A stretch of DNA of 64,000 bases. It comes from Crambe crambe. Lineage: Eukaryota > Porifera > Demospongiae > Poecilosclerida > Crambeidae. The stretch lies in NCBI GenBank assembly GCA_963924555.1, contig OZ004582.1:1054001-1118000 (forward strand), read 5' to 3'. Positions 1-64,000 of the stretch are shown here, one piece after another. The notes below the pieces were generated by a model. It was not told the DNA's origin. It worked only from the letters and a program-made list of their open reading frames with translations, and made no database searches. Position 1 is the first letter of the stretch. Every line of letters begins with the position of its first letter. Both the position numbers and the translations under genes were made by a program.

Positions 1-2394
1 CATTTTGCTGGACGCACATGTTTGCAACAAATGACGATGCTGACACTCCGAAAGTCACACGTGTCATACGATAATCCTTTAGGGTCTCATCAGGGCTGTC
101 TCTCCATACGAACCGATGCAAGTCCTTGTCAGACTCTGTCAGACACACGGCTCTATACATTCGGCTGATGTCTGCAACCAGATGACTCCTGAACCGAATC
201 AACATGTCCACGAGTGGGGGGTGTACAGTTGGACCAATCATCAAAGTTGAGTTGAGAGAGAAGTAGTGGCTGAAGCATCGAATACAGCATGTACCTTTGT
301 AGTTGAACTTGACTCCTTCATAACAATGTGCATGGGTAGGTAGAATACTTGGTCTTGAGGCTTTTCCAAGTCTTCTTGAGGAACTTCTTCTGCATGGTGC
401 TGCTTGAAGTACTCCTCCATGACCTTCTGAACTTCGGGAAATATACCCTTGGAGCGTGTGGATTTCTCAAATGAGAGGAAACGACAAACTGCTTGAGAGC
501 GAGACAACTGAGGTTAGGTGAGCATCTGTCTCACATTTGGGTCCTGTGTCTCCAGCTAAAACTTTGAGTGCTGTAGGTGAGTTGGGGGACCCAGACCGCC
601 GGCCATGACGTATCATCTCCACGAAGACTCCTACACCGAGCAGGATGTCAATCTTCCCTGGCTGGTCATACTCCGGGTCCGCAAGGGAGAGACCATTCAA
701 GTGCCTCCAACCTGGGTCGGGGGGAATAGTACACAGTGGTAGGTCACCAGTGATCTGAGGAACGATGAATGCACTGATGCTGTGCTTTCTACCAGGTGAC
801 CATTGCTATGTTGTAGACCGGCAATGCCACATATTCTTGCATTCTGGCTATGTAGACGTAAACGAAGTGCTTGTGCAAGACGTTCCGACACGAAAGAGAC
901 TGAGGACCCAGTGTCCAACAGCGCACGAGCTTTGACCATTCCTTGCAGAGACTCGACCATGACCTGGCATGTCATTAACAGAATGTTGGAACGTACCAAT
1001 ACATATAGTGAAGCAGTAGTCGTTTCAGACGAATTGGCGGGGGGGGTTCTGCCTGGATGCATCTTCTCGATCCCTACTGTCTGCGTGAAGCAGGGTGTGA
1101 TGCTGTTGTTGACATTGTTTACAATGACTCAAAGACTTGCATTTGACCTGGCCGTAAACAATTAAGACGGTAGTTGTTAGCATGAACCAACTCCATCTTG
1201 TTGCTGTGAGAAAGCGAGCGAAACTTGTTGCACATGTACAACGGATGTTTCTCCTTGCCACAGGAGACACACATTTCGGTAGAGGAAGTGCGGATGGCCA
1301 GCGAAGTAAACGGCTTGGTGGCACGTTTCTTCTCAAGCTTCAGATGCCTGTGCTCTCAAGTTGAGAAAGTCAAGGAGTTCCTGGTAGTCTGGGACGTCAG
1401 CATGCTCCTGACTGTGTCTCTGCCATTCAAACATTGTGCTTCGTCGTAGTGATCACTCGACTTCGTGAGGCCAGCTATCAAGTTCATTGCCGTCTTGTCC
1501 TTGATGGCGTTTTGCAGCTTTTCTTCCTTTGAGATGGTTGCTCGATCGTGCACTGACACACAAAACTGCTTCCAGAAGTTTTTCCATGGTAGTATGTCTC
1601 CATGGAAACTTGGCAGCTCGAGTTTGGGAAGCTTCGTCGACGTGGTCCACTGAGCGTGAGGATGAGTTAATGGAACGGAGACGCTTCTTGATAGCTAGGA
1701 GGCAATCAAAAGCTAACTTCTCGATTCGGCTTAGGTCTGTCATGACAGTATCTCCTGGTGCAGCCTCTGAAGAGAGCAATGATGTTTTCAACTTGGCCAA
1801 TTCAGCCTTGATGTCACTCGTGCGGTCTCTGTACTCCTCAAGGGTACACTCGAAGTCATCTTCAGTGTCTTCCAGGTCAGCCACAGTATCGCTGATTGAC
1901 CCAAGGTCTGTCTGTAACATGGCGAGTTGCCTACCAGCTATCCTGATGGATTCTGGTATCCTAGTGGGTGTAGCATGCGATAGCAAATGTTGGATACGTA
2001 TGTTGAGGGCTGATACAATATCATCATTATCATCAAGTGCTCGCTGCTCCTCAGCTAGAGCTTCTTCACCATCAGTTTGATCAATGATTGCTAGCTGAAG
2101 TCTTGCTTCAACGTCTTCAATTTGTCAGCCAAGCTCCGCACGTTCTCCAACAGTGTAGGACTATCCCGAACAGACTCAAGATCAGCCAGCTTAGTCTCCA
2201 GTTTGGTGATAGAAGTCCGCACAACAGCTCTTCTCTTCTTGTGGAAAGCTAATGATTCAACCATCGTGGGTATGGTCAAGCATCCAGGGCGACTTGGCGA
2301 TTCGATTAGAGCAAAAAGGCACAGTGAGAATGAGTTGCCTAGCAGAGAAACAGTTAGCTAATAGGTTCAGCTAACAATCCGGCTTGAAGGACCA
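1..2394 (-). mobile_element. BEL/Pao retrotransposon, 5' part (fossil, runs off left edge)
   Basis: Reading leftward the order is gag-like coiled-coil region (about 2290-1400, acidic/Lys-rich heptads), zinc-knuckle-like Cys region (about 1340-1150), DUF1758-type aspartic protease (about 1000-560, motif LLDTGSSVSFVS, later IDILLGVGVFVE) and the start of a Pao reverse transcriptase (about 430-1, motif HAVFDASA, later FGVSASSF). This domain order and the LLG.GVFVE / VFDASA signatures are typical of BEL/Pao. A primer-binding site lies just upstream. The element continues beyond base 1, so RNase H, integrase and the 3' LTR are not in view. It is broken at a handful of places and is a dead copy. 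Confidence 0.85.
2376..2394 (-). other. Primer-binding site, tRNA-Tyr type
   Basis: The plus strand reads AATCCGGCTTGAAGGACCA, the 3' end of a eukaryotic tRNA-Tyr (AATCCGGCTCGAAGGACCA) with one mismatch. On the minus strand it is therefore a primer-binding site immediately inside the 5' LTR of the BEL/Pao fossil. A second BEL/Pao remnant at 43180-43198 carries the perfect version. Confidence 0.75.
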
Positions 2395-2395
2395 A

Positions 2396-2823
2396 TGTTT
2401 ACGTGGTTTCTCTGCCGAAGAAATTCCTACCGTCTCTTTTACCTCTCAAGAATGCTTACCATATGCATCCACTTGTGCACTCACTATTGTATTTCCTCGT
2501 TCCTTAGGCTGTCTTTCATATGATGACTTTCAAGAAAAAAAGGATCTTTGCATCCTAGGATCATTTGGATTCAGATCAGTTTAAAGTAAGAAGTTATACA
2601 ATTAAACCCCATGATTATGTATACACATTAATTTTGATTGCTTATGATAATCATTGATGAATGTGCTGAATAACAAACAAATTGGATGGTCATGTAAGGG
2701 GATATATAAAAGTAGTGTCAGTTCAAGTGTCTTGTTAGCCTTGTGCCTAGGGGCCTGGGAACGAGCTAGTGTCTTGTGTGCATAGATTATTGTAGGTGTC
2801 AAATAAATGTCATTACACTGAAC
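2396..2823 (-). repeat. Probable 5' LTR of the BEL/Pao fossil
   Basis: The segment directly outside the primer-binding site begins TGTT and ends AACA, the short inverted LTR ends expected of BEL/Pao, at a plausible 428 bp. The partner LTR lies off the window, so the ends are inferred from position and terminal bases only. Confidence 0.45.
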
Positions 2824-2993
2824 AATCATTACAACCAAGTAGCAAGTGCTGACCAACAATGTGGATGGTATTACTATACAGTAGTACTTGGCAAGGCACT
2901 CTAGGTACTACTACACACCCATCTTCATCAGGTAAATTAACTGTAGTGTCCTGAGTATGTAACAGCGAAAAGTTGATAAGGAGACATATTGCC

Positions 2994-3904
2994 TTAAGTT
3001 GACAATCCATGGTTATTCCAACTCTCCTGGAAGTCAAGTACACATTTGTTCAGTCTCAGTAAAAATATGAAGTCATTCAGTGTATCTAAAATACCACTTG
3101 ATTCTAAATCACGAAAAGTATCAGAAAAATGTAATATACCCCTATGAACATCTCTCCATAGTCTCTCGATTCGTTCATTGTGGGTGGAACTACCTGTCAG
3201 CACATATTCAGGATTACCATTGTGTGACTCAAGCATGTATCTCCAATAGTCAATATTTTCTCCACTGTGGTCTGAGCGAACTCTGTCAGGCAATCCAAAC
3301 TTGCTCACACCATCTTGAAATAAACTAAAAACTGTAGAAGCACAGTTATTGGTAGAACAACCAAGGTAAGGTATCATGCGTGAAAATCCATCTATAGCTC
3401 CATGTACCACAAATCTCCACCTGATTAATTTATGGTGCCCATCAATGTGCCATATTGATTAGGACATACTGACGGCGTTTCACAACGAGATAACCTGAGC
3501 CGAGTATTATCATGGTCAACTCTGTGTATTGATGCTCTTAATTTAGATCGAGATACACGTATGCCTAGTCCAACTAAGTGTCCTTGCAGCATAACTTCAC
3601 CATCATTACGATGGCTACTTTTAATTTCTTTAATTACTTCATTAGGATGGCTATTTTTAATTTCTTTAATTACTTCATCCAGATCACAATCATTACAGGG
3701 AATTCCATATTCTTCCAGTCTTCAATAGAGTGTCCGGCGAGATATTCCAAGCATCCTTGCAATCTTAACCCAAGAAAAATGTAATCCTCTCAAACTTAGA
3801 ATCTCATTTTTTCCCACTGTAATTCGTGGTCGTCCCACTTTTGTATCTTCATCATCACTACAATAGTTACATGAAGACGTTTTACTTGTCGCTATCATTT
3901 CCAC
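2994..3904 (-). pseudogene. Integrase-core (rve/DDE) transposon protein
   Basis: The N-terminal part (3904-3722) has a GRPRI segment then a helix-turn-helix with IARMLGISRRTLY. The core (3410-2994) carries HGAIDGFSR, GLPDRVRSDHSGEN, the NERIERLWRDVHRG stretch and a C-terminal WNNHGLST. This is the metazoan family of rve-core proteins with an N-terminal HTH; the first catalytic HIDGHHK-type block falls near 3430, where the frame is interrupted. Two near-identical 36-bp units (3611-3646 and 3647-3682) sit between HTH and core and are translated in tandem. A second, shorter remnant lies at 37279-37595. The copy is broken by at least one frameshift and a stop. I am confident of the family, less of its formal superfamily name. 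Confidence 0.75.
3611..3682. repeat. Two tandem 36-bp units inside the rve gene
   Basis: Units 3611-3646 and 3647-3682 differ at only a few bases and keep the reading frame (36 = 12 codons). They look like a local slippage duplication in the transposon gene. Confidence 0.7.
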
Positions 3905-3967
3905 TCTGGTTCAATTGATCTTGAACAGACATAGCCATTCTAGCAAACTGGCTATTATCATCATATG

Positions 3968-4003
3968 TGACCGGTTTTAGGAAAATCCGCCTAAACGCGT
4001 TCT
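3968..4003 (+). repeat. TGTGACC-type terminal inverted repeat end
   Basis: Starts TGTGACCGGTTTTAGGAAAA and continues into a CGCG block. The inverted counterpart, with the same CGCG block and TTTTCC before GGTCACA, is at about 14235-14273. Related TGTGACC ends occur at 25575, 43731, 44401, 51095, 51765 and 61303. It is probably the edge of a non-autonomous DNA element flanked by TA. Confidence 0.5.
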
Positions 4004-4147
4004 TTTCAAAATTCTTTTTTTTCCTCTATTAGGATCTATCATACCTCAGGATCGCTACCACAAAGTTTGAGACTCGAGCGATGAAAAGCCTTTGAGCAAT
4101 GACTTGAAACATTCACCCTCTAGCCGTATGAAATAAAGAACATAGAG

Positions 4148-4531
4148 GTCTTCATGGCCTTCTACCGCACCACATTTCCACATGCCACAGTGATTCCAAA
4201 AATGCACCTTTTGGAGAGCCATGTTAGAAGGTGGCACCTAGGCTTTGGAAGAATGGGGGAGCAGGGAGCCAAGTCCATCCATGCCTGCTTCAATAATATT
4301 GAACGTTCGTTTGCCTGCATGATCCACAACAAAGTAGAGCAATTACGTTCAGTTATGAAAGAACACCATCTCAGGATAGCACCTGACAATATTTGTATGC
4401 TTCCCCCTGTGAAGAGGAGTAAAAAGAAGCACCAGAATGATACTGTGTTGTACCATCCTACTGTAACTAGCTCTAGTATATCAAATTATAATAATCTTCA
4501 ACCTCACATACCTTGCTTTAAAAAAATGTAG
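4148..4531 (+). pseudogene. C-terminal fragment of RAG1-N/RING-type transposon protein
   Basis: About 125 codons with PKMHLLESHV, WHLGFGRMGEQGAKSIHA and NIERSFA, then a basic tail KRSKKK and a stop. This is the conserved C-terminal domain of a large sponge/cnidarian transposon family in which other members carry RAG1-like zinc and RING domains at the N terminus (compare 29444-31069). No upstream exons remain here. The frame is open to its stop, so this is an orphan 3' end. Biochemical role unknown; a transposase C-terminal region is the usual reading. Confidence 0.65.
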
Positions 4532-5100
4532 CACCTTAGATATATGGAAAGTGTTGAATAGTTGCTTAGTGGCAGAAAAAAAATTGTTAAAGGGTGTATT
4601 TGTCAACTCAATGAAATTTTATCAGGGACCATAACTAAATATACCATTGGAAAGCATAAGCAATCTTTTGGCACCAAAGTAGGGGATTAAGGATAACAAA
4701 GTTATGGTCGTTACAAATATCTCATGGATATTTACCACAAGAAATACCTGACAAACTTCAATAACATAGACAACAATGGTATGGGAAGGGTAGTAGGAGT
4801 GATGGTAAAGAGGATGTGGACAATCCCAAGGACAAAGGTAAATTCATGAGAACTATAAAAGAAGTTTCAGTGTGCAGTAATGGCAAGTACACCACATCCA
4901 CGTGCCAGGTAATCATTTATTGTACATCATTCATTATGATTGCATTTTAAAGGTCGATAATTGAAAATGGACGTATTAGTCACAACCAGTCCCTGAGTGT
5001 TTTCACAGTAATCGGTACTACTGGAAATGCTCACACAGTCCGTCTGTTCCCAAAGGAGACTTAATCAAAAGAGTCTGAATTTGGCTGCTCTGTGACAAGG
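4532..5100. other. Spacer without recognisable gene
   Basis: A+T-rich sequence between two transposon fragments. No domain, splice structure or inverted repeat was recognised. Confidence 0.5.
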
Positions 5101-5943
5101 GAGAGGTGGCTTGAAGATATTATCTGCATCTGTGAAGTGAGCATTGATCTTCTGCTTGCAATCATCTTGTAAAATCCGAAGGTGCTCTTCTGCAGCCTTT
5201 AGTACATCTGACTTCTCATTTTCAGGCCAGTTTGCACAACAAAGAATGTGCTATTCTTTTGACACATCCAGCACAAATCTGTCATTGGTCGCATCAAAAG
5301 AAGAAGGAAGTTGTGTCCTCCAGAGTTGGCAAAAGGATAGGACATAGCGTGAACACAGGGGTCATCTTCAATGTAAGTGGCATGAATTCCTCTCTTGGAA
5401 ATGCTGGCTTCATATCATCCCTGTTGTACCCTGGAATTCTGCCTGGTAGGAGTAACCCATGAATCTCAAACTAATTGAGGTCACAAACTCCACTGATTTC
5501 AGAGACAGGGTATGTTCGGGGAGTCTCCTTTTGTTGCCATGAACTCGTGGCTGAACATGATGAAGATATGTGCTTCATCCGGTGTCGTCCAATACCATGG
5601 AGAAGAAGAAACATTTGAGGGCAGACTAATGAAAGAAGTTCCTTCTGAGAAGAATTTCTTCTATCTGATGAGGTAACAGGGAGCAAGCAATCAGCTCACC
5701 AATGATGATTAGATCCAGGTCACTTTTTTGAAGATTTTTGAAGGATAATCGAACCTGCTGGACATACTCCAATGAGAACTGCTTAGAGCAAGGCTTTCCC
5801 TTCCACTTCAAATATGCGCACCCTTTTGACATGAAGAGTGCAACAGCCTGGTCATCCGATATATCACAGGATCTGTGCTCAATAGGGACATCGCTCTCCG
5901 TAAAGCGTCTCATGGCCTCACTGAACATCTGATCAGTATCCAC
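5100..5943 (-). pseudogene. N-terminal half of a 'DLCW' family transposon protein
   Basis: Reading leftward from 5943: an N-terminal segment with EHRSCDISDDQAVALFMSKG-like residues, then FLLLHGIGRHRMKHI (about 5610), LLLPGRIPGYNRDDMKP (about 5450-5400) and MRPMTDLCWMCQKNST (about 5290-5240), followed by a helical EKSDVLKAAEEHLR segment. These blocks appear in this order in a widespread invertebrate transposon family of unknown chemistry whose C-terminal half carries HTKF.PDWCFG (see 6593-7262). Several frameshifts separate the blocks. The matching C-terminal half next door is on the opposite strand, so the two are not one intact gene. Confidence 0.65.
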
Positions 5944-5954
5944 AGTAGAGCCCT

Positions 5955-6335
5955 CATCATGCTCATGTCGGCCTCATGACTTAAGACACTGTCATCACCG
6001 CCGACATGGACAGTTTCCTCACCACCAACCATACCAGCATCGATCATCACAACACTCTCCTCACCACCAACCACACTCACATCAACAGTATCCTCACCAC
6101 TCACATCGACAGCCTCACCACCAACCACACCAGCAACACTCTCCTCACAACCAGCCGTACTCGCATTGAGACTCTCCTCACCAACCACACCAGCATCATT
6201 CATCACAACACTCTCCTCACCACCAACCGTACTCACATTGAGACTCTCCTCACCACCAACCACACTAGCATCATTCATCATGACACACCAACCACACTCA
6301 CACACTTCATCATAACACTCCTCACCACCAGTGGT
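5955..6335. repeat. Imperfect minisatellite, ACCACCAAC-rich
   Basis: Roughly ten degenerate units of about 30-45 bp built from CTCCTCACCACCAACCACAC-like sequence. On the minus strand it stays open and encodes repeats of VVGGEES. It abuts the 5' end of the DLCW-family fragment and may once have been a repetitive N-terminal region of that gene. Confidence 0.7.
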
Positions 6336-6592
6336 AGATCCATTACCCCCACAACCCCCAACAGCCAGGCCCCATCTACTTTCTCACACCCAGGAAGTGT
6401 GCAATTTTTGGGGTTTGCTGTGAGGCATACATGTGTGTATGTACGTACGTGTGTGTATGTGTCTGGGGTCACATCAACTTTTTAAGCAGAGGTCACATTC
6501 ATACCAGAGAGATGTACTATTCCTTGAATACAAAAATGTTTGAGGGTTATACCAAAATGATTGCAAACTAAAAGTGAATTGTTATTGTACAG

Positions 6593-7262
6593 GTTAACTA
6601 CCTCATAGACGAGGGGATGAATGTGGGAAAGGGGGCAAACTGCATCATTTCTCTTCTCCTCTACTAATAACTAAACCATCACATTAAAAATTGATGTAAC
6701 TCTCAACAGGTTTGTGATGCAGTATTTGGCTTGGCGGATTTTGTGCTGGCTTAACAGAGACATTGAGATCTCGTTCCTGTTGGTCGGCCACACTAAGTTT
6801 GCACCCGACTGGTGCTTCGGACTGCTAAAGCAGAAGTTCCGAAAGTCAAGAGTTGGATGCCTGGAAGATCTTGCTAGTGTGGTCAACCAGTCAGCCCACA
6901 CTAACCACGCCCAGCTTGTGGGGAAGGAGGACAGGAACACCATCATCCAGTCATTCTTCAGGAGGGGTGCATTTGATGGCGTCTTCTCCTCAGCAACACC
7001 TGGCAGTGCAAAGGTCAGGGTGCACTGCAATGCTGAGGAGAAGACCCTCACCCTCCTGAAGAAGGACTATTGTGGCTGGAAGCCCCGCCCCAAAGATCTG
7101 CCACCCATCCTGCCACCCCCAGTACTGACTGAAGAGAGGAGGAAGTACCTGTGCGAGAAGATCCGGGAATTTGTCCCGGATCAGCAAAATTGTTTGTCCG
7201 CCTCCCTTCACACCAGCAACGCTCACCCAACCACCCATACAACCAACCATGCCCACCCCTAG
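6593..7262 (+). pseudogene. C-terminal half of a 'DLCW' family transposon protein
   Basis: An upstream block (6593-6670) reads VNYLIDEGMNVGKGANCIIS. The main block (6711-7262) reads RFVMQYLAWRIL, LVGHTKFAPDWCFGLLKQK, VGCLEDLASVV and ends in KIREFVPD followed by a low-complexity His/Thr/Pro tail. The order matches the second half of the transposon family whose first half is at 5100-5943. An acceptor-like CTCTCAACAG precedes RFVMQY, so an intron or a deletion separates the two blocks: the family region between GKGAN and QNKNRFVMQY is missing. Retained length is about 60 percent of the usual C-terminal half. Confidence 0.65.
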
Positions 7263-7645
7263 CCCTTCTCCCTCTCCATCACCCCCTCCCAGGAGGAGGA
7301 GAAGAAGGAAATAGTCTAACTAGAGTAGATATTCTTATATTTGATACCTATTATAGTTTAACACACCATCAGCTCCAATGTCCAGTATTTCCATCACCTC
7401 AGGTCTACAGATACAAAGATACAGGTATAAGAAAGAAAGTTATATCCCATCTAATTTGGACTCGCTCGCTAGCGAGCTTAAGCCATAGATCCTAGCTCTT
7501 ACTTAGCTAAAAGTATACTCCGACTAAGGTTGAATCTTTTTAAAGCAAGAATACTATCTGTCCCACCCGCTAGCAGCTAAAGACTGGCCAACTAACCTTA
7601 CTACCATCTTCTTACCTTATAGCCATGCCATGTGATAGGATTAGT
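7263..7645. other. Spacer without recognisable gene
   Basis: Pyrimidine-rich start, then unremarkable A+T-rich DNA; no feature recognised. Confidence 0.4.
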
Positions 7646-7654
7646 ATAGACCTG

Positions 7655-7805
7655 TCACAAAAAAGTTGGACCCCCCTAAAAGGGACCCCCCAGTCCAAAT
7701 GGCGCATGATATTTGGACCCTTTGGTCGACCCCCAGTCCAAGTATTGCATAAAATATGGACCCAGGGGGATAAAATATTTGGACCTCCCTGAAATCAGGG
7801 GGCGA
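7655..7805. repeat. TTGGACCC-rich palindromic repeat
   Basis: TTGGACCC or TTTGGACC recurs five times within 150 bp together with AGGGGG/CCCCCT blocks that can pair. A related G-rich block with GGTCCGGATATT lies at 11580-11640. Likely remains of a small non-autonomous element. Confidence 0.4.
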
Positions 7806-7984
7806 AATATTCTGAAATGGGCTAGCTATCCACCCTATGGTCTAAGTGATTCCTCAGCTCCAAAATACATAATGAATTAGGGTCCCTGGGTTATCTCAGC
7901 TATGATAAGTAATAGCTATCTCCCAAAATGAAGCAAATGGTAATAAAACAAAAGAGTCAGTTAACACTTGGAGCATTTCCAAAT

Positions 7985-8413
7985 TCCTTTGAAGGAAACA
8001 AATTTGCTGATCAGAACCTTTTCACAGGTCTGGTGGTACCATTCCCCACACTGATTACATTTAATCATTCTTTCTTCGCCATTATCAGGAAGGCGGCAAA
8101 TGCAATATATTGGCACCTTATTTCTTTTGGTTTTCTTGGCATTACTGTGCTGGAAGGAAAGGGTGTCAAATGTTCATTTTGTATGCATTCCAAAAAATGT
8201 GCTCTCATTTCATCTTGATCATACTTGAAACTTGCAGGATCATTACCAAATAGAAGATCAGTTATGTAAGCAATGGCATACACTCCGCAGTCAGATTTTC
8301 CCTTCTGAAACTAGTCTTGTGTATCTTGAGTGTAATCGAGGCTTTGGTAGAATGCAAAATCGCTGCAATTTGCATCTTTGCATCGTCTGGTACATAATCA
8401 TAGACACTGTCAT
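7985..8413 (-). pseudogene. Ulp1-like cysteine protease and PHD finger of a transposon gene
   Basis: Leftward from 8413: DSVYDYVPDDAKMQIAAIL, then SDCGVYAIAYITDLLFGNDP with the catalytic Cys of a Ulp1/C48 peptidase, KYDQDEMRAHFLECI, then after about 8100 a PHD finger ICRLPDNGEERMIKCNQCG followed by EWYHQTCEK. C48 protease plus PHD is the standard C terminus of a large cnidarian/sponge transposon protein family. Frames change once just before SDCG and once before the PHD finger. A hairpin element has inserted immediately upstream, at 8414. The N-terminal exon of the same kind of gene is at 10006-10449, so the stretch between may be a former intron crowded with insertions. Confidence 0.7.
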
Positions 8414-8419
8414 AATATC

Positions 8420-8451
8420 AGAGAGTGCGGTAGCACTCTCTAAGTAGGGAT
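8420..8451. repeat. Perfect hairpin at a GTAGGGATG element end
   Basis: 9-bp arms AGAGAGTGC / GCACTCTCT with a GGTA loop, then AAGTAGGGATG. The same hairpin, loop and GTAGGGATG edge occur inverted at 54726-54763. Interpreted as the end of a non-autonomous element inserted in the Ulp1-PHD gene. Confidence 0.65.
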
Positions 8452-8984
8452 GGCAGGTCAAAGTCCATAGGACAGTATAAACTAAAAACTCTTTCTCTTC
8501 TACCCTTACTCTACAGGTTCTCAGAAGGCTACAGTGAATTATTATATCTACAAAGAAGAGAGGAGAATGTTCAAAAGCCAAAAATTCATTCGCCAACATA
8601 AGAAAAAAAAGATCGACGTACCGACTTACTGGCTATAGTCATCAAAATTCTGCTTTGGCCATCTGTTAGAGCGGCACCTAGAGGCTGATCTTTTGCTATT
8701 AGTTTTGACTAAGGCTCTACTTCACTATTCGATAGCACTCGGAACACAGCTGCTAATCTTTCTACGCCATTTTGAAGGGGGCGGGGCTTATAGGCGGAGC
8801 CACGTAAGCTTAAGTTTAGCTATAGCCAAGGTCTTCATTCATTATCTGATGATGTTCCAGTCACTCCTTGCTGAATTACAGTACAGATGCTCATCCTATA
8901 GTAGCATTATAGCCAGTACTTGGCTGTAGTGTAGTCAGCTCACTTCACCAGTACTGTACTGTAGCCTCCCTCATTCAACTTCAA

Positions 8985-9095
8985 GCACTAAGAAAAAAGG
9001 ATAGAAATAAGTGAGCGTAAAAAATTTCTTCAAATAAAAAGGTTAAGTAGGGATAGCCTAAAATCTAGCTGGGCTATCTATAATGTGCTGCAGCC
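8985..9095. repeat. GTAGGGAT-type element end
   Basis: Carries AAAAAATTTCTTCAAATAAA then AAGTAGGGATAGCCTAAAAT and CTAGCTGGGCT. The second part recurs at 49736-49775 and, inverted, near 9735-9765. It is an end fragment of the same palindromic element family as 9468-9862. Confidence 0.55.
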
Positions 9096-9467
9096 TCGTA
9101 TGAAAAAAATCTTCGCGATATTACCTCATAAAAGGGGTGGGGCAATTAATAGCAGTTCTCCTCATATTGATGGCATCCACTATTATGATCACTACACCAA
9201 ATGCATAAACTCCCCATACTCCTCCCTCAAGCAAGACATACGTACCATCTCAATAATTATTTCAGTGATCACATATGTAACAATTAGCTAATGCTGTTCA
9301 CTTTTTAAAATGTTCACTCCTTTCAGTACTCCATTACACTGCAGATGATCATCCTTCAAACTCTCCTCCCTGAACAGAATGAAATACTGATCATTAAATA
9401 AATTAGTTCAATCAAGGAAGCCTTTAGTGTCTATCAATTTTCATAATCACAAAGAAAAAGAATGCAA

Positions 9468-9862
9468 ACAAGTGAATGCAAAAAATTTCTTCAAAATAAA
9501 AATGTGAAGTAGGGATGCTATTATAACTGCAGCTTCATTATGAAAACATAACTGCATGCAAGAGAGTGAACTTAGTGAAGTGACCCTTACCCATCATCAA
9601 GTACAAGATACTATTCCTACTTCACTCCCATGATCAAGGGCCAAGGGAGTGAAGTAGGAATAGTATCTCGTACTTGATGATGGGTAAGGGTCACTTCACT
9701 AAGTTCACTCTCTTGCATGCAGTTATAATACATATTCCAGCTAGATTTTTGGGCCATACTGCTTCGATGCTGCAGTACTTGGTTTTCATAATGAAGCTGC
9801 AGTTATAATAGCATCCCTACTTCACATTTTTATTTCGAAGAAATTTTTCGCATTCACTTGTG
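9468..9862. repeat. Nested foldback element: two inverted repeats in series
   Basis: Outer arms 9468-9547 and 9783-9862 (80 bp, two or three mismatches). Inner arms 9548-9629 and 9645-9726 (82 bp, one mismatch) with a 15-base loop. Both arms contain GTAGGGATG or its complement at the same spot. The whole 395 bp can fold almost completely. It lies in the putative intron of the Ulp1-PHD gene. No coding capacity. Confidence 0.9.
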
Positions 9863-10005
9863 TAAACTAGGGATGATGACACACCTACTACTGTGAGCCA
9901 GTGATTTCCCCCAATATGCAGAATCTGAAAGAATGGGTCATGAGTGATTGGAAAAGACATATTTTGTCCCAATAGTGGGCTGTACAGCCCAACAGAGTTA
10001 GGAAA

Positions 10006-10449
10006 CTACCTTTTAAGTAACTTGTTTGCAGCATCAATGTGCTTATCACCAAGCCAACAACCTTTTATAATTTGATTACGAAGCTTTGAACTCAGAAATC
10101 GGTTCTTATTGTGATCTGATGACTGTTTGCCAGAGGCAGATGGAGCTGAAGCTGATGGAGGCTTGTTGAAGGCAGAGGCAGAGACAGGGGTGCTAAAGGC
10201 TGACAGAGGCTTAGAGGGAGACCGAGGAATGATGGCAGAAGGAGGCTTTGTTGGAGAGGCTGAGAGAAGCTTGCCAAAAGTAGATTGAGGGATGCTGGCG
10301 CTGGTGAAAGTTGATGGGAGCTTGGTAGATGCAGAAAGAGGGATGCCAACAGAGGTTGACAGAGGCTTGCTGGAGGTGGATGTGGAAAGAATTGAAGGTT
10401 TGCTTTTGGAAGTTTTCTTTTTACGTACTGCAGTGAAAGTCACTGACAT
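10006..10449 (-). CDS. Ser/Pro-rich N-terminal exon of a Ulp1-PHD transposon gene
   Basis: An open 147-codon exon starting at an ATG. Residues 1-110 are a degenerate 10-12-residue repeat of the KPLSAS / KPPSAS kind; the end reads NRFLSSKLRNQIIKGCWLGD then KHIDAANKLLKR. That end motif is the conserved segment that precedes the C48 protease domain in the Ulp1-PHD family (compare 7985-8413). The last codons run into AAAAG|GTAGTT, a usable splice donor, so the annotated stop may lie in an intron. The low-complexity region is probably disordered. Assignment to the same gene as 7985-8413 is an inference from order, strand and family. Confidence 0.6.
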   Translation of the reverse strand: MSVTFTAVRKKKTSKSKPSILSTSTSSKPLSTSVGIPLSASTKLPSTFTSASIPQSTFGKLLSASPTKPPSAIIPRSPSKPLSAFSTPVSASAFNKPPSASAPSASGKQSSDHNKNRFLSSKLRNQIIKGCWLGDKHIDAANKLLKR

Positions 10450-10805
10450 CTTTTATGAAAATAATTAAAAAGAAATATACCTTTCTCTTTTACATAGTCG
10501 TAGAGTTCTTTACTTTTTGGATCAAGGACTGCTAAAGAAAAAAAATGGTTACTACAAATTATACTTGTTCATTAGTTATATTATATCTAAACCTGGTTTG
10601 ATTTCAGGTGAACTAGTGTTCATCTCATGGCTCCTTGAGTACATTATACATTTTGCCTGCATAATTATATATAGTGGTGACAAAAATAATTATGAAATGC
10701 ATACTGTATTATGGTACCTCTTCAATATCAACGTCAAAAATGTCCATGATGAAGAAAATAAAATAACTAAATGAAATAAAAGTAACTATTATAATAATAT
10801 TTTCA
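10450..10805. other. Spacer without recognisable gene
   Basis: A+T-rich; open frames here have no recognisable domain. Confidence 0.4.
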
Positions 10806-10811
10806 CACAGT

Positions 10812-11205
10812 ACCTGACGCAGAGTATGTACCACATTGCTAGCTTCTTTTGTTGGATGGGCTCTAGCAAAAGCAAATTTAGTGAAATAGTCAGAAATGGT
10901 TAATATATATTATCTGTTTCCAGATGCCGAAGGAGGAGAGATTGGTCCGATAAAATCAATTCCTAGATGACCAGGGTGACTTCACTGGAACTGGATGTAG
11001 CTTGGGCCTGATAGTGTCAATTTTCTTATTCATTCTCAAACATTTATCACAATGCTCAACCTATAATCACGAACTTGCTGGCTCATACCTTTCCAGTAGA
11101 ACCTTTCAGACACTCGATGCCATGTCTTTGTCATACCAAAATGTCCTGAAGTAGGATCTGAATGACAAGATTTAAGGATACGTCTCTGCTCCTGTGTGTC
11201 TGTTA
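10812..11205 (-). mobile_element. Ty3/Gypsy integrase fragment (fossil)
   Basis: Leftward: a zinc-binding H2C2 region with GHFGMTKTWHRVSERFYWKG, then the first integrase core block with HLGIDFIGPISPPSASGNR and LTISDYFTKFAFARA. These are Gypsy integrase signatures. No LTR, gag or reverse transcriptase adjoins it. It is a broken, truncated remnant. Confidence 0.75.
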
Positions 11206-11720
11206 TAACTTTAACCTATAGTAGGTAGCAGAGTACACACTAATCAGTCAAGCCACACTAGTAGACTAGGTATTAACGATCTACAAAAAAATTAATTAAT
11301 TACATTCCCTTTCTTCTTCCTTAAAAATGCTTCTCCTCCAATGATGTCAATACATTGCTTGTGATCTGCAATATGTACAACTGATAAGTAGCGAAGTCTA
11401 TAGCAATGCTTTATTAATAACTAAGTCTACCATCTCACTTGCTGAAGAAGACATGATCTGGTGCAGCAGAAAAAAAAGCAGTACGCAGGATGCAGCTGTA
11501 GTCTCGCGCGCGAGAGCTAGAGGGGGGGCATATTATTTCAATGGGGAACGAATATTCCGAAGTTTTAGGACCGGGGGGCCCAACATGTGGGGGGGGGGGG
11601 GTCCGGATATTACGTGACAGACCATTTTTTGTCGGGGGTGTGTAGTCACATGATACCGTAGAAGGTATGATGATCCTTACCTAAAAATTGTTCTGTAGGG
11701 CGGAAGTGAAGCTTCGAAGC
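11206..11720. other. Spacer with G-rich tract
   Basis: No gene recognised. Contains a CGCGCG-rich spot near 11505 and a 13-base G run at 11589-11601 next to GGTCCGGATATT, resembling the TTGGACCC repeat at 7655-7805. Confidence 0.4.
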
Positions 11721-11751
11721 GTGCTAACTAAAGAATGCCTTCTAGTTGGTG

Positions 11752-12110
11752 CAGTAGGCTGCACTAAGCGTTACAGCAAGGAAAAAGGGATCAAACTTTA
11801 CAGATTCCCTAGTGATCCCAAGCAGAAGGGTGCAAGCTATCAGGCGTAAAAAATGGCAGCCTAAAGAGTATTCCAGAATATGTAGTGACCATTTCATCTC
11901 TGGTAAGCTTATATAAACTCTAATAGTCAAAGCTAGGTAGAGTTATTTACCAGGTTGGCTGTCCATTCTCTCATATTAGGGAAACCTTCAAAGAATAAGG
12001 ATGATCCTGATTATGTACCTTCCATATTTGTATTCTCCAAAGTACATCCAGAAGGAAATACTGCACGGTATAAGAAGTTCACAGCAAGGAGGTTGGTTTC
12101 AAGTAATGCC
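11752..12110 (+). pseudogene. THAP zinc-finger gene, two exons
   Basis: Exon 1 (to 11902) reads VGAVGCTKRYSKEKGIKLY, RFPSDPK, then in another frame AIRRKKWQPKEYSRICSDHF: the C2CH THAP fold with its Cys-x-Cys spacing degraded. A donor TCTG|GTAAG at 11903 and acceptor TTAG at 11976-11979 give a 77-bp intron, and exon 2 continues in phase with GKPSKNKDDPDYVPSIFVFS, the AVPTIF-like end of the THAP box. One frameshift lies in exon 1. THAP domains are the DNA-binding modules of P-element and Kolobok-type transposases, and host derivatives exist; no transposase follows here. Confidence 0.7.
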
Positions 12111-12289
12111 TCTGGTCCTGTCTCTACAACTGAAGGTAGAGAATGTGTGAGTGACAATGCTGAATATTTAGCATTGATCATGTTTCCAGTAATGTTGACC
12201 AGTCCATTGAACTACTGGGCCCTGGTGTTGAAAAAGGCACACCTTGCAACTTGCCAATCTTGGTGTAGAAAAAGGCACATCATGTGACT

Positions 12290-13930
12290 TGGCAAATGCA
12301 ATAAACTACTTTACTAGAAGAATTTTGTGGACAATTTTCAATAGCAGGATCTGATGATGAAGTCTGTAGGCGATGGGTCATAAGTTCAGGCAACATGTTT
12401 TCAACATAAAAAAAGTAGTGAGTTTCTTTATCAGTTTTTCCACGAACTGTAGATCCTTGTAAATTCTTTGAACAAACAAACCATTGGAGTCCACACAACA
12501 AAATCACAGAAATTTCTTCCACAGATTTCAAGTTGACCCTGTATCTGAGTAAAGTACTTGTGACTATGGACAAGCCCTTCATTACTCAAAAAAGAACCCC
12601 TCTTATCTTAGACTGAAAATGGGCACTTGATTTCTATTAGGCCATCTCCACAACAATTACAATGTAAAAAACCTATTGTGGATTAACTACAAGACCAACT
12701 TGAGTATACTGTAAATCATCATCGGAAGACATTGCTTTAGAGATATAGCCTTCTCTTGCTTCATCTTGATGTTCTATACCCCAGTGTATTGCTGGTATAT
12801 GACTCAAATCTTTCTTCGTTACCAATCGTTTAACAAGAACATTAGGGTCACTACTGGTCTTTCTAACAAGAATATCATGGAATGATGATGCAGTAAAACG
12901 TCCACATCTTTGCTCATATTCCTTGCAATACAACTCTGTCATTGGGGGTGGTAAGGATGGTTGAATTTCCAGATGTAAATTTGAAGCTACAGGATTGTTA
13001 CTGCAACCTGTAGGTATAGCTAGTTGTTGAGTAAATGAACATGTAGGAAGTTGAGAGATACCTCTAGGCTGATGATCTAAATTAGTGATATCAGATAAGG
13101 ATGAACCTGGAAGGTTCAGTATTGCAGTCAGCTGTCGAATGTGCACCAAACAGCTCTTGTTGTACAGGTGTTGGAATGATGGTGAAAAGACAGGAATTAG
13201 GTAGGCATTTATGCACTACTGAGTATAAATCTTTTTTTGAGATACATGGACTATCTTGTGGGCCAATACATGATCGCATCTTTTTCTGAGGTGGTTGTGG
13301 ATGATAACGGTCATTCCTCACATATTATTCGGAGTTACACATACATAATGCATGATCTCTAACCTTAGTCTTGAATGTTTGATTCCATTGACAAGGTTGA
13401 GAGGTACAAGATGGAGTACCGTATCCAAGCCGATGTGCAGCTTCCACCTTAAACAATAATGCTGCAACATGGCTACACACCTCTCCGAGGCTAGAGTAAA
13501 TAATAACATCATAATAGCCTCAAGACAGCATGAACTTACCCAGCCATGCATTTACAATGAGCAGTCTTTATCATGCCATTCTCCTTGGAAATTATTACCC
13601 AGGCCTCATGGTTTTGATCAGCTGCTTTTTGACTTGGATTAACTCTAGCTTTGAGAATTACTTGTAGGTATTGCATAATAGTAGACTGTATGAAGATAGC
13701 CGTTATAAAAGTAATTGTACGCCTCAAGCGATTTATAAGCCTTCAAATTTCCTTAGTATAGGGTCAATTAAATATCTCCAAACTTGATGCTTGGCCACTT
13801 AGTAACATCATCAAGCCACAGAGCTTCTGGTATCCCATATGGATCAGGCAAGTTCTTCAGCTTCTCAACATACCTTCTTTGAGAAAGGTAATCTAGAGAA
13901 GTAAAATACTCTGATACAGACATCTCTGAA
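12290..13930 (-). pseudogene. SWIM zinc-finger plus YqaJ-exonuclease gene of a transposon family
   Basis: Leftward from 13930: YLSQRRYVEKLKNLPDPYG and PEALWLDDVTKWP; then a SWIM finger with TAHCKCMAG | LGEVCSHVAALLF interrupted by a clean 49-bp intron (13491-13539); then PSCTSQPCQWNQTFK; a variable region; and a YqaJ/lambda-exonuclease-like nuclease with CGRFTASSFHDIL, HWGIEHQDEAREGY, then EIKCPFS and QIQGQLEICGRNFCDFVVW. The metal-binding E-x-K and the preceding conserved blocks are present. SWIM plus YqaJ is common in cnidarian/sponge mobile genes. At least three frameshifts make it a pseudogene, but most domains are complete. Confidence 0.75.
13491..13539 (-). other. 49-bp intron in the SWIM domain
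   Basis: Donor GG|GTAAGT and acceptor TACTCTAG|CC on the minus strand restore CMAG-LGEVCSH in frame. It is a good internal standard for the short introns in this genome. Confidence 0.75.
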
Positions 13931-15262
13931 AAAAGCGCAATGCTTCTTGCCCTACAACATGCGACTAGCGCGCGCCATAGCTAATCGCGTGGGCGGGTCT
14001 ATCATGTGAGCTGATGAGTGGTCTATACGGTATTATACGGAGTTAGCTAGCCAAGCCCCTAGTAACGCCTTCGAAGCGTTATTTCTCAATTTTTTAATGG
14101 ATGAATAATACACGCGGTTGAAGAATGTTCAAGGCTATAGTTCGCCGACGGGCCTTGCAATCGCTCTGATACTTGGAGAACTTGAAGAACCTATAGGTAT
14201 GAAAAAAATGATTTCCATAACCCCCGCGTTATGCCCGATTTTCCTGTACCCGGTCACATATACTGCTTCACAATTTCGGTCGAATTTGCTCTTTATTAAG
14301 CAAGGACTGTATGGATGGATATGACCAGATTATAAAACACAGACCAATGAAGACTGTTTCTGAGCATTCTGAAGCAGTTACTATTCTACAATAAGTCAAC
14401 AGTTTTTTGTAGCTTTTGAGCAATCTCCCAGAGCCATGGAGATGGGTAATGTGGTCACTTTGAATGATTCAGGAACTTTTAGAGTGTTTAGTAAAGAAGC
14501 TTAGAATTGCACAGTTCTAGCAAGCAATAAGGTATCTAGCTAGATAGCTAGAGAGATGTATGAAGCCACACCACAAAAATAATTATGGCGCATGCGTAAG
14601 GGTCAGCTATGCTATAGAGCCGGCTATGTACTACACCAAGGCTTTGCTTTCATTTTCTACTGCAACTCATTTAAGGAAGAAATACCGCTTACCAAACTCA
14701 TCAAGCTGCTCTGCCTCACTGTCTCCATTGATGAACCCCCCTCCAATTTCTCCATCTGAGATTTTCCACCTACATGTACAAACAAAAACAATTGCCCGCT
14801 GAAAATTCTGCCTGGATTTTCATAATCTTTGTAGCTACATTGATATTATGCTATGGAGCTAGCTATGTCCATAGATGATGCATATGCATTGATTCTATAC
14901 AGCTGAGGATTTACAATCGTACTCACCAATAGCCATAATTTTCCCAGCATATTTTGATCTGCCCATCTTCACTTCACAGACATCACCCACGTGGGCCAGT
15001 GCACCAAGCAGTAGGCTGCATATACACTCAATATACATTCATGATGGCCTTAGCTAGCTATAGCTATAAGCACGTACATAGCTAGCTACCAGACTGATGA
15101 TAGCAGCTGAAACTTACTTTCGACGGAGTCCTGGGTCTGGATGGCCCCTCTGAGTGAACGAGACATCATCAAAAAATGTTGACTTCCACCGTATGCTCCG
15201 TATCCACCGTACCGTTTTTACGCTGTAGCTAGCCAAAAAGAACAACAATGTGGTCGTGCAAC
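13931..15262. other. Spacer without recognisable gene
   Basis: A+T-rich with CTAGCTAGC runs. About 14235-14273 matches, inverted, the TGTGACC-type end at 3968-4003. No coding domain recognised. Confidence 0.45.
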
Positions 15263-15263
15263 G

Positions 15264-16610
15264 TGTAGTATATCTTATTAATTTTTGTATGACGTCATCA
15301 TTGTAATCTGTATCATTGAGCATGCTCAGTTGCTTTTGTATGTCTTTTGTCTTGTGTGCACTATAATGTGATTTCTCTTACAACTTGACTAGTTAAAAAC
15401 AGTGCTAGCAGTCAGAACTCAGAACTGATATATAGTTGATGTTAGAGGGACATCACATTGGCGACGAGTTACAGGATCTAAAGCACTATGGCCGGACTGA
15501 TCGGAACACTGGGAGAATTTGACCCAGAAGTTGAAACCATAACTGCCTACCTCGAACGGTTGGAGCTGTTAATACAATAGCTGATGATTATTATAATCAT
15601 CAGCTATTATATTAAATACAACAGATAAGAAAGTCAAAGTTTTGCTCACTTTCATTGGCCGTAAGTATTACAGCTTGTTCAGGAGCCTGACGGGCCCCAA
15701 ACTTCCACAGAACAAAACCTTCGATGAACTCTGAAGGGCCATTTCAACCCGAAGCCTTTAGCAATTGCAGAGAGATTCAAATTTTATCAAAGAAGCCAGC
15801 GCTCAGGCGAGTCCATAGCTGACTTTCTGGCTGCTCTTCGTCACCTCTCGCTAAGCTGTGACTTCGGTACGTTTCTCGATGATGCCATTCGTCTTTAAGA
15901 ATACCCCTCCGGTTGCACCACTACACCCTTGGGTGTGGCCTGCCAAACCATGGCAGCATGTACATTGTGATTTTGCTGGGCCATTTCAAGGTTCCATGTT
16001 TTTTATGATGGTAGATGCACACTCGAAATGGCCAGAGGCCTTTGTGATGTCATCTACTGGACATCCTCAGACACGTATTTGCTGCATACGGGTTGCCCGA
16101 GCAACTTGTGAGTGACAATGGACCTCAGTTTATTGCTGATGAGTTCGCCACCTTCTTGAAACTAAATGGTGTTGTTCAGTCCATGAAGACTGCGCTCAAA
16201 GTGAGTAAAGGTGATGGTCGTAGTTTGAACCACCGACTATCCAGTTTCCTGTTCACTTATCGGACATCTCCCCATGCTACAACAGGAGTGTCTCCATCAT
16301 CCATGTTTTTGCAGCATAACGTCCGCACTAGATTTGATCTTCTCCGTCCTAATACTGAAGCCTATGTCTTGGATCAGCAATCTCGACAGAAGACAACTCA
16401 TGACAGTAGAGCGAAAGATAGATCATTCAGAGACTTGGTCCTCTATCATACTTAGTTGAGACGAGAGAGCATCAACACTGGAGACGTCACACGGATCAGC
16501 TAAAGGAAGTTGATGTACCACCCATTGTTGATCGAACAGATCCATATGCTGCATTGCAGCTGCTAGCTAAGTCATTGTTTTGTTTATAATTTAAAAACAT
16601 CGGTATCAAA
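15264..16610 (+). mobile_element. Ty3/Gypsy retrotransposon (fossil, shortened)
   Basis: A probable 5' LTR (about 15264-15457, TG...CA) is followed by the primer-binding site TGGCGACGAG (15459-15468), a gag with an ATG at 15489 (LGEFDPEVE, later AERFKFYQRS and a Retrotrans_gag-like GESIADFLAAL), and integrase blocks (HVHCDFAGPFQGSMFFM, VDAHSKWPE, LPEQLVSDNGPQFIADEF, TYRTSPHATTGVSPS). The same primer-site sequence occurs in the Gypsy remnant ending at 39300. It is broken in several places and far shorter than a whole element. No matching 3' LTR was found. Confidence 0.75.
15576..15608. repeat. Perfect short palindrome within the Gypsy gag
   Basis: AATAGCTGATGATTA-type arm followed at once by its complement, about 16 bp per arm with no real loop. 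Could be an insertion footprint or a local inverted duplication. Confidence 0.6.
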
Positions 16611-16751
16611 AGAGGGTGTGGTCAGGCCAAAAACTGCTACGGGCCTGTGGCTGCGGGAGTCGGGTGGAGGGCAAGCATCATTTTTCCCAGATAATTGGAA
16701 CAAAGGCTGACAGTTGAAGGTTCGGCAGCTAGTGGAAGCAGTAATCGTATA

Positions 16752-17806
16752 TGTGATATAATTTTAGAAAAGGGACCACTTCACGCAGGATTTAATTTTG
16801 AGATATGCGCGTTTAAAGTTAGCCTTAGGTAAAATTAATTTTTTTTATTCACTTCTTTTTTATTGCCTCCACAGTATCTTCAGTCCTTTGTCTAACTTCC
16901 TGCCAAATTTCAGGAAGTGGGATGGCTTTGAAGTAGGCAAGCGCTCGAGTTGAAGTGAGCTACCTCACCCGGAACTTATTTCACATCCTACGTGCCCAAA
17001 TTTTAATGTTCAATTACGGAGGACGTAAGAGCATAGTGCGCGGAAATAAGGGGAAATCCCCACATAATAATGAATTTTCATATCGATTGTTTCTACTGAA
17101 TACACAACTTAGCTACACATATTTAGCTAGCTACAGATAGGAAGAGGCTGTGGTAGAAGCCATCCAACTTCACAGGTCAGAAAATCCCGATCTGGAGGTG
17201 CTGAATGAAGTTCATCTGTCTCCTTAAACTCCAGGCCTGTTGACAATGAAAAACACAGCCCTGATCACACCAGTGTCTAGATTCCAACCCAGACAAACAC
17301 TGCTTCCATACGAATCAACTAATAAAGCTTAAAACATAGAGATAGGATAATAAAACTTACCAGTATTTTAAAACTACTGTACACTAAGCATTTACAAACA
17401 GCTATCTACCCAAACTTTACCTGATCATTGTTTAGAGCTTGTCCCATGTCTTGTATATCTTAGATCACCCAAACGCTCAAAAACAAGAACGCAGTAAAGC
17501 TAAGTCTACTTCTTCTCTGCCCAGCTGCTACACGAGGTAAGAAAAATTGAATGATGTCATCGTATTATACGGACTCACGTAGAGATTGACCGGAAGTTCA
17601 ATGTTTAGACGCGGTTTATTGCAAAACGCTTACTGAATCCTTCTCTGAGGCGATGCACTTCTAGCGCTTATAGCTCCGCGGTGGTTTAAGATCTAGCTTC
17701 AAGCGTAGTATCAATGAACTTCTAAGGCAATGAGCTATAGCGTGGTACTAATAACTCCATTTTAAAATTCTGCGTGAAGTGGTCCCTTTTCTCAAATTGG
17801 GTCACA
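16752..17806. mobile_element. 1.05-kb non-autonomous DNA element with ~45-bp inverted ends
   Basis: The left end TGTGATATAATTTTAGAAAA then GGGACCACTTCACGCAG is mirrored at the right end by CTGCGTGAAGTGGTCCC, TTTTCTCAAATTGGGTCACA. Both ends start TGTGA and are flanked by TA, like the 671-bp MITE family. No ORF with a known domain is inside, so it must have been moved in trans. Confidence 0.75.
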
Positions 17807-17814
17807 TATTTTCT

Positions 17815-18030
17815 TCTTCCTCAATTATTGGAAGTCAAAGACTCCATCTACTGTTGTCCCAATCGGAAGCAAGAAGAATTCCATTAATGTTAAAATTGTT
17901 CAAGCTTCAGTAAAGAAGAGTGCCAGTGGGGGACGACCTGACTTCGAGCCATTGAGTCAAGCATTTGTTGATATCACTGAGTTGAGTCACATTATAAAAG
18001 AAAAATGGGGTGCTGACTCACTGCAGATGG
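17815..18030 (+). pseudogene. Fragment of an uncharacterised invertebrate repeat protein
   Basis: One open segment reads YWKSKTPSTVVPIGSKKNS, VKIVQASVKKSASGG and GRPDFEPLSQAFVDITELS. The K.ASGGRPDF.PLS.AFVD block resembles uncharacterised cnidarian/sponge repeat proteins as I recall them; I cannot name a function. It is followed at once by the poly-G/poly-C stretch. No start codon or flanking exon is evident. Confidence 0.35.
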
Positions 18031-18051
18031 AATGAGGATTGAGGATGCATA

Positions 18052-18136
18052 GGGGGGGGGGGGGGGAGGGCCCAGGGGGCGGGCCATGGCCCCCCAAGAT
18101 TTTTAGACTTATGGTTTTGGCCCCCCCCCCCCCCCC
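18052..18136. repeat. Poly-G (15) and poly-C (16) pair
   Basis: G run 18052-18066 and C run 18121-18136, separated by a GGGCCATGGCCCCC palindrome. Able to form a G/C hairpin or quadruplex; also a typical assembly hazard. Confidence 0.8.
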
Positions 18137-18700
18137 AAGATTTCATTGTAGGAGACAATTATACATGACTGCATGTGCAAAGTTCAAGTTGGATGGTAGC
18201 ACCTTTCCAACGTATTATGATTGTATTGATACCGCCACTTTATCCTCATAATAAGCATTAAATTAATGGCATGAAAACTTGTTGATTTACAGTAGGTTGC
18301 TGTATCTCTTTTAGGCATTCTCTATACATACCTTGCGGATTGTGTCGGAAAAAGTGGCAGAGGTGAAGCATTTCGTTCACTTCAAAAAGGATTCACTTGC
18401 TGGTCTTCTGGTAGGCTATCGAAACTAAACCATAGAACACCTATTCCCCAAACTTTCCTGACAACCAACCTGGGATAGTGGATTGAGAAATAAGGACCTT
18501 GACCAAGACCCTTTCAGACAGCCAGATAAACACCGGGCACTATGGGTCCACCTACCATTCAATCTGGAACCTCCTAGTCTGCTGATCAATCATCACCTAT
18601 ATCTGCTGAGAGATTTATATTTTTTTGTTCTTGATTTGTTTTTGTTTGCTGTGTGTTTGGGATGTAATGGTGGGTGTGGGTGATAATTAGTATACACAGC
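18137..18700. other. Spacer without recognisable gene
   Basis: No recognisable domain or repeat apart from short low-complexity T/G tracts. Confidence 0.4.
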
Positions 18701-18944
18701 GAAAAATCTACAACTTGTAACAGGTCTGGACTGCCCCACATACCAGTTATGACCTGTACACAGGTTTGTAACGGGTCAGTAACTTGTTACAAGTCTGTAA
18801 CAGGTCCGTATTTTTGGACTGTGTCAGACCTGCTGCCTCACGACTGCCTACAGATCAAAAATTAGTACTTCCGGTGCCTAGGGTTAACCAATTTTTGTTC
18901 TGTTACATACCTTTTACAGGCTGCTTACAAGTTGTAGATTTTTC
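18701..18944. repeat. MITE with 20-bp perfect inverted ends
   Basis: GAAAAATCTACAACTTGTAA at 18701-18720 is exactly mirrored at 18925-18944. The interior repeats ACAGGT(C/T)TG and TGTAACAGGTC several times. No coding capacity, 244 bp long: a classical MITE. Confidence 0.8.
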
Positions 18945-20285
18945 ATGCTTATGAATGCAATTATACCCAAATTAAATTGCACGAAAAAGCATGTGATTGC
19001 CTATTAATCATGTGCATGTGGTAGATTGAGGGGAAATTTTTTGGAAATACTTAACCATACAGGTTTTCATCTAGGAATTTCACCTTGGGGGGGGGGGGGG
19101 GGGGGGGAACTCACGTCACAGTGAGGGGGAGTGTGAAACCAAAAATGCTTACTACTCTGAAGTATCCTAATTACTCCCTTTCCTGTGGTCACCAAAGGGA
19201 GTTGGGGGGGGGGGGGGGGGAGCTTCCCCCCCAGTAGATGAAACCCCATAGCGTGCTTTAGCACTGCTTACTATTTACACAGGCAAATGTCATGTTTGCT
19301 TGCTGTTTTCATTGACAATTTGAAACTAAAACATGCACTGCACAGCTGTTGTGGGTATGTGAGATTTGGATGTCCATCCAGACTCTGGTTGTGGTACTTG
19401 CAACAGTATCCTACACTATTGATGTAGTCAGAGTTTCGGGTTAACCACTGGCTGTTGCAAGTTTTACTACTGCTTTTAGGCCTTGGCACATTATGCCAGC
19501 ATTTCAAAAGATTCATTTTGAATAGCTATTTAATAGTATTAGCATGACACTCAATTCCACATAGTCTTGCAGTGAGCTAGCTTGTAAAATATCTTTTCAG
19601 CATTGAAAAAAACTCTTCCAGTATCGCTGATCACAAGCCATGAACACAATTACTACAAACCCAGGGTCAGATTACTGAGGTTAAAGGTCAATAATAATAG
19701 TGCACATGCATTGCACATGAGCATAATAACATGATTTTTTGAGCATAGAAGAATAGCATAATAGCCAATTTTTGAGCATAGTGTGCCAAGGCCTATCTGC
19801 TTTGCATCCCCACTCAACCCTAAATTGTTGCATGGTGGTATGTTCCTAATTATATACTAATGAGCACAAAAGAAATTCTTCATGTTATTTATAAAATCTT
19901 GCTGGCCTTGTATGAAAATATCATTTACATCCACTGAAAAAGCTATGCTTTAAAAAGAGCTAACTGTTCAAAGCCATTCAGGCTCTCAGCTCAACATCTA
20001 TTCAGGATCTTTAATTCTACAGAGATGGGTCGGTGTAAATTTGTTCTTGGGCGTATACAGAAGAATTTTGAGAAAAAGTGCCAGGAAGTAAAGGGCAGAA
20101 AACCAGGAGTACACCATAAAGACCACCTTTCTATTACAACCACTTGATTGTGTCCCAGTAGATCTAGTTTTCTATGTAAAAGGATCACCTCCTTCTTCTT
20201 ATTAATTTTGTGATATGCATTGTACTGGGTTGGTGATTTCAAATTAAATAAGTGAGTGGATGGTATGAGTCTCCTTTCCTATCCT
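18945..20285. other. Spacer with two long G runs, no gene recognised
   Basis: G runs at 19087-19107 (21) and 19204-19220 (17) sit between GTTTTCATCTAGG and CAGTAGATGAAACCCC, which are roughly inverted, suggesting a small G-rich element. The remainder is unremarkable. Confidence 0.45.
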
Positions 20286-20289
20286 CCTA

Positions 20290-20690
20290 GCACTGGAGTG
20301 CCCTACATATCTTTTTCTGCTTCAGCATGCTACAGCATCTGTTTCTTCTTTCAGTAATGGCACCCATTTCTGTCTCTGCTACAGCATCAGGTTCTTGGCA
20401 CCCACTTCTGTCTCTGCAGGTTCTTCTTCAGTCGTAGCACTCGACTCTGCCCATGCTGGTTCTTCAGTTGTGGCACCCAACTCTGACTCTGCTGATTCTT
20501 CTTCAGTGGCACCCGACTCTGCCTCTGCTAGTCCTTCAGTTGTGGTACCCAATTCTGCCTGACCCCTCTGCTAAAGCATCGTGTTCTTCTTCAGACGTGG
20601 CACCCAACTCTGTCTCTGCTGCAACATCATATCCTTCAGCTTCTTCATTTCTGCTTCCAATTCCTCCCTACCAATGTCACAATCTTCAGT
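20290..20690. repeat. Minisatellite of GGCACCCACTTCTG-like units
   Basis: About eight degenerate units of roughly 40-48 bp with TCTTCTTCAGT(T)GTGGCACCCAACTCTG. The plus strand encodes repeats of SSVVAPNSDSA. It may be the remnant of a Ser/Ala-rich repeat region of a lost gene. Confidence 0.7.
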
Positions 20691-20884
20691 GACAGAATTG
20701 CAGAAAGTGTATGATTCACTGTTACATCTGAATCTTCTATGGAATATTTAATTGTCAGGATATTTGCAAAATTTCTACAGAAGCATGTTCCTCTCCAACC
20801 ATTACTCATTCTATTGTGGTGCAAAGAGATTTATCTTGGGCAGTATTTATTCATGGCCATAAGCTTTCTGACACCTGCACATTT

Positions 20885-21440
20885 TCATCTATTCCACCTC
20901 ATATCTGGTCCGTCCGAAACCGGAGCAGCCGCTCTGGCGAAGCATTTCACTGCCAGGGAGGCTGCCAAGAGTTCATGTGGAGGCTCTGCTCCTCTCTCGA
21001 CCAGGGCCCTCCTGTTGTGACTCCCTCGCACATTGCTCCCCAACTCCGTACGGAGGCATCTGTTTCCAAATTGAGTTGGGGTTATTGGAGCTCTTCCCTG
21101 GCTTGTGTGGTAAGGGTCGTTATAGTTCTGGCTGTTCTGACTCAGTAGATTCTCTTGCAGGTGCCTGTAAAACAGCGGCGCTATTGCAATCGCCTGAGTA
21201 GTGGAGTTCAGCTTCCCCAGGAATCTGGATAGTTCCAGCAAGGAGACTGTCTCTGCTGATCTCAGCTTCTTGATATGAGTAGTCGATCACAAATCCCAGG
21301 TTCTCCAGTAGGTGATCCCTTACCTGCGACTCTGTCTCTGCTATTTGATAAGACGAATTTCTATCAGGTGGGCGTGGTTGGTCATGGTCGTCGATCGCAC
21401 TGCATGCGCTGCGCGCGCAAATGTATGCAATCGATCGCAC
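20885..21440 (-). mobile_element. DIRS-type reverse transcriptase/RNase H fragment (fossil)
   Basis: Leftward: LLENLGFVIDYSYQEAEIS (end of the reverse transcriptase), LSRFLGKLNSTTQAI and APLFYRHLQENL (connection), then GGPWSREE with the RNase H start. These blocks are typical of DIRS1-like YR retroelements. A fragment of a DIRS recombinase lies next to it on the other strand (21590-22080). Broken in a few places; no termini found. Confidence 0.7.
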
Positions 21441-21589
21441 GAGTTCGGCATGGCCAGCTGTTCATTTTCTGAATCTCTTCCTGATATCGCAGACGAAGCA
21501 GCCTCAGAATTTTAGATTTCCAAAGAGAAAATTCGGAAAAACCAAAGTAGTAGAGCGCTCTTTCCGCTCAGATTGGTTTAAGTCTTGGC

Positions 21590-22080
21590 CTTGAACCAGG
21601 AGCTAGGCCCACTGGAAGTGGACCTATTTGCCTCGAGACTGACATCACAGCTACAAGATTATGCAGATCCAGGAGCAATTACGCAGGATGCATTCACAAT
21701 GGACTGGTCTCAATGGAAAGGGTATGCCAATTCACCACGGAAATTCCCCGGAGGGAGAATCTGATTCAACCATCACACCCAGAAGCGATGCCAGATGTGA
21801 TACCCTAGCTAGCCATGTGGACTATCTCAGGGGAAGATACCGAGAGTGTCAACTTTCGGAAGAAGCTTCAGAGCTTCTCCTCGCATCATGGAGAGAGAAG
21901 TCATCCAAGAGCTATGACTCACTCTTCAGAAAGTGGCTCAGCTGGTATAACGAAAGGAATTCAGATCCCGTTTCAGGACCTATAGGGGAAGTTGTCAACT
22001 TCCTGGCAGATCTATTCAAGAAGGGTTATCAGTACAGATCCCTGAATGTATATAGGTCAGCAACATCCCCTTATAACTAG
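21590..22080 (+). mobile_element. DIRS-type RNase H end and tyrosine-recombinase N terminus (fossil)
   Basis: The start carries an RNase H tail-like PLEVDLFASRLTSQLQDY, and the later frame reads LSEEASELLLASWREKSSKS, YDSLFRKWLSWYNERNSDP, GPIGEVVNFLADLFKKGY and QYRSLNVYRSATS, the SAM-like N-terminal domain of DIRS tyrosine recombinases. The catalytic half is absent. It is a broken remnant, opposite in strand to the DIRS piece at 20885-21440. Confidence 0.75.
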
Positions 22081-22089
22081 ATTATCATT

Positions 22090-23160
22090 GTCAGACCTAA
22101 CAGCGAAGACAGTTATGTTATTGGAAGTACGGATGCTTCTTGCAAATGCAAGCTTGATTCAAAGCATTTCCAACTTTACTTGACTCCAATCCAGTGTGAA
22201 TGTGATAGGCTCATAATGTACAATACAAATAATTCACTTAATTATTGACTCCTTTGATATAAGGTCCTCTGCAACCAGCACACACCTTGATCTGCCCATT
22301 GAGAAACTTAACCAAAAATAATCCTTCACTGGATTCAGTGTGATCTCCACTAGCACTGTGATGTGGAGATTGATATTGATACGAAAAACTTGGTACTTTA
22401 TACGGCTCGGGACTGATAGGGCAATGTAAACGAGTGTGGTGAAAATGAAGGTGGCGAAAATGAGAGTGGTGAATTCATCCAATTAAAGTTCCAATTTGAA
22501 GAGGATGTTACGACAGTTGGGACTACAGGTTCAGAACAGCTTTCTTTTTGGGTGCTTTCCCTCCCTTCCATCCAGCCTTACCTCGAGGTAGATCGGACAT
22601 GGCAAGACATGTGAAATTTAGAGCTACAGATTTGCTACCTTTAGGAGTTTTGGCAAATTTGGCACAGTTTTCAATGAATTCTTTCAGCATCTCATTACCT
22701 TCTGCAGTTGCTACACAATGGGCACAAATGTACCTCTGAGTGAAACCCTGGCAATCATTATCACATTTGAATCGCCAATCAGATGAGCATGAAACAAAGT
22801 GAGGCCTTTATGAGCCACCATTCTAGACATGGAACACGATCCAGGTGCCGGTAAAACATGACCAGTTGTTGACACCAGGTCAATTGCCTTAGTCCACATC
22901 TGTCGTACAACTAAGGTAGGCAATCCTGTAATTTCAACAGCCGGTTGCATATCATCAAGTGAGAAGCACTGAAACTTCTTCCTGGCTTCTTCTTTCTGTT
23001 TGTCTGTAAAGGCTGTAAACCAACGGCTGATTCTTCACACAGAGTATACTGCCCAGAACCTAACAAAGCCTTACATTCCTCCTGTTGTTCATTGACAAAT
23101 TTTCTTATCTTATTGTTAAATACAGGACAATCAGATTTCTTGAATCCAAGGAATTGTTTC
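22090..23160 (-). pseudogene. SWIM-like zinc transposon protein, C-terminal region
   Basis: Leftward: CPVFNNKIRKFVNEQQEECKA, a middle part with MVAHKGLTLFHAHLIGDS, then a SWIM-like CQGFTQRYICAHCVATAEG followed by NEMLKEFIENC, a Lys/Gly-rich KGGKAPKKK tail, and after about 22380 LFLVKFLNGQIKVCAGCRGPY with a C-x2-C pair, then ICKKHPYFQ. This succession (C.GF...VCAH, then F.L.FL.G.I..C.GCR) is found in an invertebrate transposon family. A second remnant of the C-terminal block is at 24798-25230. Several frameshifts. Confidence 0.55.
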
Positions 23161-23209
23161 AATGAAGAGTTGAGTAAGGCTGGAAAAGTATTACTGCCTC
23201 AGGCCCAGT

Positions 23210-24340
23210 TTTCTTGGAACTATGGACAGCCAAAAAAAAACAACATTTTACTATACTTCCTGTTTTGAATGATAGCACTGACCTTCTCACTAGCCTTGGT
23301 TTCTAAGCAAAGAATGACATTATTTCATTAGCTATCCAGGCAATTACAAACCCCTTCCTCTGGTTAGTTTTCTCTTGTGCTTACAAGCTGGGGAAAGTTT
23401 GCCATGCTTTTTGTGCTTATTGTGTATGTGGTTGTCTACGGATAACCACTTGGCTTGAATCAAATCTTAGGTGTAGACACTGCTGACCAGTAGAGATGAT
23501 TTACCAAGCTATTCTTCCACTTCACTACCAACTCGCATTCTTTCTCCTTCGCCAGTGCACCAAACTTCTTACTAAATGCTGCTTGTGAAAGACATAATTG
23601 TTAGAATCAGCACACACTATTGATAAACAGTCATACACTTTGCCAAATGCTAAATTGGTCAGTCTTTGGTTCATTCTCCCTCAGCCACTTTGCAATTTGT
23701 TTGTGCTGATCATACTGATCTTGAACCTCTTCTGTTTCAGGAGTTTTAATGCCCTAACAAGCCCCTCCTTAGTAACTACATTTCATGTATTGAAAATTGT
23801 ATGTCAATAACCACTTTCTTCTTGAGTTCCATGATGGTATAGGACCCAAATTTTTCGGAGTGTCCCGGGCTATCGGCCCTTCCATCCCCACCTATGAAAT
23901 TGTAGGTTGGAGGTAGTCCTTTTGATGTTCGAAATATGGAGGCACATCCATATACTTTTAGCACCTTGGTAGGTAATAAAAGAATGTTCCCAGAAGGAAT
24001 CTGGCTGACTTTTCCACTTGAATGTGAACAAGCACTTTGGGCAATGCTGGGAGACACTAAGAAACGTCCCTAATTCCCTGGTGGTTGTACGTGGTTTCAT
24101 CTCCACATTTCTGGCATTTCCAGCAAGCAATCCTCAAACACTTGCTTTTGTGGTAAGGGAGATGAGGTCTAGATAATGTTGCTAGAGGTTCAGTACACAA
24201 ATGCATAGTTAACCTTTCCAAGTGATCACCATGTTCAGGTGATTTTCCAAACAAAGACTGAAATAGAGTACACTGGTACTGCACAATCTTTTTTTTTTTT
24301 CTTTTTTTTTTTCCTATTATGACTTTTTTTTTATGCAATG
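23210..24340 (-). pseudogene. 'GGDGRADSPGHS' DDE transposase (Kolobok-like, tentative)
   Basis: Leftward: a Cys-rich N-terminal region (HCPKCLFTFKWKSQP), IPSGNILLLPTKVLKVYGCA, then FIGGDGRADSPGHSEKFGSY (second catalytic Asp block), [80 protein letters not shown] and TKASEKVSAIIQNRKYSKML. The order matches full-length proteins of this family from cnidarians and sponges. A poly-T/poly-A stretch near 24291-24313 is translated as a Lys-rich start. Four or more frameshifts. The Kolobok label rests on memory of the D..GR.DSPG motif and should be treated as tentative. Confidence 0.65.
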
Positions 24341-24797
24341 AATATGATGAAACAATGAAATCAGTGTGAGTTACAAGTCAAGCAGTATCTTGCGAACAGG
24401 CCAATCTGCTGTCATTGATTGCCCGATCTATGGTACCCCCATCCAGTTCCAGATTGTGGTGAGCGGGCTGACCAGCACGAGATCTTGATCCACGCAAGCA
24501 CATGATAGCACTATAAGGTCTGTTTTGTTTCATTCTAAACAGAAAGAAAAGCAGTCAGCAAATAATACCAAACATAAGACGTAAATATTGCTTGTGGGTG
24601 GGCGTGAGTGTGATATCAGAAGGAACAGAAGTCCAGAAAACAACTTCTAATGCAGGATACTTTTAACACTGCCTGCTCTCTTTTGAGGGGTTTGAAGTTC
24701 TCCCGATTTTTTGTAGGATAGTTATTACTCTAGCCTTACATTTTGAGTCATACGTATCTTCATAGGTATAAGAATGGGGGCAGGACATTGCCCACTT

Positions 24798-25230
24798 TTA
24801 ATGCACCTCTGGAAGCCAAATTTCCTGGGAGGATACCCCCAGATTATGCAGTTGATCATAGTAGGCTAGCATTAATAAACAACCCACAGCTACAGATGAA
24901 GCGATAATCCTCAATGTGAATACAGATCCATTAACATTACGTAATGATGTCCTACATCCTTGGCAGATTCTTGTGTTGCCTTCAATCAAGCGAATAAAAA
25001 AAGGATTAGTATTTGGAATAAGTGATGGTTTAGGAGACACAGCTTGACCGATCAATGGGCTCAGAGACCCTATGTTGGTGAAATTGCATGACATCAGCTG
25101 GGATTACTACAAGAAGTTGCAGTCTGAGATGGACCAGCAATTCGCTGAGGAGATTGACCGGAAGATGCAGATGATCCTGGATCACAATTCTGCTGTGATA
25201 TAGAGGAATTGAATGAAGTCTTACGAATAG
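24798..25230 (-). pseudogene. Fragment of the SWIM-like zinc family
   Basis: Leftward: a Ser/Pro-rich SSISQQNCDPGSSASSGQSP, then NPFFIRLIEGNTRICQGCRT followed by SLRNVNGS. The NPF...L..GN...C.GCR block parallels the one at 22250-22380, so this is a second remnant of the same family. The rest is degenerate. Confidence 0.5.
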
Positions 25231-25294
25231 TTTCTGGACGGTTATATTGGTGGCTACAGACTTTGATTGCTTCCGTTTTGCAATACCACCTTTA

Positions 25295-25575
25295 TAGTAA
25301 GTTCATATTTCCCAGCGCATAAGCTGGAAAGCCTGCCTAAAGTTCAATGAATTTCAGCCTCCGTGCATGAAGCTTCAATAACTTTAGCACTTCAATTGAA
25401 GCCTTTGTACTTGTAGTCTGAACTCCAAACTTCATCTGTGCTTTGTTCAAGGATCATAGTTGTCATTTATGCTTAAAAAAAATTTTAGCCAAATTTTGGC
25501 ACTGCCAACTAAACATGCTCATATCTGATAATTAATTTTTGCACCGGACAGAGGGTTTTCCCAGAGCTGGTCACA
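25295..25575 (-). repeat. Truncated 671-bp MITE copy
   Basis: 281 bp matching, inverted, the first ~290 bp of the MITEs at 43731 and 51095, ending in the TGTGACC terminal inverted repeat. It is clearly more diverged than the other two, so it is older. Confidence 0.8.
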
Positions 25576-25639
25576 TATGCTTTTCTAAGCAAACTACAAT
25601 CGACAAAAAATATGGAATCTTTATAGTGCTCTTGAAGCT

Positions 25640-26166
25640 TGTTTCAATCTCTTTGTACCGTAAGTATCAGCACCACTACCATCTTTGCGTGCAATTCAAT
25701 GAGAGTACACATCTCAGCAGCATGTAATACCAGCCATAGACAGAGCGATTCAGTTTTTTCTTGATCACTGCGCCGTCCACATAAGCAAAAATCTTGATAA
25801 ACAATGATTGTGATAGATGGCTTCTGCTGCAACTAAGTCTATGCAGCCATGAAGGCGATTTATCACTTCAGATCCCCATAAATCTTTCCTTTCCATGCAA
25901 CATTCCATCAGCTTGCTACGCATTTTGAGTGTGGTGACAGTGTGGACATTTTGGGACTAGGTAGCACAACATCCACTGTCACTTTATATCTGTAAAGTCT
26001 CTCTGGCAGTCCTTGGGAGTCTTGCTGATGCCTTTTTAAGGTCTGAGCGACCATGTTTCTCACTAATGCTTATCAAAGTAAGCACACCTTTACGTGCCTT
26101 TATCTTTGAAACAAAGATTAAAATCACACAGCAGTCTTCTATTTCATCGTTAGCCCTCTCTGCCAT
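25640..26166 (-). pseudogene. Fragment of an uncharacterised 'GCIDLVAAEA' repeat protein
   Basis: The first ORF (26166-25984) starts MAERANDEIEDCCV and contains KGVLTLISISEKHGRSDLKK. A later frame (about 25930-25770) reads MRSKLMECCMERKDLW and INRLHGCIDLVAAEAIYHNH followed by CLSRF. Together they resemble the N-terminal region of an uncharacterised family in sponge and cnidarian repeats, with a Cys/His zinc-ribbon-like arrangement. Function not known to me. Confidence 0.4.
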
Positions 26167-26804
26167 TTTGTCTAGAGTGGTTAGATCAAAAATTTACCAG
26201 TATAACTGAGTCAGAAACAAGCAGCTGTAGCTAGTTTGATCGACCCTGTGTCTATGCATCAAAAAAGTGATTGTAGATGGCTAGCAGATGAAAATGTTGC
26301 AAGACAAACAGACTTGAGAGTATAGTATACTTGAAACTACAGTAGACTTGTGGATAAGCTGGAAACAGGCAGTTGGATTTGGCTGTGACTTGAGTTAAAG
26401 TACCTACAAACCATGCATATATACTGTAGCTAGCATGCATGCAAGATCTTGCCTGCTATGACACTTTATTCTGATGACCAAAGTTTTATTTTTACGTTTT
26501 TTTATTTCGCTGTACATTTTCAATGAATAGCGAAAAATAAAAAAATTCGTGGACATCGCAAATCATACTTGAAACTTTCTCACACAATTGCCTGGGAGGA
26601 TTTAAGAGGATTTTGGATATGTCACTCTACATAAATTTGATACCAAAATTTCTGATTCAATCCTAAATCTACCATACTAATATAGACGGGAATCATAAAC
26701 TCATCAAGTGAGGTAACAAATCAGTAAAGGTTTACTAGTATTGTTTGTATTATCATTGCATGTGTGTTTCATAGATGGCAACTAGTAATTCATGGTGCAG
26801 TCGA

Positions 26805-27306
26805 TGGATTCTCGACAGTTCCAGCAATATTCACTAACTGGTTCCATCAAAATGTTGCAAGAACTAGGTGTTGAGCCAAAGGCTGTTCTTTTGCTTATAA
26901 TTGTTCTGTTCATCCTAGTGAAGACAAGTTAATGTCTAGTAATGGAAAATTTAATGCTAAATTTCCACACCGTGATGTTACTTCCTTAATCCAGCCAATG
27001 GACCAAGGTGTTTTAGATTCTATCAAACGTCGCTACAAAAGGAAAATACATGAAGAACTAATTTTCAGAGATAATGAAAGGGTATCTATCCTTGAAAGTT
27101 TAAATATGCTACGTGTTTTGCAGCCTGCTGAAATGAATCAAGGAAGTAAAGAACCTGAACCTACTCAAGTATCTACTGCATCCTCGTTGCAAAGATTGGG
27201 ATCTGAAAAGATTATATCAAACATTGTTCAAGAGTCTACTCAGGACGAGTCTGAAGACTCTGACACTGATGAAGGAACTGAAGAAGTCTCCAAAGTTACA
27301 CAGTGA
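26805..27306 (+). pseudogene. Tigger/jerky-type (pogo) transposase fragment
   Basis: Contains ELGVEPKAVLLL, NCSVHPSEDKLMSSNGKF, then HRDVTSLIQPMDQGVLDSIK and RRYKRKIHEELIF. The TSLIQPMDQGV motif and the preceding Asn-rich D..PSHP equivalent identify the DDE_1 domain of Tigger-like elements; the third acidic residue falls after this block. The C-terminal acidic tail (DESEDSDTDEGTEE) resembles full-length relatives. The N-terminal CENP-B-like DNA-binding part is missing and one frameshift precedes NCSVH. Confidence 0.75.
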
Positions 27307-27375
27307 AACTGTTTGATGGATGTTTTCAAAGGCTACGAGAACAAGAAGAAGCATGTATGTACAACATTTGTGTGA

Positions 27376-27570
27376 GAAAATTGATTCCAAATCTGATTTG
27401 ATTTTTAGTTGCAGAAAATTGATTCCAAATCTGATTTGATTTTTAGTTGCAGAAAATTGATTCCAAATCCGATTGCAATTTTGATTTGTTGCCAAATTCT
27501 TTAGTTGCAGAAAATCGATTCCAAATTCGATTTTATAATTGTCGAATAGTTGATTCAAATTCGATCTTGT
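27376..27570. repeat. 38-bp tandem repeat
   Basis: About five units of GAAAATTGATTCCAAATCTG... including GATTTTTAGTTGCA, the first two almost identical, later ones diverged. Confidence 0.8.
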
Positions 27571-29440
27571 GTTGCAGAAGTGAAGATATACATCAATCAG
27601 TATTTTTGACGGAACAAGCGTTCCATACTCGTAAAGAAATTTTTCCCATCCTTCTAATGGTATGTTGTAATTACCAGAAAAAGCCTCCAAATCATCAGCA
27701 CAATAACAAACATTCAGCACACCACTCTTGGAAAGAAGGTGATACATTACTTTTTTCTTGCCATAAGCGCTGTGGACTTATTGAACAACGATTAATCCGA
27801 GGTAGCGTAAGCCACCGATTATCGACCATACTTTGCCCCTCGCACCATATCTCCCTCACCGATGGTCGTTAAAGTCTCAAACAACAACTATAGGAACGAT
27901 AATTTCATCCTCTATAACGTCATATAAATTATTTTTCTCACAATTGGATAGAAATTTTGCTATGCTGAATCTACTACATTTATCGATCACCGACACCTAT
28001 TTTCGACGACCCGTTGAAAATCATAATATCAATCATCGTCTGTTCCATTCTTTCTTTCAGTTTAGCTTCACTACAAACTGCTCCACAATTTAACGGTGGA
28101 ATGGAACTGCTGCAGAAGCTCTCCTTTTTGTTGGATTCTGGTGATACTTTTCGGAAACAGTCTTCATTGGTCTGTGTTTCATATTCCTACAGAATCCAGT
28201 CATTATCTATGATACAGTCCTCACTAAACAAGCACCAAATTTGACTTTAAGTCGATAGCTTTCGTACCTTTTAAGCGATCTTCCGGAGCCATGATATAGA
28301 ATGGGAACGAGAAAGCACATCTTTAGGATCTCACTCACTCGAAAGCAGCACAAGCATCTTTCCAATTTATATATCCTTTAGTGATAAACGCGAAATCTCT
28401 TCTGCTGTCAAAGACAGACTCATGCACTTGCAGCTGCGCATGCGTGGTTATGTGGTTTTGCATTTCGCGCATGTGCGCTCAACTCGCAGCTGGCAGCTTT
28501 TAGACCTGTAGACCGTAAAAAGTATTGGTCAGGCAAATGATTCATGTAGCAAGTTTTACTTACAGCTGCTTCGAGGACTACACCTGTAACCCACCATGAC
28601 TTCGCATTCTTTCAAGAGAGTGAGTTGGTATCTACTAGCTAGCTACTGCTAAAAAAGAGACTCCTCCAAATCCGTCATTAATGGTAGGTAGCCGAAAAAT
28701 CAAGTCACAGGTACTAGCTGTACAAAACTCATCATTTATAAAGTGAACTTTTGGTTGCTTCTCAAAGCCAACTGGGGTGGGGGTATTGAACTGGCTCCAG
28801 TAAAAAAAAACAAAAAAAAACAACAAGAAGTTGCACGACATTTTTTCCTCTGTAAAAAAAATATTTATTGTCACATTCCTTGAGGGAGGGAGGGAGGCCA
28901 GTGTTCAACAATCATTCTAGCTAATTGATGACAATTTACTCAAAGGAAGTTTGCTAAAAATTGCCTCCTCAATATTGTGCCCAAACTATGCCAGCATAAT
29001 TTTGCATGTCCCTAGGCTCAACCCGCAACCAGTGCTGCTCACGGCTGTTTAATTTGTATTATTACGTAGACATTAAGGCACACCCCCAAAATATTTTCTC
29101 ATGATGTAGTTTACATAGCAACTTCCCTAGTATAGTGTCAAAAATGCGCTAATCAGTTGCTATGTGACCAAAGAAGCCATGCGCAGACAGTCTAACCAGA
29201 CAGACCACGAGTGAAAGGTCAAATTACCAAAAAGAAGCGAGAAGATTGCTAGAGCAGAAGCCACGCTAAGCGCTTGAAGTTATTGGCATTAAAGCGTTTT
29301 AAACAAGAGTTTATGAAGAGACAAAAGCGCTTTCAGGTACCTTTCTAAGACTGCCACCTAGAAAGACTCAGGAGTCTTGTTCCTATTCTCTATAGCTTGT
29401 GCCAATTTTCTTATTATTGGTAGACTATGATAGTGGTATA
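27571..29440. other. Spacer, no gene recognised
   Basis: Only low-complexity stretches (A/C-rich at 28800-28820, GGGA runs at 28884-28896) and one short open minus-strand segment near 27747-27575 (NVCYCADDLEAFSGNYNIP) without a family I can name. Confidence 0.4.
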
Positions 29441-29443
29441 TTT

Positions 29444-29811
29444 TTAGTTGCTTGTTTTCTTCCTTTTCTTCCTTCTTTGTAACTCTGGCTTTAGATCTAG
29501 TAGTTGGGGGCTGGTCTCTACATTATACATATTAAATATATATTTCAGTCGATCAACTGGATTTGTGATGCTTGCAAAATTCCTTTCCAGGGTGTGCAGG
29601 TGTGCATGGAGAGATTCTGCACCTTGTTCTCCCATCTTAATTCTGAAAGATGCCGAAGGGCCGAGGAGTATTTATCAAATGTGTTTCCAACTCCACCATC
29701 ACTATCAATGAACCGTTTGTGATCTTCCCTCAGGGTTTTCAGTGACCTCTCTTTGACTCGGCCTCTGACAGAAAGGGTTTTTTCAACTCGGCATTTGTAA
29801 TATGGCACCAA
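29444..29811 (-). pseudogene. C-terminal pieces of RAG1-N/RING-type transposon protein
   Basis: The first piece (about 29790-29680) reads VKERSLKTLREDHKRFIDSD, the second (29635-29444) MGEQGAESLHAHLHTLERNF, then DRLKYIFNMYNVETSP and a basic RRKKRKK tail before the stop. In full-length relatives about 300 residues separate these two blocks, so an internal deletion is likely. It lies downstream of, and on the same strand as, the RAG1-N-like exons at 30190-31069, so these are probably the two ends of one decayed gene. Confidence 0.6.
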
Positions 29812-30189
29812 AGGCAGCAGTGTAATTTATTCAAGAAGTTAGTAGTTCATGAGTTAGTATTGTATACAGAAACTCAACCACTGTGTGTATAAAGGAATAG
29901 ATAACTTTAGAAGTGGGATGGCTATATATTACCTCATTTCCATTCCCTCGATTTCTTCAATTTGTTCTCTGCACATTTCTAAGCATGTGTGCAGATTTGT
30001 GGTTGAATCTCCTGCCATGAACATGGACAGTAGATTAGTACATTTCTGTGAATTTGGGTGGAGTATGTTGCATAGCTGCAGATTCAGCTTAAAACTCCCA
30101 CGGCCTTTATCCCCCCCCTAGCTTCACCCAGAGTTTGTCCTTGGGCATTACTCCATGCCATGTGAGACCAGCTTTTGTCCTATATTAAG

Positions 30190-31069
30190 TTAAACTGATT
30201 GATCACTGTTCAATTTTTCTGTAGTCTTCGACAGAATTTCCCCTATGGTAACTCGTGATGGAGAAACGGTAGATTGGACAAAGTATTGTTTACACTGCGC
30301 TTCCAAATGCTGCCGATAGTCACTCGCTCTCACACTCCTGTTGCATCCTTTGTTGCAGTCCACTACCAAACTACCTAAAACACTCATGGTCACTTCACTC
30401 GGCCTCTGGAGATGTTTGTCAACTGGCATGGATGTATGGCAGCAAGGGCAAGTAAGGTCACAACTAATTTGTACCCACTTACAACAACATGCAGCACATA
30501 CAATACTTCCACACGCTAGTTCTAGTGGTCTTTCAGGGACTTGTGTACAAATGTAAAATTGAGTGATTATATGAAGGGATTGAACTCTGAGGAAAGAAAG
30601 AAGCTGGGGCAATATCTTGCATATGTGCAATTGCTTGTGAAGGCGTTATGCCTTTGGGTCTACCAGAAGTTTTCTCTCTTTTCCGGTTTTGTCCACCGCC
30701 TACTATTACAGTGCTGACAAACCTATTTCATCAATTTTATATGAGTAGAATAAATAAGTTTTATGGCATCTTACATTGCAATTTCCTTCTTTGTGCTCGT
30801 GCCATGAATATTGGTTTTTTATAGCTGGTGTGATGTATGGCAGTCCCTTGTTATCAGTTGCTGCTTTTCGGCGAATTACGCCATAGCAAGAGAAACAGCT
30901 GAGGGGGGTGTATGTCGCTATTATCATTTGTGATGTCCACTGAAAAGGTTTTCAAGAGCTCTTGGTGATACTTGCTACATTCAAAGGCCCTCCCATTGCC
31001 CTTAGATGATCTCAACCTCCTACCACAAACCCTGCAGCTTTTCATCAGTTCCTTCTTGTGAAAATCCAT
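30190..31069 (-). pseudogene. RAG1 N-terminal-like zinc region and RING finger
   Basis: Exon A (31069-30775) starts MDFHKKELMKSCRVCGRRLR, continues LLKTFSVDITNDNSDIHPP and (after one frameshift) CFSCYGVIRRKAATDNKG, PYITPAIKNQYSWHEH. Vertebrate RAG1 has CRICG, then VFKIDVKADVDSIHPTEFC at the same place. A donor CAAT|GTAAGA follows. Exon B (about 30556-30190) reads CTQVPERPLELACGSIVCAA, CPCCHTSM, SVLGSLVVDCNKGCNRSV: a RING finger plus the following zinc motif, as in RAG1 (its SVLNSLMVKC). Such N-RAG proteins exist in invertebrate transposons. The RING exon reads openly to its stop; no RAG1 core transposase is seen nearby. Confidence 0.65.
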
Positions 31070-32010
31070 AATGATCTGTGTATTTTTGTTGTAATTTATG
31101 GTGTATTTTAAAATATGATTATTCCCTATCACAAAATTGGCACAAGGAATTGTTGTTTATATACAATTAGACTGACCTTTGGTTGATCTGATAAAAATGA
31201 CCACTATGTTCTACGCGCTTCCTTGCGGTCACAATAGACAAGAATGTTGATTGAGTCTGGAATGGCTGTTGTAGTATCCGCCGGAAAAATGTCTGCTCAG
31301 TTTGAGATTATTCCAGCTGCTGGTGCACAGTTGATTCCAAGGCAACCAAAGGGTCCTGTGTTATTATGTAAACTTGTTTTTGTTGTGTGAATGTGCATAT
31401 TGTTTGTATTTAAACGGTGTTGGAAAGTTGTGAGAACTACAAAGGTTCATGAATATATTAATGAGGATACCGGAAGTATATTATTATTGATCTAATTACG
31501 CGTTAATTTCCGGATTAAACAGCCGTGTGCTGTGGTGGAAGTATTCCATTTAATACACACCATGTTTCAAGGTGTTTGTCCAATGGGATCCTACATGTAC
31601 AGGTATAATGTGAACACATGATATGAACCTTAATGGAAGCACAAAGCTGGCATTAACGAATTAGAATTATTAAATTTTAGAAATTGATCTCGTGCTTAAA
31701 CACCCACATAGCAGAAAGGGCGGGGGGAATGCCCCCCCCCCCCCCCCCCCCCCCCCATAAATGAAGCAATATTTAAATTGCTGCAGACTAAATGGAACTA
31801 GAACTATTTCAGGCTACTTCAATAATAACAAGCTACAATACTCATTTTTATTTTCTCTAACCTACGAAAAAAAATTTTGTTCTGGAATCATATATGTGGC
31901 ATGGTACTAGAAAGTGTGAATAAAGTTTGATTTCTACCCTCGACTGTCACATATAATTATAGCTACTTATGCAGTTCATAATATTAACATTGGCAATGTG
32001 TATTTTTTTG
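31070..32010. other. Spacer with a 25-base C run, no gene recognised
   Basis: C run at 31732-31756, the longest homopolymer in the window. A 42-codon plus-strand ORF at 31262-31390 has no recognisable domain. Confidence 0.45.
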
Positions 32011-32016
32011 ATGAGT

Positions 32017-34261
32017 TCAGATTGAAGGAACAGTGATCAAAACTACTTCATCATTAAATAATTTATAACTTGTTGATAAAATTAAACAGTGTATGTTCTC
32101 TAGTGGTACAATACTATTAACTGCATCTGTTTCAAAAAAAGAATTACAGTACACTTCAAAAGGTTTGCCTATTTTGTGTTGGCAAGGATGAGGAGAAAGC
32201 CATTCAACTAAAGCAAAGGCATGGGTCAACAGAGAAGACCCGTCAAGGTGAAAAGAATGTATTGCAAAATATATAATTTGGGCAGCATGTAATTGTGGAT
32301 CTGTAAAGATTGTATTAGTTAAAGATGTGGGTTCTTTGGTAAACATTTTCCTTGCAAATATATATTGATTACTCATATTTCTTCGTACCAATTGTGATAT
32401 TCTTCATTTTTTGAAAGGTTGAAGTCAACATGCTCTATAGTAGTGGAATTGATAGAGACCCCATACGAGATGGATACAACTTGTAGTACACTTTTGCTAG
32501 CACAGATAATTGACATTCTTGAAATACTCCAATAGTATACTTGGAATCTGGAACAAATTCGAAATTTGATGTAGTTACAGTATGATCTGGTACATTATGT
32601 GCATCTAAATGGTGAAGAGAATGAAAACCAAGAGCATGACTTCTAACTATGGATCCAAACAATGCACCTGCTTCAGAAGATTCATTTGCATATGTGAGTA
32701 ATTCCAGATTAGAATTATGATAGCTCTTGGATAGAAAGGTGAAATCTTGATAGAAGCCTTGATGCCAGAACAAAATGTCTCCAACATTCAAATTTTTCAT
32801 TTGATAAAATACCATGTAGACAAAAAAGTGAATAAAAATTTACCCAGATCATCATTTGTTCTGCAGTGAATGCTGAGCAATTTTCAATTGTTGGAGGTAA
32901 GCTACAGAAGTTAGCATTAGGAGGAATAACAAAAGATGATATTCTGTCATTGATTTCATCAATAGATGATTGAGTAAGGATATTACGCTTGATCCATATC
33001 TGTTTCAAAATGTACTTGGATGTCCCCAAGTACAAGTTGTCTATAATTGTCATCCGAATAGCATCGAAATGAGGCAACTGTAAAAGTGTAGAATATCTGC
33101 AGCCGAGTTCTGATTCTTTTTTGGCTCGTTCTGTTTTTGTCTTTTGATCCAGTATGGTTTTAATGTCATCTCTGTGTCTTTCATTAGTACGCATCACCCC
33201 CAAAGTTACTGTAACAACGAGAGCAGCCAAGATTGGCTGCATGACCCAAAAATCCTGATACTTTTCTTGCTGCAGGTATGTCACATGCTATGCACAGGAG
33301 AGGTGCTCTAATTGTCTTCTTCCCACTAAACACATCCATGGTAACTCCTTCCCACAATTCAAGAAGTTCAGCAACCATAGGAGTTAAATAGGAATTTAAA
33401 CTTTTTGAAGGTTCTTTTGGTCCTGGAATCAGACCAATCAGAATAATATTTTCTCTTTTAAATCTGATATTACGTGGCAAGTTCATAATAGCTAAATAAA
33501 TGACACCGATAGAGTAAGTACGATGCTTATATGGCTGGAACCAGTCGATATTTAGCATTAGAGCTAATGTATTGTGAACTTGTACTGAAGAATTATGGAA
33601 CTCTTGCCATATCTTCCCATCATAAAAATCACAAAGCTTGTAATCAGATGAGCGATATTTCTGCCAATCATTGCAGATTTCAAGGAATCTTTTACGCCAT
33701 TCCAAAGAGGTAATGATAGAAGTATAGGGATACACTTTAAATGGATAAAATTTGGAAGTATCATTTCTAGTTCTTATTTTTTTTAAGTAAAGGAATTTCT
33801 TTTCTTTTTCTTGATCTATGACACTGCACACAAACTTTAATGGAGCCATTTCTTTCAATACAATCTTTATAATCATAGAGACTGTGACATTTACTGCAAA
33901 CAACTTTAGTTAATATTTTGGGGGGAGAATATTTTTTTCTTAGATAAACTGATCTTTGATGTAATGTAGATGGAAATTTTTGTGCTATTAAAACTATTTG
34001 ATTAGAATATTTTCCAAGGTAACTAAGGAGAGTATACATTAATTTTAATAACCACTGCATGCTTCTTACAGAGAGCCCGTGAAGAGTTTGGATAATGCAA
34101 GTGAAGAGAACTAACCAAAAGACAACATGATCTTCTTCATTATCTTCAGTGGTGGGGGAACTGTCAACAATTTGCTGGTCATAACCTCCCATATCTTCAT
34201 CCACATCAAAATCACTTTCAATCCAATATTCCAACTCAGAGGTTTCTCCTATAATAAACAC
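32017..34261 (-). pseudogene. EnSpm/CACTA-like transposase, nearly full length
   Basis: Leftward: an acidic start, MQWLLKLMYTLLSYLGKYS, VVCSKCHSLYDYKDCIE (zinc pair), TSIITSLEWRKRFLEICNDW, LMLNIDWFQPYKHRTYSIGV, IYLAIMNLPRNIRFKREN, LIGLIPGPKEPSKSLNSYL, APLLCIACDIPAARKVSGFL (Transposase_21 core), DNLYLGTSKYILKQIWI, a DUF4218-like part and a C-terminal AAQIIYFAIHSFHLDG block. Total about 740 codons in four overlapping frames (34261-33767, 33903-33184, 33284-32715, 32815-32017), so three or four frameshifts or short introns. It is the best-preserved transposase of the window. No terminal CACTA repeats were identified. Confidence 0.8.
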
Positions 34262-34394
34262 TATAATGATGTATAATCTGATTTAATAGCTATGAAATTT
34301 ACCGTTACTCAGTAACTTGTCAGCATCATCAAAATCTATGGTCAGAATCTGTTGCTAACACCTCAGAACTTGTGTCACTTGAGCAGAAGAGTAT

Positions 34395-34643
34395 AAGAAG
34401 AAATTTGAACCTTGTTTAGTGCAAGAAGTGATCTCGAGTGAAGAGAGTTCAGATGAAGGAGAATTTATAGTACGACCTCTTCCATGGCGCAGTGATCAAC
34501 TCACAGAATTATTCCTTGGATTAGATCGGAAGCATAATAAGCGTGCAAGTCCTCGAAGTAAACGAATGTCCTTTTCCCGTAAACAGGGTATGCCGTCTGA
34601 CCAACCAAAGCCTTCAAATCTTCCAGACTGGTTCTTTAAGTGA
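34395..34643 (+). CDS. 'VRPLPWRS' C-terminal exon of an uncharacterised mobile gene
   Basis: Open to its stop: EEYKKKFEPCLV, ISSEESSDEGEFIVRPLPWR, then DQLTELFLGLDRK, a basic SPRSKRMSFSRKQG and final LPDWFFK. An acidic Ser-rich block followed by VRPLPWRS and a basic tail is the C terminus of an uncharacterised repeat-associated protein family in sponges and cnidarians, as I recall it. It is divergent to the EnSpm-like gene, 134 bp away. The upstream exons were not recognised. Function unknown. Confidence 0.4.
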   Translation, partial: KKKFEPCLVQEVISSEESSDEGEFIVRPLPWRSDQLTELFLGLDRKHNKRASPRSKRMSFSRKQGMPSDQPKPSNLPDWFFK

Positions 34644-34817
34644 TTTCTTTTTTAGCAATTCCTGTGCTACAATGACAATCATTCTTGTTTGTTGATTCAT
34701 GATGATTTATTATTGATTTGTTATGAGAAATTCATCAGATACACTATTAAAATTTTAAACTTTCATTGAGTGAAATCTCATGAGAAACATTAAGAATACA
34801 ATGGTATTTCATCCCAT

Positions 34818-34905
34818 GGAAACTTTTATGTTTCTGATAGATTTCATGATTATGCAACATGCCGTGTCATTTAATTTTCATAGCATAAGAAACATAAAAG
34901 TTTCC
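34818..34905. repeat. Short inverted repeat, 18-bp arms
   Basis: GGAAACTTTTATGTTTCT (34818-34835) is mirrored at 34888-34905. The 88-bp span could be a tiny MITE or a hairpin. Confidence 0.7.
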
Positions 34906-34989
34906 TTTAGTAAGAAATGTAAAACAATATCAAATTTCAAATAGATTTTTTTTGTGAATCCTGTGGTAGAAACTTTTATTTTTTCACAG

Positions 34990-35275
34990 TGGGTAGACTC
35001 TATTTCAGCATCTTCCTTCGACCTCCAAGTATAGCTCAGCACAACACCTTGACTCGTTGATAAGAGAACTATTGGAGAACTATTCCTCTTTCATCTGTCC
35101 CTGCATACACATAGAAGAATGAACTCTATACATAGCTAAAACCATAAAAGAGAGGAAAAAAGACCAGGAACAAGTAAGGGAAAAAGCATTTCGTGAAATG
35201 AAAAAAAGATGTAGGGATGACCACTGCTCAAAAAAGTAAGGAAACAAGAAGGATGGAAATGGGATCAATCTAATA
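34990..35275 (-). repeat. Dispersed repeat shared with 53845-54215
   Basis: Carries GATGTAGGGATGACCACTGC, CATTTCGTGAAATG and CATACACATAGAAGAATGAA, found inverted at 53845-54215. Here it provides the last ~65 codons of the ORF of the neighbouring DDE gene (IRLIPFPSFLFPYFFEQWSS onward), which have no counterpart in the family, so the repeat has inserted into and extended the reading frame. Confidence 0.75.
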
Positions 35276-36443
35276 TATTGTCTTTTGATGCAGCAGTGAT
35301 TCATAAAAGCCAATAGCTGTTCCCGAGTTTTCACATGCTTTTGTCTGGAATCAGTGACCTCAACTGTAGGGTCAACCTCGTGTATGCATTCCCACAGAGA
35401 ATGAATTGCTTCTTCTGTGCAGGGGTTAGGGTCTGAACGGGTTCCCCTTTGATTCAGACGGCTAAAAACTTCAGCCAACAAGCAAATAGCTGGTTCAGCT
35501 GTACGAATTTCTTGCATCGAGTTGCATTCATGTATAACCTTTTCAAAACTTTCCGCCATTTCTTGTCGCATTACTCCAACAGCTTGTAAACCGATATTCA
35601 ACAAGGACATCACTCGTTCAACAGGGTTTCTGTAACTGTTTTGAGGTGCTGTTCGGGCTACAACAAGCGTATCGAGGTCAATGCTGATAAATAACACTAT
35701 CAGAGAAATCTTACGATGATCAGGACCACCATCGGTATAGATACATAAGAGGGGGTTGATATTCTCAGTCAAGGCCGACAGAATTTTCTTCAACTCAGCT
35801 GCATGCTGCTTTGGACTAGAGGCTTGAAAGATTGCATCTTTCAATGTCACACAAACCTTACCTCTATAAAAGGACTCACCGATATGTTCTGGTATGTCAC
35901 ACACAAGTGCAACAGATGGTGTAAACTTTGATTTCGTAAAGTCGTGATCTCCAACCATGAACTTTGAGTTGAGACCAACTAGAACTTCCTTTCCCATTTC
36001 CACTGCAGCTACTGGAGAATTGGGCTCTCCAATTTTTATCATCAAGGCTAACCATAGTTGTGTAATCTCGAAACATAATAGCGAACTGCTTCATATACTT
36101 CAAAATGGCTGCACAATAGTGTGAATCAGGATGATCAGCATGGAGTTGACGTGACTGGGCTGGAAGAACTCAAGTGAAATACATTACGTGGCCAAAATTG
36201 TGCACGTATCCATTCCAATGAAGGTACGGGGCTGAAGGTATCAGCCAAAGCTTTCACCACTTGTTTGCCAGTTGTATTTTCTAATCCTGCTCCAAATCCC
36301 AATTTCTTCCTGTCTAAGAAGTCTATGATATCATCATGCGATAATCTCCCTTCCTTTTTCATACAAGAGCTTGGAAGAAGTCTCAATTTACTGGCAGTGC
36401 CATCAACTGAGTCAGTAGCTAAGTTTAATAGTTCACCAGACAT
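35276..36443 (-). pseudogene. DDE-type transposase-like gene, 'TDGGPDH' family
   Basis: The N-terminal part (36443-36135) reads LGFGAGLENTTGKQVVKALA. Then MVSLDDKN (first Asp), IGEPNSPVAAVEMGKEVLVG, GDHDFTKSKFTPSVALVCDI, LCIYTDGGPDHRKIS (second Asp), ARTAPQNSYRNPVERVMSLL (Glu) and LLAFMNHCCIKRQYI, after which a dispersed repeat takes over. The D..D..E blocks are as in an uncharacterised transposase-like family common in sponges and cnidarians. At least one frameshift around 36100-36040. About 390 family residues remain. Confidence 0.7.
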
Positions 36444-36990
36444 GTCCTAATGTGGATATTGGCTGCTACATACTGCATTTGTGTAACATGGCGAGTGAAG
36501 AAGTTGGTGTAAGTCTTGTGCTTCGGCTAAGATATTGCTGTCAGGATGATGTGGTGGTGTAGCTGCATAGACAGGAGGCTATATAATGGCATTATGCTTA
36601 CCACAAGTACTTAGAAAGCCAAGTGCCTACAATCCACTTGGATGGCTATATAAGCTCCAGCTGTTTGTTGCCAAGTGTTGTGGGCATGTTTTATTTGTGG
36701 GGTCAAAGGTGAACCGAAGAGGAGTACTGCAGACATTATTATATCAATTTGCGGAAATCCACCACCTCCACCTTGTATAGATTCAAAAAATTCAAAACAT
36801 TCTTTGCCAGGGGGGGGGGGGGGGGGTCAATCAGTGGACTGAATAACTTGGGACTTCCCATTAGCTACTGTAAGTGTCATGCAGACAGGTTACATGCACT
36901 AAGCCACAATGAGGGGGTTTCAACTTATTTCATGCACTTAGCAGGCACTGTAAGTCAATACTATAATACAGCCTATAGTTAGGGACTATT
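36444..36990. other. Spacer with a 17-base G run, no gene recognised
   Basis: G run at 36810-36826. No domain recognised on either strand. Confidence 0.4.
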
Positions 36991-37240
36991 CTATGATGTC
37001 GCTCTTTCATCTGTGAGGGTCGTTCTTTTATTCCGTGAGGTCGCTTTTTATTCCATAGAGTTCAAAATAATTCTATGACCTCGCTCTTTCATCTGTGAGG
37101 TCGCTCTTTTATTCCGCAATCCGAGGTCGCTTTTTTTACATAGGTAGACTTTAAAATAATTCTATGACGTCGCTCTAAGGTCGCTTTTTATGGGACCCAT
37201 CAGTATTTCATGGAGATCGCTTTTTCAATGAGATCGTGTC
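36991..37240. repeat. GAGGTCGCT(C/T)TTT tandem repeat
   Basis: About 2.5 units of ~95 bp (TTCTATGA(C/T)(C/G)TCGCTCT...), themselves built from repeated (G/A)GGTCGCTCTTT and ATTCCGTGAGG-like modules. Confidence 0.75.
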
Positions 37241-37278
37241 ACGGTATACCTGCGCACGTGCAGTCACACGCGATTAAT

Positions 37279-37595
37279 TCACGCTTGCGCATTGAATAGT
37301 ACATATAGAGCTATCATAGAGAGGTGGAATAGAAGTGTCATTATCATTTGAAAGAGAACCATGCCCTTCCCAATCAATCCTAAATTGCTCAGCATCAGCC
37401 TGTGTAAGAACAGAACATTGTGATAGTAATGATCAAAATGATCAAGCCACAGATATCTGAAGGCTAGTTTGGGGAGGATACATGCATGGTCTTGTGAGCA
37501 GATGTTGTGGAGGGAAGGAGACCACAATGGATAACTAGTCTCACAATAATGAGCTTATGGTTCCCATCAATGTGCCAAAGTGAGAGGGGGGAGGA
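37279..37595 (-). pseudogene. Remnant of the rve/DDE transposon family
   Basis: Leftward: LWHIDGNHKLIIVR, the first catalytic block of the family seen at 2994-3904, then a jump to QLWLDHFDH-like and FRIDWEGHGSLSNDND with an acidic C terminus. The core between them is gone. Too short to be functional. Confidence 0.6.
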
Positions 37596-37719
37596 TACTG
37601 TGTACTTTGTGCGTTGAACAGTTGCAGCCCATCGTATAGCAACACCATCAGGTTAGTTTAGAGCGAGTGAGTCAATGTTTAAATTCAAGAAAGTGGGATG
37701 TCACTACTGGAGTCAGTGT

Positions 37720-39300
37720 TTAAACTGTTTCTCCCGCCTCTGGAACTCGTACTGGTGTTCCTGGTAGGGAAATACGGCTCAATAAATCAGCATTTGAATT
37801 ATCCGAACCTTTCTTGTACCGGATGCTGGCTGAAGCCATAGCTTTAGTTTCTTTGAAGAGACCTTGCAGTGGTTGATGGTCGGATAATATTGTAAACTTC
37901 CTACCAAACAGATATTGGTGAAACCGTTTTACTCCAAAGATGATGGCTAAAGCCTCTTTTTCCAATTGTGAATATTTCTTCTCAGCTGGAGCAAGTGAAC
38001 GAAATGCATAGGCGACAGGTCTTTCTGTGCCATCTTCAAACTGATGAGATATGACGGCTCCCAGGCCATATGGTGAAGCGTCACATGCCAATATGAGTGG
38101 TTTTGAAGGGTCGAAATGTGCCAATAGGTGATCTGAAACCAATTGCTGTCGGGCTTCTTCAAAAGCTTGCTGCTGAGATTTTCCCCATTGCCATCTTACA
38201 TCCTTCTGGAGCAACCTGTATAAGGGAGAAAGAGTATTGGATAAATTTGACAAAAATTTACAATAATACAGAAAGGATTTGAGTTGTGAAATGTTCTGTG
38301 GAGCCGGAGCTGATTGAATGGCCTTTATCTTCTTATCAGAGGGTTGTAAGCCTTGTTCTGAATTCGATGTCCCAATATTTAATAGTCTATGCACTTTGAC
38401 ATGAATTTGCATTTGCTAAGCTTCAGGCGAACACCAGCATTTTGCAACCGATTGAGTACTTTTTCCAAGTTTTGAGTATGTTCCTCTCGTGACTTCCCTG
38501 TGATCAAAATATCATCCAAATCAACAGAATAAGAGGTTTTCAAGTGTTCTTTGAAATATAGCTGGTGCCGAAGCAATGCCGAAGGGTAGGCGCTTGTACT
38601 TGTACAATCCTTTCGATGTGTTAATCACAACCAACTTTTGTGATTGGAATCTGATTGTTGGCATGTGCTAAATCCAGAGTTGTAAGCAACTTTCCTCCTG
38701 CCAGAGAGGCAAAAATGTTCTCTGCTCTTGGTAGGGGATACGATTCCGTCTTTGTCGATCGGTTAGCTGTTAGCTTGTAATCTCCACATATGCGGATAGA
38801 TCCATCCGGTTTCATAACAGGCACAATGGGATTCCGAGGATGTTATCTTTTCAATGACCCCAGCCTGTCCAATTCTTCTTCAACTTTAGTCTTCAAGGCA
38901 TACGGTACCGGACGTGCTCGATATAATTGTGGTTTGACTTGGGGGTCCACGTGAAATTTTGCTTCAACACCCTTAAGGACTCCCAGCTCATCTTTAAACA
39001 GGTCAGCATGGCGCTCCGTCACTATCACTTAGGTGATGTAATTTCATCGAAACTTTTGTTGGTAGGTTGTGCGGGGGGATGTTCTTGATCATTCTATACG
39101 TTGCTCTTCCACAAGCCGTTATCAGGATTGCTCTCTTCCTCTCAGCTACGGTAATTTCGTTGGCAGCGAAATACTGCTTAATCCGCTCCACATAGGATTG
39201 CCAGTCTTCTTCGTTCGGCTCGAATTCGTTTAACTGTCCATGCACTGCCATAGCTGTCGATTTTTCCTCCTCCGCTAATCCAGTTGATCCTCGTCGCCAA
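37720..39300 (-). mobile_element. Ty3/Gypsy retrotransposon (fossil, 5' and pol portions)
   Basis: Leftward: primer-binding site TGGCGACGAGG (39299-39289), gag start (LNEFEPNEEDWQSYVERIKQ), then reverse transcriptase (GSIRICGDYKLTANRS, LLTTLDLAHA) and RNase H (LILACDASPYGLGAVISHQF, YSQLEKEALAIIFGVKRFHQ, LSDHQPLQGLF). The gag-protease stretch is reduced. The sequence from 39301 on, starting TGTAGTATTAG, is probably LTR. Broken in several places, no 3' LTR found. Confidence 0.85.
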
Positions 39301-39659
39301 TGTAGTATTAGTCACTAATACAGTAAGTAATTAAAACTATAATTAGTCTAGATACTACACTACATGTGTGGACCCTTGTCATCATGAACGTTGTGTTAAA
39401 TCATATACATTTTTCAATGGGGTTTTATTTTCATTTTTTTCATAGTCGATCAGAATCCTCGAAAAATAATAAACAAAGTCTTAACTTGGCTGCCTTCCTC
39501 CTTATCGACCTCTTGTGGTTTTGTGACTGGGGTACCGCCTGTGGTGAATCCCCCTTGCAACAACAGACATAGAGCTTCTCTGTGACGTAGAGTATGCTTG
39601 CAGATGACAGGAAAATTTGTACGTTAGACATAGATCGCATAATTTGTCAGCAGATGAAC

Positions 39660-39866
39660 AGAAAGTTGACAACTGGCATTCCTCAGCAGCACCCTTTTGC
39701 CATTGTCAGCCCCATGGTTTTGCATCGGAATAGATTTTGTTGGTCCAATAAGTCCGGCTGCAGTAAATTTTTCACTGTGAGTGATTATTTCACCAAATTC
39801 GTTGAAGCTATTCCCTCACCAGACAAGTGCTCCAGCCGTGTATCATCTATTCTTTACAACGTTTGA
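39660..39866 (+). mobile_element. Ty3/Gypsy integrase fragment (fossil)
   Basis: Contains the integrase core end FTVSDYFTKFVEAIPSPDK after a degenerate RIGIDFVGP-like block. It belongs to the same family as 10812-11205 but lies on the other strand from the Gypsy fossil next to it, so it is a separate insertion or an inversion. Confidence 0.65.
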
Positions 39867-39940
39867 ATGTTTATTCATGATGATTCTTCCAGTTATTTAT
39901 GCCATGTGTTATCTTTGGATTGTTGAGGTGAATTTTATTA

Positions 39941-40095
39941 GATAAGTGAAAGGGAAAAAAATATCCTAAATAAAAAGCTATGTAGGGTTAGTCTGTACTT
40001 TTACAGACAGCAGTTTCTGTGAACAAACATCAAAATTATGCTGCCTTCAATACTATAATTCCTACATCACTGCCTCCCACCAAGCTGCACAGCAG
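39941..40095. repeat. Single arm of the GTAGGGTT/CCTACATCAC foldback element
   Basis: Matches the left arm of the palindromic element at 52952-53242 (AAGTGAAAGG, ATGTAGGGTTAGTCTGTAC, TTCCTACATCACTGCCT). The second arm is absent. Confidence 0.7.
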
Positions 40096-40198
40096 TGAGG
40101 AACAATGAATTAGGGTGATTGGGGTCACTAGAGTTTAAGGGGTGACTGTACTGGGGCCACTATGTTACTGACATACATAAAAAAATTTTCTATCATCA

Positions 40199-40320
40199 TT
40201 ATAAAATCTTGACTGCAACATCAAGACACCCTCTCACAGTACCTTTATAGACGGTTCCGAAACCACCATGGCCAATACGATTAGCTTTACGGTAGTTATT
40301 ACATGCATTAGCCAATTAAT
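40199..40320 (-). pseudogene. Protein kinase exon, glycine loop
   Basis: Leftward: NACNNYRKANRIGHGGFGTV then YKGTVRGCLDVAVKIL and a stop. G.GGFG.VYKG and the AVK lysine are kinase subdomains I-II, of the IRAK/receptor-like type expanded in sponges. No other kinase exon adjoins it. An in-frame stop lies just upstream, so it is an isolated exon copy. Confidence 0.65.
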
Positions 40321-41690
40321 TTTCAGGTCCTAGATTCCTTGATGCCCTAGCTGCAGTATCTTTACTTCTACTTGTCATAAATTGTAGCTACGTATAATGT
40401 CAAAGTTGATTAAAATCGTGAATTATAATAACCTTGAATTTTAACTTGGTATCATCTGATGCATTTCCATGGCCAAGGTCTAATTCAGAGTTGGCTTCAA
40501 ATTGTATAATAATTATACTTACACTCATGACACAATAGCTAAACTACAAGAATTTACCGGATTCAGAAGAGCAAAGATTAATTGCTGGTGATGAAATAGT
40601 CGACTGTTGCATAATACTTGAATATCCACTACCTTAGTATTATGTTCAATATTAGAATAAAGAAATCATTACTTTTAGTCATTACACTGATCTCATCTTC
40701 CTGAAACACATTAAAGCAAATCAATAAGAAACACAAGCAGTCATGTATTGTATTGTATCACTTTATACTTACATCTATGTAACCAATTCCAATACATGCT
40801 TCACTTCTATGACTTTTCTTTAAGTATGACCCCAAAGACCAATCATCTCCAGATAATGTGAATAATTTTTAAACCTTCATGTCCATTGCTGATAAGTTTT
40901 ACAAGCTTGTTCCAATATATCACTGTGTGTATTAGATGAGCTTGCCATCATTTGGTTCCTTTATCAGACTTTGAAGCTGATTTTTTTTGATTTAGCTGAA
41001 TTGCTTTTCCCCTTTCAATAAGAGCAGATGAAGACAAGGAGCTGGCCCACCTTGGCAGTGTCCTTGATGCCACTGACTGTGATAGTGTGGATCCTGCTCT
41101 GAATATATGCTTGATCTGGGCTGTTCAATGCTGCCTCGAGTTCGGATGTAAACCTTCTGCTAATTTCCAAGAGTTTCTTCTTTTATATGACTTTGACAAT
41201 ATATTGTGTGCAAAGTGCGCCATCTAGGGGGGTCTGTTCCTCATAGATTATTATTTTATCTGTATATTCCTTACGGATATACAATACCATAAGGTTATTT
41301 AGTCTGGCTCACAGTGAATATGGCATAACCCGGCAAAAAATCTCACTCATTTTAAAAGTCAGAACTTAACAGCCCTGATTCAAAGCAGTTAGGCCCATAG
41401 AAGCTATGATAGTATTTTTAACCACTGAGATCATGTCAGGTTTTCCATATTTAGGGGGGGGGGGGGTAAAGTTGTAGCTAAGTACACCATTGTAAAGCTC
41501 TCAAAGAGAGCTCTCTTTTGAGACCTAAATCAAGCTTATAGGGGGTAGCATAATGAAGATATGGACGTTTTAAAATTTTTATTTTTTATGGTAATGTCTA
41601 CCCTTAGTGAGAAGACTGGTATTCGATACAACTGAAGTGACGATTAATAAACCGCCGGCCAAGACCAATCGGTCTTACAATAACCAATAA
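40321..41690. other. Spacer, no gene recognised
   Basis: A+T-rich. One minus-strand open piece near 41170-41040 reads TITVSGIKDTAKVGQLLVF without an identifiable family. G run at 41454-41466. Confidence 0.4.
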
Positions 41691-41699
41691 GTAAGACAT

Positions 41700-43515
41700 G
41701 TTTAATTCAGTATAGCAAGTCAGCTCTCTACAGGCAATTATAGTGCCACCTTTGTTACTGGACGTTTGTAAGTTCCAGATGCTGTTTTAATGGTTAGTAC
41801 TCTGACCTTTCCTGGGTGGATCTCTTGAACCCTAGCGAGAGGCCATTTTCCAGGTACCCTAGCGAGAGGCCATTTTCCAGGTACCAGACTGTGACAACAT
41901 CTCCAACTTGAAAGTTCCACGTAGGTAGTGCCATTTTACATACTTCCGAATACTGGTGAGATATTCTATATGCCATCTTTTCCAGAAATGTCTCACTAGA
42001 GCTTGACAGAGATGCCATCTCTTCATAGAGATTGGTAGGAAAACGAGCTGTCAGGGAGGGAACTTAGAGCATGACCATTATCAAGTGTGAGTCTTGTGTC
42101 CCCCACTACTTGCCGGAAGTGTTGTTTGAAACTTTTCACTGCAGCCTCCCAAAGTTGGGTGAATGCTCAGGATTAAACTTCCATTGAATATTTTGCGAAG
42201 AACAGAACTCAGAAATTTCACCAGTGGTCTTTTGAAGCTCTAGAAATTCAGCAAGCTCCTTTAACTCCCTGAGGCCCCTACAAAATTGGTGCCGTTATCA
42301 CTCCAAATCAAAGATGGTAGACCACACTTAGCAATAAAGCGTCTTACTTCAGAGGATAAATCAGAGGGTGAACTGCCTTGATTGTCAGTGACACAAATAC
42401 ACATAATATCGGGAGAAAGAACATTTTGCTTGAAGATTTTGATAGTTGAACAGGAACCCTCCCGATTTGAAGTATTCATTGAAATCTTGGATCTTTCCCT
42501 TAGAGATGAGAGTGGCAGATTTGTAGTCCCTCTTCCCAAGGAAGTCAATCCACCCACTCGTTCACAGGCCGTGAAGCGATTGAAAAATCTCTGCAGTATA
42601 AAATGTTGACTTCGAAGTGATCTACAACAAACTTTTCTTCTAGCGTTAGAGACACCTTTCCAGCAGGACTCTCTTCAGTCTCCTAGAACCTTCGGATTTG
42701 ACTGGTGTACAACATCATGAGTTGCAACTTGAGTAGTTGATGTACTGGCACTGGCATTAGTGTTACCAGCCAAAACCCAGCTGAATTCGGTTTCGAAGGC
42801 AACAAGTGCCTCTGGTACTCCCACCCGCTGGCCATGCAGGAGGACTTCAACATATACATCTAGTCCAAGAAGGATATCAAGTTTTGATCTGCTAGATGCT
42901 TCCAGCTAAGAAAAGCTTCGAGGTTACAGCCATTATTGTACCCAAGGTCACATGCAATTTACCACTCCATCCTGTCCAGTTTAGCTCTTAGCTGAGTTAC
43001 TGGCATGCTGAATAGATGCTTTAGACACACCTCAACATTTCCGTAGTCGGGACACGTTCGCTTCATCCATTGTTGACAGGCAACAATAGTATGCACGTGG
43101 ACAGACTGACATTCAGGAACTGACCAATTTCGAGAGTTCTCACAGAGAGAGCTTGCAAAAGGACTGTGATCTTAGACAGAATCCGGCTCGAAGGACCAAA
43201 AAATGTTTGACTCTCTCTCCTAGATCAAGCTACATTTGACCAGCCCACACTTTGACCATTTTTGTCTTAATTATGCTTCACGGCCATGTTAGCTGCAAAG
43301 GATGAAGCAGATACACCGAATGCGACTCTCTTCATTCGATAGTCAACAAGTGGTTCATCAAGACGGTTTCTCCAAACAAAGCGGTGATGCCAGCTCAATG
43401 GTTCGGTACCACAGGATAGATTCCAGGACATCCAATAGAAGAGGGTGAATATTGGGACCAATATCAATGTGTTGTTGAGGGATACACCTGTAGCAGATGC
43501 ATCAAAGACTACTCA
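41700..43515 (-). mobile_element. BEL/Pao retrotransposon debris (fossil)
   Basis: Pieces on the minus strand: Pao reverse transcriptase (43515-43267, FDASATGVSLNN and FGVSASSFAANM), a primer-binding site (43198-43180), a protease-to-RT junction (about 42900-42730, KLDILLGLDVYVEVLLHGQR), an integrase block (about 42350-42270, CGLPSLIWSDNGTNFVGA) and the DUF5641-type C-terminal domain (41960-41738, VGDVVTVWYLENG, TASGTYKRPVTK). Their order shows more than one decayed or rearranged copy. Broken in many places. Confidence 0.8.
43180..43198 (-). other. Primer-binding site, perfect tRNA-Tyr match
   Basis: The plus strand AATCCGGCTCGAAGGACCA equals the 3' end of animal tRNA-Tyr including CCA. It is followed by ATGTTTGAC, comparable to ATGTTTACG at the first BEL/Pao LTR edge. 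Confidence 0.8.
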
Positions 43516-43539
43516 TAGCTTTGTACTCTTTGCGTACAG

Positions 43540-43705
43540 CATGCTAGTATAGCCTGAAGGGCCCTGAAAATAGCCATGAACCTAACCTGAAGTTATTAAC
43601 CTAGCCTGAAGGGCCCCGAAAATAGCCATGAATCTAACCTGAGGTTATTAACCTAGCCTGAAGGGCCCTAAAAATAGCGATGATAGTGTTGCCCTAGAAC
43701 CCCTG
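43540..43705. repeat. AGCCTGAAGGGCCC array, left flank of the SET/recombinase element
   Basis: Three ~62-bp units of CCTGAAGGGCCC(T/C)GAAAATAGCCATGAA(C/T)CTAACCTGA. The modules AATAGCCATGA and CCTAACCT are shared with the arrays at 44418-44512 and 49280-49736. The MITE at 43731 separates it from 44418. Confidence 0.7.
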
Positions 43706-43730
43706 AGGCCCTATAAGTCCCTTTGGCATT

Positions 43731-44401
43731 TGTGACCGGTTCTGGGAAAACCCTCCGTCCGGTGCAAAAATCAATTATCAGATATGAGCACGTTTAGTTG
43801 GCAGTGCCAAAATTTGGCTAAAAAAATTTTTAAGCATAAATGACAACTATGATCCTTGAACAAAGCACAGATGAAGTTTGGAGCTCAGACTGCAAGTACA
43901 AAGGCTTCAAATGAAGCGCTAAAGTTAGCTAGTCAGCCATTGAAGCTTCGTGCACGGAGATTCTAGTCAGGCTGAAATTTATTGAACTTTAGGCAGGCTT
44001 TCCAGCTTATGCGCTGGGAAATATGAACTTACTAAGCTATCTGCGCTACCTTCGGTACCTTGCTTCTCTTCTCGGAGCTTCGGTTGGACCTTTCTCGAGC
44101 CAAAAGGCAAGAAACTAGCTTCTTACTAACTACAGTTCGAAACCCCACCCACCGTCAATTTACTAGTCCACGGGCATGTCCGGAAATAATGTTCACGTTG
44201 CTTAGTCAGCTTTTCTCGAAAAAACAATAACGCTAATGGACGCTACCTCGATCTTTCTAAGAGCTGTTCCTCAGGCGTCATAAAAGCTATAGCTTTGAAA
44301 TTCGCGCAATAAAGAGCCAAAGGGCCATAGATAATAAATTTTACCATAACAAAAAAATTTTAATTTTCACCGGATGGAGGGTTTTCCCAGAGCCGGTCAC
44401 A
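43731..44401 (+). repeat. 671-bp MITE, copy 1
   Basis: Terminal inverted repeats of about 33 bp starting TGTGACCGGTTCTGGGAAAA, flanked by TT on both sides. Nearly identical over its full length to copy 2 at 51095-51765, of exactly the same size. No coding capacity. Confidence 0.85.
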
Positions 44402-44417
44402 TTTACCAAGCATCTAG

Positions 44418-44512
44418 CCCACTATTAACCCCACCATTAGGAACCACCTAGCCTAACCTCATGGCTATCTTACCCCACCGTGTGAACCTAGCCTAACCTC
44501 ATGGGTATTTAC
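44418..44512 (+). repeat. Left inverted-repeat segment of the SET/recombinase element
   Basis: ACCCCACCATTAGGAACC, CTAGCCTAACCTCATGGCTA, TCTTACCCCACCGTGTG, CTAGCCTAACCTCATGG. In inverted orientation the same modules, in the same order, occupy 49620-49736 on the far side of the two genes. Confidence 0.75.
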
Positions 44513-44935
44513 CTTAAGGCAAGGCAGGTTCTTCATATCCCTCATAGCCATATACACTGGAGCCAACCTGGAAGACATTAGGACAGCCCCCCCAGTCTGT
44601 CACTTACTCCCCTTAAGGCAAGGCAGGTTCTTCATATCCCTCATAGCCATATACACTGGAGCCAACCTGGAAGACATTTGGACAGCCCCCCAGTCTGTCA
44701 CTTACTCCCCTTAAGGCACGGCAGGTTCTTCATTCCCTCATAGCCAACCTGGAAGACATTTGGACAGCCCTCCAGTCCGTCACTTACTCCCCTTAAGGCA
44801 AGGCAGGTTCTTCATATCCCTCATAGGTATATACGATTGAGCCAACCTGGAAGACATTTTGAGAGCCCCCCAGTCTGCATCAAGATACCCTTTAAGCTAG
44901 GCAAGAACTTTGAACCATCATGGGACACCAACGAG
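44513..44935. repeat. ~125-bp tandem repeat, four units
   Basis: Units begin CTTAAGGCAAGGCAGGTTCT and contain CATATCCCTCATAGCCATAT, CCAACCTGGAAGACATT and GGACAGCCCCCCAGTCTGTC. Diverged relatives (CCTCGTAGCCATAGAGGACA, CCAACCTGGAAAACAATTGG) lie at 49075-49260 on the other side of the gene pair. Confidence 0.85.
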
Positions 44936-45087
44936 TCGCCCATTACGTACTTGACATCCTCATAGCCATATATTGTCATAAAGATATTCTATATATAGCC
45001 CACATCAGCTATCCATAAGGTGTACTGTTACATACATGTAATTGGGTAAAACACAAATACATATTACATACACAAACACACATCACA

Positions 45088-45625
45088 TCAAGATTTCAGC
45101 CAATCTGAAGAATTGACCACATCCCTCCTCTCTCCGTAATCGAACAACAATTCCTCCCCTACAGAAATGTCTCTGGAGGAAAACAGGCAGAGGTAAGGCG
45201 TCCCCTTAATCTCCACGACTTTTGATACAGCATTGTACTCAATTGAACTGTGGTTTACTAGACGTCCCAGTCGACCACTCTCCCTCGTTGCATCCACACT
45301 GTAAGAACGATCATACAGAGTCACTATCGGTCTATCTGCTGTAATACCCCACATACCATAATTTCTTAGACTTGTGGGCAAAGTAGTACATATAGCTTCC
45401 TATGCTGCTATCCTTGATGTATTCTTTCTCCCTCTTCCTCGCTTCTGATTCTGCAATCCTCTCTCCCGCATATTCACATAGAAAGTCACCAGCAGAAAAC
45501 GGTCTAGCAGCAATGACACCCCTTCCTTTGCCTTCAACCTCCACCTGTATCAAGCCATCCTCCAATCCTCCCGAGATTTTTCTCTCCAACTCTTTGTCAA
45601 CAGCAATACAAAATAATGAAGCCAT
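45088..45625 (-). CDS. SET-domain protein, KMT5A-like lysine methyltransferase
   Basis: Two exons, 45625-45357 and 45298-45088, around a 58-bp intron (donor ATG|GTATGT, acceptor TTACAG|TG), give 159 codons ending DWLKS-stop. They read GKGRGVIAARPFSAGDF, CEYAGERI, EKEYIKDSSIGSYMYYF, then across the splice VDATRESGRLGRLVNHS (cofactor-binding NHS), YLCLFSSRDISVGEELLFDYG (catalytic Y/F region). This matches KMT5A/PR-Set7 block for block (its DATRETNRLGRLINHS, ELLYDYG), which monomethylates H4K20. The true N terminus is unclear: the exon may start earlier by splicing to the finger exons upstream. No disruption in the SET domain. Confidence 0.85.
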
Positions 45626-45695
45626 CTCGAAATGAAATACGATTCATACCTCGAGGAGAGAATTGCAAAGTCTTCTACTACATCTGGCAGGGAAA

Positions 45696-46204
45696 TCATA
45701 CAACTGTACAAGTACCATTACGGTAATAATAAATTTCTACTAGAAAACTTGAGGACAACGCTGCTGGCTGCATGTAGTCTTCCACCTTGACTGGAAGCCT
45801 GGAAAGCAAGGTCCTCTCCTTTTCCAACAGGTCATCCTCCTCCATGTCCAATAACAAACGCCGCCATCCAGCGCCTATCAAGCGATGAGATGTTGTTAGG
45901 TGGTCAGCCAGCCTGGAGTATTTCCTTGATCCGCAGTGTAGAAAAGGGCAAGGATAGCTGTTCCTGTTGGGCTTTGTGTGACCACTGGCTCCCTCTACTC
46001 CTAATCTCTCTGCATATAATACAGGCATAAAGCATAGCAGACACCGAATGCACTCACTTGGTCAGGTGTCTTCTCTTTCGCTTCCTTCATGTAAGGCTCT
46101 CTTTCTTCCTTGGTTGCCAACTTGTGTGCCTTGGCCAGGTGGTCTGTCAGCTTGCAGTAGTAAGTCTTGACACAGATTGGGCACTGTACACGTGGTGACG
46201 TCAA
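45696..46204 (-). CDS. Two C2H2-finger exons, probable 5' part of the SET gene
   Basis: Exon 1 (to 46058) encodes VQCPICVKTYYCKLTDHL, AKAHKLATKEEREPYM, then a donor CAA|GTGAGT; after a 50-bp intron (46057-46008) exon 2 reads RLGVEGASGHTKPN, YPCPFLHCGSRKYSRLADHL, TTSHRLIGAGWRRLL and an acidic helix. Both fingers have the shape C-x2/4-C...L(T/A)DHL-x3-H. No ATG opens the first exon in frame; upstream it runs into a (GGGCTA)n stretch read as Leu-Ala. Same strand and only 70 bp from the SET exons, so finger and SET exons probably form one transcript, with a splice that can join exon 2 to ELERKISGG in the SET exon. Confidence 0.6.
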
Positions 46205-46535
46205 CTCGTAGTAATTGCCTAGGGCTAGGGCTAGGGCTAGGAGCCCTCATGGCTGTAACTATAAATAGTAACCTCGTGCGCCCTCAAGGCCAGGCTAGCT
46301 ACGTAGGTGACCTCTTCAGCCGCGCATGCGCTCGCTGCGTGGTGATCTAAACCTCGCAGTAATTGAACAGTAATTGAACAGGCGCCCTCGTGGCTATAAC
46401 TATAAATAGAAAACCTATAAATAGTAACATCGTGGCCCTCAAGGCCAGGCAAGTAGGTGACCTCGTGTGCCGCGCGCCCTCGTGGCTAGAGCTGATACAG
46501 TCGACCTTGTGGCAGATATCGTCAAATCACGGAAG
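46205..46535. promoter_or_regulatory. Shared bidirectional promoter region of the SET and recombinase genes
   Basis: About 330 bp between the divergent 5' ends. Contains a (GGGCTA)4 run near 46219-46240, CpG-rich CGCGCATGCGCTCGCTGCG, and an imperfect duplication of CCCTCGTGGCTATAACTATA followed by AATAG (about 46240-46270 inverted, and 46383-46420), plus a second pair of CCTCAAGGCCAGGC blocks. TATAAATAG could serve as TATA box in either direction. Inferred from layout, no direct evidence of activity. Confidence 0.45.
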
Positions 46536-47263
46536 ATGCAGTCCATCAAAGTCTACGTCGACGGCCGTCCAGTAACACTGGATATCCATGACGGCGATGA
46601 ATTATCGTCAATCGCATGCAAGCTGGAGGGGAAAGGCTATGGCATCAGCGCTGCCTTCCCAAAGGTCAGCGCTGACGGGAAGAAGCTGTCATTTGAAGAC
46701 CTCTTCCAGAAAGTCGACCTGAGCAGAACCTACAAGTTCGGTAAGTAATGCGTACTCTGTCTTTACACTTTGAATTTAGATCTTATTCTATTCTAGTCAC
46801 CGAGTCAGCAACATCCTTTGACCAGACCCTCGACCCCAACGCTGCAGGCTCTGCAGCCTCTGCCAGCCAACTACACCAGCCTCATCTCAAACTTTACTGG
46901 CCTCCGAACTTGCCTCAGCCCCGAAACCCAACAGTCCACCGGTCACCTCTAAACAAGACAACACCAGACACAAAAAGGGTAAGAGTATATTGTACAGGGT
47001 AGGCTCAATGATCTAGCTGCTCATGTCATATGTAGAGAGGTACTATCTGTGTCAAGTTCCGGGATGCAGCGCAAAGATCAAGCGGCCCTGGAATCACAAA
47101 TCTATATCGAGCTGACCAAGACAGCCAGTCTGGTGCAAGAACAGAAACCAGCAGCCCAACTTGATCCCACAGCCGACAACCCCAAAGACATCCAGCCCAT
47201 CAAAGTGGGAGGCAGAGGTTTGGTAGCACCAAATGATACTCCCATCTTGGTAGAGTTTAAGAA

Positions 47264-47291
47264 GTAAGTAATTGAACTCGGTCATCTCTAG
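47264..47291 (+). other. Candidate 28-bp intron in the recombinase gene
   Basis: GTAAGTAATT...CATCTCTAG between EFK(K) and FLGSLAGGQKKP; removing it restores the frame. It would be unusually short even for this compact genome, so an indel is the alternative explanation. Confidence 0.4.
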
Positions 47292-48291
47292 ATTCCTTGG
47301 CTCTCTTGCTGGCGGCCAGAAGAAGCCCAACCAGCAAAAGGAGATGGCCGTTGACTTGGAAGTTCCTCCACTTCTCCTCACCAGAATCCATCGATGTAAC
47401 TGATGTCACCAAGATGAAATGCATCAAGGCCTACGTGGAGGAGCTACAAAAGAGGAGGATAGGGCCCAGTGGAATCACCAACAAGTTGAACGGTAAGACA
47501 ACAATGCTATGTCACAAACTATGTTAGTGATACTTATTTCCTCATACAGGATGCCAACCAAAGAAGATGAATCTCTGGCCTCTAAGGCCCGAGTAAAAAC
47601 AAATTCATTGAAGAAGGGCCTGGCAAGCTATTATCTGCCAAAAATGTTCCTGCAGTCTGACGAGACTTTCGAAGAGATACTGAAGATTGCCCACAGGGAC
47701 CCAAAGGACATTGTTGTTCACTTGCAGATTCCTCATGTGCTACCTCGTGTACACCAATTTTCAACGCCAAGGAGCAGTGGCAAACATGACCGCTGGGGAG
47801 GTACTCTCCGCAGACAAGTGTAACAATTACAGAATCGTGATGGTTTGGGACCACAAAACGGTCTCCACACAAGGATTGCCGTCCATATACGAGTCTACCA
47901 ATTGCTCTTGAAGTATGGAGTCTATAATAGCCATACGCATGAGAGTATACCAGCTATTGTTCAGGTACATGGAACCCAAGACAGGGGCAGATCTCGTGTT
48001 CACCACAGAGGGCGGGGAAAAAGTAACACACGTGGCCATAGAGCTCGAAAAGCTCGGTGAGCGCTTTGGAAAACGCAAGCAAATTGCCACCTCAGTTGGA
48101 CAAACTGGAACAGATGCCGACGTAAGGGCAATCGGCAAGTTACCTTCCACACTCCTCAACAAAAAAGTAACACGGAGGAGAGGTATAACAAATATTTTTT
48201 TATTAATCACACAGATACATCCAGTTGAATCAGACGGCCTGCGCAACTGACAGTCCCAGTCCCTCAGGAACCAGCGAGGACCAGGGAAGGT

Positions 48292-48625
48292 ATACAATCC
48301 CTCTGTCAATATAATTACTTAGGTAAGAACTTACCATGTATTTGACAGGACTGATGAAAGCGACAAGGATTTCGATCCTCCCCCTCCCACCCGAGTCCAG
48401 AAAAGGGCTAGGGCTACGGCTAGGGCTAGGTATGCAACCTCTCTGTCGATAAGAACTTACTACGCATTACCATGTATTTGACAGGATCGAGGAAAGCGAC
48501 GAGGAATTTGATTCCTCCACCTACTCGAGCAGTGCAGAAGAGGGCTAGAAGGTATGCAACCTCTCTGTCAATATATTTATTTAGTTAAGAACTTACTACA
48601 CATTTCACAGCATCAGCAGAGACGA
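48292..48625 (+). repeat. Tandem duplication of an exon-intron unit
   Basis: Three exons of the form (R)-(T/I)-x-E-S-D followed by a PPPP/TR and basic KRARR part are each followed or preceded by the same intron (GTATGCAACCTCTCTGTC ... CATGTATTTGACAG). Unit about 125-140 bp. Copy 2 is shifted in frame in its second half. Confidence 0.75.
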
Positions 48626-48930
48626 CGAGGACATCAATCCTCCCCCTAAACCCTCTAAAAGGAGGAGAGATTTATCGAATCCCACTTCGAAACGGAAACA
48701 AGAGCTAAAGTCCCGAGCAGCACGGAGTGTGCTGCTTTCCTGAAGGAATACAAAGACTCTAATCATTTTGGTGGGAGAACCCCCCAGAATATCCAGGACA
48801 AAGTAAAGACTTATATTAGGGAAAAAAAAATCACCGAAATAAAAAGATTGATTTCAAAAGCCAGTTAAAACATCGCGAATAACCTCTCATAGAATTCAGC
48901 AATGAAATAAACATAAACTTTTATCTGCTT

Positions 48931-49270
48931 CAGGTCCGTTGCGTGCATATTCACGCCTACCGAGAACTGGTATAGATCGTTAATACGTTCGGTAAAGTGT
49001 GTCCACAACACCTGAAAGCATCCCTCCAAACCATCCAGGCAGCTTGGCTAGGTTAGGCAATATGACCCAAAACATCCATGAGCCCTGCAAGAACTGCGAA
49101 CTACCCTAGAGGACAATTGGACAGCCCGCGAGTCCCTCAGTGCCATCCCCCAGAGCTAGTTCCCTGTTATACATATCCCTCGTAGCCATAGAGGACATGC
49201 ATAAATGTCCAACCTGGAAAACAATTGGTCAGCCCTCAGGGCTGTCTCTAGCACTTTTGACCATCCTCCA
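48931..49270. repeat. Diverged copies of the left ~125-bp tandem unit
   Basis: CATGAGCCCTGCAAGAACTG, GGACAATTGGACAGCCCGCG and CCTCGTAGCCATAGAGGACA correspond to the units of 44513-44935. They lie between the recombinase gene and the right array. Confidence 0.55.
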
Positions 49271-49279
49271 CATCTTTCT

Positions 49280-49736
49280 GTGCATAGGTTAGGTTTACAA
49301 CGTGGGCTAAAATAGGCTAGGTTAAGTTTATAACGGGAGCCACGAGGTTAGGCTAGGTTCACACAGTGGGCTAAATGAGGTTTACAATGGTGGGCTAAAA
49401 TAGCCGTGAGGTTAGGTTTACGACGGTGGGGTAAAATAGCCATGAGGCGGGATGAAACAAACATGAGGTTTATAACGGTGTAGCCATGAGTTTAGGGCCA
49501 GGTTTACACGGTGGGGTAAGATAGCCATGAGGTTAAGGCTAGGTATATAACGGTGGGGTGAAATAGCCATGAGGATAGGATAGGTTAGGTTTGTAGTGGT
49601 GGGGTAAAATAGCCATGAGGTTAGGTTAGGTTCCTAATGGTGGGGTTAAATAGCCATGAGGGTAGGCTAGGTTTACACGGTGAGGAAAGATAGCCATGAG
49701 GTTAGGTTAGGTTCCTAATGGTGGGGTAAGGTTAAG
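49280..49736 (-). repeat. Right array of ~48-bp AGGTTAGGCTAGGTT units
   Basis: About nine units of ATAGCCATGAGGTTAGG(C/T)TAGG followed by TTTACA(C/A)GGTGGGGTAAA. It is the inverted counterpart of 44418-44512; the outermost ~115 bp match best. Ends just before an AAGTAGGGATGGCCTAAAAT element edge. Confidence 0.8.
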
Positions 49737-51094
49737 TAGGGATGGCCTAAAATCTAGTTGGGCTGTATAATGTGTAAGAAATTTGTCCACTCTGTCTGTA
49801 GTGACCGAGAGCGAAGCCCGAGGTCATCATAGGCAACAGCTCGAAGGTCCTAAAATAGTGCAACTCCGAGACTGAGGGCATTAACTGATGGCCGGCTAAG
49901 CACTGTAGTAGCGGTTACAATAATTATAATGTAGGCTCCATGCTTCAGCGAATTGGTCCATTTCTGCTTTGGAATGCAAGATTACATGATGTAAGGCAAT
50001 GGCTTGAATAATATCCATTTTATCTTCCATCGATCGAGCAATGTGCTAAAGTTTGTTCCAATCATAGACTGTAGTTCTTGTTCAGATGAGCTCTTCATGA
50101 TCTTAAACATTGAAACTGTGTAGGGAGAAGTTGCGGAGAGGGAAGCAGTGGAGGTGGGGAGAGTTATAACATCAAGAGTAGCTACCCACTATGGTGCTCA
50201 CATAGTATCTATTTGGTGGGTGGGTCCTGCATATAAGCAAAAATTAATTTGCCAGAAAGCTCACTGCTAAACCTTAGCCTGGTGGCTCTCACCCTTTACC
50301 TTCCTTTTTTATGGGTGGAAGGAAGGTGGTGAACGTAGCATCAACTACTTCTGTTGCCCACATACCCCAATCAGATTGCTCCATTTAGTCACATGAAATA
50401 CCATTAATACATGCGCAGGACAGAAAGAAATAGTGTAACATTATTCAACATGCATGATTATTGCAATAGAATCTAAGCATGCGGGCTTCATATGTCGTTG
50501 ATGCTACATTCATCGGCTTCCCTTCCCCGCCCACAAAAAAGAAGGTAAAGGTTTGTGCCACCAGGCCAACTAAACCTGTGATAGCTATTTATGAACCTGG
50601 AGTGTGTATACTGGTAGCTAGTGCTGGTAGGCCTATTGAACAGGTGAAAGCCTACGAAGATTAGATGACACTCTAGCAGAAACTGTCCTAGCCTCGTACC
50701 CTAGGGCCCCCCAAAAGTGTGAGCCTGGAGTAAAGGGTTTAGCTCGTGAGATAACTATTCGGGATGGCCAGCCATGCCTGCATCTACATAAATGGGCGGG
50801 GTCCACCTGTGTAGATGTTCAGGATAACTACAATCCATAGATGTTTTTGGGGAATAATGTACTTTCTGACAATCCACAGACATTCCACAGAGCATTCCAA
50901 CATGCAGTATAATTATGGACCGTACATGAATATTTTTCCATCTTTGAACAGTTGGTGGACTTTAAAACATCACAAGCACTATGAAGTTTGAAAGTATGTT
51001 TCAGAGTTACGATAACTCTAGAATAACCCGTGGCAGTACTGGACATGATGGGTTCTTAGCATTTCTTTCACTCCTCTGAGGTGAGTCTAGCATA
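49737..51094. other. Spacer with a GTAGGGATG element end, no gene recognised
   Basis: 49736-49775 matches the element end at 8985-9095. An open 61-codon plus-strand frame at 50479-50664 (FPSPPTKKKVKVCATRP, YEPGVCILVASAGRPIEQVK) has no family I can name. A minus-strand piece near 50110-49950 faintly resembles a helical MDIIQAIALHHVILHSKAEM motif. Confidence 0.4.
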
Positions 51095-51765
51095 TGTGAC
51101 CCGCTCTGGGAAAACCCTCCGTCCGGTGCAAAAATCAATTATCAGATATGAGCACGTTTAGTTGGCAGTGCCAAAATTTGGCTAAAAAATTTTTTAAGCA
51201 TAAATGACAACTATGATCCTTGAACAAAACACAGATGAAGTTTGGAGCTCAGACTACAAGTACAAAGGCTTCAAATGAAGCGCTAAAGTTAGCTAGTCAG
51301 CCATTGAAGCTTCGTGCACGGAGATTCTAGTCAGGCTGAAATTCATTGAACTTTAGGCAGGCTTTCCAGCTTATGCGCTGGGAAATATGAACTTACTAAG
51401 CTATCTGCGCTACCTTCGGTACCTTGCTTCTCTTCTCGGAGCTTCGGTTGGACCTTTCTCGAGCCAAAAGGCAAGAAACTAGCTTCTTACTAACTACAGT
51501 TCGAAACCCCACCCACCGTCAATTTAATAGTCCACGGGCATGTCCGGAAATAATGTTCACGTTGCTTAGTCAGCTTTTCTCGAAAAAACAATAACGCTAA
51601 TGGACGCTACCTCGATCTTTCTAAGAGCTGTTCCTCAGGCGTCATAAAAGCTATAGCTTTGAAATTTGCACAATAAAGAGCCAAAGGGCCATAGATAATA
51701 AATCTTACCATAACAAAATTTTTTTAATTTTCACCGGATGGAGGGTTTTCCCAGAGCCAGTCACA
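51095..51765 (+). repeat. 671-bp MITE, copy 2
   Basis: Same orientation and length as copy 1 at 43731-44401, differing at only a small number of bases across the parts compared by eye. Flanked by TA on both sides. Confidence 0.85.
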
Positions 51766-51859
51766 TATCACCAGCATCGGTGGAAGGTTCTGCATCAGTG
51801 TCCCCAGCATCACTGTAGATGCTATTGCGCTGATACACACCCTACTTTGTCTGCACTGA

Positions 51860-52750
51860 ATATGAATGAGATTCTGTCATTTCAACCACTTTGCCTGTTT
51901 CTTTTCTATCTCTTATCCACACCGGATTGCCTGGATGAAGAGGTTGTGAAGGTCGAACACCATGCCTTTTGTCGTAGTTAGCTTTCCATTCTGGTACTGT
52001 GGACTGCAGCATAAGGAGCTGGGCAGGGCAGGGCTATAACCACAGGACAATGGTGTAGTCCTATATGCCAATAAAGCCAGGTATGCATCCTTCTATTTCT
52101 TCAGCAGCATTTTGACTGTCTGGACTGCTCTTTCCACTTTGCCATTTCCTTGAGGGTAGTATGGACTGCTGCTTTTGTGACTAAAGCAGTACTGCTTTGA
52201 GAACTTCCCATTGGTGTCATTGTCTGATACTGCCAGTGGCAGACAGTGGCAGAGAATACGAGGGGAATAGATATGACTTCTGCTGGGATGCCGTGATGGG
52301 CAAAAATGGACAATGACTTCTTGCGCTGATTCGTTTGAAAGATGCGACACTTCGATCGTAGTCCATATGTTGCTTGGTCCTCAATCTGTGCTGAAAGGCG
52401 GAGCCACCACACTGATTGTCTGGCTCTCTGGCGACATTTTGTGATCCCTTGATGCCTGCCCAGTATGAAGCTGGTCTAATATCTCTTTCTGTAAAACTGC
52501 TGGAACAACATTAACAGGCAGCCAGCTATCTCTGATGGAGAATTCTGCTGCAATTGTAAGATATGGCTTGAAGATTCCTGAAAGTTTGTCTCTCTATGGC
52601 CAACCCCGCTGGCAGTATGATGTCAACTTCTGACAGATGGCGTCTTATTGCTGCTCCTTTCGGATTTGTTCTAGTCTTTCTTCTGTGGTTGGAAGACTAC
52701 TGATGATGTGATCCACATATTCTTCCACTTCACTTAGTTGCAGGTTTGTG
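51860..52750 (-). mobile_element. Ty3/Gypsy integrase region (fossil)
   Basis: Leftward: an H2C2-like zone with EILDQLHTGQASRDHKM, integrase core with a degenerate SDN-type block, then SSSPYYPQGNGKVERAVQTV, AYLALLAYRTTPLSCGYSPA and a C-terminal block with PLHPGNPVWIRDR. These are Gypsy integrase signatures. Nothing of gag or reverse transcriptase was recognised beside it. Broken. Confidence 0.8.
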
Positions 52751-52951
52751 GTTTATAACCCTTGACTGGTGCATGAGAGAGAGCATGTGCTCTTCATGCC
52801 AGGCTGTAACTCCATGATCCTTTCACATACGACAGTGAAATTCATATCAACTCGTGCAGTTATAAGCACACAATGTGCTTTTACATCACTCGACTTTTCA
52901 CTATGCCATTTTAAAATGATATCATCAGCTAGTCGTACAAAAAGTAAACAA

Positions 52952-53242
52952 ACAAGTGAAAGGAAAAACATTTATGCTAAATAAAAAGGCCATGTAGGGT
53001 TAGTCTGTACTTTATCAGTTTCTGTCAACCAAAAAAATTATGCTACCGTCAATAATAATCCCTACATCACCGCCTAAACCAAGCAGAACACTTTTATACT
53101 GATATGAAGAATTAAAGCAGCTTGAGGCAGTGATGTAGGGATTATTATTGAAGGCAGCATAATTTTTATTTTTCTTGACAGAAACTGTTAATGTACAGAC
53201 TAACCCTACATGGCCTTTTTATATTTTTTTCCTTTCACTTGT
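52952..53242. repeat. Foldback element with ~120-bp arms
   Basis: The left arm 52952-53074 (ACAAGTGAAAGG ... ATGTAGGGTTAGTCTGTAC ... CCTACATCAC) is mirrored at 53128-53242, with a ~53-base loop. It differs from 9468-9862 in sequence but shares the (G)TAGGG(A/T)T signature in each arm. A single-arm copy is at 39941-40095. Confidence 0.85.
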
Positions 53243-53844
53243 ACTATAATAAAATCAGCCAACTGCTAGCCCCGCCCCTAAGTAATTGTACGTGCATGAT
53301 TGTAATCTGGCACGTGCATGCTAGCTGTACTGTAGAATAGATAGACGGAGATTGATTGTGGCTAGCTCTGAAGAGAGCCGGTTTTCATCCAGTACAAGAT
53401 GCAGAAGACGCTATAGAATCGGTGAGGAAGTGTCCCCGGGAACTCAAGCAGTCAGAAAACCGGATAGGGGCGTATGAGTTTGCTAACTTCTCTCTTTCAT
53501 GCTTCTCTTGACCATGTCATACTTCTTTCTCCTTGCAGCTTCATGAGAATCTACCTGAGCTGAAGTCATGCTTGTTTTCCTAGTGACTTGAAGTCCGAGG
53601 AAACAATCTCTTCTGCTCAACCAACAAGCTTTTCTAATTCTTGAGAGAGCGAATGGAGAGTTTGGAGAGCACCTACCCATGGAAGAGTGATCAGACAAAG
53701 CCCTGTGAGCTATATAGCTATATAGTATTAAAAACTATGATTTTAGTAGTGTATCTAGATCATACTGTCAGATTTGCTGTACATTAATAATTTGTAATCT
53801 GAAGTTACCTGACGTATATGTAGGGATTGTTGGCTGGATATACA
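53243..53844. other. Spacer, no gene recognised
   Basis: No domain recognised in the open frames; A+T-rich with a few CTAGC motifs. Confidence 0.4.
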
Positions 53845-54215
53845 GAACAAAGATTGATCCCATTTCCATCCTTCTTGTTTCCTTACTTTTTTGAGCAGTG
53901 GTCATCCCTACATCTTTTTTTCATTTCACGAAATGCTTTTTCCCTTACTTGTTTCCTTACTTTTTTGAGCAGTGGTCATCCCTACATCTCTTTTTCATTT
54001 CACGAAATGCTTTTTCCCTTACTTGTTCCTGGTCTTTTTTCCTCTCTTTTATGGTTTTAGCTATGATTAGAGTTCATTCTTCTATGTGTATGCAGGGACA
54101 GATGAAAGAAGTTCTCCAATAGCATACCAGCCCAATCATTTATCGAGTCAAGGTGTTGTGTTGTTGAGCCATACTTGGAGGTCGAAGATGCTGAAATAGA
54201 GTCTACCATGGTGAA
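53845..54215 (+). repeat. Dispersed repeat shared with 34990-35275
   Basis: Same sequence as 34990-35275 in inverted orientation, with an internal tandem duplication of a ~75-bp unit (CCTTACTTTTTTGAGCAGTG ... CATTTCACGAAATGC). Confidence 0.8.
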
Positions 54216-54258
54216 TCTAAATCCCCGAATCGATACAGTAGTCTATCATCAGCTAGAG

Positions 54259-54501
54259 CTAGCTAGCTAGCTAGCTAGAGTAATATTATGATTTCGAATA
54301 ATTGGATATTCAAATACATGCGCATGCGTATTATAGAAAAGATGGCTTCCTAATTGAATTAGTCGAGTGCTGTGCTCCATAGTGTCTCCTTTTTCATCGA
54401 GGATCAACGAGTAGAAAAGATCGTAGTTGGTAGAATTTGGAGTGGATTTGTCCAGAAATCATGGCTGTAGCTTGAGTGGTTCGAGAGATATGGTTGTCTA
54501 A

Positions 54502-54533
<32 letters not shown>

Positions 54534-54535
54534 GA
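54259..54535. repeat. Simple repeats: (AGCT)n and (AAT)n
   Basis: An AGCTAGCTAGCTAGC run near 54262-54280 and about ten AAT units at 54503-54532, followed by GAA units. Confidence 0.85.
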
Positions 54536-54725
54536 GAAGAAGAAGAAGAATATAGCGATTTACCTGCTTGCCGTATTTCTGAAACGGTAAGCTCCCTGGT
54601 CCTGAAACTTGGTCTGCACATTGTAGTAGGCTCTAGTAGGCTGGATAATCATTCACAGTAGCTTTTGTTAGGTCTAAGTGGGAGAACTAGTATTAGTCTA
54701 TAGGCGGCGCGCGCGGCCGTCCGAG

Positions 54726-54763
54726 TCATCCCTACATAGAGAGTGCTACCGCACTCTCTGATT
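54726..54763. repeat. Second hairpin copy at a CATCCCTAC element end
   Basis: CATCCCTACAT then AGAGAGTGC-TACC-GCACTCTCT (54738-54759), the inverted counterpart of 8420-8451. Confidence 0.7.
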
Positions 54764-54789
54764 ATCATCATGTATAATTATGTTCCGCC

Positions 54790-55895
54790 CCGATGCTGAA
54801 TTTGTTGTCCCGTTACGTAACCGGATGCCCTGTTGCTGAATGTTGCAGTACATTATGCCACGTAACTGGATGCCCTGTTGCTGAACGTCTGTGCAACATA
54901 TCCTGTTGACAACGGGTGGGTCAGTTGCCCAGTTGCACAATGGGTTGCTACTTATATAGTCTTGCGAGCCAGAATCTGGATGCCCTGTTGTTGAACTGTC
55001 TGCGCACAATGGGCGAGCTGCCCTGTTGCACAGTGGCCAGTTGCCCTGTCGCACAATGTGTCGCTACTTTATAGTATCGTGAGCCAGAATCAGATGCCCT
55101 GTTGCTAAACTCTCTGTGCAACATGTCCTGTTGCACAACTGGGTCAGTTGCCCAGTTATACAACGGGTCGCTGCTTTATAGTCTCATGGAGCTGAACTGT
55201 CAGAACTGCGCAATATGTTCTGTTGCACAACAGGCCAGCTGCCCGCGCCCTGCTGCACAATAGCCCTTATAGTCTCGCGAGCTAGAATCAGAAGTGTCTG
55301 CCCAACATGTCCTGTTGCACAACAGGCCAGCTGCCCTGTTGCACAATGGGTTGCTACTTATAGTTTCGTGAACCAGAATCCTGATGCCCTGTTGCTGAAC
55401 TGTCTGTGCAACATGTTCTGTGTACATCATCATGGCCCTGTTGCACAATGGGTTGCTATCTTATATAGTTTCGTGCGCCAGAATCCTGATGCCCTGTTGC
55501 TGAACTATCCGTGCAACATGTCCTGTTGCACAACGGGCCTGCTGCACAACAGGTCGCTACCTTATAGTCACGAGCCAGAATCCAGATGCCCTGTTATCTG
55601 TGCAACATGTCCTGTTGCACAACGGGCCTATTGCACAATGGGTTGCTACCTTCGTGTGTGGAACATGTCCTGTGTACAATGGGCCAGCTGCCCTGTTGCA
55701 CAATGGGTTGCTATCTTATAGTCTCGCAAGCCAGAATCCTGTTGCTGAACTGTCTGCGCAACATGTCCTGTTGCACAACGGGCCAGCTGCCCTGTTTCAC
55801 AATGGGTTCCTACTTTATAGTCTCTGTTGCTGTTGCTGAACTGTCTGCACAACATGTCCTGTTGCACAACGGGTCAGTTGCCCTGCTGCACTAAT
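54790..55895. repeat. ~107-bp satellite, about ten units
   Basis: Each unit has CCTGTTGCACAA(C/T)GGG(C/T), often doubled, then GGGTTGCTAC-TTATAGT, CGTGAGCCAGAATC, TGATGCCCTGTTGCTGAACT and GTCTGTGCAACATGT. Unit length varies from about 65 to 115 bp by loss of sub-blocks. Long open frames here (for example 55215-55721 plus) are products of the repeat, not genes. Confidence 0.9.
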
Positions 55896-55932
55896 TAGCT
55901 ATTAAATTTTTTTTAGTACACAACAGCTATAC

Positions 55933-56245
55933 ATACCAATAATGCCAGATTTTTTGTGTACATATCCATGACTTCCTCTGGTGCCCTGTAATATCGGATT
56001 AAAAGTGCAGCAAGTTCAGTAGTGCTGTGTTTACAAGCTTCAGTCGTTGGCTTAAATCCATATACCTATATAATACAAATTTCTGATAGCTATACTTAAA
56101 TAACTCACTCTTCTCCTCCCCTCAGTTTTGAACTGAGATACCAAGCTTCTACAATACTTCACTGCTTCATCATATTTGTATTTAACTTTTCCTTCTTCTT
56201 TTAGTACTTTTATGATTGCATCCTGTTCCAATACATTATTATTAT
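55933..56245 (-). CDS. Unrecognised two-exon gene fragment
   Basis: Exon 1 (56245-56109) reads NNNVLEQDAIIKVLKEEGK, YKYDEAVKYCRSLVSQFKTE and ends AGAAGA|GTGAGT. A 43-bp intron (56108-56066) ends TATATAG, and exon 2 (56065 to about 55936) continues in phase VYGFKPTTEACKHSTTELAA, LLIRYYRAPEEVMDMYTKN with a further donor TTG|GTATGT. The splice sites and uninterrupted frame favour a real gene whose next exon would lie beyond the adjoining satellite. Predicted all-helical; no family recognised. Confidence 0.5.
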
Positions 56246-56395
56246 CTGATAAACTAAGTACTAGCTATTAATTCCTTGAAATTGATCTCATTAACTCCTC
56301 TAATAGTAGACTGGCAAAAGTATTTTGCAATCTCTTCCCTGAGCTCACCAGTGATAATGTGATGGTGATATAAAAGGTGATACATTTTTTTATAG

Positions 56396-56545
56396 CCCAA
56401 CATTCTAGCCCAAACATTCTCATTGATGTTTCTGGATTAGCAAAGATAACCGATTTTGGATTTGCTTTGGGATTACCAAAAGTACAACAGCAGAGGCTAA
56501 CCTTGCCTTCTTTGGGTAGGCCTGTGCTGTGCAAAGGGCACACCG
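56396..56545 (+). pseudogene. Protein kinase exon, activation-loop region
   Basis: Reads SPNILIDVSGLAKITDFGFA then LGLPKVQQQRL: the catalytic-loop Asn and DFG (subdomains VIb-VII) of an IRAK/receptor-like kinase. The preceding HRD part is missing; the frame soon leaves the family. Isolated fragment. Confidence 0.65.
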
Positions 56546-56929
56546 AGAGTTGGGCAGCTGGAGTCTACTGGCTGTCTGCAGCAGTGAAAACAACGACCGT
56601 CCGAAGATACTACCAAATCAGATGATCCGCTCTAACTTCGACTCTTGCCAGCACACTCTGCCGCTGCAATCTAGCTAGGCGATCTCCTAGCCTACTTCCA
56701 AGTAAAATTCCAGCTAAAGCTGGCTGCAGAAACGTTGAGGTTAATTATGCTGACTCAGGGTTTTAATATTCAACATGTGCATGCGCAGTATAGTGTTTTG
56801 CAGATCTGGAGTACAACCTATCTCTAAAGCCATAGAGATGAATTTCAGCTGTAAATATCATCAGTAATTTTTTTTGGGGTACCAACAAACAGTCAGAGTT
56901 ACATACTCTTTACACAAAAACCACAGTAT

Positions 56930-58110
56930 CAATTATGAAAAACAAATTACATACTCTTCACTAAAGCAACATACAAAATGCTCAGTCTTGTTCATACAGT
57001 ACATTGGACCACACTCGCATCCAATCCATTTAGGAGTCAAATCCTCAGACTCAGAAATTACACATTTTCGGGCATCACAATCTCTGTCGTCCTCCATAGA
57101 ACTGCTACCTACAACACACAATTGCATCTTTATCGGACATTGGGACCTCCAAATAGCAGACACAGTTGGAAGTTACACTTATTGTCCTGTGTTGAGAGGT
57201 TGGGAATTTACAGTCTACCCTATTATATGGTCAAAGCACAACTTAACTTTCACTCTATTTCAATTACACTCCACTGGGCACTCATCCATGGAGTCTGCAC
57301 ACCCGGACCCATCTATCATCCATGGAGATTGCACGCCCTCGTATTGGACGACCACAGGAAGCAGCTCCACAAACCCACTCCCTCGTGCTGGACGACCAAG
57401 GGAAGCTACTTGCTTGGAGACACGCCTTCCTCCATCCTTGTCAGATCTATCATCCATGGAGTTTGCACGCCCTCGTACTAGACGACCACGGGAAGCAGCT
57501 CGCTTGGAGACACACCCTCCTCCATCCTTGTCAGATCCATCATCCACAGAGTTTGGACGACCACGGGAAGCTGCTCGCTTGGAGACACACCCTCCTCCAT
57601 CCCTGTCATCCATGGAGTTTGCATGCCCTCGTACTGGACGACCGCGGGAAGCAGAGGGAAACCAGATTCATCAATGTTGAAAATTTGACTTGGCTTTTTG
57701 TGTAGATGAAACTTAGATAGAGTACTATGATATTTATCAAGAACTTCCTTATTCGTAGCCAGATACCTTGCTCGGGATAATGAAGGTGTTCGTAATACAA
57801 CTTGAGGATGACAACGACAGAATGAAGTCCACCAGCCATTACATCCTTACGAGTCTTTCCATATCCCATAGAAGCATAATGGAAGATGAATCCCTCCAGT
57901 TCTGATTCTTCATCGTCAGTGAGGAACTTGGGAGGCCCACTGACACTTCCAGGTAATACCCGGCCACTGATGCGATCTCCAAGAGTAGTTCTGGGGATAT
58001 TAAATTTTTCTGCAGCTAATCTAATGCTGAAACCACCTTCAATTACAGCTTTCATAGCCTGGCTCATGCTCTGAGATTCGTAGTTCTTGTATGTTGCAGC
58101 ACGATGAAGT
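56930..58110 (-). pseudogene. Pogo/Tigger-like transposase, internally deleted
   Basis: Leftward: HTH psq-type N terminus (SMSQAMKAVIEGGFSIRLAA, EKFNIPRTTLGDRISGRVLP), GPPKFLTDDEESELEGFIFH, then in another frame KKPSQIFNIDESGFPLLP with the first catalytic Asp (N-I-D-E-S). The rest of the DDE domain is missing. It continues in a repetitive SKRAASRGRP region (57640-57290) and a C-terminal zinc-like DLTPKWIGCECGPMYC at about 57010. Frameshifts accompany each join. Confidence 0.7.
57290..57645. repeat. ~90-bp repeat within the pogo-like gene
   Basis: Four units with ACGACCACGGGAAGC(A/T)GCTCGCTTGGAGAC, ACCCTCCTCCATCC and CATCCATGGAGTTTGCACGC. Minus-strand translation gives repeats of CVSKRAASRGRP-x-S(M/V)DD, an AT-hook-like basic linker. 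Confidence 0.8.
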
Positions 58111-58912
58111 GGATGAAATAGAAGAGGGTGTTCGATAGAAGAATTAAACACTCGTTGCTTGAGGGGGGGGGCTCCCTGATAGAAATAGCCATCTGCAAAC
58201 AGACACATTATGATTAGAGTTGATCACATCCCCTTTCCCTAGTCCAGACTAAAAACTTAATGACCCATTCAGTGACCAGTGCTCGTGTCAACTGAACATG
58301 AATAGTGCTAAGGTCTTGCATTAGCTATATTTCATCTGAATTGCTAATGTTGATTCGACTTTCGAGTAGATTGGCCATGATTATTGACTCAACGATTCCT
58401 GAAAGTATTAGCAATTCATCTATCACCGATGAAATATTGATTAGAAAATCAGGATGAAAGTGAAAGTCATGGTATATTATTTATGCATCACTAGCCACAT
58501 GCTGACAACTGTGCTGATCAATAATTTCTTATGTTATAATTATTTCCTAAATCAATGGGGGCTCAAGCCCGCTGAACCGCCTGCTGGCTACAGGCCTGTC
58601 ATATATACAACCAACTGGACTCGGAGGGGAATCTCCCACATCATCTCTAAACCCAGATCTTTGAAACTTGAAATTTTCTTTAATAGTTAACAATCTGAAA
58701 TCTGGAGGTAGAGAATGGGAGAGTTCACACTGTCTAAAACTAAAGAAAATGAAAAACGAATGAGCAAGTATGCACTGAGAGTAGAATTATAAATTGGAGT
58801 TTGCAAGCTCACTTGGATTTCCTGGATGTCCTGGTGCCATAAGTTGTCACTGTTAGACATCCGAAAAATTTACTACTTGTACTGTACACTCAAAAAAATT
58901 TAATTAGTCATG
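58111..58912. other. Spacer, no gene recognised
   Basis: A+T-rich, no domain recognised. Confidence 0.4.
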
Positions 58913-58915
58913 TAC

Positions 58916-59089
58916 ATGGGCATCACATTAAGCAGACGGTATCAGAGGCTATCATGTCAGTTACTGTGCAGGAGAGAACCCGACAATCCTAGCGATAGGT
59001 TGCTGTTCGCTGTTATAAAAGATGGAACCATTATTGGACATCTTCCAAGAAAGATAGCATTGGTTTTTCTGAGTCCATATGCTGCATAG
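58916..59089 (+). CDS. Short HIRAN-like ORF
   Basis: 57 codons from ATG to TAG: MGITLSRRYQRLSCQLLCRR, EPDNPSDRLLFAVIKDGTII, GHLPRKIALVFLS. The REPDNP.D..AV.KDG..(V/I)GHLPRK pattern is the HIRAN-like module of invertebrate repeat proteins. Open and ATG-started, but it lacks the last strand of the domain, so it is probably a truncated exon. Confidence 0.55.
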   Translation: MGITLSRRYQRLSCQLLCRREPDNPSDRLLFAVIKDGTIIGHLPRKIALVFLSPYAA

Positions 59090-59990
59090 TAAGTGGAGGG
59101 AGAAGGTACTCAGCAGACTTACCTCAAGGTGGCCTAGAGATTCCATGTGGCCTGCTGTTCAAAGCGAAAGTCAAGGAAATTCAAAAGCTAAGACAATGCA
59201 TGAAGCTTGCTAGGAAATAATTGATGACGGTGATACAATTAAAAAATTACGACAATAATTATTATAACAATTCCAATGCATTTAACCTGTTTCTATTATA
59301 ACAAGTTAGTCTTTTAAAAAGACTAGGACAGTGCAACCTTTATTATTATTAAACATTCTAAATAATGTGCACTGAGTAACATGGCTTATTGTAGTAAGGT
59401 TGGTATTTACACAGCTAGTATTCTTTCTGTTCAATGCTTTCAAACTGCCGTTTTGAATGATTTTCACACATTATAGCTTGATTGGAGTATGTCTGGGATT
59501 CTTTCATTAGATTCTCCTTCATAATGGCTCTAAGTCTTTGGCACTTCAAATGATCACCTAGTTCATGTACATTGCAATCTCTGTTTTTTTTGTTCATTGC
59601 TGTCTTCTCTGCATGGGCTTGATTTGTTGGCAAAGACGGCCAAGAAGCATCACTCTCCATGGTGTAGCATTACTACGTAGTGACTGTGAGCCTGAGACAG
59701 CCAAGAAGCATCAGCACTCTCTTCACTCACGGTGTAGCATTACTGCGTAGTGACTGCAAGCCTGAGCTTGAGCCTGTTAATGCACGTGCTCGATACGCAT
59801 CACCGCACATCATTGCGTGCGCTATTAATACGTACCATCATAGATAGTCGCCTTTGGCACTATGCCTCGGCACTCCGGTGCCGAGGCAAAAACTAGCAGT
59901 CACTCCCATCACTTGAAAAAAATCCATCCAGAAGACATTTCAGACTTGCTTTCTGACTGGTCTTCAGATTCGTCCTCGGTATCTCTGTAG
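59090..59990. other. Spacer, no gene recognised
   Basis: The near-duplicate blocks GCCAAGAAGCATCA / CACGGTGTAGCATTACT(A/G)CGTAGTGACTG occur at about 59638-59690 and 59700-59755. A minus-strand open frame 59660-59415 has no recognised domain. Confidence 0.45.
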
Positions 59991-59993
59991 CCA

Positions 59994-60490
59994 TTAAGTA
60001 CACCTAAATCTGTTCACAATAAACTGTGGGTTGTCAGAGATGTCCTTAGCCATTTCCACCAACCATTTTGCACCTAGCTCTTTAAGTGAGGCTAAGCATA
60101 ATTTTATTGGCTCTAACTCCACTGAATCAATATCCTTTCCATGAATTTGCTTTGTGATTTCCTCTGAATACCACGCTTCAAATTTACGCTTCAGAAAGTC
60201 TTTTGCAGGCTTGTTCACTGATATGTTGGCTGGGAGTAAGCACGTATGGATATTATGAGCATCAAGAAAATTTGTTAGTAACTTGTCCCTTAAAGTTATC
60301 CATGATCAGGCTTATCATCTCCCACATCAGATCAGCTCGTATAGATTCCACATAGGGAACGATGATTTCTTCAATGTACTGTACCATTGTGTTCTCCGTA
60401 GACCAATGGTTTGGGAATGAGTGATATGCCACTCTGAAATTTAGGGTGGCAGCAGTTGTTTTCCCTTTTTTACATTTTATATGTAGCTTG
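59994..60490 (-). pseudogene. DDE_1 (pogo-type) transposase C-terminal half
   Basis: Leftward: VAYHSFPNHWSTENTMVQYI, IVPYVESIRADLMWEMISLI, MDNFKGQVTNKF, then NKPAKDFLKRKFEAWYSEEI and LKELGAKWLVEMAKDISDNP, ending in a stop at 59994. MDNFKGQ..., a downstream VNKPAKDF and GAKWLV are hallmarks of DDE superfamily endonuclease transposons of the pogo type. One frameshift separates MDNFKGQ from NKPAKD. The N-terminal DNA-binding part is absent. Confidence 0.7.
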
Positions 60491-61265
60491 TAAACTTTAC
60501 AAGCGTTTAACAGCTTTTAATGTTTTGCACGATAAGACCCCTTTTCTCAAGTACTATCACATAATAGTATGCAGTATATATACTATATGACTTTTTTTAT
60601 TTTAAGAAATTTGAAAGTGGTGTCAACAAACTTCGTTGAGCATGCACAATATACACAGTCAATTCCTGAAAAGTGCTACCACAAGTGTAATAGACATCCT
60701 CAATAATCTTCTAGAGTTCAACACCGTCCTGATATTTTAGCTTGTGTTGAGCATAGAGGACACGGGGACGTAGACATTCACAACATAGTATATACTTACA
60801 AACATTTTTGGCATACTGGGCATTAGGGGTGAATGGCATTAGATGTCCTTTTCGGGAAGAGGTGCTGAGGGAAGGCCTATATTTTTCTGTTGTTGTTTCT
60901 CCATATTATAATGCTCACTATCAGAATCAGGAATAGGGTCTGGAAGGTGGTGAAATGACTGCAGGATCTACTGCTACCAATATATTTAGGGGATAGCCTT
61001 GAAAATATCCATTGATTTTTTCGCCTACCGAGCAGCTGATAGGTTGATTTTTCATATCAGGTGGAAAGAAAAACGATGAGGTCTCAGACCGTCTCGTAAA
61101 CCAACAAAAACATCCCAGAGTGTTGATGTTGAAGATACAGAAACGATTTACCAAGGCCTCAGCACTCTGGGGCCCGACGTTATCTGCACAGATACTAGTG
61201 GCATCGATGATAGCTAGCTAGCTAGGTGTTAATAGCTAGGAGTCCTGACCAAAAATTTGACCTTT
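60491..61265. other. Spacer, no gene recognised
   Basis: No domain recognised; a minus-strand open frame 61154-60927 has no known motif. Confidence 0.4.
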
Positions 61266-61269
61266 GACC

Positions 61270-61303
61270 TGAGTATGGCTGACTGCCAGGTTTACCCAGA
61301 GCG
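61270..61303 (-). repeat. TGTGACC-type inverted repeat end
   Basis: CCAGGTTTACCCAGAGCGGGTCACA followed by TA, the right-hand end form of the 671-bp MITE family. The partner end is not recognised nearby. Confidence 0.5.
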
Positions 61304-61789
61304 GGTCACATATCTCCTGCAGAATATATCTTATGATGATGTGTGTCATCTGATGAAGTACGCTATCAACCCAGACGAGAACTATTACCATGGCTGTGGA
61401 TAAAATGCACAAGCGGGGACATGTTAACCCCTGGTGCAAAAAGACTTGTGTTCTGAAGCTGTTTAGCGACCTATCAAGAGTGAGTTGGATGAACAAGGCC
61501 CTCTCCACTTTAAAAAGTCAGCACACATATTGAATAAACAAACTTACCGCCCAATGCCCTCACACATATGATTAAATAAAAACTTACCGCCCAATGCCCT
61601 CCCCTTCCAGTGTATGCATACACAGCTGATTTCAGGATTTTCACATGTATATACAATAACAACTACAGGTTGACAGAAGTGTGCGAGCAAGTTTTCTCTT
61701 GGTTATCTCGTTATGGGAAGATGACCCGAAGGAATTGTCATACATTTGTATTTTTCCTTTTGTACTTGCTTCACCTCTATATAGGACAG

Positions 61790-62180
61790 ACAGTGTATGT
61801 GATACACATCTCTCCATGATGGGACAGACTATGGACTGACAGACAGTGGGATAATTAAGTGTTAACACTTGGGTATCCCTAGTACTGTCCACCCAATCCA
61901 TGGGACTGAGGGATGGGACAAACAGTAGTGTATGTGGGACACTTGGTGTATCCCTAGCACTATCAACCCTGTCCATGGGACTGAGGGATGGGACGGACAG
62001 TGGGATAAGGCAGTGTATGTGATATCTCAGTACTGTCCACCCTGTCCATGGGACCGAGGGATGGAACGGACAGTAGTGTATGTGGGGTATCCCTAGTACT
62101 GTCCACCCTGTCCATGGGATGGGACGGACAGTAGGATAATTAAGGTAGTGTATGTGGGACACTTACTGTCCACCCTGTCT
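61790..62180. repeat. ~75-bp tandem repeat, five units
   Basis: Units contain GTATCCCTAGTACTGTCCAC, CCTGTCCATGGGACTGAGGG, ATGGGACGGACAGT and GTGTATGTGGGACACTT. The minus-strand frame 62162-61641 is a repeat product. Confidence 0.85.
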
Positions 62181-62189
62181 ATCACTATG

Positions 62190-62840
62190 AATATGCATAC
62201 ACGCAAGTCCAGTTAGCCGCTCTTGGCCCATCATTGAGCGCAATGGGGTTTTTAGACGACCCAAAGTGGATATACTTCTCTCAGCCTCGCAGTTGGTAAC
62301 TGGTAACACAGCTAAGACATTGATTAAGTAGAGAATGTTCGGAAATAAGCTGCCATTGATTTCATATAAGGTAGATGCTATAGTAGATTTAGTTTGTTTG
62401 TTTCACTAGCACTTAATTTCAACTCTTGCCCAGTAATTTCCATGTGCTGCTTTTTAAATTCCTCAAACTTTTTCTCCCAAGTCCCAGTCCACTTGTAACA
62501 CCAAATATCAAGCTCAGCATCCAGAGTGTGGGGGCAAGGTTCCATGAAGACTGCATAACCACATTAGAGGGAACAAGGGAGAATCCTTTAACCACACTGT
62601 CTTGATCACTACTAAATCTACCATTGAGCCTCTTTATTAATTCATCTATTAAAGGAATAGTAAGACTAACTCGAAAATAGTCCTTAGCTTCCTGTTCAGG
62701 AGACTGAGACTGGGTTGTGTGATTCTGCAGGAATCTGTCTCTGACAAGTGCGTGGCTTTTTGACCTCTACAATGCTCAAACCACTCATGATAACTTTCTA
62801 CTATTTTATTTCTAGTGTGTTGAAAAGAACAAATCACTAC
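62190..62840 (-). pseudogene. hAT transposase, C-terminal region
   Basis: Leftward: IVESYHEWFEHCRGQKATHL, then after frame changes LPVTNCEAERSISTLGRLKT followed by PLRSMMGQERLTGLA (62330-62190), the hAT C-terminal dimerisation domain. The N-terminal zinc BED finger and the first part of the catalytic region are not in view. Two or more frameshifts. Confidence 0.75.
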
Positions 62841-63320
62841 CTGAACATCTTAACCAAATCAATTCCTTTTTTCTGAAGACCAGAACTTGTAAATCTAAGA
62901 TTTCTTGAGTGTGACAATGAACTCAAAATCAGTGCCTTTAAGCAGAGATGTAGCTTGAGCTACAGCCACCTCCCAGTATGATTAACTGACATTTCAACAA
63001 AGGTATCCACGTATTGTCAAGTTCAAAGAAAAGGAAATCAATAGGGAAAGTAGTGACTGTTCGTGTTGACGTTGGTATGTTGTGTGATTAAGTAATTCAG
63101 TTAAGTGGTGGTGCTCTTGCTTTTTAGCATCTCCTCAATCAGGAGGGGGGCACAGGGGAAGCTTCCCATCCCAACAGCTGAACTCCCCCCAAACTGACCC
63201 AGCTTCCCCCCCCCCCCCCCCTAAAGAAAGAGTTTAAGGACAAAAAATAGTATATTTTTTGGATCCAAGCATTTAGAAAATACTGTAGTAATTACTTCCA
63301 TTGCATAACTGTCTCATTTC
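62841..63320. other. Spacer with a 16-base C run, no gene recognised
   Basis: C run at 63206-63221 next to GGGGAAGCTTCCC palindromes; otherwise plain. Confidence 0.45.
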
Positions 63321-63324
63321 TCAG

Positions 63325-63790
63325 AGAGCGAGATTTCTAGTGCAACAAGTGGTTATGCACAAGAGAGATTGTTGGGTAGTAGAGGGTTTGGTGTTGTCTA
63401 TAAAATTATCCTCAACATCAAGAAATTAACGGAGGTAATTTTAATAGTTATAATAATAATAATAGTGCTTTCAATTGGTCACTTTCAGGATGGTGCATTG
63501 CTCTTGCTGGTGGTCAGGAAAACAAGATTCGAATTCTGTTTATTGTGTTCTAGTACTTAGTCTAATTATGCTAAAGCTCACCCCACAATGCAATTACATT
63601 CTATCATTAATTTTGTCCAGACCGAGCATCTTGATGAAGCCAGAAAGAGTGTAAATGGGTACAAGAGCATGGCTGATCCAAAGGCTGGTGAGCTGCCACA
63701 CTACCTGCTTCTTTATTATAAAATTATAGAGCAGAAACACAGCAAACGTCCTTCATCTAAAATGGTAAACCTTTGTATTCTGTTCTAGAT
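63325..63790 (+). CDS. Receptor-like/IRAK-type protein kinase exons, partial
   Basis: After the acceptor TTTCTCAG the first exon reads SEISSATSGYAQERLLGSRG, FGVVYKIIL: the EI..AT......LG.GGFG.VYKG entry of an IRAK-like kinase, with Arg in place of the second loop Gly. The last exon (after TTTTGTCCAG, 63622 onward) reads EHLDEARKSVNGYKSMADPK, AGELPHYLLLYYKIIEQKHS, KRPSSKMV, which fits the end of the kinase C lobe (the KRPSS of subdomain XI), then a donor-like GTAAAC. The exons between do not give a continuous kinase, so it is probably a decayed copy continuing towards the right edge. Confidence 0.5.
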
Positions 63791-64000
63791 AATAATTTCA
63801 ATTATTGTAGTTGATGCAGTGGTAGTGTGAAACAAACTTCTACCATTATAAAACTCTTTCAAAACACTATAGCTAAGAATTCTGTATCAGATTCATCATA
63901 AAATTTTTTGTGTTGTACTGTAAGAAATTTAGAATAAATCATCTGCTTCCAAAAGTTCAATCGGTGAACTAGTTTGATATAAGCATTCTGACAGTTATTG
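63791..64000. other. Right edge, no gene recognised
   Basis: A+T-rich, presumably intronic or 3' of the kinase remnant. Confidence 0.3.

Follow-up and report, generated by a model that had tools for sequence, protein, structure and literature searches.

The window, the whole 64-kb stretch of Crambe crambe DNA that was analysed, holds a broken and rearranged copy of a divergent SET/recombinase gene pair, lying interstitially at 1.1 Mb on its chromosome. We favour the reading, at a probability of about 0.55, that this copy is an interstitial, decayed member of a DNA-element family that resides at telomeres, in which a recombinase would drive insertion into (CCCTAG)n and a finger protein would act as the effector. 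From comparison of the copies across the genome, we take the members of the family to be tyrosine-recombinase elements that live at telomeres and whose chromatin-effector gene can be swapped, and we infer that the recombinase performs the insertion.

The gene pair and repeat arrays of the window

As the first-pass annotation had proposed, one region separates two divergent genes, a SET gene with PF00856 matches on the minus strand and a recombinase gene on the plus strand. Both genes are broken in the window. The features are as follows:

43550..43689, plus strand: 2.6 copies of a 52-bp unit forming an A array; strand as in the A array on the telomere side of the C8 element
43723..44409, no strand: MITE-like insert with 46-nt inverted ends (end pair 87%), foreign to the element, splitting the left arrays
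44425..44511, plus strand: part of a B array, in inverse orientation to the B array on the right
44512..44877, plus strand: C array, 83-99-bp units, adjoining the 3' end of the SET gene, likewise in C8 and C16
45088..46185, minus strand: broken gene for a two-C2H2-finger KMT5A-like SET protein; fingers recognised by eye
46186..46535, no strand: divergent intergenic region of about 350 bp between the SET and recombinase genes
46536..48868, plus strand: tyrosine-recombinase gene, broken; its C8 homologue has ten exons
49088..49271, plus strand: C' module downstream of the recombinase gene, 94% identical to C8:18448-18257
49284..49731, plus strand: B' array, 41-bp unit; C8 continues here with A and E arrays and a telomere tract, the window does not

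Two exon frames of the window SET gene match PF00856 (E 9e-11 and 1.7e-6); the gene lacks 68 exon bases and the part where C8 has its start codon. The window recombinase gene differs from four other copies by 20 gaps of 1-124 bp, a gap being counted where at least two of the four have sequence; 15 of the 20 measure 9-57 bp, and some fall in introns or in a variable 51-bp repeat. A telomere-type tract, (CTAGGG)3.8, lies inside the divergent intergenic region (46219-46241), and an (AGGGCT)4.5 tract lies within the recombinase gene (48404-48430). Seven frames from the neighbouring window DNA matched no Pfam family at E 0.01.

The same short-repeat modules had been described as inverted on both outer sides and as bounding the element. 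Module B is clearly inverted on both sides, with 44446-44511 and 49647-49712 forming a 66-nt pair that is 91% complementary, alongside five further B pairs. Module A is found on the left only, parted from B by the 0.69-kb MITE-like insert, which is 98.5% identical to C3:235118-235771 over 654 bp and whose ends make up the seventh inverted pair of the window. The array pattern is more than chance, because the same modules recur at other loci in the genome. The two flanks are unlike each other in C8, C3:2.28 Mb and C3:3.82 Mb (the last judged from coordinates), one flank carrying E-A-B or B and the opposite one C and D; where the window would be expected to have the D end, it has an A-B piece in inverted orientation. 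The possibility that the inverted arrays are terminal inverted repeats was rejected, as other copies carry differing, non-inverted flanks. Comparison of the copies instead indicates that the inverted arrays are a peculiarity of the window relic and that they do not bound the element.

Copies at chromosome ends

Besides the window, the divergent pair was found at unrelated positions, in C8 near the chromosome end and at C3:2.03 Mb, which is the recurrence that the annotation had named as its test, and a mobile or mobile-derived element is well supported. The C8 copy is the most complete: it lies 14.8-25.8 kb from the chromosome end, measures about 11 kb (11,065 bp), has both divergent genes open, and is bounded on both sides by (CCCTAG)n telomere repeats as direct tracts. 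Its recombinase gene, with ten exons encoding 865 aa, is transcribed toward the telomere, and its second gene, transcribed toward the centromere, encodes a protein of 321 aa in which two C2H2 fingers are combined with a KMT5A-like SET domain. Inspection by eye of the 23 stop-to-stop frames of at least 90 aa in the 11,065-bp element revealed no third gene, the frames resembling exons or antisense of the two genes or read-through of arrays; nimaviral core genes, a helicase gene and a reverse transcriptase were likewise not seen by eye in this unit.

In C16 the divergent pair is truncated by a cut inside the element, with telomere directly on the cut. At C3:2.28 Mb a SET-side copy has lost its recombinase by deletion, and C3:3.82 Mb is probably similar. 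Interstitial copies are present on C3, C5, C9 and C16. The type-1 element, which carries the SET gene, is found at only two chromosome ends (C8 and C16), and most of the 19 ends occupied by the family carry type 2 or 3. A sister type combines the same recombinase family and the same two-finger protein with an INCENP Aurora-binding box in place of SET.

The centromere-facing end of the element consists of CTCCATGC followed without a gap by CCCTAGCCCTAG, and meets the genome telomere repeat in one register; this junction occurs 32 times genome-wide (reversed control, 0). Thirty-one of the 32 junctions share one polarity and lie near a chromosome end, which covers the 19 ends, and C3:331818 has the opposite polarity. 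Among D ends, 29 of 36 run into telomere repeats and seven are without two following repeats. Several units per end are present on C3, C6, C10, C13, C14 and C15, and a telomere tract lies between two units at C8:14682-14771. Three telomere-facing ends were seen: the outermost part of C8 is an array, C16 is truncated within the element, and the unit at C13:26079 opens with a recombinase fragment that has been rearranged, which argues against the element having two precise ends. No outer end was met a second time, and the centromere-facing end alone is constant.

The recombinase and the finger proteins

The initial identification of a tyrosine recombinase and a KMT5A-like SET protein holds for both genes. 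The tyrosine recombinase fold is present in the family, and the catalytic R, K, R, H and Tyr are kept in 29/30, 27/28, 22/24, 21/23 and 24/25 non-gap alignment rows, respectively, while the box-II His is replaced (T 18, S 5, A 1 and N 1 in 25 rows). The recombinase profile gave weak sequence matches to solved recombinases (E 0.42-0.64). Pfam scans of the C8 and C13 recombinases and of 31 homologues gave no line under the name DUF3504, and NCBIfam gave no useful match. Pattern matches to recombinase relatives numbered 13 in viral_contigs and 41 in genome_contigs, with none confirmed in either. No eukaryotic transposon recombinase was among the 50 matches listed for VIA-align 2, which is evidence neither way.

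The SET domain of the C8 protein matches PF00856 at E 1.6e-19, and the 14 PDB sequences closest to it all belong to KMT5A/SETD8 (E 1e-40 to 2e-36), with the following family at 2e-19. In the C13 protein, residues 159-211 match the INCENP box PF03941 with 39.6 bits against a curated cut-off of 22 (E 5e-10); this protein had no match to PDB sequences at E 0.05. Both type-1 genes are under purifying selection. Between the window and C8, dS is 0.076 in the SET gene and 0.311 in the recombinase gene. The comparison of C8 with C3:2.03 Mb (dN/dS 0.60, 17 stops) is misaligned past C3:2030448 and is not relied on.

Possible origins and precedents

Under the favoured reading, the recombinase would use site-specific recombination to insert into (CCCTAG)n a copy from outside the chromosome, probably a circle, leaving direct telomere repeats on both sides, a single polarity and tandem stacking. 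The chromosome end would then erode and be healed by telomerase, as in the C16 case, and further out it would later gain new copies and units with internal deletions. The finger protein probably attaches to DNA of the element or the telomere and may thereby bring chromatin or mitotic activity there; SET itself may, as the annotation proposed, protect or target the element. Several observations count against this explanation: the single constant end, the lack of any empty site seen for the element, the D ends without repeats, the polarity at C3:331818, the replaced box-II His, the interstitial copies, the SET type at two ends only, and the weak profile E-values.

There is a sizeable minority chance that the units are instead subtelomeric segments of the yeast Y' kind, spread by homologous recombination, break-induced replication and telomere healing at CCCTAG tracts, with the recombinase and SET genes as passengers or the remains of a once-mobile element. 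The tandem, one-polarity units with telomere tracts between many of them, the variable outer ends and the telomere sitting directly on the cut C16 element all agree with this account, as do the mosaic copies, seen in the unequal dS of the two window genes, and the 33 matches found with only the last catalytic exon, which make units lacking a complete recombinase gene the commonest kind. The layout of yeast Y' elements is the same, with a telomeric tract at 145 of 234 tandem junctions (PMC13177704). However, this account leaves unexplained the purifying selection on the genes, the retention of the recombinase and finger-protein pair by two unit types, and the single exact junction register.

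We consider it very improbable that the copies are what is left of a large endogenous DNA virus akin to nimaviruses, with telomeres as its insertion site. Although the insertion niche and recombinase architecture are those given for nimaviruses in PMC10871703, the C8 element has no third gene by eye, and no recombinase relative was confirmed in viral_contigs. A Crypton-like element without telomere preference, surviving mainly in subtelomeres after insertions elsewhere were lost, would account for the tyrosine recombinase and the interstitial copies. This is improbable, being already weakened by the one-register telomere junctions and their near-uniform polarity; moreover, the interstitial C3:2.28-Mb copy itself terminates in CCCTAG, repeated six times, and the satellite that comes next is also seen beside a subtelomeric copy on C13.

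A bolder form of the telomere-resident reading, rather unlikely and put forward tentatively, is that of an animal telomere-colonising transposon with a recombinase specific for telomere repeats, whose constant two-finger module would be joined to interchangeable host-captured effectors (KMT5A SET or INCENP box) that write histone marks or recruit a mitotic kinase at chromosome ends, and would in this way mould telomere chromatin and the behaviour of chromosomes to the advantage of the element itself.

Telomere-dwelling elements known so far mostly use reverse transcriptase. SART/TRAS, HeT-A arrays and rotifer Terminons lie with fixed polarity in or at telomere repeats, in tandem arrays with eroded outer ends; the present family shares these traits but has a recombinase instead. 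In SETMAR, a SET methyltransferase is also tied to a mobile element, whereas here the SET is of KMT5A type and encoded by a separate divergent gene, not a fusion, and no mariner transposase was seen. Among the matches listed from the open-access literature there was no non-viral tyrosine-recombinase element described as telomere-specific, no element with a recombinase and SET gene pair, and no sponge with CTAGGG telomeres; nor was an open-access paper found for KMT5A combined with transposable element, zinc finger and recombinase. Those telomere-inserting recombinases of which we found descriptions come from giant viruses of crustaceans. In the present case the unit is compact, with two genes including a recombinase, and together with its sister types and derivatives arisen by deletion it occupies 19 chromosome ends of an animal-type genome; its chromatin (SET) or mitotic (INCENP box) domain is host-like. 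If insertion is confirmed, the family would offer a selfish element, open to testing, that may alter the chromatin of telomeres; a telomere-directed recombinase of natural origin; and an animal equivalent of the Y' elements of yeast.

By analogy, the closest precedents appear to be the telomere-inserting endogenous nimaviruses and yeast Y' elements. Nimaviruses of about 280-400 kb insert in host telomere repeats (TAACC) and carry tyrosine recombinases (PMC10871703, PMC7016691). Compared by description, both systems have a tyrosine recombinase with a C2H2-like stretch and a SAM-like N-terminal domain and host telomere repeats on the flanks, a setting matched here by the 32 junctions, with insertion itself the probable cause; concatemers or circles are possible in the nimavirus case. 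The present units differ in their size of about 11 kb, two genes, CCCTAG repeat and SET or INCENP-box protein. Yeast Y' elements (PMC13177704) are likewise subtelomeric and tandem, with telomeric tracts between units, tandem repeats and a conserved protein gene; that gene is a helicase, whereas tyrosine-recombinase and chromatin-effector genes and one constant junction register are found here. Cryptons (PMC3212892) are also DNA elements with a tyrosine recombinase and without terminal inverted repeats, but the present elements differ in the DUF3504 match not being seen, in their telomere-repeat boundaries and in a second gene with fingers and SET or an INCENP box. A Crypton would be expected to have short direct repeats at both ends as crossover sites; C8 has direct CCCTAG tracts on both sides, with its outer end seen once.

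Recurrence of the gene pair

The first-pass annotation had described SET and tyrosine recombinase genes diverging from a common intergenic region, and this arrangement was confirmed, with ~350 bp separating the two genes. The features concerned are as follows:

45088-46185, minus strand: SET gene (PF00856 matched by two exon frames)
46536-48868, plus strand: recombinase gene
44446-44511 and 49647-49712: inverted pair of the B repeat module (66 nt, 91%), with five further B pairs
43723-44409: MITE-like insert, which splits the left arrays

Tandem arrays flank the pair on the left and on the right, and their proposed inversion holds for B, the one inverted module. Both genes are broken in the window. 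Counting a gap where at least two of the four other aligned copies have sequence, the recombinase gene carries 20 gaps of 1-124 bp, 15 of them 9-57 bp, and the SET gene is without the stretch that holds the start codon of the copy on contig C8. The MITE-like repeat (~0.69 kb, ends matching GTGACCGG...CCGGTCAC) has a second window copy at about 51098-51768 and a third copy at C3:235118.

A search of the genome (143 Mb, 119 contigs, including the window as C3:1054001-1118000) returned 10 matches to the intergenic region, 31 to the recombinase and 36 to the SET protein, many of the latter being other SET genes. The expected recurrence of the pair was borne out, as divergent neighbours were found in the window, at C8:18.8-24 kb and at C3:2.026-2.030 Mb. 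On C16, the intergenic region and SET come immediately after a telomere-repeat tract that extends to 6816. The C3:2.28-Mb copy has lost the recombinase gene by deletion and keeps the SET part and both flanks, and judged from coordinates the C3:3.82-Mb copy looks alike. Recombinase copies without an adjoining SET gene of this type (type 1) were found at C3:502 kb, at C16:4.57 and 4.59 Mb, and on C5 and C9. The C3:502-kb copy is followed downstream, in the same orientation, by a different SET domain (C3:504719-505126; 29% identical, two internal stops). The family's interstitial relics are concentrated at C3:0.1-3.8 Mb, C16:4.27-4.59 Mb and C5:4.9-5.5 Mb; these clusters may mark fusion points or places where chromosomes once ended.

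The C8 copy is the most complete of those examined. Its predicted gene models encode a recombinase of 865 aa in ten exons and a SET protein of 321 aa in five, and inspection by eye of the 23 stop-to-stop frames of 90 aa or more in the element (14772-25836) revealed no third gene. Selection on both genes is evident from comparisons with other copies.

dN/dS of the C8 genes against other copies
Recombinase, C3:502 kb: 0.18 (496 codons; 3 stop codons set aside)
Recombinase, C16:4.57 Mb: 0.15 (441 codons; 1 stop codon set aside)
Recombinase, window: 0.16 (604 codons; 1 stop codon set aside)
Recombinase, C3:2.03 Mb: 0.60 (17 stops; affected by misalignment)
SET, window: 0.19
SET, C3:2.03 Mb: 0.25
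SET, C3:2.28 Mb: 0.20

With a window-to-C8 dS of 0.076 for SET and 0.311 for the recombinase, the copies look mosaic.

Telomere repeats at the element boundaries

Telomeres in this genome are built of CTAGGG/CCCTAG, as read at C8:1-3000 and C16:1-5400, not of TTAGGG; among the papers listed by one literature search, none showed a CTAGGG telomere repeat for sponges. Five CTAGGG units in a row (a 30-mer, counted in overlapping register) are present 40,583 times (control, 0), and contigs C8 and C16 start with (CCCTAG)n, which covers 6816 bp on C16. At the left end of C1 (1247-1306, 10215-10852) the plus strand reads CTAGGG, opposite to C8 and C16, and this tip is perhaps inverted or misjoined.

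The C8 element is bounded by (CCCTAG)15 and (CCCTAG)9.8 and reads, from the telomere inward, tract, E, A and B arrays, a 17-bp array, C', recombinase, SET, C, D and tract, with the recombinase read toward the telomere and SET toward the centromere. C8 and C16 are 99.9% identical across 3637 bp, and their divergence starts inside the tract and continues into different satellites. We read seven junctions at the D end, the centromere-facing end of the element (C8:25836, C16:10421, C8:14681, C13 near 33165, C3:2.28 Mb, C13:26065 and C3:2.03 Mb), and all seven share one register, CTCCA[T/A]G[C/G] followed by CCCTAG-type repeats, imperfectly so at C3:2.03 Mb. In the interior C3:2.28-Mb copy, six repeats give way to a satellite beginning like that of C13, so this copy looks like a former subtelomere. 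Its D end is broken by an insert with palindromic ends (TGTGACAGTACTTG...CAAGTACTGTCACA), which takes up roughly the first 107 bases of C3:2282280-2282480.

Polarity at chromosome ends and mode of spread

A 20-mer spanning the D end and the telomere repeat occurs 32 times genome-wide (control, 0). At 31 of these positions the D end points toward the centromere, with a chromosome end no more than 130 kb away, the exception being C3:331818. The junctions mark 19 chromosome ends (8 left, 11 right; C6 and C10 were placed without their full lengths), a fairer count than 32 because units that share an end are in part duplicated copies. At least two repeats follow 29 of 36 D ends of types 2 and 3, and 7 are without them. 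The genome search also gave 33 matches limited to the last catalytic exon of the recombinase, so most end-located units are deletion derivatives; 32 of them read toward the nearer chromosome end, and the remaining one is mid-chromosome on C5. The SET type was found at two chromosome ends only, those of C8 and C16. A divergent recombinase (28% identical; a single 458-aa open frame) was found at C3:117547-118245 (+) and C13:7564752-7565450 (-), both subtelomeric; whereas the main family is transcribed toward the telomere, this one is transcribed away from it.

Recombinase-mediated joining, followed by erosion, healing and further additions, is the most likely mechanism. The tyrosine recombinase would join a copy of the element to telomere repeats by recombining at them, the chromosome ends would then erode, and eroded ends would be healed before further copies were added; the element presumably also takes a circular form. 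The strongest rival is a spread of units by recombination like that of yeast Y' elements, with which a constant inner end and variable outer ends are compatible too. The tandem layout separated by tracts is likewise common to Y' elements, as described in PMC13177704, and this family. For the joining by recombinase, endogenous nimaviruses offer a likeness in their tyrosine recombinase and telomere-repeat setting: they are described as inserting into telomere repeats and as having a tyrosine recombinase with C2H2 and SAM-like parts (PMC10871703; PMC7016691), and here insertion would be the counterpart. The first-pass annotation called the recombinase Crypton-like; Cryptons share its enzyme class (PMC3212892), but no DUF3504 match was seen for the element recombinase.

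Proteins paired with the recombinase

KMT5A monomethylates H4K20. The reading of the SET protein as KMT5A-like proved sound, all 14 of its best solved relatives being KMT5A/SETD8. Outside the elements, the most similar SET gene is on C19; it is 59-62% identical, and one of its introns, of phase 2, falls at the Cys codon where the element gene has one too, which suggests that a host KMT5A gene was captured with its introns. The element protein may modify chromatin, and its C2H2 fingers would bind DNA.

A sister type (C13:28-33 kb, C3:103-107 kb and C21:5.648-5.653 Mb) has a recombinase 52% identical to that of the window over the matched part, diverging from a gene for a 271-aa protein. This protein's first ~140 residues can be aligned to the portion of the SET protein that contains the two fingers; its C-terminal portion consists of an INCENP box (PF03941, 39.6 bits against a cut-off of 22) and an R/E-rich tail. 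As judged from these alignments, the finger module is constant between types and the predicted effector differs. The three copies are not independent, since their main aligned blocks are 97.7-99.6% identical.

Other KMT5A-like SET genes adjoin a weak KDZ-transposase match (C3:3.228 Mb; E 0.0067, below cut-off), a similar-looking frame without a Pfam match (C1:4.986 Mb) and a weak OTU match (C3:3.21 Mb); another transposon group may also have acquired a KMT5A-like SET.
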